This document shows, piece by piece, positions 1 through 32,369 of a stretch of 32,369 nt of DNA. Made by a program: the position numbers and the translations under genes. Within the stretch, counting starts at the first letter, position 1. Each line of letters opens with the position of its first letter. The DNA lies in the IMG/VR virus record IMGVR_UViG_3300037189_031854, positions 1-32,369 of that record. The stretch is one strand, 5' to 3'. The notes beneath the pieces are model-generated. The model was not told where the DNA came from, ran no database searches, and saw only the letters and a program-made list of their open reading frames with translations. This DNA comes from a virus.

Positions 1-429
1 GCCTCTGATCGTCACGTCTCCGCCGTCGCTGTCGCCTGGTCCGAGTCCGTCGCCGCCACGGAGGGTAACCTCACCTGCGTCGGAGTTATCAAATTCCGTG
101 CTACTGTCTCCGCCGTTAATCTCTACATCCCCACTATCGCCATTTCCATGTTGCATACCACCGGAAATGAGTACATCGCCTCCGTCTGCGTCGTCCTCTT
201 CTCCTGCTGTCGCATAACCTTCTCCGCCTCTTATAACTAGATCTCTACCATCCATGGAACTTTCTGTTCCGTTTGGTGCTTTGATAAGTTCTACATTTTC
301 AAGGTCTCCGCTGCCACCATCTATAATTGTTACTAATTCAAGATTAGAATCTTTTACATCTCCATTTAGTATTCTAGATTTTACTCTATCAACCGATCCT
401 GGTCCTGTTCCTTCTGTTGTTTGTGTCAT
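1..429 (-). CDS. Gly/Asp-rich repeat protein, N-terminal part (partial; probable fibre or structural protein)
   Basis: The minus-strand frame opens at an ATG at 429 with a good AAGGAG ribosome site just upstream and stays open to the window edge, giving 143 residues without a stop. After about 60 ordinary residues it becomes a series of short units built on GDVxIxGG (DLVIRGG, GDVLISGG, GDVEINGG, GEVTLRGG, GDVTIRG), spaced about 18 to 25 residues apart and separated by acidic, glycine-rich linkers. Such a periodic beta-strand pattern suits a beta-helix or collagen-like fibre; that role is inferred. The distal part is strikingly GC-rich (43 of the first 60 window bases are G or C) against roughly 25% in the neighbouring gene, pointing to a different origin or strong codon constraint in the repeats. 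Confidence 0.75.
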   Translation of the reverse strand, partial: MTQTTEGTGPGSVDRVKSRILNGDVKDSNLELVTIIDGGSGDLENVELIKAPNGTESSMDGRDLVIRGGEGYATAGEEDDADGGDVLISGGMQHGNGDSGDVEINGGDSSTEFDNSDAGEVTLRGGDGLGPGDSDGGDVTIRG

Positions 430-483
430 ATTTAAACTCCTTTTTAAGTGTTTGGATCAAAATTTTTCTACAAGCCTTTTGTC

Positions 484-512
484 TTGTAATTAAAAGATTT
501 TTGATCTATAAT
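484..512 (+). promoter_or_regulatory. Sigma70-type promoter for the gp46 gene
   Basis: TTGTAA at 484-489 and a perfect TATAAT at 507-512 are separated by 17 bases, the optimal spacing for host sigma70 polymerase. It faces the gp46 gene at 556 and lies in the 126-base divergent gap before the minus-strand repeat protein. This would be an early or middle phage promoter; activity is inferred. Confidence 0.6.
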
Positions 513-555
513 CTATTTAGAATTAATATTGCAATTTTTGTTTGGCTAATCGAAA

Positions 556-2559
556 ATGAAAAATTTAGATTTCAAATACATTTCTGCACAAAACTTTTTG
601 TGCTTCGGTCCCCAAGGTATAGAATTTAATTTTGAAGATTTTTCTAATATTGTTCTAATAAGAGGCAATAATTTAGACATTAAAGAGATCGATGATAAGG
701 TTGCAAGTAATGGCGTTGGAAAAAGTTCTATACCTGAAATCATTGTTTATGCCTTATTTGGTAAAACTATAAAGCATCCTAAAAAAATAACTCATAAAGA
801 TGTAATTAATAATCAAATTGGTAAAAATTTAAAAACGGAAGTTCGATGGGGAGATCTTAGAGTAATTAGAACAAGAAAGCCAGATAGCCTTAGAATTTGG
901 GAAGATCCAAAACATGAGTGGAAAGATGAAACTGAAATTACTTTGGGCGGAATTCCTGCAACCCAAAAGTTAATAGAAGAAAAAATAGGACTTAATTATG
1001 AAACTTTTGTAAATGTTCTTATATTCACTGATAATAATGCGGGCAGCTTTTTAGAATGTGATGCCAATGATAAGAGACAAATAGTAGAAAACTTATTGTC
1101 CTTAGATAAATATAGAAATTTTGCAGATAAAGCCAAAGAGATTAAGAAGGATAAAAAAGACTCGATAAAAAGCGTTTCTTATGAGCATGAAACTCTATCC
1201 GCACAGATAAAACAGATAGAATCTAGATTAGAAACAACAAAAAATCAAGAAAAAGAATGGAATGTTCAAAAGAAAAAAGAAATTAAAGATTTTGAAAACA
1301 AGATAAAAGAATTAAAAGAAAGCCTTTCTTCAACCGATGAGGGTCAAGAAATTTCTTTATACTTAGAATCACAAAAAGAAATTGATTCTATAAATAAAAA
1401 CCTATCTGAGTTAGAAGAAAAACAAAGCGAACTAGAAGAAATAATAAGTTTAGCAAAAGATAAAATAAATCTAACTAATAGAAACTTTAACAGCCTTACA
1501 ATTAAAATAGATAATGTTGACGCTTCTATAGAAAAAATAAAATCTAACATAAAAGATTGTGTAAAAGAAATAAACAAATTTGAAGAAAATAAGGGTTCAA
1601 AGTGTAAGTTTTGCTTAGGAGAGGTATCAGAAGATAATTATAAAAAATATGTATCTGAGATTAGGAAAAAGATACTGGAGCTAGAATCAGAAATATTAAC
1701 TAAAAATAGTGAAAAAGAACGCGTTGTTTCAGAGTCTTCTGATGTAGAGTTGGTGTTGAATAAAATAAATAAAGGTCTACAGTCAGCAAAGTTAAGTTTA
1801 GATAATAATAATACTTTATTAACAAAAAAAAGAAAAAGACTACAAGATTTAAATAAGATTGAAAAGCCGCAAAATAAAAATGTTTCTAATCAAATCATTG
1901 AAGAAAAAATTAATAATCTAGAAGATCAAATAATTAATAAGAATAAAGAACTAAATGAAAGTCCTTTTATTAAAATAATTAATTCTATAAGTGAAGATCT
2001 TATTGAAAATAGAAACATTCTATTCAATAAGAAAAAAGAATTGGAAGAATTAGAAAAAGATTTGCCTTATTATGATTTTTGGGTCACTGCATTTGGAGAT
2101 ACTGGAATAAGGAAATTTGTAATAGATGGCGTAATACCAGCACTAAATTCTAGAATTGCTTATTGGTTACAATTTTTAATAGATGGAAAAACCAAGTTGG
2201 AATTCAATAATGAACTAGAAGAAAAAATAGAAAGAAACCCATCAGATGGAGATCCTTTTGTTTATCATGCTATGAGTGGAGGAGAAAGAAGAAGATTAAA
2301 TCTTGCCGTTTCCCAGGCTTTCGCCTATGTTATGTCTCTAAGTTCAGGAGTTTGTCCATCAATTGTTTTTTTAGATGAAGTCACCACCAATATAGATCCA
2401 ATTGGAGTTTATGGAGTGTATAATATGATTACTGAATTATCCAAGGACAGAAAAGTATTTATAACTACTCATGATCAAAACTTATTAGATTTATTAGAGG
2501 GTTGTGAATTAATAAGATTAGAAAAAAAGGGTGGTTTTACCAAAATAAAAAAAATTTGA
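556..2559 (+). CDS. 46: Recombination/repair ATPase, gp46 (SbcC/Rad50-like)
   Basis: This 667-residue protein has the full SMC/Rad50 layout. The N-terminal ATPase half carries Walker A (GVGKSS, residues 53-58). Long Lys/Glu-rich coiled coils surround a zinc hook CKFC (Cys350, Cys353). The C-terminal half has the ABC signature MSGGE (573-577), Walker B with FLDE (D607, E608) and the H-loop TTHD near 637. In T4 the gp46/gp47 complex resects DNA ends for recombination-dependent replication and helps degrade host DNA. The nuclease partner gp47, often adjacent in relatives, is not in this window. The ATG has no strong Shine-Dalgarno sequence but is the first in a frame that begins with the conserved N-terminal strand. 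A sigma70-like promoter sits upstream. Confidence 0.95.
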   Translation: MKNLDFKYISAQNFLCFGPQGIEFNFEDFSNIVLIRGNNLDIKEIDDKVASNGVGKSSIPEIIVYALFGKTIKHPKKITHKDVINNQIGKNLKTEVRWGDLRVIRTRKPDSLRIWEDPKHEWKDETEITLGGIPATQKLIEEKIGLNYETFVNVLIFTDNNAGSFLECDANDKRQIVENLLSLDKYRNFADKAKEIKKDKKDSIKSVSYEHETLSAQIKQIESRLETTKNQEKEWNVQKKKEIKDFENKIKELKESLSSTDEGQEISLYLESQKEIDSINKNLSELEEKQSELEEIISLAKDKINLTNRNFNSLTIKIDNVDASIEKIKSNIKDCVKEINKFEENKGSKCKFCLGEVSEDNYKKYVSEIRKKILELESEILTKNSEKERVVSESSDVELVLNKINKGLQSAKLSLDNNNTLLTKKRKRLQDLNKIEKPQNKNVSNQIIEEKINNLEDQIINKNKELNESPFIKIINSISEDLIENRNILFNKKKELEELEKDLPYYDFWVTAFGDTGIRKFVIDGVIPALNSRIAYWLQFLIDGKTKLEFNNELEEKIERNPSDGDPFVYHAMSGGERRRLNLAVSQAFAYVMSLSSGVCPSIVFLDEVTTNIDPIGVYGVYNMITELSKDRKVFITTHDQNLLDLLEGCELIRLEKKGGFTKIKKI

Positions 2560-2622
2560 AAAATTTTTTTTATCAAACTTAGATATACCTACAAACATAT
2601 TTTAAACTAGCCAGGAGATTTT

Positions 2623-3594
2623 ATGATTTTTGATGAGCAAATTAGTCGCAAGCCTGACCAATACCCATGGACGCAAGAGTTTATCTCTTCTATGCATAAT
2701 GGATTTTGGACAGATAAAGAATTTTCTTTTCAAAGTGACGTTCAAGACTTTAGAGTTTCTCTTACAGATCAAGAGAGAGAAATAATTACTAGAGCACTTG
2801 CTACTATTGGCCAACTTGAAATTTCGGTCAAGAAATTTTGGGCGAAAATTGGCGATAATTTGCCGCACCCTTCTATCAATGACATGGGCTACGTTATGGC
2901 AAATACCGAGGTTATTCACGGAGACGCTTATGAACGTCTACTTGAAGTTCTTGGAATAGATGATGCTTTTGATAATATATTGGAACTAGATATTATTAAG
3001 GGAAGAGTAAATTACTTAAGAAAGCATCTGCGCAGATTCCACACAGATAATAAAAAGCAATTTATTTATTCCTTGATACTTTTCACTTTGTTCGTTGAGA
3101 ACATAGCTCTATTCTCGCAATTCTATACAATAAGCTGGTTTGGAAGGTACAGAAATTTATTGAAAGACACAAACAAACAAGTAGAATATACTTCGAGAGA
3201 AGAAAATCTACACGCAATGATTGGGATGAAGATCATTAATGTTATCAGAAAAGAATACCCAGAATTATTTGATAAAGAATTAGAAGAAAAAATAATTAGC
3301 GAAGCAAAAGAAGCAGTTAGTCATGAAATGAAAATAGTAGAATGGATTGTAAATGGACACAAAGCTGAAAAACTTAGTTCAGAGATACTTAAAGAATTTA
3401 TAAAAAATAGAATGAATGAATCTTTAAAGCAGATCGGCTATAATGAAATTTTCGATGTAAATAGAGAATTATTGTCAAAAACAGTTTGGTTTGACGAGCA
3501 GGTTTTAGGAAACAACATGTCAGATTTCTTTCATTCTCGTCCAACCGAATACAGCAAAAAATCTCAAAGTTTTTCTGAAGAAGATTTATTTTGA
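2623..3594 (+). CDS. nrdB: Class I ribonucleotide reductase small subunit (R2)
   Basis: This is the radical-generating subunit that partners NrdA to make dNDPs. The ferritin-like helices show all six metal ligands: E65, E96, H99, E160, E194 and H197. Spacings match E. coli R2 for the first pair (31 residues) and the fourth/fifth pair (34 residues). The radical tyrosine is present as Y103 in EVIHGDAY. The first ligand is Glu where E. coli and T4 have Asp. At 323 residues it is shorter than E. coli R2 (376). The acidic, Phe-ending tail (EEDLF) fits the R1-docking peptide. AGGAGA seven bases before the ATG is a strong ribosome site. nrdA follows 70 bases downstream. Confidence 0.97.
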   Translation: MIFDEQISRKPDQYPWTQEFISSMHNGFWTDKEFSFQSDVQDFRVSLTDQEREIITRALATIGQLEISVKKFWAKIGDNLPHPSINDMGYVMANTEVIHGDAYERLLEVLGIDDAFDNILELDIIKGRVNYLRKHLRRFHTDNKKQFIYSLILFTLFVENIALFSQFYTISWFGRYRNLLKDTNKQVEYTSREENLHAMIGMKIINVIRKEYPELFDKELEEKIISEAKEAVSHEMKIVEWIVNGHKAEKLSSEILKEFIKNRMNESLKQIGYNEIFDVNRELLSKTVWFDEQVLGNNMSDFFHSRPTEYSKKSQSFSEEDLF

Positions 3595-3624
3595 TTGTTG
3601 CCTGTTTTTTCTGTTTTTTTTGTG

Positions 3625-3630
3625 TATAAT
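3625..3630 (+). promoter_or_regulatory. Possible -10 element upstream of nrdA
   Basis: A perfect TATAAT lies in the T-rich gap between nrdB and nrdA, about 34 bases before the nrdA ATG. The -35 position (around 3602-3607) holds only a poor match, so use by sigma70 would need an activator, as with T4 middle promoters. Tentative. Confidence 0.3.
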
Positions 3631-3664
3631 GCCTATTCTCATCAACAATTTTATTAAGTAAAAA

Positions 3665-5314
3665 ATGAACAAAGAATATTATTGGCTCAACAGCCACAGC
3701 CGCCTTTTTTTGGAAAGAGGATATCTAGAAGAGGGCGTTACGCCAGAGGCTAGAATCAAACAAATTGCAGATAATGCAGAGAAAATTCTTAAATTAAAAG
3801 GTTTCTCTGATAAGTTTCAAAATTATATGGCAAAGGGCTTTTACAGCCTTGCTACGCCTGTTTGGACTAATTTTGGCAATAATCGGGGGCTTCCGGTTAG
3901 TTGCTTCGGCAGCTTCATTCAAGATAAGATGGAAGAAATATTAACTAAAGCTGCGGAAGTTGGAATGATGAGCAAGTTAGGCGGAGGGACATCAGGTTAT
4001 TTTGGATCCTTGAGACCAAGAGGAACCAAGATTAGTGTTGGTGGAGAAAGTAGCGGTGCTGTTCATTTTATGGAAATTTATGACAAAGTCGCAGATGTAA
4101 TTAGCCAAGGAAGCGCCAGAAGAGGCTCGTTTGCTGCCTACATGCCAATAGAGCACAATGATATAGAAGAATTTCTTCAAATTAGATCTGAAGGGCATTC
4201 TATACAAAATATGAGCATTGGAGTTACCGTTACTGATGAGTTTATGGAGGGACTAATAAATGGAGATAAAGATAAAAGAAAAATATGGGCGAAGGTAATT
4301 CAAAAAAGATTTGAAACTGGTTATCCTTATATAATGTTTGTTGATACAACTAACAAACAAGCTCCACAAGTTTATAAAGATAAAAATTTAAAAATAAAAA
4401 GTTCAAATTTATGTTCTGAAATTCAACTTTTTTCTGATGAAAAAAACTCTTTTGTATGTGTTTTATCAAGTCTTAATTTGCTTCATTGGGATGAGATCAA
4501 AGACACCGATGCTGTAGAAACTTTAGTTTATTTTCTTGATGCTGTTAACGAAGAATTTATTGATAAAACAAAAAATGTAAAGTACATGGAAGCCGCCCAT
4601 AATTTTGCTAAAGCTCAAAGAGCTTTAGGAATGGGAGTTTTGGGTTGGCATTCTTTGTTGCAATCTAAAATGATTGCATTTGAATCAATGGAAGCAAAGT
4701 ATTTGAATGTTGATGTTTGGAAGATAATCAGAGAGAGAGCTGATAATGCAACCGAATCTTTGGCGAAAGAGTACGGAGAGCCAGAACTTCTAAAAGGCTA
4801 TGGAAGAAGAAATGTGACCACTTTGGCTGTCGCCCCTACAACTTCAAGCAGTTTTATTTTAGGTCAAGTAAGCCCTTCTATAGAGCCGCTCAATTCTAAT
4901 TATTTTGTAAAAAATTTAGCCAAGGGCAAATTCACTTATAAAAATCCCTTCCTTAAAGAAATTCTTAAAAAATATGAAAAAAACAATGATGAAGTTTGGA
5001 AAAGCATATTGGTAAAGGGAGGGTCGGTCCAACACTTAGATTTCTTATCGGAACAAGAGAAAAATGTTTTTAAAACTTTTGGAGAAATCAGCCAGAAAGA
5101 AATTGTCATTCAAGCGGCCCAACGTCAGAAGCATATCGATCAATCTCAGTCACTAAATCTAATGATTCCTCCAAATACATCTCCAAAAGAAGTTAATTCT
5201 TTGTTGATTGAAGGTTGGGAAATGGGTGTTAAAACTTTCTACTATCAAAGAAGTGCAAATCCTGCTCAAGAATTAGCTAGATCCATTCTCACCTGCTCTT
5301 CTTGTGAGGCCTAA
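3665..5314 (+). CDS. nrdA: Class I ribonucleotide reductase large subunit (R1)
   Basis: This catalytic subunit reduces ribonucleotides. The active-site pieces are all visible: redox cysteines C80 (PVSCFGS) and C265, the N248-x-C250-x-E252 triad in NLCSE, the radical-transfer tyrosine pair Y526-Y527, and the C-terminal thioredoxin-accepting C544-x-x-C547 two residues from the end. At 549 residues it is much shorter than E. coli NrdA (761). It begins directly in the helical domain, so the N-terminal ATP-cone that mediates dATP shut-off is absent. The enzyme should therefore escape overall activity inhibition. It follows nrdB, and a GTG-started HAD gene begins two bases after its stop. Confidence 0.97.
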   Translation: MNKEYYWLNSHSRLFLERGYLEEGVTPEARIKQIADNAEKILKLKGFSDKFQNYMAKGFYSLATPVWTNFGNNRGLPVSCFGSFIQDKMEEILTKAAEVGMMSKLGGGTSGYFGSLRPRGTKISVGGESSGAVHFMEIYDKVADVISQGSARRGSFAAYMPIEHNDIEEFLQIRSEGHSIQNMSIGVTVTDEFMEGLINGDKDKRKIWAKVIQKRFETGYPYIMFVDTTNKQAPQVYKDKNLKIKSSNLCSEIQLFSDEKNSFVCVLSSLNLLHWDEIKDTDAVETLVYFLDAVNEEFIDKTKNVKYMEAAHNFAKAQRALGMGVLGWHSLLQSKMIAFESMEAKYLNVDVWKIIRERADNATESLAKEYGEPELLKGYGRRNVTTLAVAPTTSSSFILGQVSPSIEPLNSNYFVKNLAKGKFTYKNPFLKEILKKYEKNNDEVWKSILVKGGSVQHLDFLSEQEKNVFKTFGEISQKEIVIQAAQRQKHIDQSQSLNLMIPPNTSPKEVNSLLIEGWEMGVKTFYYQRSANPAQELARSILTCSSCEA

Positions 5315-5316
5315 AA

Positions 5317-5670
5317 GTGGTTGACAATAGAAAAACCTGGTTCTTAGACTTTGACGGCACCCTTGTTGCTCAAAAAAGCTACCACGGAGATGTAGATGAA
5401 ATTTTACCCACCACAATCGATTTCTTTAATACAATAATAAAAAATGACGATTTTGTAATCATTACGACAGGAAGAGAAGAAGCAAATCATAAAAATCGAA
5501 TTGAAAGTTTTATGAAAAAATTCAATCTTCGTTATGATCTAATTATATGCAATCTGCCAACAGGTCCAAGAATTGTAATAAATGACACGAAACCGGATGG
5601 ATCTATAACTGCCTACTCATACAGCATTCAAAGAGATAAGGGTATAAATTTAGAAGAAATTAATATATGA
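5317..5670 (+). CDS. HAD-superfamily phosphohydrolase
   Basis: This 117-residue protein begins with motif I, FLDFDGTLV (nucleophile D11, acid/base D13), has a TTGR segment near residue 50 in the motif II position, and ends the core with an INDTKPDGS stretch like motif III/IV. It is a minimal HAD fold without a clear cap. The start is GTG, since no in-frame ATG precedes motif I; it lies two bases after the nrdA stop, which suggests translational coupling. Its last codons overlap the dUTPase start by four bases. Sandwiched between RNR and dUTPase, a role in nucleotide metabolism or DNA 3'-phosphate removal is plausible but unproven. Confidence 0.75.
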   Translation: MVDNRKTWFLDFDGTLVAQKSYHGDVDEILPTTIDFFNTIIKNDDFVIITTGREEANHKNRIESFMKKFNLRYDLIICNLPTGPRIVINDTKPDGSITAYSYSIQRDKGINLEEINI

Positions 5671-6086
5671 AAATAAAATTTTTATCAAAAGAAGCAAAGA
5701 TTCCAATGAGAGCAAACCCGTCAGACGCGGGAGCGGATCTTTGTTCTGTTGAAGATTTCATTTTAAATCCTCTTGAAAGAAAAGCAATTTCAACAGGCAT
5801 CTCATTAGAGATTCCAGAAGGTCATTACGGCAGAATAGCTCCAAGATCTGGACTTGCTTACAAGAATGGAATTGATGTTCTGGCAGGAGTTGTAGATAGT
5901 TCCTATAGAGGAGAAATTAAAGTAATTTTATTCAATACAGACAAAGAAAATTATTTTAAAATTAATATTGGTGATAGAATCGCACAATTAATAATTGAAA
6001 AGCATTTTAATTTTGAGTTTGAAATTGTCGAAGATCTTTCGTATACTCAAAGAGGCGAAGGAGGTTTTGGCTCTACTGGAACTTAA
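5667..6086 (+). CDS. dut: dUTP pyrophosphatase (trimeric dUTPase)
   Basis: This enzyme hydrolyses dUTP to dUMP, keeping uracil out of DNA and feeding thymidylate synthesis. All five signature motifs occur in order: I DAGADL, II PRSGLA, III GVVDSSYRGE with the catalytic Asp, IV GDRIAQLI and V RGEGGFGSTG at the C-terminus. The length of 139 residues is typical of the homotrimeric family. The ATG overlaps the stop of the HAD gene (ATGA). The context is a plus-strand nucleotide-metabolism operon with nrdB and nrdA. Confidence 0.97.
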   Translation: MKIKFLSKEAKIPMRANPSDAGADLCSVEDFILNPLERKAISTGISLEIPEGHYGRIAPRSGLAYKNGIDVLAGVVDSSYRGEIKVILFNTDKENYFKINIGDRIAQLIIEKHFNFEFEIVEDLSYTQRGEGGFGSTGT

Positions 6087-6089
6087 ATA

Positions 6090-6485
6090 ATGAAGAAAAT
6101 TAAAATAAATTTCAAAGCAGAGAAAAAAGATAAAAAAAAGTCTGATAATTGCCCAATATGTGGCCAATACATGGACTTATGTGTAATTTCTCATAAAAAT
6201 AAACCTTTTGTAGACAATAGGCTTTATCCGAAAATTTGTTTTACTTGTTATTGCGTTCCCAAAGTATCCGATCAAAAATATGATGAAAATGGATATATAA
6301 AAGAAGAAATAGATTTAGAATATAGTCATAAAAATCTCTATAAGCCTGAAGATTTGCTGCTCAAAGGATCAGCAGAAAATATTCATCAAGCAACAAAATC
6401 TTACAAAGCGGTTAAAAATTTGCAAATAGAAAAGCAAATTAAAAATAAAACTAAACCTAAACTCGAATGTTATATCAATCACTAA
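6090..6485 (+). CDS. Small zinc-binding protein, unknown function
   Basis: A 131-residue protein that I do not recognise. A lysine-rich N-terminus is followed by two Cys pairs, C21-x-x-C24 (CPIC) and C50-x-x-C53 (CFTC, with another Cys at 55), spaced as in a zinc ribbon. The C-terminal half is Lys/Asn-rich and probably helical. It starts three bases after the dut stop and ends one base before the next gene, so it is co-transcribed with the nucleotide-metabolism genes. Nucleic-acid or protein binding is possible. Confidence 0.6.
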   Translation: MKKIKINFKAEKKDKKKSDNCPICGQYMDLCVISHKNKPFVDNRLYPKICFTCYCVPKVSDQKYDENGYIKEEIDLEYSHKNLYKPEDLLLKGSAENIHQATKSYKAVKNLQIEKQIKNKTKPKLECYINH

Positions 6486-6486
6486 T

Positions 6487-6846
6487 ATGGAATTTAAAAA
6501 TTACTTAATAATTGAAAACCAAGTTTTATTTTCTCAAAGACTTGGGGATATAATGAACTCTATTCAAGATTTGACTCAAGATCCCGTTGCACTCGGAAAA
6601 GATAAAAAAGCAAAAGAAATAGTTAATCAAATAAGAGCAAGACTGCTCAGAACCAAGTGGAATTCAAAATTAGGGGCAAATCTAAAGACCCTTCAGAATT
6701 GTGCCGCTAATATTTCTATGAGTCTAGATCCAAAAAGAGAGAACAGGCCAGACTTAAATTCTGTTTTATCTTCTTGTCTCTCAACTCTCAAGCAAATGTC
6801 TTCTAAATTAGACGCTCCTATAAATAATATAGGTTCTCCGGAATGA
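6487..6846 (+). CDS. Hypothetical alpha-helical protein
   Basis: An unrecognised 119-residue protein, probably mostly helical, with no Cys cluster, signal peptide or membrane segment. It opens MEFKNYLIIENQ, a beginning reminiscent of phage proteins cleaved or assembled in virions, but there is no firm evidence for that. Its frame is open between tightly packed neighbours (one base from the upstream stop) and it sits 13 bases before the amidotransferase start, supporting it as real. Confidence 0.5.
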   Translation: MEFKNYLIIENQVLFSQRLGDIMNSIQDLTQDPVALGKDKKAKEIVNQIRARLLRTKWNSKLGANLKTLQNCAANISMSLDPKRENRPDLNSVLSSCLSTLKQMSSKLDAPINNIGSPE

Positions 6847-6859
6847 ATAGAGGTGTTTT

Positions 6860-7897
6860 ATTTGTGGCATAGCAGGTTTTATAGGTAATTCAAAAGATCC
6901 TGATGTTAGCTTTAGAATAATATCAAATTTATTTGATAATTTAGAAATTAGGGGCAAAGATGCGTCTGGTTTTTGGGGATCAAATAAAAATAATAAAATT
7001 CTTTATCATAAAGAACCAACTCGTTCTTCCAATTTTGTAAATAAAAATATTTGGAAAAATATCAAAGATCTAAATCCAAATTTGCTTTTATGTCATGCTA
7101 GGGAGGCTTCTTCTGGCTCTGGTCTTCCAAGAGATAATAAGAATAATCATCCTTTTGTAAATGAAGACTTATCTATCGCTTTAATTCACAATGGCAGAGT
7201 TCCAAATCATGTTTATAATTTTTTGAAAAATAAATATGAAGTTCACACATTATGCGATTCTGAAATTTTATTAAGATTATTTCAAAGTGGATTTTATAAA
7301 AATGAAGAAAAAATAGAAAATAGATTATTGGGAATCAATAATCTATGGTCAATGGCTTGTGAGTCGCATATGGCTGTAGCTATTGGCGAATTGAGCAAAG
7401 AAGAAAAGAGATTGTGGCTATTTAGAAATGAACATCGTTCTTTATTTTATGTTGACATGATGGATTTACTAGGGCAAGTTTTCTTTGTCTCCACCGCAGA
7501 AATTTGGAGCGATTCAACAAGAGAATTCAATTTTGATTGCGAAGCGGCACAGTTACCAACCGACGAAGTTTGGCTATTTGAATTGTCAGAAGAATTAAAA
7601 ATTAATAAATTTGATATAATATCAGAAGAAATTGATAATTGGATCGAAGATGGCAATTTTTTAAATTTTGAAAAACCTAAGCTTACTAATAAAATATATA
7701 CTAATTTAAATTTAGAAGAGCAATGTGAAGATTTTTCTCTTGAAAATTATAATTTAGCAAAATATAAAGTAGCAGAAATAATTAATTATTCTTATGAATT
7801 AGAATCAATTATCGAAAATAGCTCAGATTATGATTTTTTAATAGATAACATCAAGGAGTTAGAAAAAATATTTTTAAATATTTTAAATAAAAGTTGA
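6860..7897 (+). CDS. Class II glutamine amidotransferase with apparent ATT start
   Basis: Read from the ATT at 6860, the protein begins [M]CGIAGFIG, the N-terminal-nucleophile glutaminase signature with Cys2 as nucleophile. R81 in HAR, the oxyanion pair N111-G112 (HNGR) and D133 (CDSE) follow at spacings like GlmS (Cys1, Arg73, Asn98-Gly99, Asp123). It would hydrolyse glutamine and pass ammonia to an acceptor. The 345 residues comprise about 200 of glutaminase and a C-terminal part that I do not recognise; no full asparagine-synthetase or GlmS isomerase domain is visible. An in-frame TAG at 6848 leaves only AGG, TGT, TTT and ATT before Cys2, so no ATG, GTG or TTG is available. AGAGG lies six bases before ATT, a good ribosome site. 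A downstream TTG at 7082 would delete the catalytic Cys. Confidence 0.85.
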   Translation: MCGIAGFIGNSKDPDVSFRIISNLFDNLEIRGKDASGFWGSNKNNKILYHKEPTRSSNFVNKNIWKNIKDLNPNLLLCHAREASSGSGLPRDNKNNHPFVNEDLSIALIHNGRVPNHVYNFLKNKYEVHTLCDSEILLRLFQSGFYKNEEKIENRLLGINNLWSMACESHMAVAIGELSKEEKRLWLFRNEHRSLFYVDMMDLLGQVFFVSTAEIWSDSTREFNFDCEAAQLPTDEVWLFELSEELKINKFDIISEEIDNWIEDGNFLNFEKPKLTNKIYTNLNLEEQCEDFSLENYNLAKYKVAEIINYSYELESIIENSSDYDFLIDNIKELEKIFLNILNKS

Positions 7898-7909
7898 CTA
7901 TTTTAGTTC

Positions 7910-8485
7910 ATGGAAGAAGAAGAAAAAATAGAAGTAGAGATAGAGAACGTTCTATCTAATAAAACAAAAAAAATAAAATCTGGTAAGAAAGGCAAAAGAG
8001 TAGAATTAGAAGTTGTAAAAGAACTTAATTCTAGGTTTCATGAAATATTAAACTCTAATCCTTCTTGGGGCAAGTTTTCTAGAACAATAGGCAGTGGAAA
8101 CAGGTGGGGGCAAAATGTATTTCTTTCTAAAAATGCTATAAATAATTTTTCAGGAGATTTAGTTTGTCCTGAGAATTTTAAATTTGTTTTAGAATCAAAA
8201 GGTGGCTATAATGATATAGATCTTTGTTCTGCTTTTGATAAAGGCCAAAAGGAATTAGACGAATTCTTAAAACAAGTTTCTGAAGATTCCAAAAGAACTG
8301 GCAGAAAGCCAATGCTTTTATGGAAAAAAGATAGAAAGCCTAGATTGGCTTTTATAAAGCATTATGATATAGGCAAAGATCTATATAAAGATTTTGAATT
8401 TTTTATGAAATACAATGATTGGTTAGTTTTTAACTTTAAAGATATATTGTCATTAAAGGATGATTTTTTTTTTAATATATGTTAG
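7910..8485 (+). CDS. PD-(D/E)XK-type endonuclease, possibly Holliday-junction resolvase-like
   Basis: This 191-residue protein has a basic N-terminal segment, then an early helix with acidic E32/E34 in GKRVELEVV, and the nuclease core S81-G82-D83 followed by E95-S96-K97. That is the D-x(n)-E-x-K arrangement of the PD-(D/E)XK fold. Family members include resolvases, RecU-like enzymes and phage repair nucleases. The RTIGSGNRWGQ segment between helix and core resembles the glycine-rich region of junction-resolving members. It lies with recombination gene 46 and nucleotide metabolism on the same strand, consistent with resolving branched phage DNA. The exact substrate is inferred. Confidence 0.72.
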   Translation: MEEEEKIEVEIENVLSNKTKKIKSGKKGKRVELEVVKELNSRFHEILNSNPSWGKFSRTIGSGNRWGQNVFLSKNAINNFSGDLVCPENFKFVLESKGGYNDIDLCSAFDKGQKELDEFLKQVSEDSKRTGRKPMLLWKKDRKPRLAFIKHYDIGKDLYKDFEFFMKYNDWLVFNFKDILSLKDDFFFNIC

Positions 8486-8513
8486 CTAAAAAGGATCGAT
8501 CTCAAAAAAAAAT

Positions 8514-9827
8514 ATGTTTAGTTTATTTTCCATTCTAAAAAGCCTTGGATTTCAACAAAAAAATAATATTTTTTTTGATAAAAACATTAATGTCGAAGTT
8601 CACCCAGATCATGTGTTGATAATGGATGGCGAAAACGTTTTCGCACACATAAATATTGATGAAAATTATGAACATCAAGTTTTAGACAGAATAGCTTGGA
8701 TCATTGAAATCCCTATTGAATTTGATGAAATTTCTTATGAAAAAAATATTCCAAATATTGAAGGGTATTATCAACCCTGGGCTAGTGAAAATAGCGTGAC
8801 GGAGAGAAGAAGATTATTTCATCATTATTTTTTGAAGAATGCATCAAATAAAAAACAACTTATGTCCATTAATCAATTAGATATAAAAGCTAAAGATTCT
8901 ATCATTAGCATTAACTCGAACGAAATTAATTGGCAGTTTCCAGCATGTACGGAAAAATTTTATTTTTACAATCATGCTTTTGTTAATTCAAAGATAAAAG
9001 AATATTATGTTTCGTTTCCTTGGGCAACTTTCATAGACAAGCGTATGTTTTTGAACGATGAAAATATACAAAAAATTAAAAATATTATATCTACAAAAGA
9101 TGGTAAAAAGCATACTGTATGTCAACATATCCGGTGGAGCTGGTTAATTGATTTGTGGGAGGAGATCGGAATCACAGACGTTCATTTATCTCATTATGAA
9201 AAAAATATAAATAATACGGATAAGATAAAATTTCATTCATGGGCTTTGATTGCGGCTAATTACGAAAACAAAGACAGGTCAAGAGACTTAAAAGTCAAAA
9301 CAAATAAAAACAAAAAATATTTAGCGTCTTTTATTGGAGCTTATACAAACTATTATCGTAACACAATCAGATTAGATTTAAAAAACATATTAGAAAAAGA
9401 AAACCAAATAATCTATGAATTAAAAGATGAATGGTTTTATGAAAAAATTGTTTTTAATCATCAAGTTAAAAAAGAGAAATTATCTAGTGAGTACATGGAG
9501 TCTTATGATAAAGAAACTCAAAGATATAACGACATACTCAGCGACTCAATATTCTCTTTGTGTCCGGAGGGGACTGGGCCTAATACAATTAGACTGTGGG
9601 AAAGCATGGCAATAGGTGTGATTCCAGTAATATTCTCAGATGATTGGACGCCCCCTAAAATAACAGGGTTAGAGTGGAGCGATTTTTCTGTTTTTATCAA
9701 AAAAACAGACTTAAAAGATACTATTTCCATACTTCGCTCTTTCTCTGAAGAGGAGTTAGAACAAATGAAATTAAACTGTATTAACGCTTATAAATATTTT
9801 AGACAAATGGACTGTTTTACTAATTAG
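8514..9827 (+). CDS. Exostosin-like (GT47-type) glycosyltransferase
   Basis: A 437-residue soluble protein whose C-terminal third carries the exostosin signature SLCPEGTGPNTIRLWESMA (about 348-366) followed by GVIPVIF, the nucleotide-sugar binding part of a GT-B fold. The TVCQHIRW and ASFIGAY segments are shared with the C-terminal half of the protein encoded at 14237-16528, so the two are paralogues within one cassette. There is no signal peptide or membrane anchor, so it works in the cytoplasm. It appears to open the glycosyltransferase run, 28 bases after the nuclease stop, with AAGGAT about 20 bases upstream and no better ribosome site. Donor and acceptor cannot be read from the sequence. 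Confidence 0.8.
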   Translation: MFSLFSILKSLGFQQKNNIFFDKNINVEVHPDHVLIMDGENVFAHINIDENYEHQVLDRIAWIIEIPIEFDEISYEKNIPNIEGYYQPWASENSVTERRRLFHHYFLKNASNKKQLMSINQLDIKAKDSIISINSNEINWQFPACTEKFYFYNHAFVNSKIKEYYVSFPWATFIDKRMFLNDENIQKIKNIISTKDGKKHTVCQHIRWSWLIDLWEEIGITDVHLSHYEKNINNTDKIKFHSWALIAANYENKDRSRDLKVKTNKNKKYLASFIGAYTNYYRNTIRLDLKNILEKENQIIYELKDEWFYEKIVFNHQVKKEKLSSEYMESYDKETQRYNDILSDSIFSLCPEGTGPNTIRLWESMAIGVIPVIFSDDWTPPKITGLEWSDFSVFIKKTDLKDTISILRSFSEEELEQMKLNCINAYKYFRQMDCFTN

Positions 9828-9834
9828 GAGCGTT

Positions 9835-10674
9835 ATGGATAAAATGGAAGAAAAATATTTAGGGTCTTCAGTCGATGGGCCTGCGGATATTTTCGATAGA
9901 ATAACTGAAACGCCTATTAAAAAAGTTGCTATTTTATTTCGTGCTTGTCACGAAGATGACTACCTGATCGATCATTTTATAAGCTATTATAAAAAAGTTG
10001 GAGCTAATATTTTTATTGCTAACTTCAGTTACAGGTTCCCAGAAGATGAGGAAAATTTCAAAGATTTCGTGAATAAGACAACAAAGAAATACCCAGAAAT
10101 TATATACAACATTGGGCCTCATGTATTAAATGATTCAATTGGTGTAAACAGAACAAAAGAATTATTAGAAATCCAAAACGACATAGATTATGTAATACCG
10201 GCGGATCTTGACGAATTCCACGAGTATATTAAGGACAATGTCCTGCTGGCAATAGATGATCTAGAAAAAAATGGTTGTGATGTGATGTGTGGAACAACAG
10301 TAGAAAGAATATCAGAAGATGGTTTTACAAAAAAAATCGAAGTAGACAAAGATATATTTGATCAATTTCCTAAATTTAACAATGAACTATATGGATTTCC
10401 AAAAATTTCATTGATTAAAAAAGAGTACTATAAATTTGTTGGCTGTGGGCATCATTACATAGATAAAAAGTTTATTGACGAGTTTGGTATAAAAATAAGT
10501 GATTCTGGAAAGACTCATCACTTTAGGTGGAGCGAAGAAGGAAAAGTAAGAATGGAAAAATGGGTTCGTTCTTACAAAGACCCTGCTTGGACTGGGTGGA
10601 AGGATATAAAACGTGCTCAAGATAAACTTGACGCATTCAATTATAATTTGATTGATTACAAGAGGCCAAAATGA
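9835..10674 (+). CDS. Glycosyltransferase, GT-A fold (GT92/GT2-like) with DxD
   Basis: A 279-residue protein beginning after a short leader with a KKVAILFRACHEDDYL strand, followed by helices typical of GT-A enzymes, and a metal-binding DLDEF (D124-x-D126) in VIPADLDEFHEY. A C-terminal THHFRWSEEGK region resembles the acceptor side of GT92 or Glyco_tranf_2_4 proteins. AGGAG five bases before the ATG is a clear ribosome site. It starts seven bases after the exostosin-like gene and its stop overlaps the next ATG by four bases. The sugar transferred is unknown. Confidence 0.78.
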   Translation: MDKMEEKYLGSSVDGPADIFDRITETPIKKVAILFRACHEDDYLIDHFISYYKKVGANIFIANFSYRFPEDEENFKDFVNKTTKKYPEIIYNIGPHVLNDSIGVNRTKELLEIQNDIDYVIPADLDEFHEYIKDNVLLAIDDLEKNGCDVMCGTTVERISEDGFTKKIEVDKDIFDQFPKFNNELYGFPKISLIKKEYYKFVGCGHHYIDKKFIDEFGIKISDSGKTHHFRWSEEGKVRMEKWVRSYKDPAWTGWKDIKRAQDKLDAFNYNLIDYKRPK

Positions 10675-11432
10675 CAAACTATCTGTGTATTGAACACGAC
10701 AAAGGAGCCAGGATAGGGCATCAAACTAACAACTACTTTTCTTTTTTGCTTATTTGCAATTTCTACAACCTTACCCCAGTATATCATCCATTCTCGGGAT
10801 ACTCTTCTCATTTTGAGCATGTTCTTTCATTTAATGACATGCATATTTTGAGTTGTGAAGAAAAGTCAAGCATCAATGTAAATAGTGCCGATGACATTTT
10901 GAATCAAAAAAACGAAGGCGTTTTGTATAGGCTTGATCTTGGAAAAAACAGCAGCATATTCAATCAGTTGTTGAAGCCTGTGCCTAAAAAAGATTCGATT
11001 TTTAAGCTTTACCAACAACACAAAAAAAGACTTGGTTCCAAATACTACGAAAAAAACCCATATAAAGAAAACAATAATTTGATAGTCCACATAAGAAGAG
11101 GTGATGCCGTTGGTATGGAATCAAGAATCTTAGGCGTTGATTACTTCCACAGATTAGTGAAGAAAATTTTTGAGAACGATGGAGAATATAACTTGTACAT
11201 AACATCCGAACCAAATCTTGAGGATGTAAGTATATTTAACGAATTCAATCCCACAATACTAACACACAAAACAGATATTGAAGCGTTTTACCATATGGCA
11301 AACGCAGATGTAGTCGTTGGATCACCAAGCGGATTCAGTCATTTAGCTTACATTCTTGGTAAGGGAGATTACTATAGATCTCCTAAGGATTGGTTTTATT
11401 ACGATAAAGATGTAAAGATTGCCTACAAATGA
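10671..11432 (+). CDS. Fucosyltransferase-superfamily glycosyltransferase (GT11/GT23-like)
   Basis: This 253-residue protein opens with an RIGHQTNNYF loop like the first nucleotide-binding loop of alpha-1,2/1,6-fucosyltransferases. It has the hallmark basic motif HIRRGD (H140-D145), then a DIEAFYHMANADVVVGSPS region (about 203-220) matching the C-terminal donor-site motif. In known members the HxRxGD arginine binds the GDP-sugar phosphate. No GDP-fucose synthesis gene is present in the window, so the donor would come from the host. It overlaps both neighbours by ATGA. The class is confident; fucose specificity is only suggested. Confidence 0.78.
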   Translation: MTNYLCIEHDKGARIGHQTNNYFSFLLICNFYNLTPVYHPFSGYSSHFEHVLSFNDMHILSCEEKSSINVNSADDILNQKNEGVLYRLDLGKNSSIFNQLLKPVPKKDSIFKLYQQHKKRLGSKYYEKNPYKENNNLIVHIRRGDAVGMESRILGVDYFHRLVKKIFENDGEYNLYITSEPNLEDVSIFNEFNPTILTHKTDIEAFYHMANADVVVGSPSGFSHLAYILGKGDYYRSPKDWFYYDKDVKIAYK

Positions 11433-12445
11433 AATTGCCAAAAAGAAATACAATCAAATTTTTAGAATCAAAAAATCATAACTATTTTGGTCACGATAAA
11501 TTATCTTATGAGTTTCATAATGTGATTATGTCTAATGGTATTTTATTTGATAAAGATGGAGTTGTTTTACCTGAAACTTTAGACGAGCGTATTTTTTGGG
11601 AGCCGTCTTGCATTTCTAGATTTATGCGTGACAAAAACATATTGAACGAACATGTTCAAATTAGAAGAAAAGATATTAAGAATAAACATGAACAAGCTTT
11701 TAAATGTTCTGATTTTATAGATGTTGAGAATTGCGTAGACTTAACACATCCTTTTGGTTATTATGCTTTTGGGCATTTATTTGATACGCTTCAAAGACTT
11801 TATCCTATAAAATCTCAAATACAAGATCCAAATATTAAATTTATAGTATCAACACACGACAGAATTACAGACTTTATAAAACACTTGTCTGCGTTTTCTG
11901 AAAGAGACATAAGAAAAGAAGACTTGATAGTGGCAAATGAATTGAACATAAAGATACGCAATTTAATATATTCATTATCCCCAACAATACCAACAGAAAT
12001 AGACAGAGACGCCTACAGTTGGATTTTAGAGAGGTATTTTTCACTCTTTAACATACAAAATATCGAGCCAAAATATAGCCTATATTTAAGCAGAAACCAT
12101 ATTAAAGTTGGGAATAGAGGTGTTATTAATGAAAAAGAAGTTATTGATGCTCTGTCCAAAAAAGAATTTATTATTCTAAATGGGCAAGAACCACTTGATT
12201 TAGTGGTTGAATATTTCGCTAATGCAAAAATTATAATTGGAGCACATGGATCTATGTTTGCAAATTCTATATTCTGTAATCCTGAAGCTAAAATAATAGA
12301 GTTTTGCCCAAACAACAGAGTGTGTTACAATTTTAGAAATGCATTCAAGATGGCGGAAAAATACAAACATATATTAATAGAAGCGGATAAATCTTTTAAT
12401 ATAATCATAGATATAGATGCTCTTGAACTGGAATTAGAAATATGA
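11429..12445 (+). CDS. GT61-family (DUF563) glycosyltransferase
   Basis: A 338-residue protein with the GT61 C-terminal pattern: SLYLSRNH, then a helix with EVIDAL, then FANAKIIIGAHGSMFANSIF (G271-A-H273-G274) and a PEAKIIEF strand. This is the arrangement seen in xylosyl- and related glycosyltransferases of this family in bacteria and eukaryotes. The N-terminal half is divergent. It has no transmembrane segment. It overlaps its neighbours upstream and downstream by four bases (ATGA), implying translational coupling within the cassette. The acceptor is unknown. Confidence 0.78.
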   Translation: MKLPKRNTIKFLESKNHNYFGHDKLSYEFHNVIMSNGILFDKDGVVLPETLDERIFWEPSCISRFMRDKNILNEHVQIRRKDIKNKHEQAFKCSDFIDVENCVDLTHPFGYYAFGHLFDTLQRLYPIKSQIQDPNIKFIVSTHDRITDFIKHLSAFSERDIRKEDLIVANELNIKIRNLIYSLSPTIPTEIDRDAYSWILERYFSLFNIQNIEPKYSLYLSRNHIKVGNRGVINEKEVIDALSKKEFIILNGQEPLDLVVEYFANAKIIIGAHGSMFANSIFCNPEAKIIEFCPNNRVCYNFRNAFKMAEKYKHILIEADKSFNIIIDIDALELELEI

Positions 12446-13419
12446 TTAGGATTTTACCAATGACATTCAAGCCCTTTTATGTTTGGCCAAATGTCTATTT
12501 TCCATTTAGACACTACTTTCAAGATAAAAGACTCAATATTTTTATTATTGAAAATATAGTTCATAATTTTAATTGGCTTGATGAATGTAAAAATAAAATC
12601 AACGATAGTCATTTTTTCTTTGTTTATTGTGGTTGGTATATGGATAATCATCATGCCAAGCACTACCATGAAATGTTCGAGTATCTAAAACTGAATAAGA
12701 ACAATTTTTTCTTTCTGTTCAACTCTATTCAAGAGAAAAATTTTCTAGAACAAAAAGGATTTTTTGGAGAATTGATAAATCATAATGCTTGGATAGATGA
12801 AAACATAATAAAGCCCGAAGTTATAGAAAAAAAATACGATGCCATACTAGTTTCCAGACAAAGAGATTTCAAAAGACATTACTTAGCAAGAAAGGTGGAT
12901 AAGCTGGCTATCGTTGCGGGTGGAAATAATCATTGTGGCCCAAGTTTATCTTATTCTTTACCGCCACATATTTACAACAATGACAGGCAACTCAATATAG
13001 AAGAAGTTTGTAAAAAAATTAATCAATCTTATTGCGGACTAATGTTATCTGCTATGGAAGGAGCCTGTTTTTCCTCAAGTGAATATCTATTGTGCGGCAT
13101 ACCGGTTGTTTCTACAAAATCATTAGGAGGAAGAGACTTTTGGTATAATGACTATAACTCTATAATATGTGATGACGACGAAGATTCCGTCGCAGAATCT
13201 GTTGAATTTTTTAAAAACAACCCCAGAGATGGGGATAGGATTAGAAAAGATCACATACTTTTAGCCCAAAAACAGAAAGAAAAATTTATCAATATTTTAC
13301 AATTAGTTTTTAATAAATACAATGTGCAAATTAATGCTAAAGACTATTTTGAAAAAAATTATTATCATAAAATGAGACGTCATACTCACATAGATGAGGT
13401 CAAAAATATTTTTTCATGA
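12442..13419 (+). CDS. GT-B glycosyltransferase, GT4-like
   Basis: A 325-residue protein with a Rossmann-type C-terminal half: AILVSRQRDFKRHYLA, a GLMLSAMEGACFSSSEYLL segment with the E-x7-E motif (E206, E214), and CGIPVVSTKSLGGRDFWY, which in GT4 enzymes contacts the donor sugar nucleotide. The N-terminal half, rich in Phe, Trp and His, would bind the acceptor and is short, so this is a compact member. ATGA overlaps join it to both neighbours. It probably uses a host nucleotide sugar. Confidence 0.8.
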   Translation: MIRILPMTFKPFYVWPNVYFPFRHYFQDKRLNIFIIENIVHNFNWLDECKNKINDSHFFFVYCGWYMDNHHAKHYHEMFEYLKLNKNNFFFLFNSIQEKNFLEQKGFFGELINHNAWIDENIIKPEVIEKKYDAILVSRQRDFKRHYLARKVDKLAIVAGGNNHCGPSLSYSLPPHIYNNDRQLNIEEVCKKINQSYCGLMLSAMEGACFSSSEYLLCGIPVVSTKSLGGRDFWYNDYNSIICDDDEDSVAESVEFFKNNPRDGDRIRKDHILLAQKQKEKFINILQLVFNKYNVQINAKDYFEKNYYHKMRRHTHIDEVKNIFS

Positions 13420-14240
13420 AAATTAATCTGTTTACCACTTATTTTAAGTCTGAATCTGAGTATAGGCAAAAAGAGTTAGACTATTGTTTAACTCAGAACA
13501 TAAGAAATCCATGCATCAATAAAATAAACATATTTCTTGATCAAAACACTAGATCTTCTGACTTCTATCATTTTTTTGAAGAGCCGGATATCTACGCAAA
13601 TAAATTAAATTTCATAAAAATAGATAGAATCCCTACATATAAAGATTGGATTGACTACTCTATCAAAAATAATACCGTTTCTATATTTGGTAATGCCGAT
13701 ATGTATTTTGACGATAGCATCAACGAAGTATACAAATATCTTGAAAAACCAAATAGCTTAATGTGCTTGTCTAGATATGAAGATCTTGATGAACATATTG
13801 TTCCCCACGAAAACCCCCAATGGTCGCAAGATTCTTGGATTATTAATTTCAGCAAAGAAAATAATTTTAGCTTTATAAAAGAACTAGATGTACCAACAGG
13901 AAAGTATCGCTGTGATAATAAAATAGCTTATATTTTTTCTGTGCATGGTTGGGATCTTTATAATCCTTTTTATGAGATAAAGTCTTACCACAGGCACATA
14001 TCTAAAATAAGAACATATGATAAAGCAGACACTTCAATTATTGGATCTTTGGCTTTTGTTAGTCCTACAACTAATCCGGAAAATCCTTCAATCGTAGAAT
14101 ATCACATAATGCCAATTAAAACTACTAATATTAAAAAAGAAGTTATCATTGGACGGTGGCTTGAAAATAAAATTAGAGGTATTGAAGACTCAACGTTTGA
14201 ATACATATTAGACCAACCCATGGACTTTATTATTTTATGA
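13416..14240 (+). CDS. Putative GT-A-like glycosyltransferase
   Basis: A 274-residue protein beginning MKINLFTTYF with RQKELDYCLTQNI, a common opening of a marine family of predicted glycosyltransferases. It has a candidate metal-binding motif NADMYFDD (N93-A-D95, D99-D100) in the position of a GT-A DxD, and a QDSW segment near residue 140 that could be the catalytic base region. The C-terminal part contains a His-rich acceptor-like stretch (SYHRHISK). Assignment rests on these motifs and on lying between certain glycosyltransferases with ATGA overlaps on both sides. A related nucleotide-diphospho-sugar enzyme is possible. Confidence 0.6.
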   Translation: MKINLFTTYFKSESEYRQKELDYCLTQNIRNPCINKINIFLDQNTRSSDFYHFFEEPDIYANKLNFIKIDRIPTYKDWIDYSIKNNTVSIFGNADMYFDDSINEVYKYLEKPNSLMCLSRYEDLDEHIVPHENPQWSQDSWIINFSKENNFSFIKELDVPTGKYRCDNKIAYIFSVHGWDLYNPFYEIKSYHRHISKIRTYDKADTSIIGSLAFVSPTTNPENPSIVEYHIMPIKTTNIKKEVIIGRWLENKIRGIEDSTFEYILDQPMDFIIL

Positions 14241-16528
14241 ATATAATAGAACAAAAAGAAAAAGCATACGAGTTACAACTGAGTGGTCGCCACATTGAAG
14301 CTAGAGACATATATCAACAAATAGTTACAGATGATACTGAAGACTTTAAACTTTTAATAAGATACGCTAATTGCCTAGATGACGGAGATCATAGAAAAAT
14401 ATCACTTTATAAAAAAGCTTTGAAAATTGGTCAAACTCCTTGGGCTTGCTTAGGATTATCTAAGGTTTTTCTAAATCAAAATGAATTTGTTTTGGCTTTT
14501 GATTATATCGCTAAAGCAGAAGATATTTGTTCAAAAACTGGATGGGGTAAGTGTGAGGTTACAGCTAATGCAATCCAAGACCTTAAAAACAAAATTAATT
14601 TAGAGTTCAAATATAAAAAAACATTAGAAAACAAATTCTCTATACCTCAAAAGAATAAAAAAAACGTATACATAAAAGTGCAAAATGGATTGGCCAATAG
14701 GTTAAGAACCATCAATTCTTTTTATAGTCTATCAATACTTTTTGGCAAAAATTTGTTCGTATGTTGGGAGTCTGGTCCGGGATGGTCAAATGATAAATTT
14801 ACAGATTTATTTATTAATCAAGAAATTAATTTTATATCTGGTGAAGAATATTCTACAAAAAAAAATAATATATTTGATCTAAAATCGAGTATAATTAAGT
14901 CAGATGATAGTATTTCCTATACATTCAATGAATCTGTAAGAAGTATTTTTCATAAGATTCTGACAGAAGACTTTTGTTATAGCGGTGATTCTTGTTTAGA
15001 GTATATGATGCCACATTTTTTCAAAGAACAAAACTGTTTTTATTCTCGCCTACAACCTATTAAATGGATACAAGATAAAATAGATAAAATATATAATATT
15101 AATTTCAACAACAATACGGTTGGCATACATATAAGAAGAGGAGATGCATGGAATAGTACATGCAAAAATCAATTTAAAGTATCTGATGATCAAAGTTTTT
15201 TTTGTTTACTAGACGAAGAGATAGATAAAAATCCTAATGTAAATTTTTTCTTATCAACAGATAGCGAAGAAACAAATGAGATTTTTTTAAATAAATATAG
15301 AGATAAAATATTTTATAACACAAATAAAACTTTTTTTAATAGTGTTTGCATGTATGAACCTAAATATAATCAAGACGATGCCGTGGTGGATTTATTTTTA
15401 TTATCTAAAACATCTAAAATAATAGGATCAAATTGGAGCAGTTTTAGTTCTGTGTCTTCTAAAATATCATTTAAACAATTGGTAATAGCTAAAACCCAAC
15501 AAGAAATCGATGAAGTTGAAAAAGAAATAAATAATATCGAAATTAGTCTTTCTGAAGATGATAAAACTTTAGAAGTTAAATCTGTTCTTTGGCAATCACC
15601 AGCAATAACAGAAAAACAATCTTTTTACAACCATAGTAATATACACAATGACTCTACGGATAATTTATATATTGCTTGCTCATGGGCAAGTATAATAGAT
15701 ACTTTACAAATACAATTTCCCAAATGTGATGATTTTTTACATGAACCTATTTGTAAAAATTATTTAGAGGAGATATTTGATAAGATTGAAATTCCATCCA
15801 ATAAAAATACACACACAGTCTGTCAGCATATAAATTGGCACAAACTATTAGGATTTTGGAAAAAAATTGGAATTAAGAATATTCATCTGTCACATTTGAG
15901 CCAAAAATCATATAAGTTCCCCCTAGATGGGATAAATTTATTTCCATGGCATATATGCGCAGCTAATATAGAAAATCCCAACAGGAACAAAGGGATTAAA
16001 ATCAAAAGATATGAAGAAAAGCAATATTTGTGTTCTTTTATAGGAGCGCGCGACAGATGGTATCCGTCTGACATAAGAGAGCAGCTATATCAGCTACTAA
16101 AAGATAATGATGAGATTTATTTTAAGCTCAAAAATTCATGGTTTTATAATAATATTGTCTATAAAAAACAAATTAAAAAACAAACTCTATCTGAGTACGA
16201 GATTAGCTTGGAAGAAGTTGAGACCTTTGAATACAACACCGTATTGTCCGATTCTGTATTTAGTTTGTGCCCAGAAGGAACTGGGCCAAATACCATTAGA
16301 CTTTGGGAAAGCATGGCTGTTGGGTCTATTCCAGTATTGTTTGAAAATGATTGGATCAGACCAGATATTAAAGGCTATAATTGGGACGACTTCTCAGTTA
16401 CTATATTAACAACTGATATTAAAAATGTCTTTGATATACTAAAATCAATCCCTGTTGATAAAATAGAAGAGATGAGACAAAACTGTATTAACGCCTATAA
16501 TATTATTAGGTTAAGAACCTGTTTTTAA
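14237..16528 (+). CDS. Three-part glycosyltransferase: TPR, fucosyltransferase-like and exostosin-like domains
   Basis: At 763 residues this is the largest protein of the cassette. Residues 1-130 look like TPR helices (QLSGRHIEARDIYQQIV, then a repeat with LGLSKVFLNQNEF). Residues 140-420 are a fucosyltransferase-superfamily domain with QNGLANRLRTINS and HIRRGD (298-303), ending in an IGSNWSSFSS donor motif. Residues 440-763 are an exostosin-like domain with SLCPEGTGPNTIRLWESMA (about 677-695), collinear with the 437-residue protein encoded at 8514-9827. One polypeptide could thus add two sugars in succession. It begins by an ATGA overlap and the next gene starts one base after its stop. The domain boundaries are estimates; no membrane segment is seen. 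Confidence 0.8.
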   Translation: MNIIEQKEKAYELQLSGRHIEARDIYQQIVTDDTEDFKLLIRYANCLDDGDHRKISLYKKALKIGQTPWACLGLSKVFLNQNEFVLAFDYIAKAEDICSKTGWGKCEVTANAIQDLKNKINLEFKYKKTLENKFSIPQKNKKNVYIKVQNGLANRLRTINSFYSLSILFGKNLFVCWESGPGWSNDKFTDLFINQEINFISGEEYSTKKNNIFDLKSSIIKSDDSISYTFNESVRSIFHKILTEDFCYSGDSCLEYMMPHFFKEQNCFYSRLQPIKWIQDKIDKIYNINFNNNTVGIHIRRGDAWNSTCKNQFKVSDDQSFFCLLDEEIDKNPNVNFFLSTDSEETNEIFLNKYRDKIFYNTNKTFFNSVCMYEPKYNQDDAVVDLFLLSKTSKIIGSNWSSFSSVSSKISFKQLVIAKTQQEIDEVEKEINNIEISLSEDDKTLEVKSVLWQSPAITEKQSFYNHSNIHNDSTDNLYIACSWASIIDTLQIQFPKCDDFLHEPICKNYLEEIFDKIEIPSNKNTHTVCQHINWHKLLGFWKKIGIKNIHLSHLSQKSYKFPLDGINLFPWHICAANIENPNRNKGIKIKRYEEKQYLCSFIGARDRWYPSDIREQLYQLLKDNDEIYFKLKNSWFYNNIVYKKQIKKQTLSEYEISLEEVETFEYNTVLSDSVFSLCPEGTGPNTIRLWESMAVGSIPVLFENDWIRPDIKGYNWDDFSVTILTTDIKNVFDILKSIPVDKIEEMRQNCINAYNIIRLRTCF

Positions 16529-16529
16529 A

Positions 16530-17459
16530 ATGAAAAAATATAACTGCTTAATAATGAACAACGAAATATGGCTATTAGAAGCCCGTATTAAATATGATTT
16601 ACAATGGTTTGATTTTATCGTTATAGCAGAGGCAGACTCTACATTTAGCGGAATTAAAAAACCCTTTTTTTATGAAAAATATAGCTATCTATTTGAAGAA
16701 TATAAAGATAGAATAATTTATGTAAAAATCAATAATTTACCTAAACCATATAAAGGTAATTTTATAGGGTTTAATGATCTTCCATTAAAGGAAAATAGGT
16801 GGATTGTTGAGTTTGAACACAGAAACAGGCTACAAGAAGCCTTGTCAAATATTGCACAACCCGATGATATTATTTGTATTCAAGATATAGATGAAATTCA
16901 AAATATACAATATCTTGATCAAATTAATGATTTCAATAGAATACAATTTTTATCATATATCAACTTCAAATATAGTATAAGTAACTCGCCAACAAAAAAA
17001 ATATGGAGAAAAGGATATGTTACAAATTACTCTAATATTAAAAAAATCAACATAAATGACTATAGAAGAATTAATCTAAAGTGCGTTCCTCATAAATTGG
17101 ACCACATAGCCTCGTATGAGTTTAGATTTGATGACGAAGAAAGAAAAACAGTATACAATAGCTATACAGCGCCGATACAAAAAGTTTCTATGCAAACAGA
17201 TAGACACGGTTGGCACATTTCATCCATAACAAGCAAAATAGATGGAGATATGAAATGGGAGTGTTTTTCTCATCAAGAATTTGCTCACAAATTTAAACGA
17301 GCCGAAGATTTAGATATAGAACAAGTTACGGATAATATCATAAAGCAATATTTGGATAGACAACATTCATCTAACTTGCATTCACTAGCCCCAGCGTTTA
17401 TTGAAAATTCTAGATTTGCATCTTTGTTTTTCTATGGAGAGAATACTTCTAATGAATAA
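16530..17459 (+). CDS. GT17-family (GnT-III-like) glycosyltransferase
   Basis: A 309-residue protein with the GT17 opening: NEIWLLEARI, a DFIVIAEADSTFSG strand-loop (E34 to G41), then KPFFYEK and YKDRIIYVKI. A HRNRLQEAL helix and an IQDIDEI metal-site-like segment near residue 118 follow, and HGWHISS near 227 completes the core. GT17 includes beta-1,4-N-acetylglucosaminyltransferases that act on mannose cores, and bacterial or phage members of unknown specificity. It begins one base after the large fused enzyme and overlaps the sulfotransferase start by eight bases. Confidence 0.8.
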   Translation: MKKYNCLIMNNEIWLLEARIKYDLQWFDFIVIAEADSTFSGIKKPFFYEKYSYLFEEYKDRIIYVKINNLPKPYKGNFIGFNDLPLKENRWIVEFEHRNRLQEALSNIAQPDDIICIQDIDEIQNIQYLDQINDFNRIQFLSYINFKYSISNSPTKKIWRKGYVTNYSNIKKININDYRRINLKCVPHKLDHIASYEFRFDDEERKTVYNSYTAPIQKVSMQTDRHGWHISSITSKIDGDMKWECFSHQEFAHKFKRAEDLDIEQVTDNIIKQYLDRQHSSNLHSLAPAFIENSRFASLFFYGENTSNE

Positions 17460-18084
17460 AATTTTTGTCATAGGTTTTCCCAAAAGTGGTACAACATCAA
17501 TGTACACATCTTTGACTTTAGCGAGAATACCCTCTATCCACTGGTCAACGGATGATTTTCTTCCCATAAAGACTCTAAATGAGATTATTGTTGGTATTAG
17601 TATTCAAAAATCTAAATATCAAAGCAAACCGCTATTATCTGAATTAAATAATTATCAAGCATTCACGCAAATGGAAACTTGTATAGATAAAGATAGGTGC
17701 TATTGGCCTCAATTAATAGATATTCCCTTATTGGATCAACAATATCCTAATAGTAAATTCATTTTTAATGATAGAAATATTGATAATTGGCTAAGGTCAT
17801 TATATAGATGGAACATAAGCACAGGACCAATTAGACAAAAGGGTCAATCTCTAATTGAAAGAATAATTAGACTGGACATTCCTGGCCTACCAAAAGGTAA
17901 AGGGAAAACTGATGATGAACTTGAACATTGGTATCTTCAACATAAGAACAATATGATAGATTTTTTTAAAAACAAAGACAATTTTTTATTGTTTAATATT
18001 GAACTAGATAGTGGTGAGAAATTAGCAGAGTTTCTTGAGATACAAAACTTTTCTTGGTGTCACAAGAACAAATCTTGGCCTTAA
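17452..18084 (+). CDS. Sulfotransferase (PAPS-dependent)
   Basis: From the ATG at 17452 the protein is 210 residues and begins MNKIFVIGFPKSGTTSM, the 5'-phosphosulfate loop of PAPS sulfotransferases (PKSGTTS, residues 10-16). A KFIFNDRNIDNWLRSL segment near 100-115 fits the 3'-phosphate binding region. The 17452 ATG is preferred over an in-frame ATG at 17434 because it places the conserved strand at the N-terminus, with GGAGAG ten bases upstream. It overlaps the GT17 stop. It would add sulfate from host PAPS, most likely to a glycan made by the adjacent enzymes. No PAPS synthesis gene is present. Confidence 0.8.
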   Translation: MNKIFVIGFPKSGTTSMYTSLTLARIPSIHWSTDDFLPIKTLNEIIVGISIQKSKYQSKPLLSELNNYQAFTQMETCIDKDRCYWPQLIDIPLLDQQYPNSKFIFNDRNIDNWLRSLYRWNISTGPIRQKGQSLIERIIRLDIPGLPKGKGKTDDELEHWYLQHKNNMIDFFKNKDNFLLFNIELDSGEKLAEFLEIQNFSWCHKNKSWP

Positions 18085-18102
18085 AAATAGATAGGTTTAA
18101 AA

Positions 18103-18936
18103 ATGATTGAAGACGAAATATATTTTCTTGAAAACCCAGCCCTATCAAATGTGTATTTTTTTGGAGAATGTTTTTTTCAAAATATACACAAAGATTTAAA
18201 ACAAAATTCTCCTGAGGTATATGATTCGTTTAACATTCAAAACATATCATGTGGAGGAGGAACATGTTATGAGTTTTTGATGTTTTTAAAATCTAAGCCT
18301 AATTTGAATGAAGGAATATACTTTATTGCAGGCTCAAGTCATGATAGAAATGGGTGGAATAATGGCAAAACAATAGTTGAAATTAAGAACTGGTTTGACA
18401 CTGTCTACTACGACTCCATACTTGTTTTTGCTTTAACTGGTCCTTTTAACCCAAGACCAGAGCATGAGCACATGAACTGTAATAAATATAATCAAGAAAA
18501 AATAAATATGACAAATGAAAAAAATATTTTTCATATTGATTTAAGATTTGATGCAAATGACGATAAAATTACAAAAGATGGATTGCACTTACCTAACAAA
18601 AAAATAATAACGTCAAATATTTCAAACTATCTAACAAATAATCAATTTAGAACAAAAACATTCACGCAAAAAATTAAAAAAAATATTAGAAAAATAGAGA
18701 TAAAAGAAAACTATAGTAATATTTATATTTTTCACGGACACAATAATAGTTATTTTTATTTATATAATAATGACATTAGTATTAAAAAATATGCAATACT
18801 AGGACATAAAAAAGTGAAAGAAGGATATGCTCCATATCAAGATAGGATGCTTTTTAACAAAATAAAAAATCCTCAAATTGGTTTTATATCTTTTTCTGAG
18901 CCGATATATGTTGATAGTATCATTGTAGAAACATAA
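18103..18936 (+). CDS. Possible SGNH/GDSL-like hydrolase or glycan-modifying protein
   Basis: A 277-residue protein of uncertain family. The N-terminal strand VYFFGECFFQNI (Gly21-Glu-Cys23) sits where SGNH hydrolases carry GDS. An IAGSSHDRNGW segment near 75-85 resembles a central block, and DGLHLPNKK (D159, H162) matches the C-terminal Asp-x-x-His block. The nucleophile would be Cys rather than Ser, so it may be inactive, a thiol variant, or not a member at all. Residues 200-277 form a separate strand-rich tail. It follows the sulfotransferase by 18 bases on the same strand, suggesting a carbohydrate acetylation or deacetylation role. Treat the call as tentative. Confidence 0.4.
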   Translation: MIEDEIYFLENPALSNVYFFGECFFQNIHKDLKQNSPEVYDSFNIQNISCGGGTCYEFLMFLKSKPNLNEGIYFIAGSSHDRNGWNNGKTIVEIKNWFDTVYYDSILVFALTGPFNPRPEHEHMNCNKYNQEKINMTNEKNIFHIDLRFDANDDKITKDGLHLPNKKIITSNISNYLTNNQFRTKTFTQKIKKNIRKIEIKENYSNIYIFHGHNNSYFYLYNNDISIKKYAILGHKKVKEGYAPYQDRMLFNKIKNPQIGFISFSEPIYVDSIIVET

Positions 18937-18944
18937 GGAAAAAA

Positions 18945-18971
18945 TAAATGAAAATTCAAATCAATAATGCT
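18945..18971 (+). repeat. Direct repeat copy 1 (gene-start duplication)
   Basis: These 27 bases, beginning TAAATGAAAATTCAAAT, match 19358-19384 with one mismatch. Each copy contains an ATG and the codons MKIQINNA. Copy 1 opens a reading frame that stops after 20 residues, while copy 2 opens the intact 112-residue gene. Confidence 0.85.
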
Positions 18972-19010
18972 TGCGGAACTGTTGACTCTATTATGAAAAA
19001 GAAGTTTTAA
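18948..19010 (+). pseudogene. 20-codon remnant of a duplicated gene start
   Basis: The frame starts MKIQINNA, as in the gene at 19361, with a strong AAGGAA ribosome site, but runs into unrelated sequence and a TAA after 20 residues. It looks like the surviving 5' end of a second gene copy, or a leader created by duplication. A functional micropeptide is not excluded. Confidence 0.45.
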
Positions 19011-19048
19011 AGATATCAAAAATACAATACTAATAGGATTATGTCATT

Positions 19049-19261
19049 ATGTCAATATCAGAACTTAGAAAAGTAGAATATTACCGTATTAAAAAAGATA
19101 ATTCTTGGGACATAGAAGTAGCACTAATACCTTTTGAGATTCCGTACGAAAATTCTGTGGACTATATCTGGTATACGTTATCTGACTTAAATCTAACACA
19201 AGATATTCATACTATTGTTATCTCTACGTTCTCAGAAGAAATAGTGCTTAGAGAGGCATGA
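19049..19261 (+). CDS. Small hypothetical protein
   Basis: A 70-residue unrecognised protein (MSISELRKVEYYRI start) with alternating strands and several aromatic residues; it has no Cys, signal or membrane segment. AGGA about 12 bases upstream is a weak ribosome site. It lies between the duplicated gene-start remnant and a decayed reading frame, so its status as a real gene is moderately supported. Confidence 0.45.
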   Translation: MSISELRKVEYYRIKKDNSWDIEVALIPFEIPYENSVDYIWYTLSDLNLTQDIHTIVISTFSEEIVLREA

Positions 19262-19336
19262 AAAATATTATTCATTGGAGACATGTATACAAAACTATCT
19301 CTAGATTTGTATCTTTGTTCGGCGGCTAATAATTGA
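19258..19336 (+). pseudogene. Probable decayed gene start with frameshift at an A-tract
   Basis: An ATG at 19258 overlaps the previous stop. If one A of the AAAAA tract after it is removed, the frame reads MKILFIGDMYTK and then about 13 more residues to a TGA; as written, the frame instead gives an unrelated 23-residue peptide. The KILFIGD opening looks like a nucleotide-binding or SGNH-type enzyme start, suggesting a truncated and frameshifted remnant. Low certainty because the match is short. Confidence 0.3.
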
Positions 19337-19357
19337 CACAATATTAAAAGGTAACAT

Positions 19358-19384
19358 TAAATGAAAATTCAAATAAATAATGCT
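19358..19384 (+). repeat. Direct repeat copy 2 (gene-start duplication)
   Basis: The partner of 18945-18971, with 26 of 27 bases identical. It covers the start codon and first eight codons of the 112-residue gene. The two copies are 413 bases apart and bracket the small-gene zone, as expected of a tandem duplication followed by decay or recombination. Confidence 0.85.
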
Positions 19385-19699
19385 GAAATAATAGATTTAA
19401 CTATACAAGAAATGTATGATTGTTGGTTTATAGATAAAGAAAGCTTTCATCACTGGTTGACTAGAAAGTCTAACATAAAAATACCCCAAGAAGCGGATAC
19501 TGACACTTGGTTTTTTGTGGAACAAGAGGAAGAAAGATCCTACCAAGTTAATTTAAAAGAATACATAGAATGGTGGAATCCTCTTGTTGCTTATGTAAGA
19601 GCCATGAAGGTCAATAATTATGAGATAGTTGATGATTACATTGTATATGTAAAATTTGAGATATACAATAATAATTACCCAGATGGATATTGGGAATGA
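19361..19699 (+). CDS. Hypothetical protein
   Basis: A 112-residue acidic, Trp/Tyr-rich protein that I do not recognise. It has no signal peptide or membrane segment. A ribosome site AAGGT lies nine bases before the ATG. It closes the plus-strand run, converging with the minus-strand operon that ends at 19727, with only 27 bases between and no obvious terminator hairpin. Its start is duplicated at 18945. Confidence 0.55.
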   Translation: MKIQINNAEIIDLTIQEMYDCWFIDKESFHHWLTRKSNIKIPQEADTDTWFFVEQEEERSYQVNLKEYIEWWNPLVAYVRAMKVNNYEIVDDYIVYVKFEIYNNNYPDGYWE

Positions 19700-19726
19700 G
19701 CCGCCAAAGCTAGTTGTGTGTAAACA

Positions 19727-20464
19727 TTAAAATACTTGTAGTTGAAGATTGTCTGAAATATATTTATTTTCCCCAAATTCCATTTCGAACCAAACATTAT
19801 ACATTCCGCATTCCATATTTAATAGTTCTGTATTTATAAAATAACTTCCTTCTGTTCCTCTTCTGTGTTCTACTAAATCGCCTTCTACAACAATTCTAAG
19901 ATCTTTTTCTTTTGGCAAACAATCCCCACAGATTTTTTCTACCCAAATTCTTAGAGGAGAAGAAACTGATAAATTTGCATAGTATCTTCTAAGCTCAGAT
20001 ATATTTGGAACATTTGGTGTAATTTCAATATTAATCCATCTTTTTTCACCATATCTGATTCTATTTGGTCTAAAGCCAAAAGAAAAATCATAAATAATAG
20101 GAAGGTCAGAAGCAAACCAAAGATCTGGAGTTACACTAAATTCATTGGTCACAGAGCCAGATTGTTGGGAGTCAAAATTAACATACCAAACATCTAAATA
20201 CTTTCCAATTACATATTTTTGATCTTCTACTTCAATATTTATTGAATATTGACCTTCACTAATTAAATTTATATCTGGCTCTTCTAATAATTGAACTAAT
20301 CTTTTTCCTTCTGGATTATCTTGAGTTATGCAACTATTATCTAAATAATAAATTTCTACTTTATCTACACTCAAGACATTCTGTCTTTGGTTGGAGTTAT
20401 AGGTGAATAATCTTAGATTTAAATTATCTCCTGCAACTATATTTTGATTTCTTTCTTTAGACAT
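19727..20464 (-). CDS. Hypothetical virion-associated protein
   Basis: A 245-residue protein with dense strand-forming sequence and few charged helices, suggesting beta-sandwich or immunoglobulin-like domains: an N-terminal half from NLNLRLFTYN to VWYVNFD and a second from RWINIEI to MYNVWFEMEF. The CGDCLP motif and a later Cys in the second half could hold it together. It is the last gene of a minus-strand set after gp26 and the gp51-like gene, starting five bases after the latter's stop. This places it with baseplate or hub proteins, but no family is recognised. Confidence 0.55.
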   Translation of the reverse strand: MSKERNQNIVAGDNLNLRLFTYNSNQRQNVLSVDKVEIYYLDNSCITQDNPEGKRLVQLLEEPDINLISEGQYSINIEVEDQKYVIGKYLDVWYVNFDSQQSGSVTNEFSVTPDLWFASDLPIIYDFSFGFRPNRIRYGEKRWINIEITPNVPNISELRRYYANLSVSSPLRIWVEKICGDCLPKEKDLRIVVEGDLVEHRRGTEGSYFINTELLNMECGMYNVWFEMEFGENKYISDNLQLQVF

Positions 20465-20469
20465 ATTTT

Positions 20470-20634
20470 TTACTTAACCTTTGCTTTCTTTCTGGCCGCT
20501 TCCATAGCTTCGTTCTCTTTTTCTTTTTGTTGAATAAATCGATCTATAATCCATTTTCTTTCATTGATGGGCAAAGACATGAAATTCTCCCTTGATTGCC
20601 TCATGTGATACATGAAGAAAAAAAGTTCTTCCAT
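20470..20634 (-). CDS. Small gp51-like protein (baseplate hub assembly, putative)
   Basis: A 54-residue frame running ATG 20634 to TAA 20470, beginning MEELFFFMYHMRQSR, then LPINERKWIIDRF and a Lys/Glu-rich helix. It lies immediately after gp26 (17 bases) and immediately before the next gene (5 bases) on the same strand, so it is clearly translated within the operon. T4-type phages carry gp51, a hub-assembly catalyst, in the 26-51 neighbourhood, and the LPxxxRxxxIxxF pattern suits that short family. GGAAGA upstream is an acceptable ribosome site. Confidence 0.55.
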   Translation of the reverse strand: MEELFFFMYHMRQSRENFMSLPINERKWIIDRFIQQKEKENEAMEAARKKAKVK

Positions 20635-20651
20635 TAGATTCTTCCACAGAC

Positions 20652-21701
20652 TTAGGCTTGAGTCGCTGAAGTCTTTCGCTTCGCCCGTGGGAAGAAAAAA
20701 TTTGCTTCTAGTGGCAATTCAATTTCGAAATCATTTAATGTGTAAGGATTATTGACTGAAATTTTTGTTTCCACTCCAAATGGCGGATCATTAACAACAG
20801 TTCTAAGATAAGCCACATCTTGAATTGGCAACTTTTTCAATAGAGTTTGAATTTCTATTTTATTATTTAGCCCTTCGATTTCTTCTAACAAATAAGCTGT
20901 TCGATAAAGAAGAGTATCGTCTGCTTGTCCTGATAGATCAAAGTTCTTAGCTCTTCGTTCTCTGTAATCCTGTACAGATTGCTCGTCTTTTCCGGTAGCA
21001 AGCTTGTACTTAAATCTATAACCAGTTACAGGCAGAACGTCTTCTAAATTTTCTTTCGAATAATCTTCACTGCAGTAATTAACATAAAGATCATTTAAAT
21101 TAATTGTTGTTGCAAAAGTTTGATCTGACTCTGGGTCTTTTACTTCTACATCATATTCTGGCGTGTATGATATGCCTCTTAGATAAATCAATAAATAAGT
21201 TCTATCTTGAGTTAAAAAATTTGCTGAGTCATAATTTTCTTGCATACAACGATTGAAAATCATATTTATTGCTTGGCCTTTTTTAACGAATCTTGGCGTT
21301 GCAAGAATTTCTTCTTCTTCTCCGGTCATTGGTCTTATGTGAATTATTCCATTTGTAGGACCATCATCTTCATGATAAAATTTTCCCTTTGAAGGAAGCT
21401 CTACTTTTTCATAAACTAGACTCCCCTTGGAGTTTATTCCAGCAATTAACTCTTCTAGCTTACTGCTCCCAGTCACCCTCATTTCACTTGGTTTTGCTGC
21501 TTTAGTTGGCTCTTTTGTTTTACCCATTCTTTGAGAGGCTAATGCATTCTTGAAAGCCTCTGGTATTCTGCCTGTTACTTTAACAGAACCTTCGCCCTGC
21601 GGATTTTGCAATTCCTTTTCAATATCTTGAACAACATCTTCTTGAGTTATTTCTTCGGCTGAAATTTGTTTCTTTTGGGGTCTGAAAGTTTCATCTGCCA
21701 T
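20652..21701 (-). CDS. 26: Baseplate hub protein gp26-like
   Basis: This 349-residue protein carries the conserved core of T4-family gp26 and related tail-chaperone/hub proteins: LPSKGKFY (102-109) followed by HIRPMTGEEEEILATPRF (121-138), then a region of helices and strands with LLYRTAYLLEEIEG. A low-complexity, acidic and Lys-rich N-terminus of about 90 residues precedes it. AAGGAG sits at the correct distance before the ATG. gp26 is needed for central hub assembly in T4. The small gp51-like gene follows, as in related phages. It is divergent from the plus-strand gene at 21749, leaving about 47 bases between them. Confidence 0.7.
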   Translation of the reverse strand: MADETFRPQKKQISAEEITQEDVVQDIEKELQNPQGEGSVKVTGRIPEAFKNALASQRMGKTKEPTKAAKPSEMRVTGSSKLEELIAGINSKGSLVYEKVELPSKGKFYHEDDGPTNGIIHIRPMTGEEEEILATPRFVKKGQAINMIFNRCMQENYDSANFLTQDRTYLLIYLRGISYTPEYDVEVKDPESDQTFATTINLNDLYVNYCSEDYSKENLEDVLPVTGYRFKYKLATGKDEQSVQDYRERRAKNFDLSGQADDTLLYRTAYLLEEIEGLNNKIEIQTLLKKLPIQDVAYLRTVVNDPPFGVETKISVNNPYTLNDFEIELPLEANFFFPRAKRKTSATQA

Positions 21702-21748
21702 TTTTTTCTCCTTGTATTATTTTGCAAATTTGTTATTATTATAAGAGT

Positions 21749-22126
21749 ATGGTTCGAATAAATATTCAAAATGTTGAGCAAATTATTTTTCAAAACGATG
21801 AAATATGGCGAGATTTACCCGACTTACGATATCTGAGAGAACAATGGAGACTGAGCAGAATAAGTCCTGTTTTAAAAGCAATGGGAAAAAAATCTATTTT
21901 AGATTTTTTAAATAAAGCTAAAAAAGAACATGAAATTATAATATCGAAGCATTTGGGAACCACAATTACTATTGATAAGTTGGACTATCATGTAGTTCAA
22001 AATATAGAACTTCCAATAGAAAACGCTGAATTAGAACTAAATTTAATAGAAGCGGAAAATCCTTTGTATTCTTATTTTGGAACATATAGAACTAAAGACA
22101 AAATTTATATTACTTTTTGGAGATAA
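21749..22126 (+). CDS. Hypothetical protein, possibly structural accessory
   Basis: A 125-residue protein from the ATG at 21749 (MVRINIQNVEQIIF). Earlier in-frame non-ATG codons would extend it into the divergent gap with no ribosome site, so the ATG with AAGAG before it is preferred. It has a DLRYLREQWRLSRISP helix and a C-terminal strand-rich part with NPLYSYFGTYRTKDKIYITFW. No family is recognised. It is the first of four plus-strand genes placed between minus-strand tail operons, and its stop is one base before the next ATG. Confidence 0.55.
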   Translation: MVRINIQNVEQIIFQNDEIWRDLPDLRYLREQWRLSRISPVLKAMGKKSILDFLNKAKKEHEIIISKHLGTTITIDKLDYHVVQNIELPIENAELELNLIEAENPLYSYFGTYRTKDKIYITFWR

Positions 22127-22127
22127 A

Positions 22128-22460
22128 ATGATTTCTTTTGCATCTTTGATTTTATTTGCTTTATCTGTTATTGGATTTACGCATATAATTGTAGACCCAG
22201 CCACTATTGCCAAGCCTTTTAGAGATCTTATTGAAAAATATTGTTTTTCTTGGTTGAATAAATTATTTTCTTGCTATCAATGTTGTGGAACTTGGGTTGG
22301 TTTTTTCTGTGGGTTCGTTTTAATTAGCAAAGAACCCCTTGTTATCTTTTTATGTGGCATGGCTGGTAGTTTTATTTCAACTTGGGCCGCTACTTATTTG
22401 AATTATCTTGAAGCTCAAAGCATAATAAATATAGATGGCAATGAAGATGAAGACAAATAA
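22128..22460 (+). CDS. DUF1360-like small membrane protein
   Basis: From the ATG at 22128, with GGAGA seven bases upstream, the protein is 110 residues with an N-terminal hydrophobic helix (about 2-22), a central CYQCCGTWVGF motif and two further hydrophobic stretches (about 55-90). The Cys-x-x-Cys-x-x-x-Trp-x-Gly arrangement is typical of DUF1360 proteins of phages and bacteria. Three membrane helices are likely, so it would sit in the host inner membrane. The function of the family is not known to me. The next gene begins within its last codons. Confidence 0.7.
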   Translation: MISFASLILFALSVIGFTHIIVDPATIAKPFRDLIEKYCFSWLNKLFSCYQCCGTWVGFFCGFVLISKEPLVIFLCGMAGSFISTWAATYLNYLEAQSIINIDGNEDEDK

Positions 22461-22725
22461 AGTTTATTTAATTTATTGTGAATATTGCAACTGGAAAACA
22501 GTAGCAAAAGATTTTTCTAAATTAAAATTAAATGAAGTTCCTTCTGAAAGTAAAAATAAAAAATTCAAATGTCCTTCTTGTGGAAGATTGATAACCTCGA
22601 AACAGGCTCCAGATCCACAAAAAGAATTAGAAATTAAAGAAAATAAAGAAAAACATTTAGAGGAATATAAAAAATGGATCGAAGAAATAGGCAAGCAACA
22701 AGAAATTACTAAGGAAGAAATATGA
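22435..22725 (+). CDS. Small zinc-ribbon protein
   Basis: A 96-residue protein with two CxxC pairs, CEYC near 15-18 and CPSC near 46-49, forming a classical zinc ribbon, followed by a charged helical tail rich in Glu and Lys. In-frame ATGs at 22435, 22441 and 22447 overlap the end of the DUF1360-like gene; none has a clear ribosome site, so coupling is likely and the exact start is uncertain. Its stop overlaps the next start (ATGA). A DNA- or protein-binding accessory is possible. Confidence 0.6.
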   Translation: MAMKMKTNKVYLIYCEYCNWKTVAKDFSKLKLNEVPSESKNKKFKCPSCGRLITSKQAPDPQKELEIKENKEKHLEEYKKWIEEIGKQQEITKEEI

Positions 22726-23102
22726 ATAAAAAAATTAGTCTAATGGAAGTCAAGTCCGCACTAAAAGATTCTAGATTTAGATTATCTTTACCTAAAAGTT
22801 TAGATAAAGAAGTCAATGAATTTTTAAATAATCCAGGGTGTCCTTGTCATGTTCCTTTATACAAAAAAATATTAAAAGAATGTAAAGAACAACTGGAAAA
22901 ATATTATCCAAATTCTGATATAACTAACCTTGATGAAGAAATTAAAAAACTTGCCGATAACCAATGGACTGTAATTAATTGTAGCATTAATGATCTTGAA
23001 AAAGAATTGAGAAAGCTAGGCCCAGGCAGAAAGCAGCTAGATATCGCTAGGTATGAAGATCAAATCACTGTTGTAATTAATGAATTAGATATAGTTTTTT
23101 AG
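22722..23102 (+). CDS. Hypothetical protein with NPGCPCH motif
   Basis: A 126-residue helical protein with a conspicuous LNNPGCPCHVPLYKKIL segment (C40-x-C42-H43) that could bind metal, and a Lys/Glu-rich remainder. I do not know the family by function. It is joined to the zinc-ribbon gene by an ATGA overlap. Its stop codon overlaps by three bases the stop of the opposing glycosyltransferase gene, so two convergent transcripts meet with no terminator between them. Confidence 0.6.
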   Translation: MNKKISLMEVKSALKDSRFRLSLPKSLDKEVNEFLNNPGCPCHVPLYKKILKECKEQLEKYYPNSDITNLDEEIKKLADNQWTVINCSINDLEKELRKLGPGRKQLDIARYEDQITVVINELDIVF

Positions 23103-24019
23103 CCCATAATTGATATGTTGTTTTTGATTATGTCAATATTTTTTATCATTGACTCTGGGTATTGTTTGTATTTTCTAATTTCTATTGGCATTTCATCTTT
23201 GTTTTTTCTTTTTTTTCCTATTGTCATTGCGTTTTCATAAAAACATTTTGATTTTTCCCATTTTTTTTGATGATAAAATATATCTCCTAATAGACACCAA
23301 AATTCGGCATAAGAAGGCAAGTAAGATATACAAGTGAGAGTTAGTTCTGCGGCTTCTTTTATCTGGTGTGTGTGAAGTTTTACTTGTGCCATATAATATT
23401 TCATCATAATTAGCGAATTATTTATTTTATTCTCTCTGTTGCAGTATTCATTTGCATAAAATAGAAATTTTTTATAATCTCTTAAAGACAAATAACAAGA
23501 AGCTAGATAGTAATAAGGCTCAAGGTCTAAAGGCCTATCTTTCATCCAATCTTTTACTAATTTTAGTTTTTCTTCTATATCATTATTAATTTTTTTAGAA
23601 GATATGATTATTTTGTCACTAATAACAGCATTTTTATTTATTATTGTTTCATAAACTGGATTCTTAAATTGTTCATTTTTCCAAATTCTTATTTCTTTGG
23701 ATATAACATCATTTTGAAAAACATAAACATTTGTGGTTTCATTTATTTGACTTAAAAAATCTTCTCCTTGCTCTAAAGTTTCCCAAGGATTAATATAAAA
23801 ATTGAGTCCTTCTTTTATTAATTGGTTTCGAATTTTTGAATAATTTTTTTGTTTTGACACATCTACTATTTCTAATTCAAATTCTTTACAAATTTTAATA
23901 GTATTGTCCGAAGATCCCATATCTCCAATAATTACTTTAGATTTCAATTTTACCAATGAATCTAAAGTATTTTTTATTGTTTTTTCATTATTTTCAACTA
24001 ATATCTGCGTTGTGAGCAT
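23099..24019 (-). CDS. GT2-like glycosyltransferase fused to TPR repeats
   Basis: A 306-residue protein. The N-terminal 130 residues resemble a trimmed GT2 domain: ILVENNEKTIKNTLDSL, then IIGDMGSSDNT with the nucleotide-binding Asp, and an NPWETLEQG segment in place of a classic DxD region. The C-terminal 170 residues form TPR-like helices (DLEPYYYLASCYLSLRDYKKF; YAEFWCLLGDIFYHQKKWEKS). This architecture is seen in SunS-like protein glycosyltransferases, so a protein acceptor is plausible. Its ATG lies within the preceding 59-codon gene, and the pair sits behind a perfect late-promoter octamer, implying late expression. Confidence 0.72.
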   Translation of the reverse strand: MLTTQILVENNEKTIKNTLDSLVKLKSKVIIGDMGSSDNTIKICKEFELEIVDVSKQKNYSKIRNQLIKEGLNFYINPWETLEQGEDFLSQINETTNVYVFQNDVISKEIRIWKNEQFKNPVYETIINKNAVISDKIIISSKKINNDIEEKLKLVKDWMKDRPLDLEPYYYLASCYLSLRDYKKFLFYANEYCNRENKINNSLIMMKYYMAQVKLHTHQIKEAAELTLTCISYLPSYAEFWCLLGDIFYHQKKWEKSKCFYENAMTIGKKRKNKDEMPIEIRKYKQYPESMIKNIDIIKNNISIMG

Positions 24020-24173
24020 TTTTAAATTTTTCTTTTATTAAAAAATCTATGCATTCTACTTCATAATTCATATTATTTAATTCATAATACTTTTTAAGTT
24101 CTCTATAGCCGTTCTCAACTAATGGATTTTCCAATATAGAAACTAAAGCTAATATAGATTTTTCCCATTTCAT
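23994..24173 (-). CDS. Small conserved-type protein of 59 residues
   Basis: The frame from ATG 24173 to TGA 23994 encodes MKWEKSILALVSILENPLV and then two further helices (YRELKKYYELNN; YEVECIDFLIKEKF). Its last 26 bases overlap the start of the glycosyltransferase/TPR gene in another frame, arguing for translational coupling. The pattern of three amphipathic helices recalls small proteins found beside tail genes in marine T4-like phages, but no function is known. Transcription would start about 20 bases upstream from a TATAAATA element. Confidence 0.6.
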   Translation of the reverse strand: MKWEKSILALVSILENPLVENGYRELKKYYELNNMNYEVECIDFLIKEKFKNAHNADIS

Positions 24174-24199
24174 ATTTTTAATTTAGTAAAAAAATTACT

Positions 24200-24207
24200 T
24201 ATTTATA
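24200..24207 (-). promoter_or_regulatory. T4-type late promoter, exact TATAAATA
   Basis: On the minus strand this reads TATAAATA, the octamer recognised by polymerase carrying gp55 in T4. It is 27 bases upstream of the 59-codon gene and would drive it and the glycosyltransferase/TPR gene. gp55 itself is encoded about 900 bases away. Confidence 0.65.
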
Positions 24208-24225
24208 AGATAAGGAGTTTTAAAA

Positions 24226-25086
24226 ATGCAATTTGCGCCAATAAGAAATATGACAATAGAAGAAAAGCCTTGGGAAGGAATTTGTAAAATAAAGCCTTGG
24301 GAATACCAAGTTACAGCGGTAATTCCAGTTTTAGATACTTATGAGTCATTATCTTTGTGTGTCGAATTATTAAGATTACAAACAATCAAACCATATATAA
24401 TTGTAGTAGATACTGGCTCTACAAAAGAAAATATTGAAAAAATAAATAATTTAATAGATGAAGATTTGGAAGTTCATTCGATAAAACTCAATGGGGTAGA
24501 GCACCCATCGGACTTTGTTGCTATGGCAATGGATTTGGCCCAATCCTTATGTAGAACCAAATATTTGTTTGCAACCCACGCAGATGTTTTCTTGATGAGG
24601 CGAAACTTTTTGGAATATTTGTTGGGCATTTGTGGAGATCATTTAGAAGACCACTCCAGGTTTCCAGTTGTTGGATATGAAATAAGTCCAAGGCAGCATA
24701 CTGATTGGAAAGGAATGATTTCTCACACTGCATCAATGTATTATTTAAAAACTTTAGATAAAATAGGTTTTGGATGGAGCATGAGAAGACTTGCTTCTCT
24801 ATATAATTTACCTGATTATAAACCAAATCCAATGAGACCCAACTGGCCAGATACTGAAATTTTAGGCAACGTTATATTACGACAACACAACATTCCAGTT
24901 AATATAATTGGTAAAGAAGATAATTTTCAACGAAACAAAGACGAGAATATCGATCACTGCAGAAGTATAACATCGGGATTGTTGTACAGTCCTGAATATT
25001 ATCAAACAGCAATTTCCTGGTATGAAGACGCTAAAAAACAAGCTTTAGATAGAATAAAACTATGGCAAAAGGAGATAGATGAGTAG
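24226..25086 (+). CDS. GT2-like (GT-A) glycosyltransferase
   Basis: A 286-residue protein with the GT2 sequence plan: TAVIPVLDTYESLSLCV at about 30-46, IIVVDTGSTKENIEK near 65-80 and THADVFLMRRNFLEYLL (117-133), where HAD120 sits in the DxD position. GYEISPRQHTD and a following SHTASMYYLKTLDKIGFGWS segment match the acceptor region. AAGGAG seven to eight bases before ATG is a strong ribosome site. The stop overlaps the gp55 start by eight bases, so this enzyme is co-expressed with the late sigma factor and separate from the main cassette. Confidence 0.75.
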   Translation: MQFAPIRNMTIEEKPWEGICKIKPWEYQVTAVIPVLDTYESLSLCVELLRLQTIKPYIIVVDTGSTKENIEKINNLIDEDLEVHSIKLNGVEHPSDFVAMAMDLAQSLCRTKYLFATHADVFLMRRNFLEYLLGICGDHLEDHSRFPVVGYEISPRQHTDWKGMISHTASMYYLKTLDKIGFGWSMRRLASLYNLPDYKPNPMRPNWPDTEILGNVILRQHNIPVNIIGKEDNFQRNKDENIDHCRSITSGLLYSPEYYQTAISWYEDAKKQALDRIKLWQKEIDE

Positions 25087-25618
25087 TGAATATTTAAATA
25101 ATAAATTTTTTGAAAAAATAATAGTTCAATTTCAAAATTCAAAAAAAGAAAAATCTAGGTTGGAAATACTAATCGAAGATATTAAGGGCACTATAGAAAA
25201 TAAGAAAATAAGAAAAATAGATTTTGTTAAAAATAAATTAGATTTAAAAAATAAAGAAGAGTTATATTTAAATATAACTAATGAATGCGATCAGGTTAAA
25301 AATAATCTTGCTTTTGCCTTTTTCACTTTATCTGAAAATATAGTTAGATATGCAAAATTTCAATTAATAGATGTAGATGATGCTGTCCAAGAGGGAGTAA
25401 TGATTTGTTTTGATAAAATAAATAGATTTGATTCTAGAAAAGGAAAAGCATTTAATTATATGACAACATGTATTCTAAATCACTTTAGACAGCTCTATAG
25501 ATCTGCAAGAAATTACAATGAACTTAAGAAAAAATATCTAAAACATGTTCAAATTTTTCATAATCATTCTATGATTAAGAATGGAAAAGAAATTTTTATA
25601 GAAAATCAAAGAAATTAA
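25079..25618 (+). CDS. 55: Late-transcription sigma factor gp55
   Basis: A 179-residue protein close to the length of T4 gp55 (185). The sigma region 2-like core runs from about 75 to 145: LAFAFFTLSENIVRYAKF, then the acidic VDDAVQEGVMICFDKI, then FDSRKGKAFNYMTTCI and LNHFRQLYRSARNYNEL. gp55 replaces host sigma70 and recognises TATAAATA-type promoters, which occur upstream of minus-strand structural genes in this window. It is translated from an ATG inside the end of the glycosyltransferase gene. The 75-residue gene downstream may be its partner. Confidence 0.92.
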   Translation: MSSEYLNNKFFEKIIVQFQNSKKEKSRLEILIEDIKGTIENKKIRKIDFVKNKLDLKNKEELYLNITNECDQVKNNLAFAFFTLSENIVRYAKFQLIDVDDAVQEGVMICFDKINRFDSRKGKAFNYMTTCILNHFRQLYRSARNYNELKKKYLKHVQIFHNHSMIKNGKEIFIENQRN

Positions 25619-25667
25619 GTTTAACTTAACATTGATTTAACTTAAAAAAAATATTATATTAAGGAAT

Positions 25668-25895
25668 ATGAGTAATATGCTAGAAGAAATGGAAAGACAA
25701 GAATTAATTCAAAAATTAATTAAAAGTGGTTATGGAGATATAGTAAAAGTTTTATTAGAAAATGATAATAAAGTTTATACAAAAAAAGGACGGCTCAACA
25801 AAAGTGGAGCTTGTCGAAAATTAAAATTAAAAACTAAACAGTTAGAAGATAAACTTGAAGAAATGAAAGATTTGTTGAAAAAAGATTTAGACTAA
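25668..25895 (+). CDS. Small helical protein next to gp55 (possible late co-activator)
   Basis: A 75-residue charged protein with helices at about 3-30 and 55-72 and a central VYTKKGRLNKSGACRKL (37-52) that could be a helix-turn-helix-like element. T4 late transcription needs a co-activator, gp33, bridging gp55 polymerase and the sliding clamp. This gene's position directly after gp55, its size and its basic-then-acidic layout are compatible with that job, but I see no gp33 signature. AAGGA lies just before the ATG. It converges on a minus-strand tail-tube gene with directly abutting stop codons. Confidence 0.55.
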   Translation: MSNMLEEMERQELIQKLIKSGYGDIVKVLLENDNKVYTKKGRLNKSGACRKLKLKTKQLEDKLEEMKDLLKKDLD

Positions 25896-26408
25896 TTACT
25901 GAGAATAATAAGCTCGATCATATCTTAGTGTTAAATCTATGGTAACATACATGGTGTCGGACATGTCTAGTTCTCCCCATTCTATGTTATTAGGCCAAAT
26001 ATTTTCAAAAGTCCAAGTTTCAAGAATATCTCCGCATCCATCGTACATTTCCAAAGTGGCCTCTGGTTTTTTGAATTCTGGGCCTCCTCCAAATCCAATT
26101 CTCCATCTTCCACTTTCTGGATTATATTGATTGTTTAGCCAATCAATTACTGGATTATTATTTTTTTTAATATCATATAAAGTCAAATTTATAGGCTTCC
26201 AGTCGGGCTTTCCTGGAAAATAAATTACTTCATTTAAGTGTTGAACTTCTACTTCTTTAAAACTTAAGCTTGGTCTAGCTCCCTTATCTGGAGGCAAAGT
26301 ATTCACGCCTTCAGCAGAAACTTCTGGTATTCTGAATAGCCATCTAAACTTTCTTTTCACGCAAAAATTGGACTCCAATCCAAAATCTAAGCCCATATTT
26401 CTTGCCAT
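25896..26408 (-). CDS. Tail tube protein gp19-like, second copy
   Basis: A 170-residue protein that lines up along its length with the 192-residue tube protein at 26486-27064: both have a KRKFRW strand near the N-terminus, an ARPSLSFKE/ARPNISIEE segment, HLNEVIYFPGK/FLNAKTYIPGK, a YDGCG-W/T-E-W turn and W-P-x-x-I/V-x-x-GELD near the C-terminus. That is the gp19 tail-tube fold, also used by T4 gp54. It is likely a minor tube, tube-initiating or baseplate-linked protein rather than the main tube subunit, because a strong terminator hairpin separates it from its homologue. This role is inferred. Confidence 0.8.
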   Translation of the reverse strand: MARNMGLDFGLESNFCVKRKFRWLFRIPEVSAEGVNTLPPDKGARPSLSFKEVEVQHLNEVIYFPGKPDWKPINLTLYDIKKNNNPVIDWLNNQYNPESGRWRIGFGGGPEFKKPEATLEMYDGCGDILETWTFENIWPNNIEWGELDMSDTMYVTIDLTLRYDRAYYSQ

Positions 26409-26434
26409 ATTTTTCCTTTGTTTATTAAAAGTTT

Positions 26435-26468
26435 ACAAGAGGGTTCAAATTAATCTGAACCCTCTTGT
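26435..26468 (-). terminator. 13-bp perfect hairpin between the two gp19 genes
   Basis: ACAAGAGGGTTCA at 26435-26447 is exactly complementary to 26456-26468, with an 8-base loop. In the minus-strand transcript it lies just after the stop of the 192-residue gp19 gene and is followed by a short U-containing run rather than a strong U-tract, so it may terminate partially or protect the 3' end of the abundant tube mRNA. It can also act on plus-strand transcripts. Confidence 0.8.
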
Positions 26469-26485
26469 AATATAAAATAATAAAA

Positions 26486-27064
26486 TTACGAGCAACTGAC
26501 GCAATTTGGTTTTGGTTCTTTGACGCAACTAGAAAGAGAAGCATAAGCGACATTTGAATATCTCATAGTAACTTCTATTGTGCATTCTTCTGATGAAGAA
26601 TAATCTAATTCACCAAAGTTGACAGCCTGAGGCCAGCAGTCACCTAAAGTCCATTGTTCTAAAGCAGCTCCGCAACCATCATACAAAGTACAAACTGCAT
26701 TTCCAGCATAGTTTTGTCTGATTGAGTTTTGCTTTAGTGTTACTGGATTTGTGTAGTCGTAAACATTAGCTAGCCATGTCCAAAGACCAACATTTCCTTC
26801 TCCGTTTTGAACAGCAACGTCATAATAAGTTACCGTAATTGTTTCCCAAGTGCCTTTTCCTGGAATATAGGTCTTTGCATTTAGAAAATTAATTTCGGTT
26901 TCTTCTATACTAATATTTGGACGAGCAGCCATTTTTACAAAATGTTCAGGAACTAAAACAACAGCATCATTACCAGTGCCTTTAAAAACTTCAAACGTCC
27001 ACCTAAACTTTCTTTTATGGAGAACGCTTGGTCCTCCAAGTTGGCCTATACCCATATTAATCAT
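26486..27064 (-). CDS. 19: Tail tube protein gp19-like, probable major tube subunit
   Basis: A 192-residue protein directly downstream of the sheath gene, the usual 18-19 order. It begins with HKRKFRWTFEVF, the hallmark of this family, and has FVKMAARPNISIEE, FLNAKTYIPG and a YDGCGAALEQWTLGDCWP turn. It stacks as hexameric rings to make the tail tube. The C-terminus ends with three Cys in CVKEPKPNCVSCS, unusual for the family. A 7-of-8 late-promoter octamer and an AGGAG ribosome site precede it, and a strong hairpin follows. Confidence 0.88.
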   Translation of the reverse strand: MINMGIGQLGGPSVLHKRKFRWTFEVFKGTGNDAVVLVPEHFVKMAARPNISIEETEINFLNAKTYIPGKGTWETITVTYYDVAVQNGEGNVGLWTWLANVYDYTNPVTLKQNSIRQNYAGNAVCTLYDGCGAALEQWTLGDCWPQAVNFGELDYSSSEECTIEVTMRYSNVAYASLSSCVKEPKPNCVSCS

Positions 27065-27085
27065 GTTATATTCTCCTATTTCTTT

Positions 27086-27093
27086 TATTTATG
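27086..27093 (-). promoter_or_regulatory. T4-type late promoter, CATAAATA
   Basis: The minus strand reads CATAAATA, seven of eight matches to the T4 octamer, in the short gap between sheath and tube genes. The site is 22 bases from the tube ATG, leaving room for a leader with AGGAG. It would boost tube mRNA above the sheath transcript. Confidence 0.5.
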
Positions 27094-27099
27094 AAATTA

Positions 27100-29526
27100 C
27101 TAAAAGCTTTCAGCTGTTTCACTGAAACTACCAGTTCTATGAATGCTAAATTCGATAAACATAAATTCTACTGCTCTTGTTGGTTGAACACCAATTCTAG
27201 CTCTAAATTCATTTCTATCAATTACATCGGGTGTATTGAGTTCATAATCGGCTTTGATAATAAAGTCGGTTAGACCTCTTCCTACTTGAACTTCTTCTAA
27301 AATTCCCTTTGCTATTCTTATGAACCTTTGATGAAAAATTTCATCATGTGGTTCGAATAGTAATGTTCTTGAAGCCGCTCTAATTCTTTTTTCGATATAG
27401 AACATCAATCTTCTAACATTAACTCTGTCAAGAGCGGTCGGTTTTCTTTGAAGTGTTTTTTGACCCCAAACAACAAAGTCTTGAGTATCACTATATTGAA
27501 CAATCGGATTGACAGCATTTCTGTTTCCGTACATTAAGTCTCTTTCTTCCAATGTTGGCCTGCTATAAACGTCAGTTATATTTGGAACCGCACCTCTGCT
27601 CAACCCAGCAGGGGCAAACCAAGGACGTGCCAAAAAGTCATTTCTAGCATAAACCGCCATAATAGATCCACTTGGTGGAATCCAAACATCAACATTATTG
27701 AATGTATCTCTGATCTTGACCCATGGCCAATATAAAGCCGCAAAGTCAGAGTCAAATCTTGTTGTGTTTAGTGGGTGAGAACCGTTCTGCCATTGAACAA
27801 TTTCTTTTACAGTTAGTCCAAATGGCGGATCGATAATAGCCATGCAATCTGATCTTAGATTCTGGCACATATCAATTAGAGCTAAGATAACCCCAGTTGA
27901 AGAATGTCCAGGAACAGCAACAAGATCTAGATCAATCTGTTCTGGTTCGCTAAGAGCATAGATTCCAGTCATTCCCAATAAATTTCCTATCATCAAGCTA
28001 TCTTGATCATCTGGATCCGATGGTATTCCGTCACTTCCACCTGCTAGGGCATATGTTCCGTCAAGTGGTGGTGCTGGATTTGCTGTATTGTCTGATACTT
28101 TTACGAAGTCAGAAACTAGAGATAAAAATGTTTCTACATAATATCTACTTGTTTCATTCTTTGTAAGATTTCCCCATGATTCCACTTGAACTCCATTATT
28201 ATAAACTTCCATTATGAAGTTTCCTTCTCTAATGTTGTTTCTAATAACTACTTGTGTGGAATTTCCATCTATTCCTGGACTATCTGCTCTTATTGTCAAA
28301 GAAACAGGTCCAGAGGAGCTAAAGTTGCCATATACTAATCCTAGATCAGTTATGTCAGCATTATCGGTTACACCACTCGGAGTAGAACCAGAAGCTGTTA
28401 TATATACTCCAGCTTCAGATGATTCGCTTGATGGAATTGATAAAGGACGATCAAATCCTAAAGTTCTAAATAGTGAACTTTCTTCTTTTACTAGTATTCT
28501 TGCGTCTCTTCCATGATGTAGAGTTCTAAAAGATAGATTATTTCCAACGGCTACTGCCTCAAACCCACCAGGAACTTCGCCAGATGAAATAATATTATTG
28601 ATAGTTGTTGCTAGATCTCCAACAGAAAGAGAGGCGTTTCCATCATAATTTGAAAGATCTAAAACTTGAACAACATTATCTATGTTTACATTATCAGTTC
28701 CATCAACAACTACTTGTATATCTGAATCTGTAATACTTGATAAATTGAAATTTCCACCGACAGAACCTGTCATTTGAGCAACTGTCATTCCCTGGCCTAG
28801 CCCAGTTATATTTATATTTACATTGCTATTTCCTTCATTTTCTACGTTTCCGCCATATATTGCGTCTTGAACTGAAACCAATTCTAGACTTGCATTTGGA
28901 CCGAAAGAGAATACAGTTCTAACACCAATTGCTGGATTTGGATCATCGGTAGCAAAGAATTCAATTCCATCAACTTCTCTATTTAGTTGCGAACTTAAAT
29001 CTTCTGCCAATTGAGCAGCGCTATATCCATTATCTCTAACCACTTCATCAGGATGATCACTATTTTTTAGAACTACTAAAGTTTTGGATGCCAAAACTCC
29101 ATTTAGTCTCCATTTGAAGTAACTTGTTTTGACAAAATTATAATTTTGTGCTACTGTCGATGTTATCATTACTTGACCGCCAGCACTAATAACATCTGCT
29201 GAAGCTGCTGATGCTGCTTCTGAGTCAACTGCATCGGTAGAAGCTACACGAACAATATAAAGTTCATTTGCTACTAGTAGATACTGCTCTGCAGCATATA
29301 TTAGATATGGATCTCCACTCTCTGGATGCGGGTATCCGAATACAGTGTTTAGCTGTCTTCTAGATGAGATCGTAGTCGGAATGTTTATTGGACCTTTACT
29401 AGCAAAACCAACAATGCCTGCTCGATGAAAAGATTGATCTGGAGCTATGAAGCTCAAATCTTTCTCTGTTATTCGAACAGATGGTGAAATTGTGTTTGAA
29501 GGTGGAAAGCCTTTTAGAATTGCCAT
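27100..29526 (-). CDS. 18: Contractile tail sheath protein gp18
   Basis: An 808-residue protein, larger than T4 gp18 (659). It opens with PSNTISPSVRITEKDLS, the conserved N-terminal arm, then RAGIVGFASKGP and a long middle rich in Ser, Gly, Asn and Asp (about 140-480), which would be the exposed variable domains. The C-terminal core contains VDVWIPPSGSIMAVYARND, FAPAGLSRG, VNVRRLMFYIEKRIRAASR and the final NEFRARIGVQPTRAVEFMFIEF strand, the classical polymerising core. GGGAG precedes the ATG. It contracts around the gp19 tube to drive infection. The enlarged middle probably accounts for the extra length. Confidence 0.95.
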   Translation of the reverse strand: MAILKGFPPSNTISPSVRITEKDLSFIAPDQSFHRAGIVGFASKGPINIPTTISSRRQLNTVFGYPHPESGDPYLIYAAEQYLLVANELYIVRVASTDAVDSEAASAASADVISAGGQVMITSTVAQNYNFVKTSYFKWRLNGVLASKTLVVLKNSDHPDEVVRDNGYSAAQLAEDLSSQLNREVDGIEFFATDDPNPAIGVRTVFSFGPNASLELVSVQDAIYGGNVENEGNSNVNINITGLGQGMTVAQMTGSVGGNFNLSSITDSDIQVVVDGTDNVNIDNVVQVLDLSNYDGNASLSVGDLATTINNIISSGEVPGGFEAVAVGNNLSFRTLHHGRDARILVKEESSLFRTLGFDRPLSIPSSESSEAGVYITASGSTPSGVTDNADITDLGLVYGNFSSSGPVSLTIRADSPGIDGNSTQVVIRNNIREGNFIMEVYNNGVQVESWGNLTKNETSRYYVETFLSLVSDFVKVSDNTANPAPPLDGTYALAGGSDGIPSDPDDQDSLMIGNLLGMTGIYALSEPEQIDLDLVAVPGHSSTGVILALIDMCQNLRSDCMAIIDPPFGLTVKEIVQWQNGSHPLNTTRFDSDFAALYWPWVKIRDTFNNVDVWIPPSGSIMAVYARNDFLARPWFAPAGLSRGAVPNITDVYSRPTLEERDLMYGNRNAVNPIVQYSDTQDFVVWGQKTLQRKPTALDRVNVRRLMFYIEKRIRAASRTLLFEPHDEIFHQRFIRIAKGILEEVQVGRGLTDFIIKADYELNTPDVIDRNEFRARIGVQPTRAVEFMFIEFSIHRTGSFSETAESF

Positions 29527-29530
29527 AATC

Positions 29531-29755
29531 TTATTCTCCCTTGTTCAATTCTTTTTTTGTTAAGTGTCGCGTTGAAATCAACCCCATTTTTTCTGCACGT
29601 TCAACATACTCTGTGTTTCGTTCATCTTCCAGCAAATAAGTATTGTTACCAGCACCTATTCCTGGAATGTTTAGTGTCGTGAAGGCTTTAGGAGCTTTTT
29701 TTGATTTAATCACAAGTTGTACCGGACCTCTTGTTTTATTTCTTATTTCAATCAT
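29531..29755 (-). CDS. Small structural-region protein, unknown
   Basis: A 74-residue strand-rich basic protein (MIEIRNKTRGPVQLV, then IPGIGAGNNTYLL and a helix with RAEKMGLISTRHL). I recognise the pattern from genes placed directly before the sheath gene in aquatic T4-like phages but not a function. It begins one base into the stop of the gp15 gene (TAATG) and ends four bases before the sheath start, so it belongs to the tail operon. Confidence 0.65.
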   Translation of the reverse strand: MIEIRNKTRGPVQLVIKSKKAPKAFTTLNIPGIGAGNNTYLLEDERNTEYVERAEKMGLISTRHLTKKELNKGE

Positions 29756-30741
29756 TATTGCCCTTTTCTAAATTCTTCAACAGCATCTTCTAATCGTCCC
29801 AAAACATCCGTGATCTTGTCTTCCTCTACATTATTGTAAAGGTCAACTTTTGTTTGCAAAACCGACTTCTTACGAATGATCGGCTGTGGTATATATGTTC
29901 GAGCGGTCAAATTTATTTCGTATTTTATAATTCGTTGATTTTGATCGCCCGGTTCATAATCTATGTTGTTTGCAACAGAATCCATAGAAACCGTAGTTTC
30001 CCAATGAACTCCACGCGTAGTTATATATGCAATAGGAGAAAATTTTAAAAATATTTGTTCTAAAATTTGATCAATGTCTTCCATAAACATCGTCCAAATA
30101 AGAAGAGTATATGTCTTATTTACGGGTATTCCTCTTGATACGCCAAAAACAGTGTCTCTTTCATATTTTTCTTTAATCGTAAATCCAGGCTTATTATCTG
30201 GTCTTAATTGTCTTAAATAATCTATAGCTCTGTGATAGGTGTACCTTGTAGAATCAAATTCTATTCCTGAACCATAAATTGCCATTGCTGGAAGTCTTAT
30301 TCTTTCTACAACTAAACTTCCATCTTTTCTTGTATTGTCTTGTAAGATCCAAGCGACTGCTTTTTCTTGTGTCCCCCAAATTATTGGAACTTTATGTGCC
30401 TTACCATCTTCATCTATTACAGACACATTATTAAATAAATCTAGCATTGCTTCATCACAACCACGTATGCTTTTCGAATATCTGTAAAGAGCATCTTTTG
30501 TTGGATTTTTAAGATCCTCCACTATCTGCCCAGTTTGCATAGGATCGCATTGAGCTTCGTGTCCTAAGCCTATTTTTTTATTTGCTGATTCTTCCAACCA
30601 ACCCAGATCACCACCATGCGGAGATTTTAATGAATCTTCTTGCTTTCCACATTGAGGTTGAACTTTATCGTTGTTTATACTTGATTGAATTGGACTTGTT
30701 GGATTGCAATCGTGCAGCTTTTTTTCTTGGTTTTTAGACAT
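29755..30741 (-). CDS. 15: Tail sheath stabiliser/completion protein gp15-like
   Basis: The 328-residue protein matches the T4 gp15 core in order: a PIIWGTQEKAVAWIL strand-helix near residue 118, RIRLPAMAIYGSGIEFDSTR near 145, IPVNKTYTLLIWTMFMEDIDQILEQIFLKFSP (about 210-240, key feature), a central HWETTVSMDS strand and a C-terminal IIKYEINLTARTYIPQPI. gp15 caps the tail at the sheath end and joins it to the neck. An N-terminal extension of roughly 90 residues, polar and Cys-containing, is not part of T4 gp15 (272 residues) and may be disordered. Its ATG is about 15 bases from a long inverted repeat. Confidence 0.85.
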   Translation of the reverse strand: MSKNQEKKLHDCNPTSPIQSSINNDKVQPQCGKQEDSLKSPHGGDLGWLEESANKKIGLGHEAQCDPMQTGQIVEDLKNPTKDALYRYSKSIRGCDEAMLDLFNNVSVIDEDGKAHKVPIIWGTQEKAVAWILQDNTRKDGSLVVERIRLPAMAIYGSGIEFDSTRYTYHRAIDYLRQLRPDNKPGFTIKEKYERDTVFGVSRGIPVNKTYTLLIWTMFMEDIDQILEQIFLKFSPIAYITTRGVHWETTVSMDSVANNIDYEPGDQNQRIIKYEINLTARTYIPQPIIRKKSVLQTKVDLYNNVEEDKITDVLGRLEDAVEEFRKGQ

Positions 30742-30755
30742 GGCTTTTCCTTACT

Positions 30756-30781
30756 AACTTATTTAGTAAACTAAATAAGTT
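30756..30781. repeat. 26-bp near-perfect palindrome upstream of gp15
   Basis: AACTTATTTAGT and its exact reverse complement, separated by two bases, make an AT-rich 12-bp inverted repeat. It may form a weak hairpin or an operator for a dimeric protein. Both arms include ACTAAATA, six of eight matches to the late octamer, in either direction, so it could also act as a weak bidirectional promoter. It lies between gp15 and a micro-ORF. Confidence 0.7.
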
Positions 30782-30783
30782 AA

Positions 30784-30906
30784 ATGAAACACTTTAAAAT
30801 TAAAAAAACTATAAATAAAACCAAGGTAAAGCCTTTTATTAAAATTAATTTAGGTCTTAAAAAACCTAAATTTCCAAGAGTTATATTTTGGAATAAAAAA
30901 CATTAA
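30784..30906 (+). CDS. Lysine-rich micro-ORF of 40 residues (doubtful)
   Basis: A plus-strand frame from ATG 30784 to TAA 30906 encodes a basic peptide (MKHFKIKKTINKTKVKPF start) with about 14 lysines. It lies against the direction of the flanking tail genes and its stop overlaps the stop of the 107-residue minus-strand gene. There is no ribosome site before the ATG, which is three bases after a palindrome. It may be a chance frame in AT-rich DNA or a small DNA/RNA-binding peptide. Confidence 0.25.
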   Translation: MKHFKIKKTINKTKVKPFIKINLGLKKPKFPRVIFWNKKH

Positions 30907-31226
30907 TTACCAAATACTTTTTTGCCTATGCTAGACTGCAGTTGGCTTGACTTTTCTAAAAGCTCTTCTAGTAATTCTAGCATCTTGGGATTTCTAGAAA
31001 CATAGCGAATCAAAGGAGTGTATCTAACTGTTGATTTCTCGCCAAATTTCACGGATAATTGTTTAACTAATTTCATGAAACGATTTGCTTCTTGATTAAT
31101 GTTCTGTTGAGGCTCTTGTTGAGTCTGTTGAGGCTGAGTTTGCATTAAATTTTCACTTTCAATCAAAGACTGCTCTTTTAATTCGTTTTTCTTTTCCTTT
31201 ATCCATTTTCTTATTTGTTTACTCAT
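30903..31226 (-). CDS. Hypothetical protein with Gln-rich linker
   Basis: A 107-residue protein: a basic N-terminal helix (KQIRKWIKEKKNELKEQ), a Gln-rich linker (about 28-45) and a helical C-terminal half (FMKLVKQLSVKFGEKS to LLEELLEKSSQLQSS). I do not recognise a family. It lies between the gp15 and gp14-like genes with a TGAGGT ribosome site, so a small neck, connector or scaffold-like role is possible. Confidence 0.55.
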   Translation of the reverse strand: MSKQIRKWIKEKKNELKEQSLIESENLMQTQPQQTQQEPQQNINQEANRFMKLVKQLSVKFGEKSTVRYTPLIRYVSRNPKMLELLEELLEKSSQLQSSIGKKVFGN

Positions 31227-31241
31227 AAAAACCTCAATTTA

Positions 31242-31249
31242 TTTTTATA
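31242..31249 (-). promoter_or_regulatory. Weak late-promoter-like octamer TATAAAAA
   Basis: The minus strand reads TATAAAAA, seven of eight to the T4 consensus, 16 bases before the ATG of the 107-residue gene. AT richness makes chance matches common, and the short leader would begin at the ribosome site, so this is weak. Confidence 0.3.
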
Positions 31250-31262
31250 TATTGTTTAAGTA

Positions 31263-31817
31263 TTATTTTTTTTGATTTGCTTGATTTAGATCGAACTCTG
31301 GTTTCTTTTCTGTGACTCTACCTTCTCCTGTCGTTATATTTTCTTGGAATCTCTGACACAGAATTTGGATTCTAAGCTGACTCCATAGCATAGTTTCTCC
31401 AATATTTCTTTGAATTATAACCCAATCTTCTTTTCTGTGTGGAGTATAAATTCTAGATCCTATTTTCGGAGGATGTCCTATTTTTTCTAAAACATCCCTA
31501 TAATTTAGATCAAATACCATCTCATCAGGAGAATCTATTCCAAAAGCACTTTGGTAATTCTGCCCAGGAATTGGCTCGTAACTAGCATAGAGAGTTATTG
31601 GGTTGTTTGACCAAAGCTTACCTCTATCCTCTCTGTAGACACGGTCCAGAGATCCAGTTTGAATAAAAACTTCATAATAAAATATTGGAGATCCATATAT
31701 CTTAATCCATTCTGCATCCCAAGTGTTCCATAAACACCTCTCAGGATTGTCTGGATCAAATTGTTCTAAACTTCCGATTGGTTTGTAAGGACTTCCATCT
31801 GGATTTTTTAGTGCCAT
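31263..31817 (-). CDS. Neck protein gp14-like
   Basis: A 184-residue protein whose central part resembles T4 gp14: a YGSPIFYYEVFIQTG strand-helix (about 40-55), NNPITLYASYEPIPGQNYQSAFGIDSPDEMVFDLNY (about 71-106), then PPKIGSRIYTPHRKEDWVIIQRNIG, where gp14 has GDLIYFPMDNSLFEINWV. gp14 forms the neck collar with gp13 and joins the head and tail. It is shorter than T4 gp14 (256 residues). It opens with a perfect late octamer upstream and follows the 133-residue gene, next to gp15. The likeness is in pattern rather than in long identities, so the call is moderate. Confidence 0.6.
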   Translation of the reverse strand: MALKNPDGSPYKPIGSLEQFDPDNPERCLWNTWDAEWIKIYGSPIFYYEVFIQTGSLDRVYREDRGKLWSNNPITLYASYEPIPGQNYQSAFGIDSPDEMVFDLNYRDVLEKIGHPPKIGSRIYTPHRKEDWVIIQRNIGETMLWSQLRIQILCQRFQENITTGEGRVTEKKPEFDLNQANQKK

Positions 31818-31830
31818 ATACCTCCATGTT

Positions 31831-31838
31831 TATTTATA
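31831..31838 (-). promoter_or_regulatory. T4-type late promoter, exact TATAAATA
   Basis: The minus strand reads TATAAATA 14 bases before the ATG of the gp14-like gene, with GGAGG in between. A T4-like start point six bases downstream falls in the ribosome site, so the mRNA leader would be very short; the octamer may still be the real promoter. Confidence 0.5.
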
Positions 31839-31840
31839 AA

Positions 31841-32242
31841 TTAACTTAATTGAATTTGTGGTCTAATTGCTATATCGCCGCCCGCATTTGGCAATTGGAA
31901 AGGAGCGCCAGGAAATTCTTCGGCCCATAAAATGTTATTAGATGTGTCTGTTACATAGTAACCTTGAACATTTTGACCGACAGAAAAACTAAATGTTATT
32001 CCTGTTCCATATAATGCAGCACTTATGCCTGCTGTTGTTGAAGCTGTCCAACCAGCACCAGTTAGTGTTACCGAAGAATATCCAGTTGCCGTGGCTTCTG
32101 TAAAGCTTCCTGTGCTAAATTCATCCGTCAATAAAGCCACATCATTTGTGTATAAATGAAGCACTAAATTAGTAGGACTATTTTTATTTACGATGTATTG
32201 TAGAAGTCTAACTTCCCCCTGATCAGGAACTACTAAAGCCAT
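31841..32242 (-). CDS. Small structural protein, beta-rich (neck/tail region)
   Basis: A 133-residue protein beginning MALVVPDQGEVRLLQYIVNK, then LVLHLYTNDV, a Ser/Thr/Gly-rich middle, GYYVTDTSNNILWAEEF and a FQLPNAGGDIAIRPQIQL end. I recognise the pattern from small, abundant beta-sandwich proteins in aquatic phage genomes, but a definite role (decoration, neck or tail) is not established. AGGAG lies seven bases before ATG and a late-like octamer about 22 bases before it. It starts the neck/tail operon shown here. Confidence 0.72.
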   Translation of the reverse strand: MALVVPDQGEVRLLQYIVNKNSPTNLVLHLYTNDVALLTDEFSTGSFTEATATGYSSVTLTGAGWTASTTAGISAALYGTGITFSFSVGQNVQGYYVTDTSNNILWAEEFPGAPFQLPNAGGDIAIRPQIQLS

Positions 32243-32263
32243 AAATTTCTCCTATATTAGTCT

Positions 32264-32271
32264 AATTTATA
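32264..32271 (-). promoter_or_regulatory. T4-type late promoter, TATAAATT
   Basis: The minus strand reads TATAAATT, seven of eight to the consensus, 22 bases upstream of the 133-residue gene, at a distance allowing an AGGAG-containing leader. It would be the first late promoter of the tail/neck block. Confidence 0.55.
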
Positions 32272-32305
32272 TATTGTAGTTTTTTTATTTTTTTTCCATT
32301 TGATA

Positions 32306-32311
32306 TATAAT
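32306..32311 (+). promoter_or_regulatory. Possible -10 element for a right-edge plus gene
   Basis: A perfect TATAAT lies 19 bases before a GTG start with an AGGAGG ribosome site. The -35 region is T-rich and a poor match. It is divergent from the minus-strand late octamer about 40 bases away. Confidence 0.4.
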
Positions 32312-32330
32312 TTGTTGAAGAGGAGGCTTT

Positions 32331-32369
32331 GTGAAAACTATTTTTTTAAAGTGGTGGATTTTTATTGTA
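32331..32369 (+). CDS. Partial membrane protein, first 13 codons
   Basis: A GTG at 32331 preceded by AGGAGG (four-base gap) opens a frame that stays open to the window edge: MKTIFLKWWIFIV, a basic start then hydrophobic residues, as in a signal or membrane segment. TATAAT lies upstream. Too short to identify. Confidence 0.5.
   Translation, partial: MKTIFLKWWIFIV

Follow-up and report, generated by a model that had tools for sequence, protein, structure and literature searches.

Gene content and organisation of the locus

The DNA analysed here, a 32,369-nucleotide stretch that we call the window throughout, comes from a T4-like myovirus, with families of the T4 gp15 stabiliser, tail sheath, baseplate and gp19-type tube all present. 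Ten codirectional genes on the plus strand (A to J, 8514-18936) form a cassette whose coordinates were confirmed. Gene A (8514-9827) encodes a GT47, exostosin-like glycosyltransferase (PF03016, E=4e-22, 79.3 bits against a cut-off of 33.4), gene D (11429-12445) a GT61 enzyme (PF04577, E=2e-22), gene H (16530-17459) a GT17 enzyme (PF04724, E=3e-15) with matches at ten viral loci, and gene I (17452-18084) a sulfotransferase (Sulfotransfer_4, PF17784, E=1e-15) with a PKSGTT P-loop, its true start probably being the ATG at 17452 rather than a TTG at 17401. Gene G (14237-16528) encodes a single 763-aa protein in which a TPR-like N-terminus (sub-threshold) is fused to a NodZ-type fucosyltransferase domain (E=3e-7) and a GT47 domain (PF03016, E=4e-17, 63 bits against the same cut-off of 33.4).

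The remaining genes are assigned with less certainty. Genes B, C, E and F are plausibly glycosyltransferases, given their motifs or sub-threshold matches. B (9835-10674) would be of GT-A type, with a DLDE motif and a PF13704 match below the cut-off, the only family matched, likewise below the cut-off, by its two homologues. C (10671-11432), a putative fucosyltransferase that is 53% identical to its homologue in contig L021, has no Pfam family above cut-off and carries an HIRRGD motif of the kind found in GT11/GT23 fucosyltransferases. E (12442-13419) is GT4-type by an EX7E motif and a PF00534 match of 25.2 bits, under the cut-off of 26.4, and F (13416-14240) is a putative GT-A enzyme with a DMYFD motif and no family match, whose low-confidence model (pLDDT 42.3) has alternating beta and alpha elements in the first 100 residues. 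J (18103-18936) has no profile match, no solved relative and a model with pLDDT 39.6; a search of solved structures with B, C, F, I and J gave no meaningful match. Since no transmembrane segment was found in any cassette protein, all ten look soluble.

These results agree in part with the earlier note on this DNA, which had listed the same ten genes. Profile searches recovered its two GT47 calls, GT61, GT17, the NodZ-type domain and the sulfotransferase; the GT92 call for B was not recovered, that of E as GT4-type falls just below the cut-off with its motif intact, and that of C rests on its motif. An SGNH-like identity for J has a DGLH motif in its favour (DxxH, block V-like), with GEC standing in place of the SGNH-type GDS, and stays unproven.

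Five of the nine cassette junctions are 4-nt overlaps (at 10671, 11429, 12442, 13416 and 14237), all of them ATGA, as previously noted. The special translational coupling read into them does not hold: because such overlaps are common throughout the phage (outside the cassette, 14 of 72 close codirectional pairs have one), they indicate an operon and nothing further. Gene B has an exact TATAAATA 46 nt upstream, and an argument from late promoters was dropped, such octamers being too frequent to be informative.

The same phage population is represented by a 126.6-kb contig (G001) in which every window gene recurs at 99-100% identity. This contig is a linear fragment, and genes without a match there may sit beyond its ends. 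It also carries an HldE-like gene, a DegT aminotransferase and further glycosyltransferases, as well as fibre-like genes at 53-66 kb. A search of phage DNA at near sensitivity gave no match, and, within the sensitivity of the protein search, none of 50,697 GenBank phage records contained a relative of C, D, E, H, I or J. A non-exhaustive survey of 84,980 species with short conserved patterns gave no bacterial relative of H or of GT47 that might point to a host.

An inserted island at a variable site

The cassette has been inserted into the phage core at a position whose content varies. On its left lies a core gene for a PDDEXK nuclease (7910-8485, plus strand; PF24608, E=1e-20), and on its right a conserved phage gene (19727-20464, minus strand) adjoining a T4-type baseplate gene (20652-21701; PF12322, E=1e-12); both flanks are kept in the core relatives L094, L097, L098 and L099. 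The interval between them (8486-19726) measures 11,241 bp here versus about 500 bp in the close core relative L098, and in L094, L097 and L099 it holds other, unrelated cargo. A GT47 profile found no match in 22 core-relative records, nor in two more; as applied to those two extra records, the profile did find G001, G010 and Synechococcus phage S-SKS1. Besides the cassette, the island contains two small genes on the plus strand that we refer to as anchors: u19049 (19049-19261, 70 aa), 89-93% identical at the amino-acid level in phages of different core, and u19361 (19361-19699, 112 aa), 67-88% identical in seven other viral contigs of up to 381 kb.

Exchange, fusion and loss among phages with unrelated cores

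Cassette genes recur, at 50-81% amino-acid identity and in shuffled order, in phages whose core otherwise differs from this one. Two such contigs, G002 and G003, carry cassette genes (as does the G002-like G004), yet nothing in them matches the proteins of nrdA, nrdB, the tail sheath or the tail tube. Their homologues of G are 77% (G002) and 66% (G003) identical, the G003 copy bearing a different N-terminal module. Synonymous divergence is also uneven: dS is 0.27 for F against L030 and 0.76 for G against L021, compared with 1.89 for the core gene nrdA against the close core relative L098. Because some cassette genes thus have a dS far below that of a core gene, the island travels between unrelated phages. 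All cassette genes with estimable dS have dN/dS of 0.10-0.24 (0.20 for A against L030); the enzymes are maintained by purifying selection.

The B gene illustrates how such exchange leaves marks. Its 28-aa N-terminal leader (9835-9918, MDKMEEKYLGSSVDGPADIFDRITETPI), which ends at a junction near 9915-9919, matches, at 87-88% DNA identity, the beginning of a 333-aa gene present in L021, L037 and L038, and in L037 and L038 the match then switches to a B body sited elsewhere in the same locus. A role for the leader as a functional N-terminal tag was rejected, a separate 333-aa gene holding the 28 residues in L037 and L043. That separate gene, together with another fusion in L030, identifies the leader as a recombination scar, left by fusion or deletion.

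Gene order in relatives, proposed as a check on the cassette, gave a mixed answer, with conserved sub-blocks inside an overall shuffled order: C-D-F-G-H are adjacent in G002, and B-C-D-F-G-H in the L043 island. Order, content, fusions and single-gene losses vary between relatives, I and J are missing from G002 and the L043 island (two of the three best relatives), and no such island is present in the closest core relatives. The comparison shows genes being swapped, fused or dropped individually between phages whose cores are not related. The idea of a coherent glycan-building cassette therefore survives in its sub-blocks and in the selection acting on them, whereas that of a single fixed pathway to one sulfated oligosaccharide is not supported.

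Precursors, acceptors and competing explanations

As the earlier note stated, the window has no genes for sugar-nucleotide or PAPS synthesis. The 126.6-kb G001 fragment has neither a PF01370 epimerase nor an APS kinase, and the APS kinase family is absent from the 18 cassette-bearing records searched. The initiating sugar transferase PF02397 and the Wzx flippase PF01943 were found in 0 of 10 cassette-bearing records (controls 9/14 and 13/14). GDP-fucose synthesis genes, of which none were found in this phage, adjoin the sister island of G003 and are likewise encoded by S-SKS1, which suggests GDP-fucose as a donor.

The explanation that we prefer, tentatively and at somewhat short of even probability, is that this environmental T4-like myovirus carries a laterally mobile island for building glycans, whose enzymes would most likely act on host envelope glycan. 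They would work in the cytosol during infection, drawing on host nucleotide sugars and PAPS, and their product would be a branched glycan that carries fucose and, optionally, sulfate. The acceptor would be a surface molecule that first faces the cytosol, most likely an LPS-core- or lipid-linked precursor of the host envelope glycan. A changed coat would block rival phages or shift recognition, and rapid swapping of genes would diversify it. Glycosyltransferase clusters of T4-like and jumbo phages have been interpreted in print as envelope or LPS modification (PMC7029224, PMC7824862, PMC9602691). Against a preference for host glycan, soluble enzymes and the TPR-like part of G would suit a protein acceptor equally well.

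Soluble enzymes, the TPR-like module and the lack of PF02397 and PF01943 in the ten records would also fit a cytosolic glycosylation, and sulfation, of virion proteins ahead of assembly or while it proceeds, a reading that we consider unlikely, though still a serious competitor. Chloroviruses have their own capsid glycosylated by virus-encoded enzymes. Further precedents are a proposal, made from gene content, for some mycobacteriophages (PMC11256854) and a review of giant-virus glycans (PMC9614988). Long Thr/Pro tracts in fibre-like proteins of G001, G002 and G003 could serve as O-glycan acceptors; such tracts occur in 12 of 17 contigs that bear the cassette or an anchor, but also in 12 of 22 core relatives without a GT47 gene, a control against which they show no association as cassette-specific acceptors (a comparison with 0 of 8 annotated phages is misleading). 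Moreover, gene A has no clear late promoter in front of it, and the 13 exact copies of the octamer are scattered across the window. A narrower version, in which unrelated phages of one community swap a virion-glycosylation module via short recombining anchor genes and so alter their particle coat with a sulfo-fucosylated glycan on tail or fibre proteins (e.g., on Thr/Pro tracts), seems to us improbable.

The variability of the island also raises the prospect that it is a toolbox rather than a pathway, its enzymes gained singly, each altering a different glycan, and clustered only by a recombination hotspot. Content and order do vary, the L030 copy of E has an internal deletion, B carries its fusion scar, G swaps modules, and I and J drop out of the two relatives named above; yet the C-D-F-G-H adjacency persists in G002, preceded by B in L043, and every gene with an estimate is under purifying selection, which leaves this account rather unlikely. 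Far less credible is glycosylation of the phage's own DNA, as in T4-like hypermodification. A Mom-family DNA modification gene elsewhere in G001 and the T4-like core would fit it, but the sole thymidylate-synthase-type gene found in this fragmentary genome is by its match a thymidylate synthase; in an alignment by eye it has Asn at the catalytic Asn position, where dCMP hydroxymethylase has Asp. GT47, GT61 and GT17 are not known to be families of DNA glycosyltransferases.

Comparison with known systems

The labels 'unusual for a phage' and 'undescribed system' in the earlier note were too strong, as multi-glycosyltransferase clusters in T4-like and jumbo phages are already published (PMC9602691, PMC7029224, PMC7824862). 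The T4-like cyanophage S-SCSM1 encodes GMD, GDP-fucose synthase, NodZ, two other fucosyltransferases and five glycosyltransferases within ORF113-135, read by its authors as cell-wall synthesis and modification, and resembles this phage in clustering NodZ with several glycosyltransferases; the sections of that account drawn on here mention no GT47, GT61, GT17 or sulfotransferase (PMC9602691). S-SKS1 (HQ633071, 39-52 kb), the only cultured phage matching A or G, has a GT47-like gene (28-29% identity) adjoining GMD, GDP-fucose synthase and an annotated fucosyltransferase, but no other cassette protein matched there and Sulfotransfer_4 is missing.

The host recognition cluster of pelagimyophages is hypervariable and non-syntenic, with several glycosyltransferases (GT8 dominant), radical SAM cassettes and rfaE-type genes (PMC7029224). 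It shares with our island a T4-like core and several glycosyltransferase families in one non-syntenic region that varies among relatives, but lies between VrlC and gp14 with tail fibres, rather than between the PDDEXK gene and the gene at 19727-20464 (PMC7029224). Capsular polysaccharide modification clusters of jumbo phages are polymorphic and combine several glycosyltransferase families with a PfkB kinase and a nucleotidyltransferase; the words sulfotransferase, fucosyl, SGNH and exopolysaccharide are absent from that text, and the portion of it used here describes no transfer between unrelated phages (PMC7824862). Glycosyltransferases encoded by giant viruses act on the viruses' own glycoproteins (review PMC9614988). 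These viruses infect eukaryotes and their product is known, whereas the product of our island is a predicted one. Serotype-conversion gtr operons have a membrane flippase, GtrA, and a membrane-bound GtrC, unlike this cassette without transmembrane segments, and a Wzx/Wzy-type polysaccharide locus needs PF02397 and PF01943, the two families absent from the ten records searched.

While clustering as such is thus known, no earlier description of this combination of genes and of its movement from one unrelated phage to another was found in the literature surveyed. Our analysis documents a glycosylation island at a site that is near-empty in a close relative, traded among unrelated cores and marked by fusion and deletion scars. 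The TPR-NodZ-GT47 fusion and the linked sulfotransferase are concrete enzymes to assay, and such a case lets the purpose of glycosyltransferase clusters in phages be tested gene by gene.

Insertion of the island into a T4-like core

Judged by gene order, the island at 8486-19726, which carries the cassette genes A to J (8514-18936), is an insertion into a phage core. The non-cassette genes of this 32-kb viral record are T4-like (ribonucleotide reductase, dUTPase, SbcC/gp46-like, tail sheath, tube, sheath stabiliser and baseplate proteins). In four core relatives identified via nrdA (L094, L097, L098 and L099), gene order is the same on both flanks, except that the PDDEXK nuclease gene (7910-8485 in the window) is inverted in L094. 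From this gene to the equivalent of 19727-20464 (-), the distance is about 500 bp in L098 versus 11.2 kb in the window, while the other three relatives carry unrelated genes at the site, for example an RNA-ligase-like ORF in L094 (function assigned by eye from sequence). Two very short ORFs (59 and 66 aa), matched by no window protein, lie in the near-empty site, L098:14144-14643. A profile search found no GT47 in 22 core-relative records, nor in the L094 and L099 records; the profile works, since the search covering the latter two also recovered G001, G010 and Synechococcus phage S-SKS1 (HQ633071).

Other genes of the window also deserve mention. A glutamine amidotransferase-like protein (7082-7897), immediately 5' of the PDDEXK gene, has no match in the sequence compared from the four syntenic relatives, and adjacent tail tube paralogues (25896-26408 and 26486-27064; about 34% identical) are both kept in core relatives. 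Among the tail genes, near a sigma-like gene and the tail tube, 23099-24019 (-) encodes a borderline GT2 domain followed by TPR repeats, a candidate protein glycosyltransferase; because it is conserved at 34-54% in all four relatives, it is a lineage gene and not island cargo.

Records related to the window are all metagenomic, and most of them are probably fragments. G001, a 126.6-kb IMG/VR contig of the same population, adds a HldE-like fusion, a DegT aminotransferase, radical SAM/SPASM proteins, further glycosyltransferases and a second, NoeE-like sulfotransferase; neither PF01370 epimerases nor APS kinase were found in it. This sulfotransferase (L015:14142-15014 (-)) weakly resembles NoeE of rhizobial Nod-factor synthesis, and the same genome has a NodZ-type domain. 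A protein of 461 aa that contains some seven hydrophobic stretches (L013:15960-17345; G001 72960-74345) adjoins the radical SAM and aminotransferase genes, and the bacterial stress-linked trio PrkA, SpoVR and DUF444 lies at L015:16167-18248 and neighbours (G001 111-116 kb; positions inferred from batch search and gene lengths).

Gene content of the cassette

Genes were called mechanically. The ORFs and five ATGA overlaps of the earlier note were all in place when checked on the sequence, but such overlaps also join 14 of 72 gene pairs outside the cassette and, being frequent phage-wide, are an ordinary operon sign. Its family claims were borne out by Pfam for A (GT47), D (GT61), H (GT17) and I (sulfotransferase). 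E is borderline GT4, B a GT-A type protein close to PF13704, C and F a putative fucosyltransferase and a putative GT-A protein based on motifs, and J received no family from profile search or motifs. In G, Pfam placed a NodZ fucosyltransferase domain internally and GT47 at the C-terminus. Structure prediction of two proteins stayed below a useful level of confidence.

Exchange among unrelated phages

Cassette genes recur at 50-81% amino-acid identity in three other phage contigs, G002, G003 and G004. G002 and G003 resemble each other and show no match to the reductases, sheath or tube proteins of the window phage, and the G002 core encodes a UvsX-like recombinase, a polymerase, a primase and a reductase from families of its own; G004 matches G002 in the island surroundings, the region compared. 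Gene order differs among them: G002 has C-D-F-G-H, G004 (stretch L043) has tag gene-u19049-B-C-D-F-G-H, and the G003 island contains F', A-type pieces, G, J, H and I. The best-conserved parts are the small anchor genes u19049 and u19361, located beside or within islands.

By a simple Nei-Gojobori count, dS was 0.27 for F against stretch L030 and 0.76 for G against L021, well below the 1.89 obtained when the core gene nrdA was compared with that of a close core relative, and dN/dS was 0.10-0.24 where dS could be estimated (it was saturated for C). On these values, the enzymes are likely to be functional and to have passed from one phage lineage to another. Recombination scars indicate that genes were gained, fused and lost individually. 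The first 28 residues of B are the start of a separate 333-aa gene in L037 and L043, where u19049 and then the B body follow; in the window this leader is fused to the B body near 9915-9919, and in L030 it is joined to remnants of D and E, with E internally deleted. In the G homologue of G003, an A-type N-terminal module replaces the TPR-like one.

Proposed product and acceptor

Hydropathy predicted no membrane segment in any cassette protein. PF02397 and PF01943 were absent from 10 cassette-bearing, anchor-bearing or comparison records, with controls working, as was APS kinase from 18 records searched, so that donors and any export must be supplied by the host or be encoded in unseen portions of the genome. 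GDP-fucose is a probable donor, as the first genes of the G003 island share 49-55% identity with GMD and GDP-fucose synthase as annotated in S-SKS1, where these two are likewise neighbours of a GT47-like gene and of a gene annotated as a fucosyltransferase. Taken together, these observations favour a model in which cytosolic enzymes would build a fucosylated, possibly sulfated glycan; its acceptor, we infer, would be the host envelope.

The main rival places the glycan on virion proteins, for which Thr/Pro-rich fibre tracts looked attractive as acceptors, but core relatives without a GT47 gene have them about as often (12 of 22) as contigs that bear the cassette or an anchor gene (12 of 17). 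Very long, mucin-like Thr/Pro/Ser tracts are present in fibre-like proteins at L012:15620-18115 and L013:129-3662 (G001 53-61 kb), in L017-L019 (G002) and in L024 (G003); DNA coding for (PT)3 occurs in numerous large viral contigs from the environment, whether or not they carry the cassette, and is missing from all eight large annotated phages.

Relation to known phage clusters

A tblastn search of 50,697 phage records with A, C, D, E, G, H, I and J gave no match for C, D, E, H, I or J; A and G each had weak matches, to S-SKS1 and to an uncultured phage of 735 kb. Variable multi-glycosyltransferase clusters are already published for T4-like and jumbo phages, with GDP-fucose synthesis and fucosyltransferases, NodZ among them, included (PMC9602691, PMC7029224, PMC7824862). 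Compared with the clusters as described there, the island differs in its family mix, TPR-NodZ-GT47 fusion, linked sulfotransferase and insertion spot, and there is direct evidence that phages unrelated to one another exchange its genes.
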